In this document: positions 1 to 45,190 of the stretch, piece after piece | Layout of the letters: every line of letters begins with the position of its first letter | Position numbering within the stretch: position 1 is the stretch's first letter | Source of the DNA: an uncultured Myxococcales bacterium | GTDB taxonomy: Bacteria > Myxococcota_A > Polyangia > Palsa-1104 > JAEUJZ01 | Direction: 5' to 3' | NCBI GenBank assembly: GCA_937868485.1 | Contig: CALMML010000160.1 | Span: forward strand, 1-45,190 | DNA length: 45,190 nt | Position numbers and translations under genes: made by a program | The notes under the pieces: model-generated | Databases searched by the model: none | Seen by the model: only the letters and a program-made list of their open reading frames with translations | Told to the model about the DNA's origin: nothing

Positions 1-1865
1 AGCGCCCGCTCCAAGTGAATGTCGCCTTGCAGCTTTTCCGCTTCGTACAGCCACGGCGCGTCTTGCACCGCTGCCTTCGCTTGCTGAAGCGCTCCGTCGT
101 AGTCTCGACGGTAATACGCAATCATCGCTTCCAGATAGCCCGGCGTTTCCGACGCGAGCGCTCGGCTCTTTTGCAGCGACTCAATCGCCGGCAGCAGATA
201 GCGAGGCCGCAGCTCCAGCAGTCGCTTTTCCGCCCAGTCGCCACCGCCGGACAGCCGTGCCTGATACATCGCTTGCTCGTAGTGTTTGCCGAGCACCAGC
301 CCGAGCGCATAGTGAACGTCCGCGCTCACGTTGCCGCTGTCCTGCGCCGCCAACAGCTCTTTGAGCGCCTGCGGATATTCGTGCAGCGCCAAGTGCCCTC
401 GTCCCAGCGCGTAGTGCCCGAGCCCTTTGCCAATCCCACCGTAGCTCGACAGCTCGTCCTCTAGCCGCAGCATCCGTCGCCGAATGATGCCTTTTTCGCG
501 CTCCAGATCGTGCAGCGGAAGCTGACGAGCACTGCGCAGCAGCCACTCCATCTGGCTGATTTCCTGACCCAGCTTCTGCGCCAGCTCTGCCTGTTTTTGC
601 GCTTGCCGCTCGCGTTCCATCGTCTGAAGCCGCGTCTTCACCCCGTAGCCAAGCAGCCCCAACAGCGACAGCAGAAGCGCCGTTCCCAGCCCAACCAGCG
701 CTTTGTGCTTGCGCGCCCGCCGATAGAGCCGCTGAAACAGCCCAATCCGACGCGCTTGCACTGGCTCTCCGTCGATGAAGCGCTGAAGATCGTCCGCCAG
801 CGCCTTCGCCGAGTCGTAGCGCGCCGACTGTTCCTTTTCCAGACACTTGAGCGCAATCGCATCCAAGTCCGGCGGAATCGTCGCATCCACCGATCGCAGC
901 GGCCTTGGCTCGACGGTCAGCACCGCCAGCAAGATGTCGATATCGACGCTGCCATCATACGGAGATCGTCCCACCAGGATTTCGTACAGCGTCACGCCCA
1001 GCGAATAGACGTCCGTCCGTCGGTCCAGGTGCTTGGTGTCGCCGCGCGCTTGCTCTGGCGCCATAAACCGAGGCGTTCCCTCGATGATTCCCGAACGACT
1101 CTGATCCGATCCTGCCGTCTCCCGCGCGAGCCCGAAGTCCATCACATACGGATGAAACTTCCCGTCGCTGGTTCGCTCGACCATGATGTTCGATGGCTTG
1201 ATGTCGCGATGGATCAATCCCTGACGGTGCGCGGCATGCATCGCGTCGGAGACCTGCTGAATCACCTGCACTTTTTCAAACAGCGACATCTCGTGCTGCG
1301 CGATGTGCAGCGGCTTGCCACTGATGAGCTGCATCGCGATGTACGGATAGCCCGCGTCCTCGGCAGTGCTCGGCATCTCGCCAATCTCGTACACCTTGCA
1401 GATGTGCGGATGGTCGAGCGACGCTTGCAGACGAGCTTCTCTCTCGAAGCGCTTGACGAACACTGCGCCCGTCGAGCCGTCGGCGTGACCCAGCATCGGA
1501 TGCACAATCTTCAGCGCCACGAGCCGGTTCAGACGAGGATCGCGCGCCATATAGACCGCGCCCATTCCGCCTGAGCCCAGCACTTTGATGACCTGATAGC
1601 GATCCCACTTTTGCAAAGAGCGCGGGATGCCCACCTTCGGCATCGACGGCATCGATCGCGGTGCACTGGCCGAAAGGCTCGGGGGACGTACCGATCCCGA
1701 CTGAGTGGCTGGCAGATCCGTGGTCTGCGCGTCTCCGTCGTCATCCGTCGGAAAGTGCTTCCGTCCCGTTGCTTGTCCGGGCACTAGATCGACGGTGGCT
1801 GGCTCCGAGTCCTCATCGCTACCGACACCAGAGGGAATCGACGGTGGAGCCTGCTCTTTTGCCAC
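1..1865 (-). CDS. Transmembrane Ser/Thr protein kinase with TPR-like C-terminus (3' end outside window)
   Basis: This is a Hanks-type eukaryote-like protein kinase that phosphorylates Ser/Thr residues at the inner membrane. About 621 residues are visible and the gene runs off the left edge. After a ~88-residue acidic, Pro/Ser-rich N-terminus come the glycine loop LGSGGMGAVY (96-105), the ATP lysine in VALKI (K119), HRDIKPSN (D221), DFG (253-255) and MAPEQ (278-282). One hydrophobic segment (about 398-418) follows. A charged helix and TPR-like helices lie outside the membrane (motifs such as YALGRGHLALHEYPQA). The start is GTG at 1865, because the same frame has a TGA 21 bases upstream and no other start between. 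No Shine-Dalgarno is present, but a perfect TATAAT ends 6 nt before the GTG. The substrate cannot be read from context. Kinase identity is firm; the start is probable. Confidence 0.93.
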   Translation of the reverse strand, partial: MAKEQAPPSIPSGVGSDEDSEPATVDLVPGQATGRKHFPTDDDGDAQTTDLPATQSGSVRPPSLSASAPRSMPSMPKVGIPRSLQKWDRYQVIKVLGSGGMGAVYMARDPRLNRLVALKIVHPMLGHADGSTGAVFVKRFEREARLQASLDHPHICKVYEIGEMPSTAEDAGYPYIAMQLISGKPLHIAQHEMSLFEKVQVIQQVSDAMHAAHRQGLIHRDIKPSNIMVERTSDGKFHPYVMDFGLARETAGSDQSRSGIIEGTPRFMAPEQARGDTKHLDRRTDVYSLGVTLYEILVGRSPYDGSVDIDILLAVLTVEPRPLRSVDATIPPDLDAIALKCLEKEQSARYDSAKALADDLQRFIDGEPVQARRIGLFQRLYRRARKHKALVGLGTALLLSLLGLLGYGVKTRLQTMERERQAQKQAELAQKLGQEISQMEWLLRSARQLPLHDLEREKGIIRRRMLRLEDELSSYGGIGKGLGHYALGRGHLALHEYPQALKELLAAQDSGNVSADVHYALGLVLGKHYEQAMYQARLSGGGDWAEKRLLELRPRYLLPAIESLQKSRALASETPGYLEAMIAYYRRDYDGALQQAKAAVQDAPWLYEAEKLQGDIHLERA

Positions 1866-1871
1866 GGCTTC

Positions 1872-1877
1872 ATTATA
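1872..1877 (-). promoter_or_regulatory. -10 box of kinase gene; possible leaderless start
   Basis: A perfect TATAAT lies exactly six bases before the kinase GTG. With normal sigma-70 geometry transcription would begin at the G of GTG, so the mRNA would have no leader. No good -35 hexamer is seen at 16-18 bp. Confidence 0.5.
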
Positions 1878-1970
1878 GCCAAATCACTCGGCAATTCCCG
1901 AAGAGAGGTCCGCGTCCCACCCTCGCTGCGATCGTCGCAGAGACACCGCAGCGCGCCCACCCGCAGCGAC

Positions 1971-3242
1971 TCACGATCCGAAGCGCAGCCAGCCAAAGAC
2001 CACCTGACAGTACAGCGCTCCGACGATGGACATCGAAAGACCCCACGCCAGAAGCTGCCGATACAGCCGACTGGTATCGCCCTGCGCATTGGCCAGACAC
2101 AGCGCGCCCAGCGTCGACAGCGGCGATACATCCACCAAGTGCGCTCCGACGTTGACGCTGTTGGCCAGCGCGACCAGATCACCACCGCCGAGCTTGTGAA
2201 TCAGCTTGGGCAAAATCGGCAAAAACGCTGGCAGCACCACCCCCGACGAGCTGGAATACGCCGACAAGATCCCGGTACACAGCCCAATCACGCCGGGAGC
2301 GGTCTGCTTCGTCGACAGCTTTTCCATCAGCCAGGTAAACAGGTCGATGCCGCCGGTGCGCTCCAAGATGCCCATCAGACAGGTCATCCCGCACACCATC
2401 AGGATCGTTCCCCACGGCAGGCCGCGCAGCACTTCTTCTTCGTCGGACAATCGCAACAGCGTCATCAGCACCGCTGCGCACAGCGCGACTGCGCCGATCT
2501 CGACCTTGGCCAGTGCCACCGTCGCCAGCACACCAAACAGCACCAACAGTGTCACCACATGCGTCCGATGCAGCGGCTGACGATGACTCGCCAGAAGCTG
2601 CGCCAGTCGCTCTCGCTGTGCTTCCGTCGGAGTCTGCATCAGCAGCTTCGCCCCGCCCAGGCACAGATAGCCAACGCTCGCGATCAGCGCATGCGCCATC
2701 AGACAGTGCAGATAGTTCCACAGCCCGTAGCCCGACAGCCCAATCCGCGCCATCAGATCGCCCGCGATCACTCCCGTCGGAGCCAGCGGAGACATCGACG
2801 CAGCATTGCCTCCGCACGCGACCATCAGCGCCATCAGAAACGATGGAACGCCCGCTTCATGCGCCACCGCCATCGCCACCGGAGCCAGCATCGCCACCGC
2901 GCCAATGTTGCCTGCGCCCACCGTTCCCAGCGTCGCACCCAGCAAGAAAAACACCGGTGGAAGCAGCCCGGGACGACCCCGCGCAAGCTGCACCGCGTAG
3001 CCAGCGACTCTCCCGAGCGTTCCGTTCGACTGCGCGTGCCCAAACAGCAGCGTCAGCGCCAGCACGGTCAAAAACAGCGGCACCGGAAAGCCCGCCATCA
3101 CCTGGCGCAGCGTCATCTTGGCGCCCAGTACGCCAAGCAGATACGCCAGCGCCAGCGCCAGCAGCCCCACGTTCAGACGCGACCACAGCGACAGCAGGAT
3201 CGCGCCAATCAGCGCACAGACGGACAGCAGCGGGATCAGCAT
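1971..3242 (-). CDS. MatC-like dicarboxylate permease
   Basis: This polytopic inner-membrane transporter of about 423 residues has roughly ten to twelve hydrophobic segments. Two stretches resemble the N-terminal domain of the malonate/dicarboxylate carrier MatC and related ion-transporter-superfamily permeases: FPVPLFLTVLALTLLFGHAQ and, later, GAGNIGAVAMLAPVAMAVA. The motif GGNAASMSPLAPTGVI (about residues 145-160) is the typical substrate-site hairpin. A C-terminal SAYSSSSGVVLPAFLP segment forms the second hairpin. The likely substrate is a small dicarboxylate, but this is inferred from family only. ATG at 3242 is preferred over the adjacent in-frame TTG at 3245. It lies 34 bp after the methyltransferase gene on the same strand and may be cotranscribed with it. 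No Shine-Dalgarno is visible. Confidence 0.8.
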   Translation of the reverse strand: MLIPLLSVCALIGAILLSLWSRLNVGLLALALAYLLGVLGAKMTLRQVMAGFPVPLFLTVLALTLLFGHAQSNGTLGRVAGYAVQLARGRPGLLPPVFFLLGATLGTVGAGNIGAVAMLAPVAMAVAHEAGVPSFLMALMVACGGNAASMSPLAPTGVIAGDLMARIGLSGYGLWNYLHCLMAHALIASVGYLCLGGAKLLMQTPTEAQRERLAQLLASHRQPLHRTHVVTLLVLFGVLATVALAKVEIGAVALCAAVLMTLLRLSDEEEVLRGLPWGTILMVCGMTCLMGILERTGGIDLFTWLMEKLSTKQTAPGVIGLCTGILSAYSSSSGVVLPAFLPILPKLIHKLGGGDLVALANSVNVGAHLVDVSPLSTLGALCLANAQGDTSRLYRQLLAWGLSMSIVGALYCQVVFGWLRFGS

Positions 3243-3279
3243 CAAGCCATCGACAAGCGATCAGGGTTCGCCCGTAGAT

Positions 3280-4518
3280 CTACAGTACGCCGAGGAGCAC
3301 AAACTTCAGATAGCGACCTTCATCGAACGACGGTGGCACTGGATGATCCAGACCTTGGCTGCCGCGATACAGCACCGTGACGCGACGACCGGCATCGCTC
3401 GCAGCCGCTGCCAGCATTCGCAGAAACGACTGCTCATCGACAAGCTGCGAGCACGAACACGTCGCCAGCAGACCGCCCCGTCGCACCACGCCCATCGCCA
3501 GCGCGTTGAGCCGCTGATAGCCTTTGAGCGCCGCCGGCAGATCCTTTTGCGCCCGCGCAAACTTCGGCGGATCCACCACCACCACGTCGTAGTGCAGCGG
3601 TCGCGCGCCTTCCAAGAATCGGAATGCATCGGACTCGACGGTGTGCAGCGGTCCCAGGCTGTTAAGCTGGCTGTTGTCCGTGCACAGCTTCAGCGCACGC
3701 GGCGAGATATCCACACAAGTCGCCTCAACCGCACCGTTTCGCAGCGCTTGCAGCGCAAAGCCGCCCGCGTAGCTATACACGTCGAGCACCTTCGCACCCG
3801 CGCAGTAGCGACCGAACAGCAGCCGATTGTCGCGCTGATCGAGAAACGCGCCGGTCTTCTGTCCTTCGCGCACATCGATGCGCAGCCGAACGCCGTTTTC
3901 CAGGCACAGCGTTCCGTCGGCAAGCAGGCTCTCATCACCGAAGACCACCCGATTTTGCGAGGCAAAGCCTTCGATGTTGGCAAAGCTTCCCGCCGCAGCC
4001 TCGACGATACACAACGGCGGACTCGGCAGCGTCCGCAGCGCCGCATACACCGCGTCTTCGTGCAGCTTCATCCCGAGCGCCGAAAACTGCACCGCCGCCA
4101 CGTCGCCAAACACATCAATGTTCAGTCCGGGCAGGCCGTCGCCCTCGCTGTTCACCAGTCGATACGCCGTCGTATCGGATCGCGGCAGACCGATCGATCG
4201 CCGCAGCAGGCTCGCTTCATGAATCCGCCGATGAATCAGCGAATCGACCAGCGCTTTGGGCGGAAGGATGTGCTCTGCGACATCGGGCTGCGCTGCCGAC
4301 GACAGCTCGCCCACCGTCAGCATTCGCACCGCAATCTGCGACCGAGGGTTGGCAAAGCCGTGCCCGATCAGGCGCTCGTCCGCGTCGTGAACCGCAACCA
4401 CATCGCCCGGCACAAGCCCGGCTGGCAGCTTCTGAATCGCCCCCGAAAACACCCACGGATGACCGCGCCATACGGGATTGGCACGACCGCGCTTTAGCAC
4501 AACTTTGGCAACTGGCAC
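3280..4518 (-). CDS. Class I SAM-dependent rRNA methyltransferase, RlmI-like
   Basis: The 412-residue protein has the RlmI/YccW layout: an N-terminal PUA domain (starting KVVLKRGRANPVWRGHPWVF), a linker domain, and a Rossmann methyltransferase domain. The SAM-binding motif is VLDVYSYAGGFALQAL, and a DPPKFARAQKDL motif matches the catalytic loop of m5C-type rRNA methyltransferases. A TCSCS motif near the C-terminus carries the conserved Cys pair region. In E. coli the family methylates a 23S rRNA cytosine; the exact target here is inferred. The start is GTG at 4518, 24 bp downstream of the deacetylase stop, so the two are probably cotranscribed. Confidence 0.9.
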   Translation of the reverse strand: MPVAKVVLKRGRANPVWRGHPWVFSGAIQKLPAGLVPGDVVAVHDADERLIGHGFANPRSQIAVRMLTVGELSSAAQPDVAEHILPPKALVDSLIHRRIHEASLLRRSIGLPRSDTTAYRLVNSEGDGLPGLNIDVFGDVAAVQFSALGMKLHEDAVYAALRTLPSPPLCIVEAAAGSFANIEGFASQNRVVFGDESLLADGTLCLENGVRLRIDVREGQKTGAFLDQRDNRLLFGRYCAGAKVLDVYSYAGGFALQALRNGAVEATCVDISPRALKLCTDNSQLNSLGPLHTVESDAFRFLEGARPLHYDVVVVDPPKFARAQKDLPAALKGYQRLNALAMGVVRRGGLLATCSCSQLVDEQSFLRMLAAAASDAGRRVTVLYRGSQGLDHPVPPSFDEGRYLKFVLLGVL

Positions 4519-4542
4519 GGCGACAAGCTACCACATCTGCCT

Positions 4543-5574
4543 TCACAGACCGTGGAGCTTCTGAAGTTCCGTCACCAGCCTGCGCACCGCTTCGGACGGC
4601 GCCACGCCCGCATCGTGACCCGACGGACGATAGCCGCTCGGACCGCTCGGATCGGTCAGGACGCGCAGCACCGCCAGCACGCTCGCCGCCAGCGCCGACG
4701 GCTGATAGCCACCTTCCAGCACCAACAAAAGCCGAGCCTGTACCGTCAGCAGCGACGCCACCATCGCCGCGTAGTCGTCTTCAACCAGGCTCATTCCCGC
4801 CAGCGTGTCTTGCGCGTGACCATCGAAGCCCGCCGACACCAAGATCACATCGGGCGCAAACCGTCGCAGCGCAGGAACGACCAGCCGTCGCATCGCCAGC
4901 TTGTACTCGGGACCGGCACTCGCTTCGGGCAGCGGAATGTTGATGATCGCGCCGCGTCCGTTGCCCTCACCAATCGACGTCGCTGCGCCCGAGCCCGGAT
5001 AAAACGGAAACTGATGCAGGCTGATGACCTGAACGCCACCGTCGCGAGCAAAGATCTCTTCGGTGCCGTTTCCGTGATGGACATCGAAATCGACGATCGA
5101 CACCCGTCGTCCCGTCGCTCGCACCGCCGCCGCAGCCACCGCCACGTTGTTGAGAAGACAAAAGCCCATCGCGCGATCGCTGCTGGCATGGTGTCCCGGC
5201 GGACGAACCAGCGCAAAGCCGTTGTCTCCGTCGCTGTTTGCAATTCGAAGCGCCAGATCACAGGCCGTTCCCGCCGCATGCAGCGCCGCTTGATACGTTC
5301 CCGGTCCGTAATACGTGTCGGGATCGATCCAGCCTTGTCCCTTGGGCTGTAGATCGCCCATTCGCTGCCGCAGATCCGCCAGATACCCCGCCGAGTGAAC
5401 CCGCAGAAGCTCCTCGCTCGTCGCTGGACGCGGTGGAATCCGCCGAAACTTTCCCAGCAGATCCGATCCATCGAGCGCCGCTTCGATCGCTTGCAGTCGC
5501 TCGGGCCGCTCGGGATGTTCACCGACCAGCTTGTGACCCTGGAACACCTCGCCGCTGCTTAGGTAGGTCCTCAT
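4543..5574 (-). CDS. Histone deacetylase family (class II/acetoin-utilisation type) deacylase
   Basis: This is a zinc-dependent deacylase of the arginase/HDAC superfamily, about 343 residues. It starts MRTYLSSGEVF and carries GEHPERPERL near residue 20. RPPGHHAS supplies the catalytic His pair (H128, H129). DFDVHHGNGT supplies zinc ligands (D164, H166), SAGFDGHAQD supplies the third (D251), and LEGGY lies near the C-terminus. Bacterial members remove acyl groups from polyamines, small amides or proteins; the substrate is unknown here. ATG 5574 is chosen because the family starts a few residues before this block; an upstream in-frame ATG at 5634 would add 20 unlike residues. TAACAT lies 7 nt before ATG 5574. 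The gene is divergent from the OPT transporter. Confidence 0.92.
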   Translation of the reverse strand: MRTYLSSGEVFQGHKLVGEHPERPERLQAIEAALDGSDLLGKFRRIPPRPATSEELLRVHSAGYLADLRQRMGDLQPKGQGWIDPDTYYGPGTYQAALHAAGTACDLALRIANSDGDNGFALVRPPGHHASSDRAMGFCLLNNVAVAAAAVRATGRRVSIVDFDVHHGNGTEEIFARDGGVQVISLHQFPFYPGSGAATSIGEGNGRGAIINIPLPEASAGPEYKLAMRRLVVPALRRFAPDVILVSAGFDGHAQDTLAGMSLVEDDYAAMVASLLTVQARLLLVLEGGYQPSALAASVLAVLRVLTDPSGPSGYRPSGHDAGVAPSEAVRRLVTELQKLHGL

Positions 5575-5581
5575 CGTCTGT

Positions 5582-5587
5582 ATGTTA
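5582..5587 (-). promoter_or_regulatory. Possible -10 box (TAACAT) of deacetylase gene
   Basis: TAACAT is followed by seven bases and then the ATG, which would give a leaderless or one-base leader transcript. A weak -35 (TTTTTC) lies 17 bp upstream. The call is from spacing and sequence alone. Confidence 0.3.
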
Positions 5588-5615
5588 CCCGACGAAACAG
5601 GCACGAAAAAGAAGC

Positions 5616-5642
5616 TTGACTTGTCGGTGAACATGATACGTT
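5616..5642 (+). promoter_or_regulatory. Possible promoter of OPT transporter gene
   Basis: TTGACT (5616-5621) is followed, after 15 bp, by TACGTT (5637-5642) preceded by TGA. The -35 is good and the -10 weak, and spacing is short. The ATG at 5653 would be only a few bases from the transcription start. Confidence 0.3.
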
Positions 5643-5652
5643 AGCCGACCTG

Positions 5653-7695
5653 ATGTCGCCCCGTCGAAGTACCGATCCTGCGCCCGCCGCTCACGGACAC
5701 GAAGAGCCAGCCAAGCCCGCCGCTTCCTCGACCTCGCAGCAGCCGTACGTACCGTACATCGCGCCCGAAGCCGACGTAGCCGAGCTGACCCCGAAAGCGG
5801 TTCTCCTCGGAGCCCTGTTCGGCATTCTGTTCGGAGCCGCGACGGTGTATCTGGCTTTGCGTGCCGGACTGACCATCTCGGCCTCGATTCCGATCTCCGT
5901 GCTGTCGATTGCCGTGTTCAAGAAGCTCGGCAAGAGCACCATCCTCGAAAACAACATCGTGCAGACGCTGGGCTCCGCCGGAGAGTCGATCGCCGCCGGA
6001 GTCGTCTTCACGGTGCCCGCGCTCTTGTTTTTGGCGCAAGGCGACAGCTTCTTTCGCTACGGCCAGATCTTGACGCTCGCTGCCGTCGGTGGAGTGCTCG
6101 GAATCCTGTTCATGATTCCGCTCCGTCGCAGCCTGATCGTCAAAGAGCACGGCAAGCTGCCCTATCCCGAAGGAACCGCCTGCGCCGAAGTGCTGATGGT
6201 CGGTGAGCGCGGCGGCGACCTGGCCAAGCGCGTCTTCCACGGCGTCTTTTCGGCGGCGGGTTACTGGCTGCTGATGGGCGTGCTCAAGCTGTGGCGAGAC
6301 ACACCGGGCCTGCGCACCGGACCCAAGTCGGTCTATCCGAATGCCAACCTGGAATGCAACATCACGCCCGAATACCTGGGCGTCGGCTACATCGTCGGTC
6401 CGCGCATCGCTTCCGAGATGACTTCCGGTGGTGTTCTGTCGTGGCTCGCGCTGATTCCGCTCATCTCGATGTACGTTCCCGACGCGCAGCGCATCATCGA
6501 CCTGCACGCGCTTGGCTATAGCGACGCCTGGATTCAGAGCCACTCCGTCGCAGAGCAAGTCTATCGCGCCTACGTTCGCTACATCGGGGCCGGAGCCGTC
6601 GCCTGCGCGGGCATGATGACGCTGCTCAAGACGCTTCCGACGATTGTCAGCAGCTTCCGAGACTCGATTCGCGACCTCAAAGGCGGCGGCAGTGCCAACG
6701 CGATCCGCACCGAGCGCGATCTGCCACTTGGACTGGTGGTGATTGGCACGGTGGTGCTCGGACTGCTCATCGCGCTGCTGCCCAACCTGCCGGGCAAGTT
6801 CCCGGGCTCGCTCATCATCTCGGCGCTGATTGTGCTGTTTGGCTTCTTCTTCGTCACCGTCGCGAGTCGCATTGTCGGCATCATCGGCAGCTCGTCGAAC
6901 CCGATCTCCGGCATGACGATTGCGACGCTGATGGGCACTTGTTTGGTCTTCATCACCATCGGCTGGCGCGGCGATGCCTATCAAGCGGCGGCGCTGCTCG
7001 TCGGATCGGTGGTCTGTATCGCGTCGGCCAATGCGGGAGCAACCTCGCAAGACCTCAAGACCGGCTTTTTGGTCGGAGCGACGCCGTACAAGCAGCAGAT
7101 CGGCCTGATGATCGGTGTGGTGGTGTCGGTGCTGGTGATCGGAGGCACGCTGCTGCTGCTCGATCGCTCGATTCCGGGTGTCCAGCACGCGATTGGCACC
7201 GAAAAGTTCCCCGCGCCGCAGTCGATGCTGATGGCGACGATGATCAAAGGTCAGCTCAGCCAGCAGCTTCCGTGGGGTCCAGTGCTCGTCGGAGTGTTCA
7301 TGGCGCTGATGGCACAGCTTGCGGGCGCGCACGCGCTGTCGTGGGCCGTCGGTGCGTATCTGCCGCTGTCGACCACTTCGCCCATCTTCGTCGGAGGCAT
7401 GGTTCGCTGGCTGGTCAATCGTCGTCGCACCCTGAGGTCGGGAGGCAAGGCCGCCGCTGCCGAGTCTGACATTGGTCCAGGCATGCTCTATGCGACGGGA
7501 CTGGTCGCCGGTGGCTCGCTCGCTGGCATGCTGATTGCGTTTCTCCAAGGCTTCGCAGAGCCAGTCGCGCACAAGCTCGATCTCGGTCGCGACTACTGGG
7601 AACGGCTGGGCCTTGGTGGGGACGTGATTGCGGCGGGCGCGTTCTTCGTCCTGTCGGTCGTGCTGATTCGCCAAGCGCTGTCGGATCGCAAGTAA
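5653..7695 (+). CDS. OPT family oligopeptide transporter
   Basis: The 680-residue polytopic membrane protein has about 14-16 hydrophobic segments and is of the bacterial OPT/YSL type that takes up small peptides or metal-chelate complexes by proton symport. Recognisable blocks are GALFGILFGAATVYLALRAG and SIPISVLSIAVFK near residues 50-95, then LPYPEGTACAEVL. The family motif appears as SNPISGMTIATL, and GATSQDLKTGFLVGATP follows it. The first ~40 residues are hydrophilic and Pro/Ala-rich, presumably cytoplasmic. ATG 5653 is the first in-frame start after the divergent promoter region; no strong Shine-Dalgarno precedes it. The substrate cannot be told from sequence. It ends convergently to the nuo operon. 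Confidence 0.92.
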   Translation: MSPRRSTDPAPAAHGHEEPAKPAASSTSQQPYVPYIAPEADVAELTPKAVLLGALFGILFGAATVYLALRAGLTISASIPISVLSIAVFKKLGKSTILENNIVQTLGSAGESIAAGVVFTVPALLFLAQGDSFFRYGQILTLAAVGGVLGILFMIPLRRSLIVKEHGKLPYPEGTACAEVLMVGERGGDLAKRVFHGVFSAAGYWLLMGVLKLWRDTPGLRTGPKSVYPNANLECNITPEYLGVGYIVGPRIASEMTSGGVLSWLALIPLISMYVPDAQRIIDLHALGYSDAWIQSHSVAEQVYRAYVRYIGAGAVACAGMMTLLKTLPTIVSSFRDSIRDLKGGGSANAIRTERDLPLGLVVIGTVVLGLLIALLPNLPGKFPGSLIISALIVLFGFFFVTVASRIVGIIGSSSNPISGMTIATLMGTCLVFITIGWRGDAYQAAALLVGSVVCIASANAGATSQDLKTGFLVGATPYKQQIGLMIGVVVSVLVIGGTLLLLDRSIPGVQHAIGTEKFPAPQSMLMATMIKGQLSQQLPWGPVLVGVFMALMAQLAGAHALSWAVGAYLPLSTTSPIFVGGMVRWLVNRRRTLRSGGKAAAAESDIGPGMLYATGLVAGGSLAGMLIAFLQGFAEPVAHKLDLGRDYWERLGLGGDVIAAGAFFVLSVVLIRQALSDRK

Positions 7696-7737
7696 GCCAC
7701 GCGAGACAACGCCGCGCGCCTGCGCAGCCCAGTGGCT
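7695..7737. terminator. Inverted repeat between convergent OPT and nuo-operon ends
   Basis: AGCCAC (7695-7700) and GTGGCT (7732-7737) form a 6-bp perfect dyad around a GC-rich loop in the 107-bp convergent spacer. A second nested dyad (TCAGT...ACTGA with AGTCT...AGACT inside) lies near 7778-7809 beside the thioesterase stop. No T-run follows, so a factor-independent terminator is not shown. Confidence 0.25.
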
Positions 7738-7802
7738 GAACGCGGGCGAAATGCGACCTGTTGTGGGGGAAAATCGGATCAGTCTGTAGGGAAGACTACG
7801 GA

Positions 7803-8231
7803 TTACTGACGCAAGCGACGCGCAGCGCCCTGTTCGAGCCGTCGCGCTTCGACCACCGCGCGAACGTGGAGCCCTCGGAAGATCTCGCCCGCATCGTCGT
7901 GCGCAATCACTTCGAAGCGGTGAAACTTGCCTTCCAGACCCAGGTAGCGCGCCGTCATGCGCACCGTCCCACCGAGCGGCGTCGGAGCATGGTGCTCAAT
8001 CCGCACGCCAATCGCGGCGGTCAGCTCACCGGGCAGCAGCATCGGCTCCATCGCTTTTGCGGCGGCCAGCTCCATCAGCGAGATCAGCTTGGCTGTTCCA
8101 AGGACCAGCGGAAACAGGTTGTGCTCGGGACCACCGCCCGTTCCCGTCGCCGCGACGTGCGGAGCCAAGTCCTGCTCGCCGACGACGTGGGTGATGGTGA
8201 GCTCTTTCGCGATCGAGCCAGGACGCAACAT
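7803..8231 (-). CDS. FlK-like hotdog-fold thioesterase family protein
   Basis: The 142-residue cytoplasmic protein resembles the fluoroacetyl-CoA thioesterase/MaoC-like hotdog families. It carries the pattern ATGTGGGPEHNLFPLVLGTAKLISLMELAAAKAM followed by LPGELTAAIGVRIEHHAPTPLGGTVRMTARYLGLEGK. The HHAPTP(L)G(G)TV strand is the diagnostic block. It would hydrolyse an acyl-CoA, but the substrate is unknown. The start lies 6 bp after the nuoI stop on the same strand, so it is almost surely the last gene of the complex I operon and probably translationally coupled. Family assignment is good; function is inferred. Confidence 0.75.
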   Translation of the reverse strand: MLRPGSIAKELTITHVVGEQDLAPHVAATGTGGGPEHNLFPLVLGTAKLISLMELAAAKAMEPMLLPGELTAAIGVRIEHHAPTPLGGTVRMTARYLGLEGKFHRFEVIAHDDAGEIFRGLHVRAVVEARRLEQGAARRLRQ

Positions 8232-8237
8232 GATGGA

Positions 8238-8861
8238 TTACTTGGGCGGGTCGTACTGCTTGACCGACGGCTGCTTCTGACGCCACTCGTGACCGACGCC
8301 GCCTTGGGTCGCCACCGACGAGGTGCCACGCTTGAGCATGTCGATCTTGGTCTGAATCGCATCGCCTCGGAAGTCCACCGCCGGAGCATGAACACCCGAG
8401 TCCATTCGAATCGCGTCACACGGACACGCTTCGACGCACAGACCGCAGACCACGCAGCGCAGCTCGTCGATTTCGAAGATGCGCGGACGCTTTTCGTTCT
8501 TGTTGCCCGTCTCTTCGGGGACGATGGTGATGCAGTGCGCCGGACACACCGTCGGACACAGCATACATGCGACGCAGCGAACCTGACCGTCGTCGCGCAG
8601 CATCAGGCGGTGTAGACCTCGGTTGCGATCCGGGTACTTCACCTTTTCTTCCGGGTACTGAACCGTGACGGTGTACTTGCGCGAAAACAGGTTGGCGAAA
8701 AAGTGCTTCGCGGTCACACCAAGGCCACGAATGACCTCGGGGAGATAGACGCGCTGCTCAAGCGAGTCTGGCCGACCGACGACGCGAACACCGACCTTGC
8801 CGCGCGCTTTACCAGTCGACGAAGACGCTTCGTGTGATGAAGGAGCGTGATGCGTTGACAT
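8238..8861 (-). CDS. nuoI: NADH-quinone oxidoreductase subunit I
   Basis: The 207-residue peripheral-arm subunit of complex I carries clusters N6a and N6b that pass electrons to NuoB. Two ferredoxin motifs are visible: CVACMLCPTVCPAHC and CVVCGLCVEACPCDAI. Each has the C-x2-C-x2-C-x3-C pattern, and the second has one extra Cys. The N-terminus has a Ser/Thr/Lys-rich stretch before the conserved YPEEKVKYPDRNRGLHRL segment. It follows nuoH with a 3-bp gap. Confidence 0.96.
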   Translation of the reverse strand: MSTHHAPSSHEASSSTGKARGKVGVRVVGRPDSLEQRVYLPEVIRGLGVTAKHFFANLFSRKYTVTVQYPEEKVKYPDRNRGLHRLMLRDDGQVRCVACMLCPTVCPAHCITIVPEETGNKNEKRPRIFEIDELRCVVCGLCVEACPCDAIRMDSGVHAPAVDFRGDAIQTKIDMLKRGTSSVATQGGVGHEWRQKQPSVKQYDPPK

Positions 8862-8864
8862 GGC

Positions 8865-9995
<1,131 letters not shown>

Positions 9996-10008
9996 CGCAT
10001 CCCCTCAA

Positions 10009-11820
10009 TTAACCGCGCGAGTTGGCGAAGCGCAGCTGCACCGGCAGGAACTCTTTGCCCCATTCCGCCGAAGCAAACCCTGCTGCCACAACCTGAGCCG
10101 GGTCCGCGCCCACAGGCAGCGACGACGAAACCACGGACACCATCTGCAAGAAGGCCTGTCGGGCCGACACTTGCCACTTTTCGCCCGACGCCAGGTTGGC
10201 CTTCTTCGCGATCTGGCTGATCAGCTCCAGGTGCGAGCGCGCATCACCTTGTGGCGCAACCGACTTCCGCAGCCGCTGAACCAGGTTCTTGTTGTTGGTA
10301 AACGAGCCATCCACTTCAGCCCAGGCCGCCGCCGGCAGCTGAACGTGAGCCCGTCGCAGCAGCGCCGAGTCCGACACCGCCTGACAGATGAACAGTTCCA
10401 GTCCGTCGACAATCGGTGCGGTATCCGCCAGCGCTTGCTCCGCGAGCGGCAGATCGGCGCCAACCATCCACAGACCTTTGAGCTTGCCCGCCTTCAGATC
10501 CGCGAGCAGCGCACCAGCATCCGACGCACCAGCGCCAGCAAACAGCGTCGCACCAGCCGTATTCGGGTTGGTATCGGCACTGCGCAGGATCTTGTCGGCC
10601 CGCTCCGGCTTCGACGCAGTTCCCGTCACGTAGGAACGAATGTTGGCACCGCGCGCGATCAGCTTCTGAGCAACCTGCGACAGCGCAAACAGCGCTTCAT
10701 TCGTCGTCTGTGCGGAATAGACCAGACCAATCGACGCACCGCTGCTGGCCAGCTTTTCGAGCCGCTCCGCCGCGAACGTCACCGCCTTATCGAGGCTGGT
10801 GATCTGTGCAGGCTGTCCCCGACCGCCACCGATGCGCGCCGAGGTCAGCCGCTTGTGACGAACATCTTTGTAAGTAAAGCGGCCTTCGTCGCACATCCAG
10901 TACTTGTTGACCTGGAGGTTTTCCCGAGGCACAAGCCGCCAAATTTCGCCTTGCGCGTGATGCACTTCGACGTTACAGCCCGTCGCACAGCCAGGACACA
11001 CCGACGGAGTCGTAAACAGCTCCCACGCCCGCATCGTGAAGCGGAAGTCTTTGCTGGTCAGCGCACCCACCGGACAGACATCCACGGTGTTGATCGAGTA
11101 CGGATTGTCGAGCTTGTGACCCGGCGCCACCGTGAGCTGCTCACGGTCACCACGCCATGCCATCGTCAGCTGCTTTTCGCCCGCCACTTCGTCACACACG
11201 CGGATGCAGCGGGTGCACAGAATGCAGCGCTCCGCGTCGAGGACGATGTGCGGACCCAGATCCTGCATCTTCGGCTTGTGGACCTTCGGGATCGACGACC
11301 GCGAGCCCTCATGATCCCAGTCCTGATACTGCTTTTGCAGCGTGCACTCGCCCGCCTTGTCGCAGATCGGACAGTCAACCGGGTGATTGACCAGCGTAAA
11401 TTCCAGGATTTGCCGACGGATCGACAGCACGCGCGGGGTCGCGGTGTTCACTTCCATCTTGTCGGCGATCGGCGTAAAGCAGGCCGGAACCAGCTTCGGC
11501 TGACCCACCACTTCGACGAGACACTGCCGACAGACCGCAGGCGAGCTGAGTCCAGGGTGATAGCAGAAGTAGCTTACGTCCACGCCGTTGGCGAGGCAGA
11601 CCTCAAGCAGGTTGGCACCCTTTTTGGCCTGAACATCACGACCGTCGAGCTTGATGGTGACAAGCTCACTCGGCGGCGGCGCAGAGCTTGGGGCGGAACC
11701 AGCGGGTGCAGCACTGGCCGCAGCGGGCGGCGCAGCCGGGGGCGGTGACGGAGGAGTCGCCGTCTCGCGCAGGGCGGCTGCGATGCTCGACTTGATGGGT
11801 GAGGGAGGGGTCTCTGCCAT
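10009..11820 (-). CDS. nuoG: NADH-quinone oxidoreductase subunit G (short form)
   Basis: The 603-residue iron-sulfur subunit of complex I is much shorter than the ~900-residue enterobacterial protein, as is common outside gammaproteobacteria. A [2Fe-2S] domain (CYHPGLSSPAVCRQC, then ACF) begins near residue 85. It is followed by the His-Cys motif HPVDCPICDKAGEC, a [4Fe-4S] motif CILCTRCIRVC with a later CPVGAL, and an N7-type motif CPGCATGC. A degenerate molybdopterin-oxidoreductase-like domain completes the protein. The first ~50 residues are an unusual Pro/Ala/Ser extension. The gene follows nuoD directly (25-bp gap); nuoE and nuoF, often found between them, are absent. The start is ATG 11820 with a weak AGG nearby. 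Confidence 0.94.
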   Translation of the reverse strand: MAETPPSPIKSSIAAALRETATPPSPPPAAPPAAASAAPAGSAPSSAPPPSELVTIKLDGRDVQAKKGANLLEVCLANGVDVSYFCYHPGLSSPAVCRQCLVEVVGQPKLVPACFTPIADKMEVNTATPRVLSIRRQILEFTLVNHPVDCPICDKAGECTLQKQYQDWDHEGSRSSIPKVHKPKMQDLGPHIVLDAERCILCTRCIRVCDEVAGEKQLTMAWRGDREQLTVAPGHKLDNPYSINTVDVCPVGALTSKDFRFTMRAWELFTTPSVCPGCATGCNVEVHHAQGEIWRLVPRENLQVNKYWMCDEGRFTYKDVRHKRLTSARIGGGRGQPAQITSLDKAVTFAAERLEKLASSGASIGLVYSAQTTNEALFALSQVAQKLIARGANIRSYVTGTASKPERADKILRSADTNPNTAGATLFAGAGASDAGALLADLKAGKLKGLWMVGADLPLAEQALADTAPIVDGLELFICQAVSDSALLRRAHVQLPAAAWAEVDGSFTNNKNLVQRLRKSVAPQGDARSHLELISQIAKKANLASGEKWQVSARQAFLQMVSVVSSSLPVGADPAQVVAAGFASAEWGKEFLPVQLRFANSRG

Positions 11821-11845
11821 GACCTGTAAGTTGCCTATTCTCGGG

Positions 11846-13195
11846 TTAGCGGTCGCACTCGCCGCCGATCATGTTGATCATGCCGAACGTGGGAATGATG
11901 TCGGCGATACCTGCTCCCAGGATCAGCTTCGACATCGACTGCGTGGCGATGAAGCTGGGAGAGCGAACGTGACAGCGGTACGGACGTCCCGTGCCGTCGG
12001 AAACGATGTAAAAACCAAGCTCGCCGTTGCCGCCTTCGGTGTACGAGTACACCTCACCGGCGGGAACCTTGATGCCATCGATGATCAGCTTGAAGTGGCC
12101 GATCATGCTCTCGATGGTGTTGTAGACGGCGTTCTTCGCGGGCATCGCCACGCGCGGATCGTCGAGCAGCACCGGACCTGCCGGGATCTGCGTCATCGCC
12201 TGATCCAGAATGCGCATCGACTGCCGAATCTCTTCGAGACGAACCGCGAATCGATCGTAGTTGTCACCGACGGAACCGACCGGAACATCAAACTCAAAGC
12301 GATCGTAGACGAGATACGGATGATCCTTGCGAACGTCATACGGAACGCCCGTCGAACGCAGGCACGGACCCGTCCAGCCGAGCCCGATCGCATCTTCTGC
12401 CGAGATCGCAGCCACGCCGTCCATTCGGTCGCGGAAGATGCGGTTCTTGACGAGCAAGCTCTCGCACTCGGTGAGCACCGACGTGCTCTTGTGCAGCGTC
12501 GCGCGCAGCTTGTCGATGAAGTGTTCCGGCAGATCCTGCGAGACGCCACCAATTCGCACATACGAGTGCGTCAGACGAGCGCCCGTCAGCTCTTCGAGAA
12601 GCTCCCACAGCCACTCGCGGACTTTGATCATCCACAAGAACGGCGTAAAGCCACCGACTTCCATCGCCGACGCGCCCAGACACGTCAGGTGGTCGGTGAT
12701 GCGCGAGATCTCGCCGACGATGACGCGAATGTACTGCGCGCGCTCCGGCAAGCGGTCGACGATGCCGATTAGCTTCTCGACGGCCAGCGCAAAGCCCACG
12801 TTGTTCAGCAGCGGAGAGACGTAGTTCAGACGATCGGTATACGGAAAGACCTGCGTATACGTCGCGTGCTCGGCTTCTTTTTCGAAGCAGCGATGCAGAT
12901 ACCCAACCTGCACATCCGAGTCGCGCACCGTCTCACCATCGATGGTCAGAACGATGCGCACGGTGCCGTGGGTCGCCGGGTGAGACGGACCCATGTTGAT
13001 CGTCATCGGCTCCGTCGGAAGCTCGATGTCTTCCACTTCTTCCAGTTCCGCCGCGTTCAGCTTCGACATCAGGTCGGGCGGCACCTTCGGACGCGTGCTC
13101 AGCCCATGAACACCACCCGACGCAATTTCGTCGGGAGTCGGCATGCCAAAGGCAAGCTTCTTCATTCCAGTCTTGCTCTGTGTCGTCGTCGACAT
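11846..13195 (-). CDS. nuoD: NADH-quinone oxidoreductase subunit D
   Basis: The 449-residue 49-kDa-type subunit forms the quinone-binding pocket with NuoB. Diagnostic blocks are MTINMGPSHPATHGTVRI (about residues 63-80), GYLHRCFEKEAEH, and SFIATQSMSKLILGAGIADIIPTFGMINMIGGECDR at the C-terminus. The family's usual DPSMGEVDR ending is here GGECDR. About 60 residues precede the conserved core, somewhat longer than typical. The stop-start gap from nuoC is 13 bp. Identity is firm. Confidence 0.96.
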   Translation of the reverse strand: MSTTTQSKTGMKKLAFGMPTPDEIASGGVHGLSTRPKVPPDLMSKLNAAELEEVEDIELPTEPMTINMGPSHPATHGTVRIVLTIDGETVRDSDVQVGYLHRCFEKEAEHATYTQVFPYTDRLNYVSPLLNNVGFALAVEKLIGIVDRLPERAQYIRVIVGEISRITDHLTCLGASAMEVGGFTPFLWMIKVREWLWELLEELTGARLTHSYVRIGGVSQDLPEHFIDKLRATLHKSTSVLTECESLLVKNRIFRDRMDGVAAISAEDAIGLGWTGPCLRSTGVPYDVRKDHPYLVYDRFEFDVPVGSVGDNYDRFAVRLEEIRQSMRILDQAMTQIPAGPVLLDDPRVAMPAKNAVYNTIESMIGHFKLIIDGIKVPAGEVYSYTEGGNGELGFYIVSDGTGRPYRCHVRSPSFIATQSMSKLILGAGIADIIPTFGMINMIGGECDR

Positions 13196-13208
13196 GTCTT
13201 TGGCTCCG

Positions 13209-13703
13209 TTAGCTCAGCGAGTAGTCGCGGCGAATGAGCGGCTGCCGTTGCTCTTTGGGATAGTCCTTGCGCAGCGGATGGCCCACGAACTCTTCGTACA
13301 TGAGGATGCGACGAAGATCCGGGTGATCCGTGAACTTGATCCCGAACATGTCGTAGACCTCACGCTCTTGCCAGTTCGCCGTCGGCCACAGATCGCACAC
13401 GGTCGCAACCTCAGCGCTTGGACCGCCTTCTTCTTCGTGAACCGGCGCTTTGATGCGCAGTCGGTTGCCCGTCGCCATCGATCGCAGGTGATACACCACT
13501 TCAAATCGAGGCTCACGACCGAAGTAGTCCACGGCGGTCACGCTCACCAGGAAGTCAAACCCGGCGGAGTCGCGCAGATAGCGCATCACGTCTTTTAGCG
13601 CAGTGGCAGTCACCACAGCCGTGTCATCGCCGTGGTTGCTGTGCGACGAAACGATTGCCTGGGGAAACTGCGCCACCAGCTTGTCGAGATCAGCTTTGCT
13701 CAT
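13209..13703 (-). CDS. nuoC: NADH-quinone oxidoreductase subunit C
   Basis: The 164-residue 30-kDa-type subunit is separate from NuoD rather than fused. The hallmark is WQEREVYDMFGIKFTDHPDLRRILM with VGHPLRKDYP, matching the family signature. It binds beside NuoD in the connecting module of the peripheral arm. It lies 48 bp after nuoB on the same strand. Confidence 0.96.
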   Translation of the reverse strand: MSKADLDKLVAQFPQAIVSSHSNHGDDTAVVTATALKDVMRYLRDSAGFDFLVSVTAVDYFGREPRFEVVYHLRSMATGNRLRIKAPVHEEEGGPSAEVATVCDLWPTANWQEREVYDMFGIKFTDHPDLRRILMYEEFVGHPLRKDYPKEQRQPLIRRDYSLS

Positions 13704-13751
13704 TGCAAAATTCTTCCCTTGCTGCTTCCACGCTCACGGAAAAAGGCGGCG

Positions 13752-14279
13752 CTACGCCACCACCGGCAGGCGCTTCCGACCATCGGTGGACTGAGCGGCC
13801 AGCTCCACTTCTTTGCGATCGCGGCGCTGAACCCAGGTCGTGGCTTCGGCAATCTTCTTCTGGAGGAGAATGAGCCCGTCGAGAACTTGCTCGGGGCGAG
13901 GCGGACAGCCTGGAATGTAGACATCCACCGGGACGACCTGATCGCAGCCGGGGACGGTGTTGTAGTTCTGGTAGAAACCACCCGTCGAAGCACACACACC
14001 GAATGCGATGACGTACTTCGGTTCGGCCATCTGCATCCAGATGCGATGCAGCACCGGAGCTTGACGCTCGGTGATGGTTCCGACGACGAACAGCAGGTCC
14101 GCCTGGCGCGGCGAAAAGCGCGGGAACTCGGCACCGAAGCGAGCGATGTCGTACTTCGAGCCAGCAGTGGCCATGTACTCCATGCCACAGCAAGCGGTGA
14201 CAAATGGATAGGTAAACAGCGAGTACTTGCGCGCCCAGTTGAGGGCATCGTCAAGGCGGGTGGTGTAGCTCTCGGCCAT
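13752..14279 (-). CDS. nuoB: NADH-quinone oxidoreductase subunit B
   Basis: The 175-residue PSST-type subunit carries cluster N2, which donates electrons to quinone. Ligand motifs are TACCGMEYM (paired Cys), FGVCASTGG and VYIPGCPPRPE, matching the family. It begins MAESYTTRLDDALNWARKYS at ATG 14279, 21 bp after nuoA. Its C-terminus has an extra basic tail (GRKRLPVVA). Confidence 0.97.
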   Translation of the reverse strand: MAESYTTRLDDALNWARKYSLFTYPFVTACCGMEYMATAGSKYDIARFGAEFPRFSPRQADLLFVVGTITERQAPVLHRIWMQMAEPKYVIAFGVCASTGGFYQNYNTVPGCDQVVPVDVYIPGCPPRPEQVLDGLILLQKKIAEATTWVQRRDRKEVELAAQSTDGRKRLPVVA

Positions 14280-14300
14280 GTTTTTTTCCTGACTCCCCGG

Positions 14301-14714
14301 TTAGCCCCAGCCGATGGCGCGCTTACGCCATACATAGGCCAGAGCAACCACCAGCGTGCTCATAAAGACCAGCATCTCGACGAAACCGAAGGCAGTGACG
14401 GTGCCAAGGCACTCACCGTGGATGACCGTTCCAAGGCAGGAAAGCCGTCGGAAGATCGCAGCCCACGGATACAAAAACGCCGCTTCGATGTCGAAGATGA
14501 GGAAGAGGAGCGCCACTTGGTAGAACTTGACGGAAAAGCGGACGCGGGGACTGCCAATTGGTTCCGAACCGCACTCGAAAGGAGAGAGCTTTTCGGCGTT
14601 CTCGCGCTTTGGGCCCAAAAACATGGCGAGACCCAAGAACACGCACGAAAAAGCGATTCCAAACAGAATCGCCACGAGCGTGGGGCCATAGTCAGTTGCT
14701 TGTTCGACGGACAT
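14301..14714 (-). CDS. nuoA: NADH-quinone oxidoreductase subunit A
   Basis: The 137-residue membrane subunit has three hydrophobic helices. The conserved loop SPFECGSEPIGSPRVRFSVKFY includes the reactive Cys of the quinone-linked TMH1-2 loop. FDIEAAFLYPWA supplies the family's DxE motif. It is first in the operon and has a good Shine-Dalgarno (GAGG, six bases before ATG) and a strong promoter just upstream. Confidence 0.96.
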   Translation of the reverse strand: MSVEQATDYGPTLVAILFGIAFSCVFLGLAMFLGPKRENAEKLSPFECGSEPIGSPRVRFSVKFYQVALLFLIFDIEAAFLYPWAAIFRRLSCLGTVIHGECLGTVTAFGFVEMLVFMSTLVVALAYVWRKRAIGWG

Positions 14715-14739
14715 TCGGAACCTCGTTTGCTCCGCCGCG

Positions 14740-14769
14740 AATATAAATGGGTGGCCTTCCGGGTGTCAA
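14740..14769 (-). promoter_or_regulatory. Sigma-70-type promoter of the nuo operon
   Basis: On the minus strand a perfect TTGACA (14764-14769) is followed after 18 bp by TATATT (14740-14745). A start about seven bases downstream gives an untranslated leader of roughly 18-20 nt that contains the nuoA GAGG ribosome-binding site. This is the best consensus promoter seen in the window. Confidence 0.7.
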
Positions 14770-14827
14770 TCTTCGGAAGTCATTCGCGCAGCCGATGTGC
14801 CTTGTGCGAGCCATTTGCTTGGATGCC

Positions 14828-15805
14828 CTATTCGCTGGTCGATGCATCTTTTTTCGCCTGACGCGAAAGCAGGTGCGAAAGCGCCGACTTGGCCTCTTGT
14901 CGAATCCGCTCCTCGCTGTGACTTTGCGAAACAAACTCCAAGTATCGCTGTGCTTCGTCTCCTCCGAGCGCTGCGACCGCTTCGAGCACTTTGCCAAGCT
15001 CGCTGGGATCGCGAAACTCGGTGCTATCGAGTATCGGTCGCACCGTCTTCGGATCGCCCAGCTCGACCAGCGCGCCAATCGCTTGATCACGAAGCGCCGT
15101 CGGTGAGTGCTTGTCTTTGAGCACCGCCATCGCCAGCGGCTGCACGCTCACTTCTTTGCGCTGTGCCAAGATCCGCAGTGCCACGCTGCGCAGATCCGCT
15201 TCTTTTTTTGCATTCGAGACAAGCGCGAGCAAATCGCGGCTGGGCACACCACTTAGCCGAAGCTGCGCTCCGAGGCTGTGTGCCGTATCTTCAATCGCTC
15301 GACGAGCCAGCTCTCGCCACTGAATCGATGTCGGTGTCTGCGTTCGCTCCGCCTGCTCGCTGACCGCCAGGTGCTGAAGTCGCGTAAGCTCTGGTTGCTG
15401 CGTCGCTTCGTCGCGCAGCGCATCGGAGCCACGCCGACTTCGCAGCAGTCCCGCCGTCAGAACACGTAGCAGTGGCTGCTTGGCTTTGGCGTCACTTCCC
15501 GTCGCGTACACCAGACCCGTTTCGATTTGCAGCACAAAGTCGCCTGGCAGCCGCTCAGTCGGAGCCAGCGCCACACTCACCTCTGCCGCACGAAGTCCTG
15601 CCACCGCAGCCGCGACCAGAGGCTCGGGCTCGAGCGCTTGCGGCGCACCTTGTCTGGCTGCCGTTTCGTCGGTCTGACTCGCGATCTGAATGTCGACCAC
15701 CCGCATCGGCGGCGCGGCAGACGGACGCTTACAGCCGCTCACCCCGAAGCACACGCCGAGGCACAGCAGCCAGCCGATCCAGCCCACGCGAGGGTCTCGC
15801 TTCAT
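14828..15805 (-). CDS. HEAT-like repeat lipoprotein
   Basis: The 325-residue protein has a lipoprotein signal: MKRDPRVGW, a hydrophobic core, and a lipobox GVSGC (C25). The mature N-terminal half (about 26-150) has no family I recognise. The C-terminal half, from about residue 180, is a row of paired helices of HEAT/PBS-lyase type, as in SVALRILAQRKEVSVQPLAMAVLKDK and ALRDQAIGALVELGDPKTVRPILD. Such repeats bind proteins, so a scaffolding role in the envelope is likely. It lies 113 bp upstream of nuoA, on the same strand but with its own putative promoter and with the nuo promoter between them. Confidence 0.8.
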   Translation of the reverse strand: MKRDPRVGWIGWLLCLGVCFGVSGCKRPSAAPPMRVVDIQIASQTDETAARQGAPQALEPEPLVAAAVAGLRAAEVSVALAPTERLPGDFVLQIETGLVYATGSDAKAKQPLLRVLTAGLLRSRRGSDALRDEATQQPELTRLQHLAVSEQAERTQTPTSIQWRELARRAIEDTAHSLGAQLRLSGVPSRDLLALVSNAKKEADLRSVALRILAQRKEVSVQPLAMAVLKDKHSPTALRDQAIGALVELGDPKTVRPILDSTEFRDPSELGKVLEAVAALGGDEAQRYLEFVSQSHSEERIRQEAKSALSHLLSRQAKKDASTSE

Positions 15806-15812
15806 GGCGGCA

Positions 15813-15818
15813 AGTATA
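15813..15818 (-). promoter_or_regulatory. -10 box (TATACT) of lipoprotein gene; possible leaderless start
   Basis: TATACT lies seven bases before the ATG at 15805, leaving a leader of zero to one base. No Shine-Dalgarno is present. No convincing -35 is seen. Confidence 0.4.
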
Positions 15819-15853
15819 ACGTGCCGATCGATCGCATCGCGTCATCGACGCCC

Positions 15854-15937
15854 ATGGAGCGCATGAACCTGGCTGATTGGTTGGATCTCCGACGACAGGA
15901 AATGCTGTCGCGCCGCAAAAAGATTATGTCGCCATGA
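15854..15937 (+). CDS. Possible 27-residue small ORF upstream of desaturase
   Basis: ATG at 15854 opens a 27-codon frame ending TGA at 15935-15937, just before the desaturase gene. The peptide is strongly charged and helical-looking (ADWLDLRRQEMLSRRKK). It has no Shine-Dalgarno and no recognised homologue. It could be an upstream leader ORF or chance; I lean towards chance. Confidence 0.2.
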   Translation: MERMNLADWLDLRRQEMLSRRKKIMSP

Positions 15938-15971
15938 CAATACCGTGACATCGGAGCGGCAACATGACGGC

Positions 15972-16931
15972 ATGCAGAGCAAAGCGAAACGACCCGCTCC
16001 GTCCGTCGAGATCATCGACACGCCCCGAGAGCGTCCCCCGCGTCCCTTTCAGATCGACAAGCTGACGAGCATTCCGTTTTTCTTGGTCCACATCGCGGCC
16101 ATTGCCTCCGCGATTTGGATCGGAGCAACGACGACCGACATCATCGTCTGCGTCGCGCTCTACTACATTCGAATGTTCGGCATCACGGCGGGCTTTCATC
16201 GCTACTTTTCGCACCGCGCCTACAAGACGTCGCGCTGGTTCCAGTTTGTGCTGGCCGTCATCGGCGGTGCATCGATGCAAAAAGGCGTGCTGTGGTGGGC
16301 CGCGCATCATCGCAACCATCACAAGTTCAGCGACATGTCCGAGGACATTCACTCGCCCAAGCAAGACGGCTTTTACTGGTCGCACGTCGGCTGGATTCTG
16401 TCGAACGACTACGATCACACCGAGTGGGATCGCATCCGTGACTTTGCCAAGTATCCCGAGCTGCGCTGGCTGAATCGCTGGCACTGGGCGCCCGCACTCG
16501 TCGGTGGAGCCATCTTGTACGCAATCGGCGGCATCCACTGGTTTGTGTGGGGCGGTCTGGTCAGCAGTGTTCTACTGTGGCACGGCACCTTCTTTATCAA
16601 CTCGCTGGCGCACGTCTGGGGCAGCCGTCGCTATCCGACCACCGACACGAGCCGCAACAACTTCTGGCTGGCGCTCATCACGATGGGCGAAGGCTGGCAC
16701 AACAACCACCACTACTACCAGAGCACCGCCAACCAAGGCTTCTTCTGGTGGGAAGTCGACTGTAGCTACTACATCCTCAAGATGCTGTCGTGGGTCGGCG
16801 TGGTGTGGGATCTGCGGACTCCACCAGCGCACATCCTGGCTGGCAAAGAGCCGGTGAGCGACGCGGTAAGCGAAGTTGTCAGCGAAGCCATCAGCCCACC
16901 GGTTCCGCCCGCCGCCCTCCCAACCGCCTAG
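15972..16931 (+). CDS. Membrane fatty acyl-CoA desaturase (delta-9 type)
   Basis: The 319-residue membrane di-iron enzyme introduces a double bond into fatty acyl chains, probably acyl-CoA. The three histidine boxes are present: HRYFSHR (76-82), HRNHH (113-117) and HNNHH (243-247). Hydrophobic helices flank them, as in stearoyl-CoA 9-desaturases. The phrase AHVWGSRRYPTTDTSRNN is typical of the group. No cytochrome b5 or ferredoxin domain is fused, so an external electron donor is needed. The start is uncertain: ATG 15972 is used; GTG 15945 in frame would add nine residues, and neither has a well-spaced Shine-Dalgarno. It is 45 bp upstream of the peroxidase gene. Confidence 0.92.
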   Translation: MQSKAKRPAPSVEIIDTPRERPPRPFQIDKLTSIPFFLVHIAAIASAIWIGATTTDIIVCVALYYIRMFGITAGFHRYFSHRAYKTSRWFQFVLAVIGGASMQKGVLWWAAHHRNHHKFSDMSEDIHSPKQDGFYWSHVGWILSNDYDHTEWDRIRDFAKYPELRWLNRWHWAPALVGGAILYAIGGIHWFVWGGLVSSVLLWHGTFFINSLAHVWGSRRYPTTDTSRNNFWLALITMGEGWHNNHHYYQSTANQGFFWWEVDCSYYILKMLSWVGVVWDLRTPPAHILAGKEPVSDAVSEVVSEAISPPVPPAALPTA

Positions 16932-16976
16932 CCTGCCCGTGGTACACTTGGGCCCTCTTTATTCTGGAGAGCGCTC

Positions 16977-17690
16977 ATGAGCAAGCAGTCCGAGCCCGCC
17001 GCATCAGGCTGGCAGCCCGCCCAGCCCGGAGAACAGCGCAGTCCCTGCCCGGCCCTGAACTCACTGGCCAACGGTGGCCACATTCCCCGCAGCGGCATCG
17101 CCACGCGCGCGCAGCTGGTGTCCGCGATGGTCAACCGACTCGGCGTGTCCACCGCGCTGGCCGACAAGCTGGCCGTCGCTGCAATGGAAAAGTTTGGTAA
17201 GCCCGGCGAAGGCAGCGAGCAAGTGCTGCATCTTCAAGATCTGTGCGAGCACGGCAAGCTCGAACACGACGCCAGCCTGACCCGCCAAGACACCCACGTT
17301 GGAGACAACGCCAAGGTCGATCCAGCGCTCGTCGAGCAGCTGCTGTCGCTCAGCAAGAACGGTCAGACGCTGACACTGGATGATCTGGCAACGGCTCATC
17401 AGATTCGCATGCAGCAGTCGGCCCAAGGCGGTCATCAGGTTCCGTCCAAAGCTGGCTTCGTTGGCACCGTCGAGGCATCGCTGCTCTATAACGTGCTGTC
17501 ACGCGGTCAAAACGGCATCAGCCTGGCCGACGCCCGCGAGTTTCTGCTGCACGAGCGCATTCCCGAAGGTCTGACGGGACGAGACATCTCGATGCCACAG
17601 GTCGCACGACGCGCGATCACGATTGCGCTCAAAGGCAACCTGCCGATCTGTGACGCAGCCCGTCGCGCCAAAGACGCGCTCAAGAAGTAA
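16977..17690 (+). CDS. Peroxidase_2 (chloroperoxidase/unspecific peroxygenase-like) heme-thiolate protein
   Basis: The 237-residue protein matches the fungal heme-thiolate peroxidase family (Pfam Peroxidase_2). The signature PCPALNSLANGGHIPRSG (residues 23-40) contains the axial heme Cys (C24). KLEHDASLTRQD supplies the EHD magnesium/acid-base motif (96-98) of the short form. E166 in GTVEASLLYN is a candidate catalytic Glu. Length fits the short (~26-29 kDa) peroxygenases. No signal peptide is visible, unlike most fungal members, so it is probably cytoplasmic. A GGAG at good spacing precedes the ATG. It lies between the desaturase and a MacB-type permease, same strand, with 45- and 36-bp gaps. 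The likely chemistry is H2O2-dependent oxidation of lipids or organics; this is inferred. Confidence 0.85.
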   Translation: MSKQSEPAASGWQPAQPGEQRSPCPALNSLANGGHIPRSGIATRAQLVSAMVNRLGVSTALADKLAVAAMEKFGKPGEGSEQVLHLQDLCEHGKLEHDASLTRQDTHVGDNAKVDPALVEQLLSLSKNGQTLTLDDLATAHQIRMQQSAQGGHQVPSKAGFVGTVEASLLYNVLSRGQNGISLADAREFLLHERIPEGLTGRDISMPQVARRAITIALKGNLPICDAARRAKDALKK

Positions 17691-17726
17691 CTTCCCAGGC
17701 AGCTTGCGGGTTACAGTCCGCAGCGC

Positions 17727-18932
17727 ATGCCGCTTCTTGAACTGCTTCTGACGGCGCTCGATACGCTTCGTGCCAACAAAGTCCGCGCGGTGCTGACCAC
17801 GCTGGGCGTCATCATCGGTGTGCTGTCGGTGATCTTGCTCGTCTCTCTAGGGGAAGGAGCCCGCAGCTATCTCGGCGACACCTTCGCTGGGCTCGGTTCC
17901 AACTTGCTTCAAATCCAACCTGGTCGACGAGAAACCAAGGGATTTGGCAGCCCTTCGCTCGGCACGGTCTACAAGATCACCCGCGAAGACGAACAGATCT
18001 TGGCCCGTCGAGCCAGCACCATCGATGGCGTCAGCGGTGTCGTCACCGGCGGCGGAACCGTTCGCTACGTCAATCGTCGCCGCGACACGCTCATCCTCGG
18101 CGTCAGCAGCCGCTTCACCGAAATCCGCCAGCTTCAGGTCGAACAAGGTCGCTTTTTGTCCGACGAGGACATTGATGCCCGACGTCGCTTCGTTGTCCTC
18201 GGGCGCACGGTCCTTTTGGAGCTATTTGGCGACGAAAATCCGCTCGGCAAAGTGATCAAAGTCGCCGACGGAGAGTTCCGCGTCATCGGGCTGATGGAAC
18301 ACAAAGGTCAGACGCTCGGCTTCGATCTCGACGACATCGTCTTCATTCCCGTCACCACTGCGATGGACTTATTCGCCGTCGAGGGACTTTCCCACGTCCT
18401 CGCCCGCGCCCGCGACAAAGTCAGCGTCGAGCCCGCCATCGAAGAAGTCACCGAGCTGCTCCGTCGTCGTCACAACGATCAAGTCGACTTCACCGTGATC
18501 TCTCAAGACGACATGCTCTCGACGGTAAACGGCATCATGAACACGTTTTCGATGGTGCTCATTGCGATCGCCAGCATCTCGCTTGTCGTCGGAGGCATCG
18601 GCATCGCCAACATCATGCTGGTGTCGGTCCGCGAGCGAACCCGTGAAATCGGCGTCCGTCGCGCCGTCGGAGCCAAGAAGCGTCACGTCCTGCTCCAGTT
18701 TCTGCTCGAGTCGATCGTGATCTCGCTGCTCGGAGGCATCATCGGGCTGCTGCTCGGTGCGCTGATCATTACGATGGGACGACTGCTGGTTCCAGGGCTG
18801 CCCGTGCGACTGTCCTTTGACATCGTGCTGATCGCGGTTGGCTTCTCTGCGCTCGTCGGAATCTTATCCGGCGTGGTTCCCGCTCAGCGTGCAGCCAGCC
18901 TCGATCCGGTCGAAGCGCTACGCTACGAATAG
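17727..18932 (+). CDS. MacB-type ABC transporter permease (FtsX family)
   Basis: The 401-residue permease has the MacB/LolC-type layout: one N-terminal transmembrane helix (about 18-40), a ~230-residue periplasmic MacB_PCD domain, and three C-terminal helices with the FtsX block ISLVVGGIGIANIMLVSVRERTREIGVRRAVGA. It lacks an ATPase domain, and no ATP-binding subunit gene is adjacent. It would work with a separate MacB-like ATPase in mechanotransmission, moving lipids or small molecules at the periplasm. MacA and TolC homologues lie 1.4 kb away on the other strand. The ATG at 17727 has no clear Shine-Dalgarno. The stop is one base from the convergent atpI stop. Confidence 0.9.
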   Translation: MPLLELLLTALDTLRANKVRAVLTTLGVIIGVLSVILLVSLGEGARSYLGDTFAGLGSNLLQIQPGRRETKGFGSPSLGTVYKITREDEQILARRASTIDGVSGVVTGGGTVRYVNRRRDTLILGVSSRFTEIRQLQVEQGRFLSDEDIDARRRFVVLGRTVLLELFGDENPLGKVIKVADGEFRVIGLMEHKGQTLGFDLDDIVFIPVTTAMDLFAVEGLSHVLARARDKVSVEPAIEEVTELLRRRHNDQVDFTVISQDDMLSTVNGIMNTFSMVLIAIASISLVVGGIGIANIMLVSVRERTREIGVRRAVGAKKRHVLLQFLLESIVISLLGGIIGLLLGALIITMGRLLVPGLPVRLSFDIVLIAVGFSALVGILSGVVPAQRAASLDPVEALRYE

Positions 18933-18933
18933 C

Positions 18934-19239
18934 CTACTGTTTGGGCCTGTGCGTCGACACCTTTTGCCACGCCATCACGCAGCCGACGCTCAACCCCAAG
19001 AGCCCGAGCCCAGCGGAAAACGTCACTCCGTGTGAGGTCTTTCCGTCGAGCCACCGTCCCACATACATCCCCGCCAGCGTCGGAATGACCACCAACCAGC
19101 CGAGCCCAACCATCGTCACTGCCGTCGCAATCAGGCTGTGCTGATCTTGACGATGACGCGCACGCCGCTCCGCCAGACGGCTCGCCGACTCAGGAAGTGG
19201 ATCGGGATGCGCACGCTTCGACGGAGGTTCGACGCTCAT
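18934..19239 (-). CDS. AtpI/AtpZ-like small membrane protein (N-ATPase type)
   Basis: The 101-residue protein has a basic, hydrophilic N-terminus (RLAERRARHRQ) and two transmembrane helices: TMVGLGWLVVIPTLAGMYVGRWLD and FSAGLGLLGLSVGCVMAW. This is the pattern of the AtpI protein of N-ATPase operons, a probable assembly or Mg2+-channel partner. It overlaps the upstream epsilon-like gene by 4 bp (ATGA), so the two are translationally coupled. No other ATP synthase genes are adjacent. Confidence 0.75.
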   Translation of the reverse strand: MSVEPPSKRAHPDPLPESASRLAERRARHRQDQHSLIATAVTMVGLGWLVVIPTLAGMYVGRWLDGKTSHGVTFSAGLGLLGLSVGCVMAWQKVSTHRPKQ

Positions 19240-19730
19240 CGATCCACCAGCCGCCGAGTCGTCCCGCCGCCTTGATCCTGACGAAGATAGTCCGTCATGT
19301 GATGAATCAGCGATCCTTCCAGACGAGAAAAGCTCTTGTGCGCTTCCGCTTCTTGCGCCGCCGCAGCCAGCAGTCGCTGCTTCACATCCGTCGACAACAC
19401 CCCAAGATCATCACCGAGCGTTGCCTCTCGCGCAAAGACCTGAACATGCTGACCGCCCGTGACTTGCAGCACGCCGCCGCGTAGACCGATGAAGCGCTCC
19501 TCGCCTGCCGATCCGTCAGCGCCATCGACGTCACCGCGACGATAGATCAGCACCGACACCGCGAGCACCGTCAGAAAGTCCGCATGTCCGGGCAAGATCC
19601 CAAACGATCCCGTCACATCCTCGGCGCGAACGTGCCAAACCCCAGCGACATCGAGCACCACCTGAAGCGGCGTCACGATCGTCAGACGCAGGCTCCGTCG
19701 CTGGATCGGGAAAGAAGTCGGCTCGCTCAT
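19236..19730 (-). CDS. F-type ATPase epsilon subunit, N-ATPase type (AtpC)
   Basis: The 164-residue protein has the epsilon beta-sandwich signature: LRLTIVTPLQVVLDVAGVWHVRAEDVTGSFGILPGHADFLTVLAVSVL and GGVLQVTGGQHVQVFAREATLGDD. A C-terminal helical segment follows. The RAEDxxGSFGILPGHADFLT form is typical of alternate (N-ATPase) epsilon subunits rather than the housekeeping one. ATG 19730 is used because the conserved core begins right after it; an upstream frame extension lies within apt. The expected beta subunit gene is absent upstream, where apt lies 26 bp away. Confidence 0.82.
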   Translation of the reverse strand: MSEPTSFPIQRRSLRLTIVTPLQVVLDVAGVWHVRAEDVTGSFGILPGHADFLTVLAVSVLIYRRGDVDGADGSAGEERFIGLRGGVLQVTGGQHVQVFAREATLGDDLGVLSTDVKQRLLAAAAQEAEAHKSFSRLEGSLIHHMTDYLRQDQGGGTTRRLVDR

Positions 19731-19756
19731 CGCTGTAAAGACAAGCGTCCCGTCGA

Positions 19757-20287
19757 TCAGTACGAAAGCAGCGTCACAATCGGATGCCCAACCAGCGGCT
19801 TCCGACCATCCAAAAACGCCAGCTCGAGCACGAAGCCAAAGCCCAGCACCTCGGCGCCCTGACGCTGACACAGTCGCGCCGCACCAGCCGCCGTTCCACC
19901 CGTCGCCAGCACATCGTCGATGATCACGACCCGCTGACCCGCCACCGCGTCTTCGTGCATTTCCAGCGTGCCGCTTCCGTATTCAAGCGAGTAGCTCTCC
20001 GTGACGCGACGATACGGCAGCTTGCCCGGCTTCCGAACGGGCGCAAAGCCCAGGCCCAGACGCTCGGCAATCGGCGCAGCGAAGATAAAGCCGCGCGACT
20101 CGACACCAACGATCATCGTCGGACGAAGCGGAGAAATCCGCTCTGCGAGCAGCTGGATCGACATCCGAAACGCCGTCGCATCTCCGAGGAGCGGCGTGAT
20201 GTCCTTGAACAGAATGCCGGGCTTGGGAAAGTCAGGAACGTCACGGATGTGACGGGCCAAAAGCGACACCGCTGGGTCAGAAACCAT
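19757..20287 (-). CDS. apt: Adenine phosphoribosyltransferase
   Basis: The 176-residue cytoplasmic enzyme converts adenine and PRPP to AMP (purine salvage). The sequence has the standard start (VPDFPKPGILFKDITPLLGD), the flexible region around RKPGKLPY, and the PRPP loop VVIIDDVLATGGTAAGAA. Length is normal. It is probably cotranscribed with atpC-atpI downstream. GATAGT lies eight bases before the ATG and may be its -10 box. Confidence 0.96.
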   Translation of the reverse strand: MVSDPAVSLLARHIRDVPDFPKPGILFKDITPLLGDATAFRMSIQLLAERISPLRPTMIVGVESRGFIFAAPIAERLGLGFAPVRKPGKLPYRRVTESYSLEYGSGTLEMHEDAVAGQRVVIIDDVLATGGTAAGAARLCQRQGAEVLGFGFVLELAFLDGRKPLVGHPIVTLLSY

Positions 20288-20295
20288 GGCCGCAC

Positions 20296-20301
20296 ACTAT
20301 C
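20296..20301 (-). promoter_or_regulatory. Possible -10 box (GATAGT) of apt
   Basis: GATAGT on the minus strand is followed by eight bases and the apt ATG. No Shine-Dalgarno and no convincing -35 are seen, so the call rests on the spacing pattern shared with other genes in the window. Confidence 0.25.
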
Positions 20302-20331
20302 ATCGCGAGTCGTTTTCCCAAAGCACGGGCA

Positions 20332-21615
20332 TCACATACCGACGCGTCTCATGCCGCCGCCACCACCGGGAGCCCCAGCGGGTCGCGGCACGCCCATCGG
20401 ACTACTTGGACCCGAGGAACCCGACGAAGTCTTCTGCGACTCGATGACGATGACCTGATCTTCGCTGACGCCTTCGGTGATTTCTGTGTTGAGTCCGTCG
20501 CTGATGCCAACGCTCACGAAGACCGGACGAATGCCTTCACCGTCGGGAACAAACAGCGGCGTCTTGCTCTTGCCTTCGCCTTTGTTGCGTCGCTCGCGAT
20601 TTTCGGGCTTGGCTCCGTCGCTGCCCGAGCGTTCCATCCGAGGCTTAAATCGCAGCGCAGCGTTTGGCACAAGCAGCACCTCTTTTCGGTCCGCGACCAC
20701 GACCCTGACGTTCGCAGTCATGCCCGGTCGCAGCAGCAGCTCCGCGTTGTCCACATCGAGCACCACCACGTACGTCACGACGTTTTGCACCGTCTGCGCA
20801 GCGTTGCGAATCTGCGAGACCTTGGCGCGGAAGCGCTTGCCGCGAAACGAGTCAACCGTAAACTCAGCGCTCGCTCCGACGGTCAGATAGCCAATGTCCG
20901 CTTCATCGACACTGGCCAAGACCTGCATCTTGCGCAGATCGCCAGCGATCTGAAACAGGTTCGGCGCTTGAAACGACGCCACCACCGCTTGTCCCAGCTC
21001 GACGTTGCGAGAGATCACCACACCATCGACCGGCGACAAGATCACCGAGTTTTTCAGGTCCAGCCGCGCTTTGTCGAGGCTCGCTTGCGCCAGCTTCACA
21101 CCCGCTTCTGCCGCTTGAACGCTCGCTGCCGTGCTCTGTTCCGTCGCCACAGCCGTGTCACGGTCCGCCGCCGAGATGTAGTTTTTCGCAAACAGCGCCC
21201 GCGCTCGCTCCGCCACCCGCGCCGCGTTTTGAGCATCTGCTTTCGTGCGAATCAGGTTCGCTTGCGCCGACGCCACGTTCGCTTCTTGGCTCTTCACTGC
21301 CGTCTGAAACAGCGCCGGATCCAGCTCCACCAAGATCTGCCCTTGCTTCACCGTGTCGTTGTAGTCGGCATGCAGCTTGTACACGATGCCCGACACCTGC
21401 GAGCCCACCGGCGACAGCAGCAGCGGCTGAATCGTTCCCGTCGCGCTTACGACCTGCGTGACATCGCCGCGCGTCACCTTCGCCGTCACCCAGCGAGGCG
21501 CGTCGCTCTTACGGAAAAACAGCCGATACGCACCGATACCGAGCCCGATCACAACGACCGCAAGACCCAGCCACATCCACAGCTTCCGCCGAGACGCTGA
21601 CGTTTGTTCGCTCAT
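20332..21615 (-). CDS. MacA/RND-type periplasmic adaptor (membrane fusion protein)
   Basis: The 427-residue adaptor links an inner-membrane transporter to TolC. One N-terminal transmembrane helix lies at about 12-31. It is followed by the barrel/lipoyl half GTIQPLLLSPVGSQVSGIVYKLHADYNDTVKQGQILVELD, a long alpha-hairpin with heptad-like Ala/Gln, the second lipoyl half SPVDGVVISRNVELGQAV, and a beta-barrel. The C-terminus is an odd Gly/Pro/Ser tail ending GGGGGMRRVGM. It overlaps tolC by 4 bp. Its inner-membrane partner is not adjacent on this strand; a MacB-type permease is 1.4 kb away on the other strand. Confidence 0.92.
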   Translation of the reverse strand: MSEQTSASRRKLWMWLGLAVVVIGLGIGAYRLFFRKSDAPRWVTAKVTRGDVTQVVSATGTIQPLLLSPVGSQVSGIVYKLHADYNDTVKQGQILVELDPALFQTAVKSQEANVASAQANLIRTKADAQNAARVAERARALFAKNYISAADRDTAVATEQSTAASVQAAEAGVKLAQASLDKARLDLKNSVILSPVDGVVISRNVELGQAVVASFQAPNLFQIAGDLRKMQVLASVDEADIGYLTVGASAEFTVDSFRGKRFRAKVSQIRNAAQTVQNVVTYVVVLDVDNAELLLRPGMTANVRVVVADRKEVLLVPNAALRFKPRMERSGSDGAKPENRERRNKGEGKSKTPLFVPDGEGIRPVFVSVGISDGLNTEITEGVSEDQVIVIESQKTSSGSSGPSSPMGVPRPAGAPGGGGGMRRVGM

Positions 21616-23051
21616 GGCGAGGTTCCTCCTCGAGGCTCGGGCTCTTTGATCAGTTCCCCAAGATAAAAACGCAGGCTCGCCCGCTGCTGCGCCAGCGCAA
21701 AGTCCGCCTGAACTTGCTGGGCCTGCGCCTGCATCGCCGACACCTGCGCGTCGCCCAGCTCAATCGCATTGCCAACACCTGCGCGATACCGACCGTCTGC
21801 CATTTCAAGCTGCTTTTTGGCCTGATTCGCGAGCGCCACCGACGCTTCCACCGTCAGCCACGCCGTCAACACCTGCTGAAGCGCTTGCTGAAGCTGACTG
21901 CGCACCGACAGACGAAGCTGCTGCAGGTTTGCCCGCGCCAGCGACAGCTGAGCCTGCGCATCCCGAACCGCATACACCGTCGACAATCCCGTCAGAACCG
22001 GCCAGTTCAGCCCGAGCGTTCCCGTCACCAGCAGACCCGGTAGCGACTGCTGCGTGGTGACATCCAGCCCGCTGATTCCACCGATGGTTCCGCTGCTCAG
22101 CGAAGCACTTCCCCCAATGGACAGCGTCGGCAGATAATCCGCACGCGCCGCTTTGAGCTGTGCTTCCGCCGCACGAACCCGCGACTGAAGCGACTGATAA
22201 TCGGGACGATTCAAGAGCGCCGCATCGACCGTCTCATCGGGGATCGTCGCCACCGTCTCGGCACTCGCACCGCTCAGCAGCGATTCCAGCGCATGCGGAG
22301 GCGGGAGCACCGACGACATCGGACGCTTTTGCCAGCGCGACCAGTCGCTTTCCGGCAGACCCAGCGACTGCAAAAACTGTGTTCGCGCAACTTGCACATT
22401 GCCCTGCGCTTGCAGCACCTGCAGCCGAGACTGCGCCACCGCCGTCTGAGCAATCAGCACATCGATCTGCGGCTTGGTCCCAATCTTGAAAAAGCTCTCG
22501 GCCTGTTTCAGTCGTCGAAGCTGCTGCTGCTGGTTTTCGCTCGCGACGGACAGCAGCGCTTCCGCTTGCAGCACCGCATAAAAACCGCTCATCGCCCCGA
22601 GGACGACCTGTGACTGAACGTTACGCTCGTCGGTCTGAGCCGCTTGGGCACTGGCTTGCGCGGCGGAAATGCGACCTCCGACGCGACCGAAGTCGTAGAT
22701 CATCTGGTTTAGCGCCAGCTGACCACTCGATCGCAGCGTCGAGACGGCGCTCTGACCGTTCATTCCGCCAATTTGGTAGCTGTAGTCGCCACGCACCGTT
22801 CCCGACAGCGTCAGCTGCGGCAGCCACGAGCTTCTCGCCGTCCCCACCCGCGCTTCCGCCGACAGCTTGCTCTGACGAGCCGCTTCCGCCGTCGGACTAT
22901 GAGCCAGCGCAACTTGAATCGCTTCGCCAAGTCCAATCGGAGCCGTCGTCGCTGCATCCGCCACAGCTTGCGCGCTTACCGACGAGACTGTTCCCGCCGT
23001 AAGCGCAACCGAACAGACGACCGCCCATCGAGCCCAGCCGACGCGTTTCAT
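21612..23051 (-). CDS. TolC family outer-membrane efflux protein
   Basis: The 479-residue outer-membrane channel begins with a Sec signal peptide (hydrophobic AVVCSVALTAGTVSSVSAQA). The mature protein shows the internally repeated TolC/OEP pattern of long coiled-coil helices, e.g. ALNQMIYDFGRVGGRISAAQASAQAA and DYQSLQSRVRAAEAQLKAARADYLPTLSIGGS. It would form a trimeric tunnel with the downstream adaptor. Its ATG overlaps the end of the isoprenoid synthase by 4 bp, and its own end overlaps macA by 4 bp. Confidence 0.93.
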   Translation of the reverse strand: MKRVGWARWAVVCSVALTAGTVSSVSAQAVADAATTAPIGLGEAIQVALAHSPTAEAARQSKLSAEARVGTARSSWLPQLTLSGTVRGDYSYQIGGMNGQSAVSTLRSSGQLALNQMIYDFGRVGGRISAAQASAQAAQTDERNVQSQVVLGAMSGFYAVLQAEALLSVASENQQQQLRRLKQAESFFKIGTKPQIDVLIAQTAVAQSRLQVLQAQGNVQVARTQFLQSLGLPESDWSRWQKRPMSSVLPPPHALESLLSGASAETVATIPDETVDAALLNRPDYQSLQSRVRAAEAQLKAARADYLPTLSIGGSASLSSGTIGGISGLDVTTQQSLPGLLVTGTLGLNWPVLTGLSTVYAVRDAQAQLSLARANLQQLRLSVRSQLQQALQQVLTAWLTVEASVALANQAKKQLEMADGRYRAGVGNAIELGDAQVSAMQAQAQQVQADFALAQQRASLRFYLGELIKEPEPRGGTSP

Positions 23052-24163
23052 GACCGCACCTCAAGTGAACGCAGCGCACGCACTTTCCGTTCCTGAAACT
23101 GCGAATCTAACCATCGATCTGAGCCCAGCGCTCGTCCAAGCAGCGTCACCGCCGACGATCCCGCCAGCAGCGAATACACCGACTGCCGGGTCACTTTCAC
23201 CGGCTGATCCGGCGTCAGCAGCGGCGATCCCACATCACCGAGCAGCGCCAGCGTATCGACCGCCAGCCACAGCGGCCAAATGCACGCGAGCCGCAGCCGC
23301 ACCTGCTGTGTCGGAATCGCCAGCACATACGGCCAGGCTTCGTCGCAGCGAGCCATTCCGAGCGCCAGCAGCTCGCCGGTCAAGTGCCGCATCGCTCGCG
23401 CTTCCGTCAGATCGACGGGTGGCCGCTGGGTGAGAGCAAACAAGCGCTCCGACGACAGACCGTGCTTGGTAAGAAGCGGCTCTGGCACATAACAGCGTCC
23501 GATCCGCAGATCCGACGCCATGTCTCGCACCACGTTGGTCAGCTGCAGCGCTTTTCCGAGCGCCACGCCTTGCGAAAGCCGCTCCGGTTCCGCCAAGTGA
23601 GACAGGCCCGGAATGTGCGCGGCACAGATCTCTGTCCAGAACTCTCCGACGCAGCCCGCCGCGTAATAGGTGTATTCGTCCAGATCTTCGAGCGAGCGCA
23701 GCGTCACAACCTGATCCGCCGAAGTCACGCTCCCAGCCGCTGGAAATCGTCGCAGATCCACCTGCATCCCCGAGATGAGCTGGTGCAGCACCTTGGCCAT
23801 CAACGCGCGATCGCCATCGGACGACTGCGCAAGCAGTGTCAGGCAGTCTCCGAGCACGGAAAGCAGCGTCCGTTCACTCGATGGAAGCGAGCTCACAGCT
23901 CCGTCGGACAGTGCGCTTGTCAGCGAGCGATGAAGCTGATCCGTCGCGGCTCGATCGCCCGCACAGGCCCGATCCAGCTCGGTCAGCAGATCAAGCCGCA
24001 CGGACGCAGGCAGCAGGTCGGTATCCGCAATCGTGTCCGCCGCACGCGCCAGCAGATAAGACAGCCCAATCTGAGCGGCCACTGCCTCGGGAAGCACACG
24101 GACACTGAAGTAGAAAGAACGAGAGACGCGCTCAAGCAGCGCGGTAAGGGAAGGCGAAAGCAC
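23048..24163 (-). CDS. Squalene/phytoene synthase family protein
   Basis: The 371-residue head-to-head prenyl synthase joins two prenyl diphosphates (FPP to squalene, or GGPP to phytoene). The first Asp motif is DTIAD (43-47) within SRSFYFSVRVLPEAV...LSYLLARAADTIAD. The YTYYAAGCVGEFW block is near 165-176, and the second Asp motif is RDMASDLRIGRCYVP (D214, D218). Both metal-binding motifs are intact. Squalene synthase is favoured by the overall pattern, but phytoene synthase is not excluded. The start is GTG 24163. It is flanked tightly by a lipoprotein gene (15 bp) and tolC (4-bp overlap). Confidence 0.88.
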   Translation of the reverse strand: MLSPSLTALLERVSRSFYFSVRVLPEAVAAQIGLSYLLARAADTIADTDLLPASVRLDLLTELDRACAGDRAATDQLHRSLTSALSDGAVSSLPSSERTLLSVLGDCLTLLAQSSDGDRALMAKVLHQLISGMQVDLRRFPAAGSVTSADQVVTLRSLEDLDEYTYYAAGCVGEFWTEICAAHIPGLSHLAEPERLSQGVALGKALQLTNVVRDMASDLRIGRCYVPEPLLTKHGLSSERLFALTQRPPVDLTEARAMRHLTGELLALGMARCDEAWPYVLAIPTQQVRLRLACIWPLWLAVDTLALLGDVGSPLLTPDQPVKVTRQSVYSLLAGSSAVTLLGRALGSDRWLDSQFQERKVRALRSLEVRS

Positions 24164-24178
24164 GATGGAAACAGTGCG

Positions 24179-24928
24179 TTACTTGGGGGCGCCAGGAGTC
24201 GGCGTCGCAGCCACGGGAGGACGCTGACCCATTGCCTTGAGAGCCGCCGCTTCAGCCAGTGCAGCCTGGCGCTCGTTTTCTTCGGCGGGACCAATGTGCT
24301 CTTTGTTCGTGTCGTCGAGCATCTTGTGATAGACGAGCAGACCGTCCGTCGACGTAAAGCCCTTCGGGCTCGACTGATTGAACACGCCTTCGAACACATA
24401 CTGCTTGCCGATCGTCAGCTTCGGCTCGCGACCACGGAAGCCGCGATATTCGGCGATCAGCAGGCCCTTTTCCTTCGAGCCATTCAGCTCGTCCGATGCG
24501 TACATGTGCGGCTCTTCGCACTGCTTGCACTGCTGGCCCTTCGGACAGACCGGGCACTTGTAGACCTCGAGCAGATACGCCTTCACCTTCACCTTCTGCC
24601 CGATGTACTTGTTCTTCGTGTCGCTGTAGCGCTTAAACTCTTTGCGCAGTCCGTAGATCGACACCGTTCCGTCGGGATACTCACGCGGAGTGCTCGGCTC
24701 TGCGAACGACGGCGGCGGCGGCAGGTTCAGCTTCACACCGGGAAGCAGCGTCGCACCGACTCCTGTGTTGTCGAGCAGCCCAGCCAGACCTTTGTCACAG
24801 CCAGGCACGAGCGATCCCAGCAGAAGAAGCAGCGACAGCCACTTCACTCGACGGAGGAGCCCATGCTTTTGACCAGTTGGTTGGACGAGCCCCAGGCGGA
24901 CGCGACCTTTCACGGATGCCAAGTTCAT
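24179..24928 (-). CDS. Lipoprotein with C-x2-C-x5-C-x2-C motif, function unknown
   Basis: The 249-residue protein has a basic n-region, a Leu-rich core and a lipobox LVPGC (C44). The mature part has a four-Cys cluster CPVCPKGQQCKQC (residues 125-137), which could bind a metal. Around it are beta-rich stretches such as GQKVKVKAYLLEVYK and LTIGKQYVFEGVFNQ that resemble an OB-like fold. The C-terminus is Ala/Pro-rich. I do not recognise a named family. GAGGA lies about ten bases before the ATG. It is the first gene of the unit with the isoprenoid synthase, TolC and MacA. Confidence 0.7.
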   Translation of the reverse strand: MNLASVKGRVRLGLVQPTGQKHGLLRRVKWLSLLLLLGSLVPGCDKGLAGLLDNTGVGATLLPGVKLNLPPPPSFAEPSTPREYPDGTVSIYGLRKEFKRYSDTKNKYIGQKVKVKAYLLEVYKCPVCPKGQQCKQCEEPHMYASDELNGSKEKGLLIAEYRGFRGREPKLTIGKQYVFEGVFNQSSPKGFTSTDGLLVYHKMLDDTNKEHIGPAEENERQAALAEAAALKAMGQRPPVAATPTPGAPK

Positions 24929-25135
24929 CTTCTGCCATTCCTCTTCTGCCGACTGGGCAGAGCGCCAAAAACGACCACCGTTTTGCTGTTTCGCAAAAAA
25001 CAGTGCGTACGCAATAGGTTTATTTATACCGCTCGCAATAACAAGCAGGATGCTGATTCGTTACCATGTCAGCCTCTGCGTCGCAACCTTCACGACCGAC
25101 GGCTTGGCAACACAGAACGTACGCACAATCAAACC
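24929..25135 (-). promoter_or_regulatory. AT-rich intergenic region with likely promoter of the lipoprotein-synthase-efflux unit
   Basis: This 207-bp spacer is clearly AT-richer than its surroundings. Read on the minus strand it has TATAAATAAA near 25018-25030, flanked by two TATTGCG copies (25034-25040 and 25010-25016, 24 bp apart). A hairpin follows, CTGTTT...AAACAG (near 24987-25004). The paired heptamers could be operator half-sites. No coding frame is convincing here. Confidence 0.35.
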
Positions 25136-26284
25136 TTACGGCATCAGCGCAGGACCAAGCAGCCTGGGCCCAATCACCGACCAGTCTGCCGCTTGCGCCC
25201 GAAGCAAGCCCGCAGCTCGCAGCTGGTCCGCAGTCTTTTCGTCGCAGAGCACTTGCCGAAGCGCTCCAAGCAGCGACGAAGCCTCGCCCGGTTTTGTCAG
25301 AAGTCCTGCCGACTGAAGCTGCTCCGCCACTCCACCCACGCTCGAGGCAACCACTGGACAGCCCGCCGCCAGCGCTTCCCACAGCACCACGGGCGCCCCT
25401 TCGGTTCGACCATCCGCAAGCTGTAGCGACGGCAAGACCAGCGCATCCGAAGCCCACAGCAGCGTCTGCTTTTCCGTCCCGCTCACCGCACCCACGAAGC
25501 GCACCGGCAGTCCCAGACGCTCAGACTCGTGCTGAAGCGAAGCCCGCTCGGGACCGTCCCCAGCCACGATCAGCTCAACGGGAACTTCCATCGCAAGCTG
25601 CGCCATCGCAGCCAACAGCACCGACACGCCTTTGACCGGAACCAGTCGGCCCAAAAACAGCACTCGCTTGCGGGAGCCACCGACCTGTCGCCGCGCCAAG
25701 AGCCGCTGCGAATCCGTCGCTGAAAATGCTGCCACATCGATTCCCATCGGCACCACTTCACCCGGCGCACCGTCGATTTGCAGATGGGACGCGCTGTAGA
25801 TCAGCCGCGTCTTTGCCGACAGCCAGCGCACCAGCGACTGCGCATGAACGCGCCGCAGCAAGTGAATGTCCGACGAGTGCGCAATCGCCACATGTGGCCG
25901 CTTCCCCTGACACAGCGTCGCCAGCATCCCACACGGAGCCAGCCAGTGCGAGATCAGCACGTCGCTGTCAGCCAGCCGCCGCGCACACTGTGCCAGCAGC
26001 GCACCGGAAAACCGTCCCACCCGAAGCAGCGTCGAAAGCGGCTCTCGCAAAAGACCGCTCGACAGCACATCCGGCGCACCGCCATGAAAAAACAGCGACG
26101 ACGACAGCCGATGAACCTCGATCCCGTCGAGAAGCTCGTGCGGCTCGGCCACACCGTCGCCCGCACAGATCACCGTGACCCGATGTCCGCACCGTCGCAG
26201 ATACAGGTTCAGTCCATGGACAAAGCCGCCCGCCGAGTCGCCCGAAAAGCGCGGGTACGATGTCGTCACTACTCCGACGTGCAC
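25136..26284 (-). CDS. GT4-type glycosyltransferase
   Basis: The 382-residue retaining glycosyltransferase has the GT-B fold. It begins VHVGVVTTSYPRFSGDSAGGFVHGL, typical of the family. Residues KRVLFLGRLVPVKGVSVLL open the C-terminal domain, and ELIVAGDGPE plus EALAAGCPVVASSVGGVAEQL give the nucleotide-sugar site (the E-x7-E region). The donor and acceptor are unknown; export or cell-surface glycans or glycolipids are likely. GTG 26284 is chosen because the family core begins there; it overlaps the upstream GT2 gene by 16 bp. A longer upstream reading would only duplicate the antisense of GT2. Confidence 0.9.
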   Translation of the reverse strand: MHVGVVTTSYPRFSGDSAGGFVHGLNLYLRRCGHRVTVICAGDGVAEPHELLDGIEVHRLSSSLFFHGGAPDVLSSGLLREPLSTLLRVGRFSGALLAQCARRLADSDVLISHWLAPCGMLATLCQGKRPHVAIAHSSDIHLLRRVHAQSLVRWLSAKTRLIYSASHLQIDGAPGEVVPMGIDVAAFSATDSQRLLARRQVGGSRKRVLFLGRLVPVKGVSVLLAAMAQLAMEVPVELIVAGDGPERASLQHESERLGLPVRFVGAVSGTEKQTLLWASDALVLPSLQLADGRTEGAPVVLWEALAAGCPVVASSVGGVAEQLQSAGLLTKPGEASSLLGALRQVLCDEKTADQLRAAGLLRAQAADWSVIGPRLLGPALMP

Positions 26285-27033
26285 GGGTTCTCCGCCCGTT
26301 CGTCTCGCCGTCGCATCCGAGCCCACAGCCGCCACGGCAGCGCCCGCAGCGCCACAAACAGCACCGGATAGATCGCCGTCCGCAGCGAAATCCCCGATCG
26401 CCACGCGCTGCCATAAATCGTGCGAACCGGGACATCCAGCACGCGCGCTCCACCGACCCACAGTCGCGCCAGCAGGTCATTCGGATAGCCGTAGCGCGGA
26501 AACAGCCCGTCGAGATCAATCGCGTGCAGCGTCCGATTCGTCACCGCCGTAAACCCACACTGCGAGTCAAACATGCGCGGATAGCCCGCCGTCAGCCTCG
26601 TCAGCAGCGACAGCGCAATGTTTCCAACGAGCCGCAGCCTCGGCATCGTCTGCCACACTTCTTGATACGCGAAGCGATTGCCTTTGACGTAGTCGGCCTG
26701 ACCCTCGACGATCGGCGCAAGCAGCTTCGGAAGATCCGCAGGATCCATCTGCCCGTCGCCCGCCATCACCACCGCGACATCACTGTCTAGATCCATCGCA
26801 CGACGATAGCCCGTCGCCACTGCAGCCCCGACACCTTGGTTGTGAAAGTGACGAAGCACCTCGACGCCAGGACGCGCATGCTCCGCAGCCACCGACGAGG
26901 TCATGTCCACACTGCCATCATCGACGACCAAGATGTGATCCACGTAGTCCGGTATCGTCGCCAGCGTGCTGGGCAGGTTGTCTGCTTCGTTATAGGCCGG
27001 GACGACCACCGCGACCCGGAGCCCTTTGTACAT
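26269..27033 (-). CDS. GT2-type glycosyltransferase (polyprenyl-phosphate sugar synthase-like)
   Basis: The 254-residue GT-A enzyme resembles DPM1/dolichyl-phosphate mannose synthase-like proteins. VVPAYNEADNLPSTL is the N-terminal motif, LVVDDGS the UDP/GDP site, GDGQMDP the metal site, and SQCGFTAVTNRTL the acceptor region. A C-terminal hydrophobic helix (about 224-240) with a basic tail may anchor it. It would load a sugar onto a lipid carrier for use with the GT4 partner that overlaps its end. ATG 27033 follows a short AT-richer stretch. Confidence 0.9.
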   Translation of the reverse strand: MYKGLRVAVVVPAYNEADNLPSTLATIPDYVDHILVVDDGSVDMTSSVAAEHARPGVEVLRHFHNQGVGAAVATGYRRAMDLDSDVAVVMAGDGQMDPADLPKLLAPIVEGQADYVKGNRFAYQEVWQTMPRLRLVGNIALSLLTRLTAGYPRMFDSQCGFTAVTNRTLHAIDLDGLFPRYGYPNDLLARLWVGGARVLDVPVRTIYGSAWRSGISLRTAIYPVLFVALRALPWRLWARMRRRDERAENPCTSE

Positions 27034-27048
27034 GTCTCATTGTCCCGT

Positions 27049-27066
27049 GCCACCGTCGAAGGTGGC
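27049..27066 (-). terminator. Stem-loop between BMP gene and GT2 gene
   Basis: GCCACC and GGTGGC form a perfect 6-bp stem with the six-base loop TTCGAC on the minus strand, 49 bp after the BMP stop. It may end the BMP transcript, but no T-run follows. Confidence 0.4.
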
Positions 27067-27114
27067 GGCTAGTCATGTTGCTTGGCTGGTTCTTATGTTT
27101 CGCTATGAAGCGCG

Positions 27115-28164
27115 CTACTTGTCGACGACTGAGATCTTGCCGTCGATGATCTCTTTGCGCAGCGACTCAACTCGGTCACGCACAGACGGAGGAATCATGC
27201 CGCGCGCAGGCTCGTCGTACGCATAGTCGACACCACCTTCGCGCAGACCGAAGACCTTCACACCGGGTTCAAAGCGTCCGTCGCGCAGCGAAGAAATCAC
27301 GTCGAAGACGCTGACCTCTACACGCTTGACCATCGACGTCATCACGACGCCCGGTGCTTCGTCCCACTGATCGCTATCGACGCCAATCGCGCGTCGTCCC
27401 GTCTCGCGAGCCGCTTCAAAGACCCCAAGTCCCGTCGAGCCCGCCGCATGAAAGACCACGTCCGCACCGGCTTGATACTGCGCCATGGCCAGCTCTTTGC
27501 CGCGCGCTGGATTTTTGAACGCATCCGCGCTCGTTCCGGCATATCCGACGAGAACTTTGCACGCAGGACACACCGAAAGCGCACCTTGGCGAAACCCAGC
27601 CTCGAACTTGTGAATCAGCGGAATGTCCATGCCACCGACGAAGCCAAGCGTCTGATGAGATGACTGAAGCGCAGCCACTGCACCGACGAGAAAGCTTCCT
27701 TCTTCTTCTCGAAACTTCAGCGCCACCATGTTCTTCGGCGGAACCACAAAGCCGTTCGCATCAAACTTCGCGTAGTCAACGCAGGCAAAGTGCCGCTCGG
27801 GATAGTCGCGCGCAATCTGGAGCATGTCGTCGGAAAACACGAAGCCGACACCCAAGATCAGGTCAAAGCCTCGTGCCGCCAGCAGTCGCAGTCCCGACTC
27901 ACGATCCGCACCGTCGCCTGGCTCGACAAACTCCGCTGAAATCCCCAGCTGTTGGACCGCCAGATCGACGCCACGAAACGCCGCATCGTTGAACGACTTG
28001 TCACCTCGGCCACCGACGTCAAAGACCAGACCGACCCGCAGGGTCTTCGCGCCCCGTTGGGTGGTGTTCGACACATCGGCACGCAGCGGCCACAAAAGCA
28101 GTCCATTTACCGCGACCAGCATCAGCGTCACAACGAGCAGCACGTTTCGCGAAGCGGCTTTCAC
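27115..28164 (-). CDS. BMP/Med-family substrate-binding protein
   Basis: The 349-residue protein is of the basic membrane protein/PnrA-like family that binds purine nucleosides for ABC uptake. A hydrophobic N-terminus (VLLVVTLMLVAVNGLLLW) is followed by LRVGLVFDVGGRGDKSFNDAAFRG, the family signature, and later FGDGADRE-type and AGTSADAFKNPARGKELAMAQYQAGADVVFHAAGSTG motifs. The usual lipobox Cys is absent, so it is either cleaved and periplasmic or kept as a signal anchor. No ABC permease or ATPase gene is nearby. The start is GTG 28164, with TATAGG seven bases upstream. Confidence 0.88.
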   Translation of the reverse strand: MKAASRNVLLVVTLMLVAVNGLLLWPLRADVSNTTQRGAKTLRVGLVFDVGGRGDKSFNDAAFRGVDLAVQQLGISAEFVEPGDGADRESGLRLLAARGFDLILGVGFVFSDDMLQIARDYPERHFACVDYAKFDANGFVVPPKNMVALKFREEEGSFLVGAVAALQSSHQTLGFVGGMDIPLIHKFEAGFRQGALSVCPACKVLVGYAGTSADAFKNPARGKELAMAQYQAGADVVFHAAGSTGLGVFEAARETGRRAIGVDSDQWDEAPGVVMTSMVKRVEVSVFDVISSLRDGRFEPGVKVFGLREGGVDYAYDEPARGMIPPSVRDRVESLRKEIIDGKISVVDK

Positions 28165-28171
28165 GCCGGAA

Positions 28172-28177
28172 CCTATA
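28172..28177 (-). promoter_or_regulatory. Possible -10 box (TATAGG) of BMP gene
   Basis: TATAGG on the minus strand is followed by seven bases and the GTG start. It shares its first bases with the adjoining 14-bp palindrome, so a protein bound there would block this promoter. Confidence 0.35.
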
Positions 28178-28189
28178 CCACATGTGGTA
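28176..28189. promoter_or_regulatory. 14-bp perfect palindrome, candidate operator
   Basis: TACCACATGTGGTA reads the same on both strands. It sits in the 52-bp gap between the divergent BMP and 5-alpha-reductase-like genes and overlaps the possible BMP -10 box. A dimeric repressor site controlling both genes is the simplest reading. The regulator is not encoded in the immediate neighbourhood. Confidence 0.55.
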
Positions 28190-28216
28190 AGGCTGCCCGA
28201 GCGAGGTCATGTGCCG

Positions 28217-28990
28217 ATGCAAACCACGATCACCGAGAGTCAGTTTTACTTTGGCCTGCTCATCTCGTTTTGGGTGATGGCAGCATTCACCGTCGTAAAC
28301 CTACTGTTTCGCGTCGCACCGTACGGTCGCTATCAAAACCAGAGCAAAGGCTGGGGCCCCGAGATCAGCGCCACCGTCGGCTGGATCGTGATGGAAGCGC
28401 CCGCCTCTGTCGCACCGCTCGCGCTGTTTTTCTGTAGTTCTCGACGAGACACCGTCTTGTTCGTCTTTGCCCTGATCTGGCAAGTGCACTACTTCCATCG
28501 CGCCTTCATCTTCCCGTTCCGTCGTCGCGGTGGAGGCCAAATGCCGCTCGTCATCGCGCTCCTCGCCGTCGTCTTCAACCTGGGCAACGCCTACCTAAAC
28601 TGGCGTTTTCTCACGGAGCTTGGCCCGCGCTACGACGTAAGCTGGCTCTGCGATCCGCGCTTTGTCGTCGGAACCGCCATCTTCTTCCTGGGTTTTGGCA
28701 TCAACCAGCACGCCGACTGGATCTTGTTCAACCTGCGCAAGCCCGGCGAGACCGGCTACAAAATTCCCTACGGCGGCATGTATCGCTTCATCTCGTGTCC
28801 CAACTACTTCGGCGAGCTGGTCGAGTGGACGGGCTGGGCCATCTTGACGTGGTCGCTCGGAGGGCTCACCTTCGCGCTGTGGACCGCAGCCAACTTGGTG
28901 CCACGTGCCGTCTCTCATCATCGCGACTACCACAAGCGCTTTCCCGAATATCCCAGCGAGCGCCGCGCCGTCATCCCGTTTCTGCTCTAG
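28217..28990 (+). CDS. Steroid 5-alpha-reductase-like membrane protein (SRD5A/DUF1295-type)
   Basis: The 257-residue polytopic protein has about six to seven hydrophobic helices. It matches 3-oxo-5-alpha-steroid 4-dehydrogenase through its C-terminal NADPH domain: FGINQHADWILFNLRKPGETGYKIPYGGMYRFISCPNYFGELVEWTGWA, then ALWTAANLVPRAVSHHRDYHKRFPEYP. The family reduces a C=C bond of steroids or enoyl lipids with NADPH. The SCPNY and SHHRDY motifs are intact. The natural substrate is unknown. The start is either ATG 28217 or GTG 28211, both after GAGG (28203-28206). Confidence 0.88.
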   Translation: MQTTITESQFYFGLLISFWVMAAFTVVNLLFRVAPYGRYQNQSKGWGPEISATVGWIVMEAPASVAPLALFFCSSRRDTVLFVFALIWQVHYFHRAFIFPFRRRGGGQMPLVIALLAVVFNLGNAYLNWRFLTELGPRYDVSWLCDPRFVVGTAIFFLGFGINQHADWILFNLRKPGETGYKIPYGGMYRFISCPNYFGELVEWTGWAILTWSLGGLTFALWTAANLVPRAVSHHRDYHKRFPEYPSERRAVIPFLL

Positions 28991-29165
28991 CTTCGACGAG
29001 CCGTTCAGCCGACTTCCGCGCCGATCTCGCCCACTGCCGCCCGTTTCCTGAACATCGATCCATCCTGCCGACCGATTGCACGCTCGCTTCCATCGCAGCG
29101 GATCGCACGACCGTCGCGGACTTGGGCATCGCCGCACGCTTCTTCATCGCAACCGAAGGAAACCC

Positions 29166-29798
29166 ATGACCCTACATCGCCAGCCGATCTCGATCGCTCT
29201 GAGTGGCGGTCTGTGGCTGCTCACTGGGCTGCTGTATCGCAAGCTTCCCGATCCCATCCCGACGCACTTCAACCTGGCCGGGCAAGCCGACGGCTTTGCA
29301 CCCAAGCCCTGGGGCGTGCTGATCTTTCCGATCATGACGACGGTGGTGCTGCTCGTGTTTGCGCTGATCCCAACGCCGCCCCAGTCCGATCCGCAGGACG
29401 AACGACCGCAGATCTTGTCTCGACTGTCCGCCGCAGTGGTGATGATGCTGGTGGCCGTCAGCGTCGCGGTGTATCTGGTTGCGCTCGGTCAGCCAGTGCC
29501 GATGAGCAAGCTCATCCCTTCGCTGCTGGGACTTCTGCTGATCGCAATCGGAAATGTGCTGGGAACGGTAAGCCGCAATCGCTGGGTCGGAATCCGTACG
29601 CCGTGGACGCTGAACGACCCAGAAAACTGGCGCAAGACACATCGCTTGGGCAGCAAGGTGTTTGTCTCAGTGGGAGGATTTCTAACGGTGGCGGCGTGGA
29701 TGGGAGCAAGCTGGCTGCTGCTCCCTGCGGTGGTGACGGTGGCAGGAGTGCCGGTGGCCTATTCGTACTGGCTCACGCGGCACAAGACGATCGAGTAG
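29166..29798 (+). CDS. SdpI/DUF1648 family membrane protein
   Basis: The 210-residue inner-membrane protein has the DUF1648 N-terminus (LPDPIPTHFNLAGQADGFAPK) and the SdpI C-terminal domain (WVGIRTPWTLNDPENWRKTHRLGSKVFVSVG), with about six helices. SdpI in Bacillus gives immunity to the SdpC toxin; in most bacteria the role is unknown. A good Shine-Dalgarno (AAGGA, five bases before ATG) fixes the start. The preceding 175 bp hold no other gene. It converges on rpsA. Confidence 0.85.
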   Translation: MTLHRQPISIALSGGLWLLTGLLYRKLPDPIPTHFNLAGQADGFAPKPWGVLIFPIMTTVVLLVFALIPTPPQSDPQDERPQILSRLSAAVVMMLVAVSVAVYLVALGQPVPMSKLIPSLLGLLLIAIGNVLGTVSRNRWVGIRTPWTLNDPENWRKTHRLGSKVFVSVGGFLTVAAWMGASWLLLPAVVTVAGVPVAYSYWLTRHKTIE

Positions 29799-29829
29799 CT
29801 CGCGCCGGCAAGACTGCCGACGGACGAGC
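29798..29829. terminator. Bidirectional stem-loop between sdpI-like gene and rpsA
   Basis: GCTCG...CGAGC encloses CGGCA-AGAC-TGCCG, giving two stacked perfect 5-bp stems in the 33-bp convergent gap. It overlaps the last base of the sdpI-like stop. No T-run is present on either strand. Confidence 0.45.
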
Positions 29830-29831
29830 GA

Positions 29832-31580
<1,749 letters not shown>

Positions 31581-31603
31581 GCGTTTATCGAATCTCCCTT
31601 CGT

Positions 31604-31630
31604 TCCTCACTCGGCAGCCGACTGTGAGGA
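31604..31630. promoter_or_regulatory. 27-bp near-perfect dyad in rpsA leader / divergent region
   Basis: TCCTCAC pairs with GTGAGGA (31604-31610, 31624-31630) and TCGGC with GCCGA (31611-31615, 31617-31621), broken only by a CT bulge and a centre A. In RNA it makes a strong hairpin just before the rpsA Shine-Dalgarno. It could be an S1 autoregulatory structure or a DNA operator shared with the divergent small gene. Confidence 0.5.
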
Positions 31631-31662
31631 TTGTCTACGTAAGCACGAACCACAGTCCGCCT

Positions 31663-31668
31663 AGGAGG
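31663..31668 (+). promoter_or_regulatory. Near-perfect Shine-Dalgarno of small gene
   Basis: AGGAGG lies seven bases before ATG 31676, the ideal distance. The other nearby ATG at 31672 is only three bases away and opens a 13-codon frame. This site decides the start and supports translation. Confidence 0.6.
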
Positions 31669-31675
31669 AGCATGC

Positions 31676-31816
31676 ATGCGCGTCACTCGATTTACACGAG
31701 GCATTTCGACTGAGGCAAAAGAGCAAGTCGCGAGGCTGATGAGAACAGGGTACAGCACTGACGTAGGAGCGAAACTTATGCTGCCACATGATAGGCCGTC
31801 AAGAGAATTTCCATGA
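31676..31816 (+). CDS. Small basic protein, 46 residues, function unknown
   Basis: The frame starts at ATG 31676 behind AGGAGG and ends with TGA at 31814-31816. The product begins MRVTRFTRGISTEAKEQVAR, with a basic N-terminal helix, and ends LMLPHDRPSREFP. Codon use (AGA, AGG, ACA, GGG, CTT) differs from the neighbours, which avoid these, so it may be horizontally gained. No family is recognised. A further short frame (31813-31848) overlaps its stop, and a +1-shifted frame to 31991 might be the decayed continuation of a longer protein. The gene is divergent from rpsA. Confidence 0.45.
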   Translation: MRVTRFTRGISTEAKEQVARLMRTGYSTDVGAKLMLPHDRPSREFP

Positions 31817-32092
31817 CAAAATCACAAAAACTGCAAAGGCTTGGTTAGGCCGCAATGAAGCGGTCTTTCGCGCAATCGAAGCTGCGGATCAGCGTCGAGC
31901 GGATCGTAATTCGGACTTCTCTTTGCTGATTTTTCTGCGGACGCCCGCGCCGCGCGGTGTCTGTCTATTGATTGGCGCTGTTGCGCTGTAGCGGATCAGC
32001 ACACAGCGGCTTCTGCGGCTAACCGAGTTCGGGTTGGCCCGCGTTTGGTGGCTAGAAATCGCTACCGCCATCCCGTAGCATGAGAATTTACG
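31817..32092. other. Intergenic stretch without convincing gene
   Basis: No recognised gene is seen. A 67-codon frame (31788-31991, plus) has no Shine-Dalgarno and overlaps the small gene out of frame. The only structure is the stem-loop at 32017-32039. The first half is AT-richer than the surrounding genes. This is the largest non-coding block in the window. Confidence 0.5.
32017..32039 (+). terminator. Stem-loop upstream of STAS gene
   Basis: GGCTAACC and GGTTGGCC form an 8-bp stem with one G-U pair and the seven-base loop GAGTTCG. A weak GTTTGG tract follows. It could end the small-gene transcript or lie in the STAS mRNA leader. It does not fit a tRNA. Confidence 0.35.
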
Positions 32093-33172
32093 ATGGAGTC
32101 TCCTCATCGCCAGCAGGATGACGGTACCGAGGTGCGTGATGGTCAAGTCGCGACCCCGACCGCAGCGATCGCCGATCTGATTCCCGAGTTGCTCAGTGCA
32201 ATCGGTGACGGCGCGGTGGTGTTATCGGCCCCGAGCGAACGCGCGCTGTGGGCCAACGAGCAAGCCAGCGAGCTGCTCGGACTCGATCCATCCTTGCTGC
32301 TTCGCGCGACGTTTGCGGATGTCGTTGCGCAGCTTGCGAAGCGGCTGACCGCAGAAACGCAGTCTCAAGCGACGGCGATCCTCTCGCTGCCCAGCGATCC
32401 CAGCGAGCCAACACAAGGACGGCTGGTGTTCCAAATCCAAGGCGAGCCGACCGAGCGAGCCATCGACTGGAGCATTCGCAAGCTGACGGCTCCAAGCGAT
32501 CGCTGGCTGCTGCTGCTACGCAACGTCACGGCGCTGTGGGCAAGCGAGCGGGCACATCAGCGAACCAACTCCGTGCTGCACAACGTGGTGGATGAGCAGC
32601 AACACCTATTACAGATGATCCGCCAGCTTGGAACACCCGTTCTACCGATCTATCGGCGGATCGTGGTGTTGCCGCTGGTCGGTCACGTCGACAGCAGCCG
32701 CGCCGAGCATGTCATGGATGCCGTACTGGCCGCGATCGTTCGCTATCAAGCGGCGGTGGTGCTGATCGATATCACTGGCGTGACGGTGGTCGATACGGCG
32801 GTTGCGAACTCGCTGATTCAGACGGTGCGAGCCGCCGACATGATCGGTGCGCTGAGCATCTTGGTGGGCATCTCTGCCGAGGTGGCGCGCTCGATGGTTC
32901 ATCTGGGCGTCGGACTCGATCGAGTCGTGACCCAGCGCGATCTGCAAGCGGGCATCGCGTACGCGCTCAAGCACACGGGCCACGCGATCGTGCGCGTCCG
33001 GGAAGAGATCGACTGGATTGCCAACTTCATCGGCGGTGAGACGGTGACAGAAGCCGAGTCGTCCGCAGCATCCCAGACATCTGCGACCGAAGAAGCGATC
33101 GAGACGGAATCAGAGCCCTCTGCTGAGCCGGACTTGCTCGCGCCGAGCACTACACAAGAGGTGCCACTCTAG
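32093..33172 (+). CDS. RsbR-like PAS/STAS regulator
   Basis: The 359-residue cytoplasmic protein has a PAS-like sensor (about 25-150: LLSAIGDGAVVLSAPSERALWANEQASELLGL), a linker helix, and a STAS domain (about 185-295). The STAS core VVLIDITGVTVVDTAVANSLIQTVRAADMIGA closely follows the stressosome RsbR/RsbS type, with T235 in the conserved VDT site. The C-terminal ~55 residues are Glu/Ser/Ala-rich and probably disordered. The expected role is sensing and phosphorylation-dependent partner switching. No kinase (RsbT) is adjacent. A SulP-STAS transporter gene follows 131 bp on, in the same direction. No good Shine-Dalgarno is seen. Confidence 0.85.
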   Translation: MESPHRQQDDGTEVRDGQVATPTAAIADLIPELLSAIGDGAVVLSAPSERALWANEQASELLGLDPSLLLRATFADVVAQLAKRLTAETQSQATAILSLPSDPSEPTQGRLVFQIQGEPTERAIDWSIRKLTAPSDRWLLLLRNVTALWASERAHQRTNSVLHNVVDEQQHLLQMIRQLGTPVLPIYRRIVVLPLVGHVDSSRAEHVMDAVLAAIVRYQAAVVLIDITGVTVVDTAVANSLIQTVRAADMIGALSILVGISAEVARSMVHLGVGLDRVVTQRDLQAGIAYALKHTGHAIVRVREEIDWIANFIGGETVTEAESSAASQTSATEEAIETESEPSAEPDLLAPSTTQEVPL

Positions 33173-33293
33173 TCCGCAGGGACCCGTGGATTGTGAGCGC
33201 GATACCTGCAATTTGCGCACCCTAGACACCCAAACCGTGTAGGATGAAGGTCATTCTTCCGAGCGAATGCGCTCGGTGTGAGTGCCATTGGCC

Positions 33294-33298
33294 GAGGA
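33294..33298 (+). promoter_or_regulatory. Shine-Dalgarno deciding start of SulP gene
   Basis: GAGGA lies five bases before ATG 33304. The upstream in-frame ATG 33244 has no such site. This favours the shorter reading. Confidence 0.55.
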
Positions 33299-33303
33299 AC
33301 TTG

Positions 33304-35631
33304 ATGCCTGCGACGCCCAACGCAGATTCCGAGCAAAGCACGCGTAGTGCTAGCTCGATCTCAAGGGTGCTCAAAGCTTCTCCGCGAGCGGGAGCATCGG
33401 GCAGCAGAGAGATCGAACCGCGAATCGCCGACCTAGCCCGATCGCCCAAAGTGGCGGTGCGCGATGTCATTTCGGGCTCGATCTCGGCGCTTGTGACGAT
33501 CAGCTATAGCTTGTCGTTTGCCGCGATGATCTTTTCGGGTCCGCTCAAAGGAAACCTGGAAGACGGCGTGCGCATGTCGCTGATGAGCGCCGGCCTTACG
33601 CTGATCCTGGTTGCGCTCACGAGCCCCTTCTTCTTTGCGATCGCGGGTCCAGACTCACGCTCGGCAGCCGTTCAAGCGGCGATGGCGATGATGCTGACCG
33701 AAAAGATCGCCGACAAAGATCCGTCGCCACACATCGTGTTTGCGCTGGCGCTGTCGACGGCAGTAACCGGCGTTGCGCTCTACGTGCTCGGCAAGCTCAA
33801 GATGGGGCGCTGGGTTCGTTACATTCCCTATCCCGTCGTCGGAGGCTTCCTGGTTTCCACCGGCTGGGTTCTTGCCGTCGGTGGCATGCGCGTCATGGTG
33901 CCGCCAGATGTGCAGGTCAACTTCGATCTGTTGCCGCAGCTTCTTCAGCGAGGAGCGCTCGGGCAGACGCTGTTTGGCATTGGCTTTGCCGCGACGATGT
34001 TCTTTGTGCTGGGACGCGCCCAGCAGTACTTCGCACTTCCAGCACTTCTCGTCGGTGGAACACTGCTGACGCACGTCATCATTGCGATCGATCCAGACCT
34101 AAGCATCGCCAAAGCCCAGGAAAGCGGCTGGCTGCTGCGCGTGTCGGACAACCTGAACGTCAGCATGCCATTTATCCCGTTTGCGACGGGAGCCATGGAG
34201 TGGCCAGCCGTTCGGAACTTTGTCTTCGAGGTCATTACGCTCATTTCCGTCACCGCGATTGCGGTGCTCGTGACGGCAGCGGCGATCGAAGTGGCAACCA
34301 AGCGCGACGCGGATCTTGATCAAGAGCTAAAAGGTCACGGCATCGCCAACATCGTGTCGGGTCTGTGCGGAGGCATCGTCGGCAGCAACGCGGTGGCTCG
34401 CAGCATGCTAAACCTGCAAGCAGGCGCAGCGACGAGACTTTCGGGTGTAATCGCCGGAACCTTGTGCCTGTTTGTGCTGTTCATCAGTCCCAAGCTGGCG
34501 AGTCTGCTATCGCGACCTGTCCTCGGGGCGACGCTGGTTTATCTGGGCCTGCGGCTGTTGCAAGAGTGGCTGTTCAAAGCGTACTGGAAGCTCCAGCGCA
34601 CCGACTACATGCTGGTGGTGCTGATGCTGGTGCTGATCATCGTCACCGGCATCTTCGTCGTCGGACTCTTCGTCGGAGCCTTGGCGAGCTGTCTCATCTT
34701 CGCCGTCAACTACAGCCGCGTTTCCGTCGTCAAGAACTCGTTCACACTCGATGAATACGGCAGCAAGGTCCAGCGCTCCGCCGAAGAAAATCAGGTCTTA
34801 CGCATTCGTGGTCGTCAGTACTGGGTGCTGCGACTGCGCGGCTATCTGTTCTTCGGCTCGATCGTCGGTCTGGTCGCGGACATCCGACAGCGAATCCGTC
34901 GCTCGTATGCGCAAGATCCGCAGCCGCTCAAGGCCGTGGTCGTCGATTTTCGCTATGTAAACGGGATGGACTCATCGACGGCACTGACGCTGGTGAAGCT
35001 ACGGCAAACGATCGAAGACCGACGGATGCAGCTGATTTTCACCTCGCTCAATGCCGAAATGGAGCGCGCGCTCCGTCGAGAACACTGCATTCGTGACGAC
35101 GATGTGTGCGTGGTGTTTGACGATCTCGATGCAGCGCTGGAGTGGTGTGAGCAGCGCGCCGTCGTCAACGAGCCGAGCCTGTCGCGCGTCGATATGCCGT
35201 TTGTGCAGCGACTCGCGAAAGAGTTTGGCAGCCTCGATCTCGCGGTGCGCTTTATGGACTACGTGCAGCGCATCGAGCTAAAAAAAGGCGAGTATCTGTT
35301 CCGTCAGGGCGATGCCTCGGGCGCAACCTACGTCGTCGAGTCCGGTCGCGTCAGCATCGTGCTGGAACGTCCCGACGGAGCACCGCTGCTTTTGCGATCG
35401 GTGACCAGCAACACCACACTCGGTGAAATGGGCCTTTACCGTCAGAGCATTCGCTCTGCTTCCGTCGTTGCCGACGCACCGTCTACCGTTCACAAGCTCG
35501 AGCGCTCGGCACTCGATCGAATGGAAACGGAAGCACCTCGCGTCGCAGCAGCCTTTCACACCTTCGTCATTCGGACGCTCGCCGATCGCTTGCACGTCGC
35601 CGACAAAGCCATCTCTGCCCTCGAGCGCTGA
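33304..35631 (+). CDS. SulP-family anion transporter with STAS and cyclic-nucleotide-binding domains
   Basis: The 775-residue fusion has an N-terminal SulP membrane domain (about 60-470, 10-14 helices; block SPFFFAIAGPDSRSAAVQAAMAMML). It is followed by a STAS domain (about 500-615, with VVDFRYVNGMDSSTALTL) and a C-terminal Crp-like cNMP domain (about 650-775, with KKGEYLFRQGDASGATYVVESGRVSIV and GEMGLYR). The transporter probably moves sulfate, bicarbonate or a dicarboxylate at the inner membrane. The cytoplasmic domains suggest control by partner proteins and a cyclic nucleotide. The conserved FGEMxL...RSA pattern of the cyclic-nucleotide pocket appears as LGEMGLYRQSIRSAS. Beside it lies an RsbR-like STAS protein. 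ATG 33304 is preferred on ribosome-binding site grounds. Confidence 0.9.
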   Translation: MPATPNADSEQSTRSASSISRVLKASPRAGASGSREIEPRIADLARSPKVAVRDVISGSISALVTISYSLSFAAMIFSGPLKGNLEDGVRMSLMSAGLTLILVALTSPFFFAIAGPDSRSAAVQAAMAMMLTEKIADKDPSPHIVFALALSTAVTGVALYVLGKLKMGRWVRYIPYPVVGGFLVSTGWVLAVGGMRVMVPPDVQVNFDLLPQLLQRGALGQTLFGIGFAATMFFVLGRAQQYFALPALLVGGTLLTHVIIAIDPDLSIAKAQESGWLLRVSDNLNVSMPFIPFATGAMEWPAVRNFVFEVITLISVTAIAVLVTAAAIEVATKRDADLDQELKGHGIANIVSGLCGGIVGSNAVARSMLNLQAGAATRLSGVIAGTLCLFVLFISPKLASLLSRPVLGATLVYLGLRLLQEWLFKAYWKLQRTDYMLVVLMLVLIIVTGIFVVGLFVGALASCLIFAVNYSRVSVVKNSFTLDEYGSKVQRSAEENQVLRIRGRQYWVLRLRGYLFFGSIVGLVADIRQRIRRSYAQDPQPLKAVVVDFRYVNGMDSSTALTLVKLRQTIEDRRMQLIFTSLNAEMERALRREHCIRDDDVCVVFDDLDAALEWCEQRAVVNEPSLSRVDMPFVQRLAKEFGSLDLAVRFMDYVQRIELKKGEYLFRQGDASGATYVVESGRVSIVLERPDGAPLLLRSVTSNTTLGEMGLYRQSIRSASVVADAPSTVHKLERSALDRMETEAPRVAAAFHTFVIRTLADRLHVADKAISALER

Positions 35632-35761
35632 TCGCATTGGCAGTCTGGCCCCACCCCGCACCGTTGCGCACCGCAGCGATCGAGTCGATGGGCTCTCAAC
35701 CGACTGGTTCACGACCACTTTGATTGACGCGGCGATTCGGCTGTAGCAACCTTCGCAGACC

Positions 35762-37768
35762 GTGACAGCGAAAGCTTGCGCCTGGCACCTACGTTTGGGA
35801 AGGACAGCTCTCCTTGGTTTGGGAGCCACACTTCTCCTGTCTTCGATCGGCTGCTCCGAGCGACAACCGCTCGCGCCGGGCTGCCGTCCATGGTCTGGCT
35901 CTGATACCGACACGGAGCCACCGTCGCACTGCTTGTTTTTCCCTGGCAGCATCGCCATGGATCCACTCGGAGACGTGCTGTACGCGACCAATACAAACGC
36001 CGACCTGAGCTTCGGTGGTTCGACGGTGGTCGCGGTGGACATCCTTCGACATGCTCGCGCTGTCGAGTGCTTCCGTCGCTTCGGTAGCGATGCCGGTGTC
36101 GTCGGAGACAGCTTCTGTGGTCAGGTCTCGTGTGCAGACTCTGGCGCGGCACTGGGCGTCAGTGCAACGCTTGAAGAAACCGAGGGCAAAGAAGCGGGCC
36201 AGCGCGTCGCCGACTACGATCGCTGCTATTGCCAGCGCGACATCGACGATCCGTCCGTCGTAAGCTGCGAGTCGCAGCGCTTTGTGATGGCCGATCAGAC
36301 GGTCAAGATCGGCTTCTTCCCCGGAGAGCTACAGCTTCTCGCCGAAGATCCGCCCAACTGGCTGGCCCTTCCTGAGCGCGCCGCTCTTCGTCGAGGACTG
36401 CTCATCGCGGTACGAGGAGATCCCTCGATCACCTTGGTGGAATCCGCGCGGCCTCTCCGTCGGGGCAGGTCCGGCGGCGAATCGCCAGAGCTTCGCCTAA
36501 GCTGCGATACAACCAATCGACTCAGCGACGCAGATGTTGCTGCACCGCTGGCCGCGCATCCAGCCGGAACCCGCTATGCGCTGTCGCAGTGCAGCGGTTC
36601 CAATCGAGTCAACCGAACGCCCGACGACGTATGGGTCAATCCCGACGATGAATCGCAAGGCACGCGGCCTCGGTTCGAGCTGCCCGCCGAGCCCATGAGC
36701 ATCTACGTCGATCGAGGCTGCATCGAGCCAGGCTTCCGGCACGATCGCGGAACCTTTTTGTCGGATCGCAACCAAAACCCGACGGGCAAGCCTCCTTGTT
36801 ACAAGGTGGAAGGCGCAGCGGTTCGGACGGGAACGTACTACCAATACCTGGTTTCGAGTCACTTACCGACGGGACAAGCCTCTGCGTTCGATCTGGGCAA
36901 GAGCCCGACCGATCTGCAAGCGCCGGTTCTTTCCGACGTGAGCGGATCGCTTGTCTCGACCACCGACGGACGAACTGGAGCGTTTGCGGTGGCGCCACGC
37001 AAGCTGGGCGACCTCACGCAGTCGTGGTTCGTGACCTCGAAGCTGACCAGCACTCTGTCGACGTTCCGACTCGGCGTGGGCGCAAAGATTGTGCCTGGAC
37101 TGCTCTTTGGCGTGTCCAGCCAGTTCACCAACGCGACGCAGGATGTGCGCTCGATCGTCTTTGAGCCAAGTGGCGATCGCGCCTATCTGGCCCTGTTCCA
37201 GCCCCCCGCGCTGGCGGTGATGGACACGAGACTACGCGGCGGTGGCAGCAACATTCCGGTCAATCAGGTCACGTCGGTGGTGAACTTGTGCGCAGGTCCA
37301 TCTCGCCAAGTCATCGCCAAGGTACCGCGTTACAGCATGGGTCAAGTCGTCATGACGACGAGAATCTTTGTAACGTGCTATCTGTCCGGCCAAGTCGCTG
37401 AAGTCGATCCCGATACCGGAGAGCTGGTGGGAACGCTACAAGCCGGTCGCGGACCGCTCAGCATTGCGCTGAACTTCGGGACGGACGAAACAGCGACGGC
37501 GCTTGGCTATCCGGGCGCAGTGGACCCTTGTGCTGATCCGCTTCGCTCGAACAGCGACGCGGCCAAGCTGGGCGTAACCTGTCCAGGCACGGGCAACGAC
37601 ATTCGGCCTCGACCGCTGGGTCCAGGCCAGTCGCAGCTTCCGCCTCGGGCTTACGTCAGCAACTACCTCGATAACACCATCTCGGTACTGGATCTGGACC
37701 CACGCAGCCCGAGCTATCGGCGCATGGTGGCCCGGATCGGATTACCGTCTCCCAAGCAGGTGCAATAG
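35762..37768 (+). CDS. Large lipoprotein, beta-propeller-like, function unknown
   Basis: The 668-residue protein has a lipoprotein signal with lipobox SSIGC (C31). The mature part is rich in beta strands with paired Cys. Phrases such as PSGDRAYLALFQPPALAVMDTRLRGG and YVSNYLDNTISVLDLDP recall YVTN/NHL-type propeller blades. It is presumably on the cell surface or in the periplasm. The start is GTG 35762 with no obvious Shine-Dalgarno. The next gene begins two bases after its stop. No named family is recognised. Confidence 0.75.
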   Translation: MTAKACAWHLRLGRTALLGLGATLLLSSIGCSERQPLAPGCRPWSGSDTDTEPPSHCLFFPGSIAMDPLGDVLYATNTNADLSFGGSTVVAVDILRHARAVECFRRFGSDAGVVGDSFCGQVSCADSGAALGVSATLEETEGKEAGQRVADYDRCYCQRDIDDPSVVSCESQRFVMADQTVKIGFFPGELQLLAEDPPNWLALPERAALRRGLLIAVRGDPSITLVESARPLRRGRSGGESPELRLSCDTTNRLSDADVAAPLAAHPAGTRYALSQCSGSNRVNRTPDDVWVNPDDESQGTRPRFELPAEPMSIYVDRGCIEPGFRHDRGTFLSDRNQNPTGKPPCYKVEGAAVRTGTYYQYLVSSHLPTGQASAFDLGKSPTDLQAPVLSDVSGSLVSTTDGRTGAFAVAPRKLGDLTQSWFVTSKLTSTLSTFRLGVGAKIVPGLLFGVSSQFTNATQDVRSIVFEPSGDRAYLALFQPPALAVMDTRLRGGGSNIPVNQVTSVVNLCAGPSRQVIAKVPRYSMGQVVMTTRIFVTCYLSGQVAEVDPDTGELVGTLQAGRGPLSIALNFGTDETATALGYPGAVDPCADPLRSNSDAAKLGVTCPGTGNDIRPRPLGPGQSQLPPRAYVSNYLDNTISVLDLDPRSPSYRRMVARIGLPSPKQVQ

Positions 37769-37770
37769 CT

Positions 37771-40700
37771 GTGCGTCCTCTGTCTTGCTCTTTGGTATCG
37801 ACGCGGCTCGCCTGGGGTGTCGTCCTCGGGCTGCTTGCCTCGGCGAGTTGCAACACCCAGACCATCACAACCCCGACGAGATCGCTCGATCGTCCCAGTG
37901 ATCTTGACCTGTTTTGCGTCGAGTTCGAGACGAAAGAAGGCGGCTGCATTCCTTCGGGCGATCCGACGAGCGATCCGCAGGCCTATCTCGATGCGTACTG
38001 CGGAGCGACGGAGTGGCGAAACTACACGCCCGTGGCGACGGTTCTCCCGCGTTCAGCATGCGAAGAAGGCAAGCGGCGTGTTCGTCGTGATGACTATTAT
38101 CAAAAGGTTCGTCAGGCAGCGACGCTGCTCGGACGCGATCCGAACACACCCTGCTGCGCTGCCGATGATACCGCCTGCACAGCCGTCGCTCCGACGTGCA
38201 TGTATCGCACCGAGCTAGCGCTCGTTTCGAATACGGTTCGCGGGGAAATTTCCGTCGCGGACACCTCTCTGCAAGCGCCTGGACTATCGACCTACGGACG
38301 ACTGGCCAGCCTCCATGGCGGAAAGCCTGGCTTTGGCTTCTTGCCAGCGGGAAGCCTGCCTCTCCACGTTCGCGCGACGGTTCCAGTTCCGCCGGGAGAA
38401 GCGCCGACGACGCTCGACGGTCAGTTTGCGTGGGCCGTCACCAGCAATGCCGGATCGTGCGATCTATCGGTCGTACGACTTCAGCCCGTCGCCAACTTGG
38501 TTGCGCGTGCGCCCGCGTGCGATGACAGCGGTCAGACTTGTTCGACACGCGACTGCGACGGTGAGTCATGCCCCAAGAGCGTTCAGCCATGGATTCCGTC
38601 GGGCGCCGATAAGAAATACGTCGCTGCTCGTCCCGGCTGGATCGAGATTGCGCCATGGTCGCGTGCCAATCAGCGTCGCGTCGTCGTTGCATTCCCAACG
38701 TGTGGAGTGGTTGCCGTCGTCGATGCCACCGATGGAGCCAGCGCCGGTCGCATCTGGGAAGCCATCGCGTTTGATCAAAAAGATGCCCGCAACGCGCCCA
38801 AGGTCCTGACGGCAAGTGAAATCGAACAGCTCAAGTGTCCGTCGGACTGTGGTGGAGACACTTCTCCGCTTCCTCCCGACGCGATGGACATTCCGCCAAG
38901 CGGAGCGATGAAGTCGGCCAGCTATCCAGCGTCGGTGGCCATCGATACCTACGGGTCTCGCCTGCTGATCAGCGATGCGGTTGGGTCCACCGTCACCGTC
39001 GTCGACTTTGACAACACAAAAGCAGACGGTGCGCACCTGCTGACTTCGGTTCGACGGGTTGCACTCGACTTCGAGGTTCGCAACGACGGACGCAGCGCCC
39101 AGCTTGGGCTGGATGCCATCCGTGTCACACCACGAACACCCGCCGGACAGTTTGCTTATGTCGTCGCCAAAGACAGCAGCGTGCGGGTCATCGACCTCGA
39201 TCGCGAAGTGGAATGTGAGACCAATCCCGACGCGCGCTACCTGCTCAGCCAAGCCGGTGCGTCGCTGCGCGTGCTGCCAGATGACCTGATTGAGTCGAAC
39301 CTGCGTCGCCTGTCGTGTCTGCCCGTCGATAAGACCAAGACGCCACGATCACCGCTGGCGACGGGACCGGGAATCTGGCTGCCCAACGCCAGCTTGCCGC
39401 GCGATGTCGGTCTCACCCACGTCGACACCATTCCTTGCACATCGTCCAATCCCAATGACTGTGCATTTTCGGCCAATCCCGACGAGTCTTCCTACGTTCC
39501 AGCCAGTGCTGCGCTGTGGGTTGGCGACTTCGCGTGGATCTTGGGTGGTGGAGGCTCAGTACTCGGTGTTCAGATCGCGGATCTGTGTCCGAGCCCGTCG
39601 TATCGCGCCTGCTTCCCCGAGTTTGCAGCGCTGCGTCGCTTGTCGCTCCTGCATACGCGCTCGCAAGCCCTGTCGAATCCCGAGCAGCTCGGCCTGCCCT
39701 CGCACCCGCAAGCGCTGACGGTGGGTCCACAGGATCGATTGGGTAACTCGCGACGCGTACTGTCTCGCTTCGATGAGCGATCGGATACCGGACCGAACGG
39801 CCCGCGTCCCGACAGCGACACATCAGGACTGCCGATCATCACGACGAGACTGGGTGGATCTCTCGTCAGCTATTACACAACGATCTCTGAAGCTGCGAGC
39901 AATCAGACACGACGCCGGCTGCTTCTACCGATGATGACGCCGTATTACTACCTGCCCGTTGATCCCGTCTGCGACGTAGCGATTGCAGAGCAAGCGCTGA
40001 CGCTGACGAGCCCGGATCAGAACATTCCGGCAGAGCCGACGCGCCGACCCGTGACAACGATGCACTTTACCGATCCGGCGGCGACTTCTTCGGAGTCATG
40101 GACGCTCGGATGGGAAGCGGTGCTCAACGGACTGGGACGCTCGTCGGGACTCCTACAGTCGGACGGAACGCTCATCGATCTGAATGGTCTTTACTGCAAC
40201 CGTGGCGTCGAGCCCGGTGACAAGCTGTGGCTCACTGGCTGCTACAGCAACTCCGACTGCCCGAGCGGAACCCTCTGTAAACGCGAACAGACGCAGGTCA
40301 GCTCTCCCGGCCTGTGCATGACGCGGGACCAAGAGACCCAGTGTCGCGCGCTGTCCGAGCGACTGCTCACCGATAGCAGCAACGACACCGCGTGGGCGGC
40401 AAGCTGGCTCCGTCGCTACCTAGTCACCAAAGCAGAGCAGCAGATCACCGCAACACCGCCGCTGGCTGATGTAACCGACCGCTTGACCATCGAAGAGCTC
40501 CCCGAGCCGGAGTTCCTGATTGAGCGTCAGAGCTGCACGATGGCTGACCTAGGCAAGGCATGCAGCGATCCGCTGTTCACCCAGCCGGTCAAGCCGAGAA
40601 CGGGCGCCCCCGGTGTGTCCTGCCGAGTCACAGGCCGCGACAGCATCGGAAAACCCAGCACAAGCTGCATCCGTCAGTGTGAGTTCAACACCGACTGCGG

Positions 40701-41979
40701 CAGCGGCTTTGTCTGCGCTCACTCGCACTTTGAAGCCGACGAGCGATCGGTGCTGGGACAGCTCCCGGCAGCCCGCTGCGTACGCGCACCGCTCATCACC
40801 AAAGGCACTCCGTGGAACGACGGCTCCGGCTGGCGCGCCATGACCCAAGACGAAGCCACATCGGTCAAGATCGCCTGCTTCCCGGACCAGCTCCGCTATG
40901 AAGTGCGAGGCGGTGACTCGATGGTGGTGAAGACCGATCGAACGCCGTTTGCGACGCTGGTTCGCCGAGGCTCCGACGGTGTTTGCCAGCGGCCACAGCC
41001 TGCCGATAGCACGTTCTTGGCGTCCCGGACGTTGCAGCCACGCATTCGCATCGGTCCGCACAACAGCGTTGCCGACGGAGACATCCAGCGCTGCCCGTCC
41101 GTTCAGCAAGGTCTCATCAGCCATCGCATCCCGGCTTCACCCGAAGCGGCGCAAGCGTCGAGCTGCCAGAGCCTGTTCCGCAACGGAGGCACCGTGGTGC
41201 TGCCCTACGGTCAGAGCGAGTACCCCATTCACGTCGTCCACGGCCAAGACTTCTATCCGCAGCCGCCCGATCTGAAGACGGAAAAGCAAGGTCCACGACT
41301 TGGTCAGCCGCGTGGTGGCTGGCAGTGGGATCCCATCTGCGTCAGCAATCCCATGGATCCACGATGCGGCTCCGACGTAAAACGCACCGCTGGAGATCCC
41401 TGGCTAAACCGTGAGTTCGAGCTGTTTTCGATGCTGCCGCTCACGAGCACCACCAACCAGTGCATCCTGACGGGCCAGACCGAAGAAGAATATCCGCTCA
41501 ACGGCTCAGAACAGCTGAGCTGCTCGGGCTTCTGTCGATTCCCCGGCGATCACACCGAGATTCAGGGCGTCCGGCGCATTCACTACGAGCACGCGCTCGG
41601 AAACATGGTGCTGCGTGTTCCGCGACGGCTGGTCAACACCGACCTGCCGTATGACGACCGCGTCAAGATCACCGATAACACCGGCAAGGTCATCGACAAC
41701 CCTGGCTACAACCCGATCGTGTGGGCGGTTCCGCCCGAAGGCTATGCGGTCGTGTTCTCTGTCGTCGGTGGCAACCAGCCGTTTACCCAGTATGCGCAGA
41801 CCTCACAGCGCGATGCGTCAAGCGGGCTGCTGGCGCAAGGGCTGCGGGCTGCGGTCAGCGGACTCGACGGAATCGTGTATCTCATCGATGAAGGTCGAAG
41901 CGGATCAGCGACGGGTCTGCGCGGTCAGGTGATGCGGCTTGTGGGCAGCATCCTCGATCCGTACTTCCTGTTGCGATAG
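37771..41979 (+). CDS. Giant Cys-rich lipoprotein (1402 aa), function unknown
   Basis: A hydrophobic N-terminus with a lipobox-like ASASC (C27) indicates export and lipid anchoring. The long mature part has many Cys. Two typical myxobacterial repeats are seen: CYSNSDCPSGTLCKREQTQ and CEFNTDCGSGFVCAHSHFE (C-x4-DC-x2-G-x2-C). N-terminal sections contain propeller-like strands, e.g. GSRLLISDAVGSTVTVVDFD. The C-terminus ends with a predicted beta-domain. The start is GTG 37771, two bases after the upstream lipoprotein stop, so the two are cotranscribed and likely partners. Confidence 0.72.
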   Translation: MRPLSCSLVSTRLAWGVVLGLLASASCNTQTITTPTRSLDRPSDLDLFCVEFETKEGGCIPSGDPTSDPQAYLDAYCGATEWRNYTPVATVLPRSACEEGKRRVRRDDYYQKVRQAATLLGRDPNTPCCAADDTACTAVAPTCMYRTELALVSNTVRGEISVADTSLQAPGLSTYGRLASLHGGKPGFGFLPAGSLPLHVRATVPVPPGEAPTTLDGQFAWAVTSNAGSCDLSVVRLQPVANLVARAPACDDSGQTCSTRDCDGESCPKSVQPWIPSGADKKYVAARPGWIEIAPWSRANQRRVVVAFPTCGVVAVVDATDGASAGRIWEAIAFDQKDARNAPKVLTASEIEQLKCPSDCGGDTSPLPPDAMDIPPSGAMKSASYPASVAIDTYGSRLLISDAVGSTVTVVDFDNTKADGAHLLTSVRRVALDFEVRNDGRSAQLGLDAIRVTPRTPAGQFAYVVAKDSSVRVIDLDREVECETNPDARYLLSQAGASLRVLPDDLIESNLRRLSCLPVDKTKTPRSPLATGPGIWLPNASLPRDVGLTHVDTIPCTSSNPNDCAFSANPDESSYVPASAALWVGDFAWILGGGGSVLGVQIADLCPSPSYRACFPEFAALRRLSLLHTRSQALSNPEQLGLPSHPQALTVGPQDRLGNSRRVLSRFDERSDTGPNGPRPDSDTSGLPIITTRLGGSLVSYYTTISEAASNQTRRRLLLPMMTPYYYLPVDPVCDVAIAEQALTLTSPDQNIPAEPTRRPVTTMHFTDPAATSSESWTLGWEAVLNGLGRSSGLLQSDGTLIDLNGLYCNRGVEPGDKLWLTGCYSNSDCPSGTLCKREQTQVSSPGLCMTRDQETQCRALSERLLTDSSNDTAWAASWLRRYLVTKAEQQITATPPLADVTDRLTIEELPEPEFLIERQSCTMADLGKACSDPLFTQPVKPRTGAPGVSCRVTGRDSIGKPSTSCIRQCEFNTDCGSGFVCAHSHFEADERSVLGQLPAARCVRAPLITKGTPWNDGSGWRAMTQDEATSVKIACFPDQLRYEVRGGDSMVVKTDRTPFATLVRRGSDGVCQRPQPADSTFLASRTLQPRIRIGPHNSVADGDIQRCPSVQQGLISHRIPASPEAAQASSCQSLFRNGGTVVLPYGQSEYPIHVVHGQDFYPQPPDLKTEKQGPRLGQPRGGWQWDPICVSNPMDPRCGSDVKRTAGDPWLNREFELFSMLPLTSTTNQCILTGQTEEEYPLNGSEQLSCSGFCRFPGDHTEIQGVRRIHYEHALGNMVLRVPRRLVNTDLPYDDRVKITDNTGKVIDNPGYNPIVWAVPPEGYAVVFSVVGGNQPFTQYAQTSQRDASSGLLAQGLRAAVSGLDGIVYLIDEGRSGSATGLRGQVMRLVGSILDPYFLLR

Positions 41980-41994
41980 GCGACGAGGCAAGCT

Positions 41995-42606
41995 TTGGCA
42001 AGCGCACTGTCCACGGGCGATCCGATCCAGCGGCTGATTCGGGAGCTATCGAAGCTGCCTGGAATCGGCCAAAAGACTGCGACGCGGCTGGCATTCTTCG
42101 TGCTGCGGGCACCGACAGAGCAAGCCCAGAGCCTGGCGCGCGCGCTCGTCGAGGTCAAAGACAAAATCCGCCTGTGCTCGGTGTGTATGAACCTGACCGA
42201 GCACGATCCCTGCGAGATGTGCAGCGATCCAGCCCGCGATGATCGGCTGCTGTGTGTGGTTGCGCATCCTCCCGATCTGCTGTCGATCGAACGAACCAGT
42301 AGCTTCCGAGGCCGCTATCACGTCCTGCACGGCGTCCTGGCTCCGCTGCAAGGCATTGGTCCCGATGACCTGCGCGTCCGCGAGCTGATCGCGCGCATCA
42401 CTCCGCCCTCCCTGGTGGAAGAAGTCATCCTGGCTACCAGCCCGAACGTCGAAGGCGAAGCCACAGCGCTCTACCTGTCCAAGGTGCTCAAGGCCCATGG
42501 CATCCGGGTGTCACGCATCGCCTCCGGCCTCCCCATCGGCGGAGATCTTGAGTACGCGGACGGCATTACCATCGCCCGCGCGCTCGAGGTACGCCGGGAC
42601 ATGTAG
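41995..42606 (+). CDS. recR: Recombination protein RecR
   Basis: The 203-residue protein acts with RecF and RecO in loading RecA at gaps. It has the helix-hairpin-helix KLPGIGQKTATRLAFF, the zinc finger CSVCMNLTEHDPCEMC (C-x2-C-x8-C-x2-C), and the TOPRIM domain (VVAHPPDLLSIERTSSFRGRYHVLHGVLAPLQGIGP). Length is normal. The start is TTG 41995, preceded by ACGAGG at good spacing; no ATG or GTG is nearby in frame. It is 15 bp after the giant lipoprotein. Confidence 0.97.
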   Translation: MASALSTGDPIQRLIRELSKLPGIGQKTATRLAFFVLRAPTEQAQSLARALVEVKDKIRLCSVCMNLTEHDPCEMCSDPARDDRLLCVVAHPPDLLSIERTSSFRGRYHVLHGVLAPLQGIGPDDLRVRELIARITPPSLVEEVILATSPNVEGEATALYLSKVLKAHGIRVSRIASGLPIGGDLEYADGITIARALEVRRDM

Positions 42607-42623
42607 CCTTAGGTTGGTAATGC

Positions 42624-42652
42624 TTGCAACCATCTTTAAAGCCTGATAAAAG
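42624..42652 (+). promoter_or_regulatory. Possible sigma-70 promoter of mglB
   Basis: TTGCAA (42624-42629), 17 bp, and TAAAAG (42647-42652) lie in the 128-bp gap between recR and mglB, in an AT-rich patch. This would make mglB start separately from recR. Confidence 0.4.
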
Positions 42653-42734
42653 GTAACTCACTATCTTTGGGCTCTGCTCGTCTGCTCTCGGTGAAACAGA
42701 CGCTAGGGGTCCCACGCGAGGAGAACCGGTCGCC

Positions 42735-43226
42735 ATGGAAATGTTGTTCGAGGAGGAGCAGCGGAAGATTCAGGCAATCTCCGACCGCCTCCAGCGCGAC
42801 TCGAACTCGATAGCGGTGCTGGTGATTAACAAAGATGGCCAGGAAATCGCCCGTTCCGGTCAAACAAAAGATCTCGACATTACGTCGCTTTCTTCGCTGT
42901 TTGCTGGAAACGTAGCGGCCACCTCGGCCATTGCCAAGCTCATCAAAGAAGAAGAGTTTGGCGGTCAATTCCACGAAGGCACCAAATTTAACGTCAACAT
43001 CTCCGTAGTCGCAAAGCGGGCAATCCTGGCAGTGCTGTTCGACTCCAACTCGTCGATCGGCCTCGTCCGGCTCCGCGTTCGCCGCGCTTCCGAGGAGATG
43101 ACCAAAGTCTTCGATGACTTGGTCCACAAAATCCAGCAGCAGCAGAAGGGCGGCGGTGGTAGTCAGGCCCCGAACATCGCGGGCGAGATTACCGACGACG
43201 ACATTGACAAGCTGTTCGGAGAGTAG
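42735..43226 (+). CDS. mglB: MglB, Roadblock/LC7 GTPase-activating protein
   Basis: The 163-residue Roadblock/LC7 protein acts as GAP and polarity partner of MglA. The fold is visible in IQAISDRLQRDSNSIAVLVINKDGQEIARSG (helix-strand-strand), AATSAIAKLIKEEEFGGQFHEGTKFNVNISVVAKRAILAVLFD and SSIGLVRLRVRRAS. The C-terminus is a Gln/Gly linker and an acidic tail (GEITDDDIDKLFGE). It lies upstream of mglA, as in Myxococcus. A purine-rich GAGGAG lies about eleven bases before the ATG. Confidence 0.95.
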   Translation: MEMLFEEEQRKIQAISDRLQRDSNSIAVLVINKDGQEIARSGQTKDLDITSLSSLFAGNVAATSAIAKLIKEEEFGGQFHEGTKFNVNISVVAKRAILAVLFDSNSSIGLVRLRVRRASEEMTKVFDDLVHKIQQQQKGGGGSQAPNIAGEITDDDIDKLFGE

Positions 43227-43414
43227 CGAGTGCTCCGCAGTGGGTTCCCACCGCTGAACTCCAAGTCGCATATGCGTACTTGTGAGATGGCTGCATCTGG
43301 ATTCTTCCCATTAAGCGGGAATACCCTGGCATATCCAGATTACGACGCAGCAAAGTTCAGCGGTATTTGCACAGGCAGCCAGGATTCGCAAATAAGCGGG
43401 ATTCAGGATATACG
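43227..43414 (+). promoter_or_regulatory. Inverted-repeat-rich mglB-mglA spacer
   Basis: The 188-bp spacer holds several structures. GTGGG-TT-CCCAC lies near 43238-43249. The palindrome CGCATATGCG is at 43267-43276, extended by AAGT/ACTT. ATCTGGAT...ATCCAGAT (43295-43302 and 43333-43340) encloses TTCCC-N7-GGGAA (43305-43321). TAAGCGGGA is repeated at 43312-43320 and 43393-43401. The first hairpin could end the mglB transcript, and the others could hold operator or mRNA elements for mglA. Confidence 0.5.
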
Positions 43415-44008
43415 ATGAGCTTTATTAATTACAGCTCACGCGAGATCAACTGCAAGCTGGTCTATTACGGACCGGGACTTTGCGGCAAAACCACAAATCT
43501 CCAACATATCTATGATAAAACCAATCCCGATGCCAAAGGAAAGATGATCTCCCTGGCGACGGAGACTGAGCGAACGCTGTTCTTCGACTTTCTACCGCTG
43601 TCGCTCGGTGAGATTCGTGGATTCAAGACCCGCTTCCATTTGTATACCGTGCCTGGCCAAGTGTTCTACGAAGCCAGCCGCAAGCTCATCTTGAAGAGCG
43701 TCGACGGTGTTGTGTTCGTGGCTGACTCGCAAGAGGCCCGCTTCGAAGCCAACATCGAGTCGCTTGAGGATCTGCGCGGTAACCTGGTCGATGCGGGCTA
43801 TAATCTCGATAAGCTGCCGTTTGTGATTCAGTACAATAAGCGCGATATGCCCAATGCGATGCCCGTTGATGAGCTACGCCGCGCGCTGAACGAACGGAAT
43901 GTGCCCGATTTCGAAGCGGTAGCGGTCAAGGGTGAAGGTGTGTTCGAGACGCTCAAGGCTGTCGCCAAGCTGGTGCTCGGCGAGCTCAAGGGTCAGAAAA
44001 AAGGGTAG
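43415..44008 (+). CDS. mglA: MglA, small Ras-like GTPase for cell polarity
   Basis: The 197-residue GTPase sets the leading pole in gliding/twitching motility. It begins [20 protein letters not shown] as in Myxococcus. The P-loop is GPGLCGKT (19-26), with YTVPGQ (T78 and Q82, the MglA-type switch II), and NKRD (141-144) binds guanine. It lacks a C-terminal lipidation motif and ends KGQKKG. ATG 43415 is chosen over an upstream in-frame start because it matches homologues and has AGGA six bases before it. It is separated from mglB by a 188-bp spacer. The next gene starts two bases after the stop. Confidence 0.97.
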
Positions 44009-44010
44009 CC

Positions 44011-45190
44011 ATGTCGACGACAACGCCAAGACTTCGCTCCGATCTGCGCAGTGAACCCGTCGAGGACGCGCAGGGTGTGCTCTATTTTGATGTGAGCGAC
44101 CCAAAGAGTGGCGGGGTCCTGCGTCTGTTCGACTTCGAGTGGCTGCTGGCTCAAAAGTTCGACGGCCAGCGCGGCTTCGATGAGATCGCGCGCGTGGCCG
44201 AAAAAGAGCTGAGCCTCACCACGACGAGCGACGACATCAAGGTCTACGCCGAGCGGCTCGGACAGCTGGGTCTGTTTGAAGGCGTCGCATCGCAGCCAGG
44301 CAAGCTTCCGGGCTCGCTGATGGCGACGGCTTATCTACAGGCTGCGGGTCTTGCCGCCCGAGTCGATGTGGTTCCGTACACTGGCAAGTCGGCTGCGGCG
44401 GCTGTCGAAGCGCCTGCAAAGCCCGTCGAAAAGCCTGTGGCTCCGGTCACTCCGGCAAAGGCGCCAGAGGCAAGGCCGGTCGAAGTCAAGCCGGTCGAGG
44501 TCAAGCCGGTCGAGCCCGCTGTCGCGAAGCCCACGCCGCCGGTCACTCCGGTCAAGCCAGTCGAGCCAGCACCGGTCAAGCCAATCGAGCCGCCTGCCGC
44601 GATCAAGCCGATCGATCCCGTGCGACGGACGCCCGCTCGCGACGACGACGATCGGATGGGACAGCCGGTTCTGACGCTGCGCCCACCGACGCGAACGACC
44701 ACCGAGCCAGCGGCAGCCAAGCCCGCCCTGAGCGAGCCGCCGGTCAAGCCGATTCCTCCGATCAAGTCCACGCCGCCCATCGAGACGGTTGCTGCCGCTG
44801 CGCAGCCGCCCCGATCGAACCTGCTGGAAGCGCTGGAGTCGCTGCCGCCGCCGGTGGAAGACGCCGAAGTGCCCGCGACGCCCGCCAAGGTGGAGCTGCC
44901 TGCGTCGGTGACGGAGTCGCCCAGCTCGCTGCTGGAAGAAGTGATGGCTGCGACCAAGCCCGAGCCGGTGGTCGAGCCCAAGAAAGCGCCGGTGGTTCCG
45001 ATCGAGGTCGAGCTGCCGCCAAAGCCGGTCGAGACGCCAGCGCCGGTGGAAACAGCAAAGCCCGTCGAAGCGCCAAAGCCTGTCGAAGCGCCAAAGCCTG
45101 TCGAAGCGCCAAAGCCCGTCGAAGCGCCAAAGCCCGTCGAAGCGCCAAAGGCTGTGACGAAGCCGGTCGAGCCGCCCAAGGCCGTCGAAG
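44011..45190 (+). CDS. PqqD-like N-terminal domain with long Pro/Val/Glu/Ala/Lys tail (3' end outside window)
   Basis: ATG 44011, two bases after mglA, opens a frame that runs off the right edge (393 residues visible). The first ~95 residues (VLYFDVSDPKSGGVLRLFDFEWLLAQKFDGQRGFDEIARVAEKE) look like a PqqD-type winged helix, found at the N-termini of HlyD-like and related myxobacterial proteins. Then a long low-complexity region of APVK/PVEAPK repeats begins near residue 130, likely a flexible linker. What lies beyond is unseen; a transport or secretion domain is plausible. The tight spacing suggests cotranscription with mglA. Confidence 0.6.
   Translation, partial: MSTTTPRLRSDLRSEPVEDAQGVLYFDVSDPKSGGVLRLFDFEWLLAQKFDGQRGFDEIARVAEKELSLTTTSDDIKVYAERLGQLGLFEGVASQPGKLPGSLMATAYLQAAGLAARVDVVPYTGKSAAAAVEAPAKPVEKPVAPVTPAKAPEARPVEVKPVEVKPVEPAVAKPTPPVTPVKPVEPAPVKPIEPPAAIKPIDPVRRTPARDDDDRMGQPVLTLRPPTRTTTEPAAAKPALSEPPVKPIPPIKSTPPIETVAAAAQPPRSNLLEALESLPPPVEDAEVPATPAKVELPASVTESPSSLLEEVMAATKPEPVVEPKKAPVVPIEVELPPKPVETPAPVETAKPVEAPKPVEAPKPVEAPKPVEAPKPVEAPKAVTKPVEPPKAVE
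45061..45150 (+). repeat. Five 18-bp tandem repeats encoding PVEAPK
   Basis: Five copies of an 18-base unit (CC[CT]GTCGAAGCGCCAAAG) run head-to-tail at 45061-45150 inside the low-complexity tail. They differ only at one synonymous base. Such near-identity at DNA level suggests recent expansion and possible length variation. Confidence 0.85.

Follow-up and report, generated by a model that had tools for sequence, protein, structure and literature searches.

Unspecific peroxygenases (UPOs), which are heme-thiolate enzymes, are highly valued as catalysts of oxygenation and are difficult to produce in bacteria. The fungal enzymes are typically secreted with a signal peptide, and reviews assign the family to fungi and oomycetes (PMC4420034, PMC8772875). 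The catalytic apparatus of two short (family I) members, MroUPO from Marasmius rotula and CviUPO from Collariella virescens, has been described at the residue level. The heme ligand is Cys17 in MroUPO and Cys19 in CviUPO. In MroUPO, Mg2+ is bound by Glu85, the carbonyl of His86, Ser89, and a heme propionate, and CviUPO uses the same residues. H2O2 is acted on by His86 and Glu157 in MroUPO, and by His90 and Glu162 in CviUPO (PMC9137552). Both enzymes oxidise oleic acid, which CviUPO epoxidises (PMC7082571).

Bacterial UPOs, termed BUPOs, were reported by Lopez-Tavera et al. in June 2026. They were found by structure, share less than 20% identity with the fungal UPOs, are mostly unrecognised by InterPro, and often carry a signal peptide or a lipoprotein signal. 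They lack the Glu-x-Asp-x-Ser Mg site, contain no Mg by ICP-MS, and have a second heme-access tunnel, with the propionate exposed to solvent; one of them, AgeBUPO, belongs to the myxobacterium Archangium gephyra (PMC13394420). The CYP152 fatty-acid peroxygenases are likewise bacterial, heme-thiolate, and H2O2-driven (summarised in PMC13394420). They have a P450 fold, are unrelated in sequence to the protein described below, and possess neither the PCP motif nor the distal acid-base pair.

In this study, we analysed a 45,190-nucleotide stretch of DNA from an uncultured Myxococcales bacterium, hereafter called the window. An initial annotation, made from the letters alone, had identified one of its gene products as a short-form homologue of the fungal heme-thiolate peroxidases/peroxygenases. 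The translation agrees with its reading of a 237-residue protein with a PCP motif at Cys24 and an EHD motif at residues 96–98, and the desaturase and permease genes that it had placed on either side are indeed there, separated from the gene by short gaps. The gene and the codons of its key motifs are as follows.

16977..17690, + strand: UPO-type gene, a short heme-thiolate peroxygenase homologue of the Peroxidase_2 family (Pfam, PDB sequence matches, Foldseek, residue mapping, and dN/dS)
17043..17054, + strand: codons of S22-P23-C24-P25, the PCP heme-ligand motif, the same in all four bacterial and all of the aligned fungal sequences
17262..17276, + strand: codons of E96-H97-D98-A99-S100, the Mg2+/heme-propionate motif, aligned without gaps with CviUPO
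17472..17474, + strand: codon of E166, the probable distal acid-base Glu, equivalent to Glu157 of MroUPO and Glu162 of CviUPO by alignment

Peroxidase_2 (PF01328) is the single family detected in the protein by hmmscan (E=3.8e-43). The match scores 148.6 bits, where the curated cut-off of the family is 26.9, and covers positions 3–182 of the 186 in the profile, so that the Peroxidase_2 search proposed with the annotation yielded a full-domain match. Residues 1–109 alone match the profile at 3.2e-28, and residues 110–237 alone at 1.7e-8. Since both parts match separately, the similarity is more than a coincidence of motifs. Among the solved structures, the best sequence match is CviUPO (7zcl, E=1.4e-19), followed by AaeUPO from Agrocybe aegerita and then MroUPO (E=8.9e-16), and the significant matches consist entirely of UPOs and chloroperoxidases. 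The last of them is the Caldariomyces fumago chloroperoxidase (1cpo, E=7.6e-10), which shares the superfamily and the PCP ligand with our protein; it is more distant than the short UPOs, with about 95 residues aligned. The C-terminal 116 residues alone found no relevant match in the PDB search, while the PF01328 profile does match that part. The identity to the fungal UPOs is 28–38% over residues 18–147, in the N-terminal half, and the similarity of the C-terminal half is weak. This bacterial-to-fungal identity is at about the level seen between the short and long fungal UPOs (33–42%). On sequence grounds, these results argue strongly that the protein is a heme-thiolate peroxygenase homologue of the short fungal type, as the annotation had suggested.

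We also compared the predicted structure with the PDB. The AlphaFold2 model, computed from four homologous sequences and without heme, has a pLDDT of 66.5 and a pTM of 0.59, and residues 1–28, including C24, have pLDDT values below 50. All 33 significant Foldseek matches of this model are UPO/CPO structures, with 7zcl as the best (E=7.9e-9), and the TM-scores to the short UPOs are 0.57–0.60, for a model of moderate to low confidence. The structural comparison that the annotation had called for thus supports the assignment of the predicted fold to the UPO/CPO class.

The catalytic residues of the fungal enzymes have counterparts in the bacterial protein. The E96-H97-D98-A99-S100 segment also aligns without gaps with E85-H86-D87-x-S89 of MroUPO. 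Ser100 and E166, neither of which the annotation had listed, are invariant in the four bacterial homologues. E166 is the sole acidic residue of its helix and is off by one column in the MAFFT alignment; the equivalent Glu in the Byssovorax homologue, described below, is matched by HMMER with a Glu of 9tm7, a fungal UPO. The C24–H97 spacing is 73, as compared to 69 in MroUPO and 71 in CviUPO, and the C24–E166 spacing is 142, as compared to 140 and 143, respectively (fungal numbering from PMC9137552). The roles of H97 and E166 are assigned by alignment, with E166 as the probable distal acid-base residue. The distal positions that vary among the fungal UPOs correspond to L61, L65, L95, and L169 (roles from PMC9137552), which by alignment would form an aliphatic lining. 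The protein therefore resembles the family I UPOs (CviUPO, 7zcl; MroUPO, 5fuj/7zbp; HspUPO, 7o1r) in its full Peroxidase_2 domain, PCP motif, EHD-A-S motif, distal Glu, and short length. It differs from them in these channel residues and in its C-terminal half. Its bacterial host, the absence of a signal peptide, and an NGG or NHG sequence after LA within the genus are features of its own.

The annotation had noted that a signal peptide is missing, and we found no hydrophobic segment near the N-terminus, where the maximum 19-residue Kyte-Doolittle mean is 0.2. Lacking a signal peptide, the protein is assigned to the cytosol; we treat this departure from the secreted fungal UPOs as a matter of location, and not of catalysis. 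By analogy with the fungal enzymes, heme binding, Mg binding, and peroxygenase chemistry would proceed in the following manner. In a cytosolic, family I-type UPO, Cys24 would ligate heme b, and Glu96, the carbonyl of His97, Ser100, and the heme propionate would bind Mg2+. The distal His97 and Glu166 would then cleave H2O2 heterolytically, producing a thiolate-ligated Compound I, which would insert oxygen into a C–H or C=C bond of a hydrophobic substrate or oxidise the substrate by one electron. Most likely, the enzyme is a peroxygenase of the cytosol that is driven by H2O2 and has small hydrophobic molecules as its substrates, perhaps including unsaturated fatty acyl chains. Such acyl substrates are plausible because CviUPO epoxidises oleic acid and the gene directly upstream encodes a desaturase. 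That the unsaturated acyl products of this desaturase actually serve as substrates is a tentative proposal, drawn from this gene context and the CviUPO chemistry; the Byssovorax homologue instead has a styrene-monooxygenase-like gene in its vicinity.

Two other views of the protein were considered. It shares with the BUPOs a bacterial host, the PCP heme ligand, a distal acid-base residue, and the same fold, and AgeBUPO comes from a myxobacterium. However, the published description sets the BUPOs apart by their distance from the fungal UPOs, the failure of InterPro to recognise most of them, and the missing Mg site, while the present protein is detected by a plain Pfam search over the full domain and retains both the fungal level of identity and the whole Glu-x-Asp-x-Ser site. 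Membership in the BUPO family is therefore very improbable, and the identity to the fungal enzymes together with the intact Mg motif means that the protein is better filed with the fungal short UPOs. Its activity is less clear-cut, as it might be mainly a one-electron peroxidase of the catalase-like or chloroperoxidase-like type, which would remove cytosolic peroxide or halogenate rather than oxygenate a dedicated substrate. Peroxidase and halogenating activities are known among family members (PMC4420034), and the cytosolic location and the lack of conserved biosynthetic neighbours across the two bacterial lineages fit such a role. In contrast, EHD with a distal Glu is the short-UPO motif of enzymes that oxygenate well, and a gene this rare would be an odd choice for a housekeeping task performed by catalases. 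We regard this peroxidase role as unlikely, though worth keeping in mind, and consider it highly probable that the protein works in the bacterial cytosol as a true heme-thiolate peroxygenase, of the type of the short (family I) UPOs of fungi.

How widely is the gene distributed among bacteria? Profile searches with Pfam covered the class, an even sample of the phylum, and control genomes. Of the 318 genomes searched in the class, four, from 2 of 152 genera, had a Peroxidase_2 match, in agreement with the rarity in bacteria that the annotation had claimed. In the phylum sample, 3 of 379 genomes had a match, all from the two genera already found positive, and none of the 14 control genomes had one. 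A peptide-pattern scan of 84,980 species genomes reported only the myxococcal copies, with patterns narrow enough that divergent members in other phyla would escape them. Two further species of the same genus carry the gene, with protein identities of 90% and 83%. The fourth homologue, 47–49% identical over its length, comes from a Byssovorax MAG, where bacterial genes surround it on a contig of 168 kb. In an unrooted, small tree of the four bacterial sequences and five fungal fragments, the bacterial four form one clade on a long stem, with a support of 100. Searches of plasmids and phages (tblastn) and a scan of viral contigs found no UPO homologue, and thus gave no sign of a mobile carrier.

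This pattern is best explained by a rare acquisition of the UPO gene in two myxococcal lineages, at a time remote enough for any foreign codon signature to have disappeared: the gene's GC content (0.633), GC3 (0.739), and codon usage are in line with those of its neighbours. A fuller scenario, which we offer as speculative, is a clade of Mg-dependent, fungal-type UPOs in Myxococcota that is intracellular and derives from an old transfer between eukaryotes and bacteria, in either direction, with UPO catalysis adapted to the cytosol and possibly directed, in this genus, at desaturase-made fatty acyl chains.

The genes and the one sequence element next to the UPO gene that bear on its function are the following.

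15945..16931, + strand: fatty-acid (acyl-CoA type) desaturase (PF00487, E=5.5e-19), listed as context, which does not imply joint action with the UPO
16944..16952, + strand: TG(G/A)TACACT, which may serve the UPO gene as an extended -10 element, kept in three species while the rest of the gap has diverged
17727..18932, + strand: MacB/FtsX-type permease (PF12704 and PF02687), listed as context, from an MFP-ATPase-permease system that is split in this genome

The three genes are co-directional, with gaps of 45 nt between the desaturase and UPO genes and 36 nt between the UPO and permease genes. Both gaps contain short stretches conserved in the three species. TG(G/A)TACACT lies in the 45-nt gap and is possibly an extended -10 promoter element; a sigma-70 consensus scan, which requires a -35 element, does not report it. 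The short gaps allow the co-transcription of the desaturase, UPO, and permease genes, and the conserved -10-like motifs leave room for separate promoters. The surrounding order, Nuo genes–HEAT–desaturase–UPO–permease–Apt, is shared by all three species of the genus, each represented by a separate MAG. Within it, the AtpI-like and AtpC-like genes found between the permease and apt in two of the species are missing from the third (G002, L007 8132-8175).

This locus bears on two further readings, one concerning the origin of the gene and the other its purpose. Eukaryotic contamination might be suspected, as the family is otherwise fungal or oomycete and the genomes are metagenome assemblies, and the gene might also be dead. 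Nevertheless, the same locus between the Nuo and Apt genes recurs in the three MAGs with proteins 83–90% identical, introns are absent, the codon usage is bacterial, and the pairwise dN/dS of 0.10–0.15 indicates purifying selection. The synteny and the evidence of selection rule out both contamination and a pseudogene, and we give these readings practically no weight. As for purpose, the annotation had suggested that an oxidised lipid is made here and moved by the adjoining permease; the desaturase would make an unsaturated acyl chain, the UPO would epoxidise or hydroxylate it, and the permease would move the product. The close, co-directional arrangement preserved throughout the genus favours this pathway, as does the oxidation of oleic acid by CviUPO and MroUPO. 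Yet the neighbourhoods of relatives, which the annotation had proposed to check, speak against it. The desaturase–UPO–permease order is confined to one genus. Desaturase orthologues (51–64% identical) occur in all 13 order members searched, unlinked to any UPO, and permease orthologues (63–76% identical) occur in several order-level relatives, none with a UPO; in four relatives (G003, G004, G009, and G012), the desaturase and permease genes are on separate contigs. The permease has conserved partners of its own: in G004, its gene directly follows those of an MFP and an ATPase, as the third member of one efflux operon. In the genome studied here (G000), the closest matches to the MFP (51%) and ATPase (73%) of that operon are adjacent on contig C78, with no permease alongside. 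The Byssovorax homologue has wholly different neighbours, with no desaturase or permease nearby, and the -10-like motifs may serve separate promoters. We therefore consider the three-gene lipid pathway improbable. Most likely, the permease serves an efflux system whose remaining parts are encoded elsewhere, and its position beside the UPO gene is a rearrangement of this genus.

The efflux operon itself is whole in G004 and broken up in part of the family. Its MFP and ATPase genes lie at C78:7925-9849 in our genome, apart from the permease at 17727-18932, and a similar split is seen in G003. In the Byssovorax MAG (L005 7683-9062 and 9648-10358), the UPO homologue is preceded on its own strand by a styrene-monooxygenase-A-like gene, and a DUF378 gene of opposite orientation separates the two, so that two unrelated oxygenases are encoded near each other.

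The enzyme confirmed here looks ordinary but is phylogenetically unusual: it adds a member to a known family from a domain of life in which that family was not expected. With its intact Mg site and its detection by a plain Pfam search, the gene provides a counter-example, a bacterial enzyme of the fungal type that would be natively cytosolic, and naturally suggests itself for production in E. coli. It also offers a test case for the movement of the family between domains of life, as the retention of all of the key catalytic residues makes the question of such a crossing testable.

Several other features of the window were observed. On the + strand at 35762-41979, two adjacent long open reading frames of 668 and 1402 aa, with no Pfam match, precede recR. 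On the - strand at 8238-14714, the complex I genes nuoA-B-C-D are followed immediately by nuoG-H-I; none of the three species has nuoE or nuoF between nuoD and nuoG. Finally, genes for a HlyD-type membrane-fusion protein, an outer-membrane efflux protein, and a squalene/phytoene synthase lie consecutively and nearly overlap on the - strand at 20332-24163, and the two other species share this order of the efflux pair and the isoprenoid synthase.
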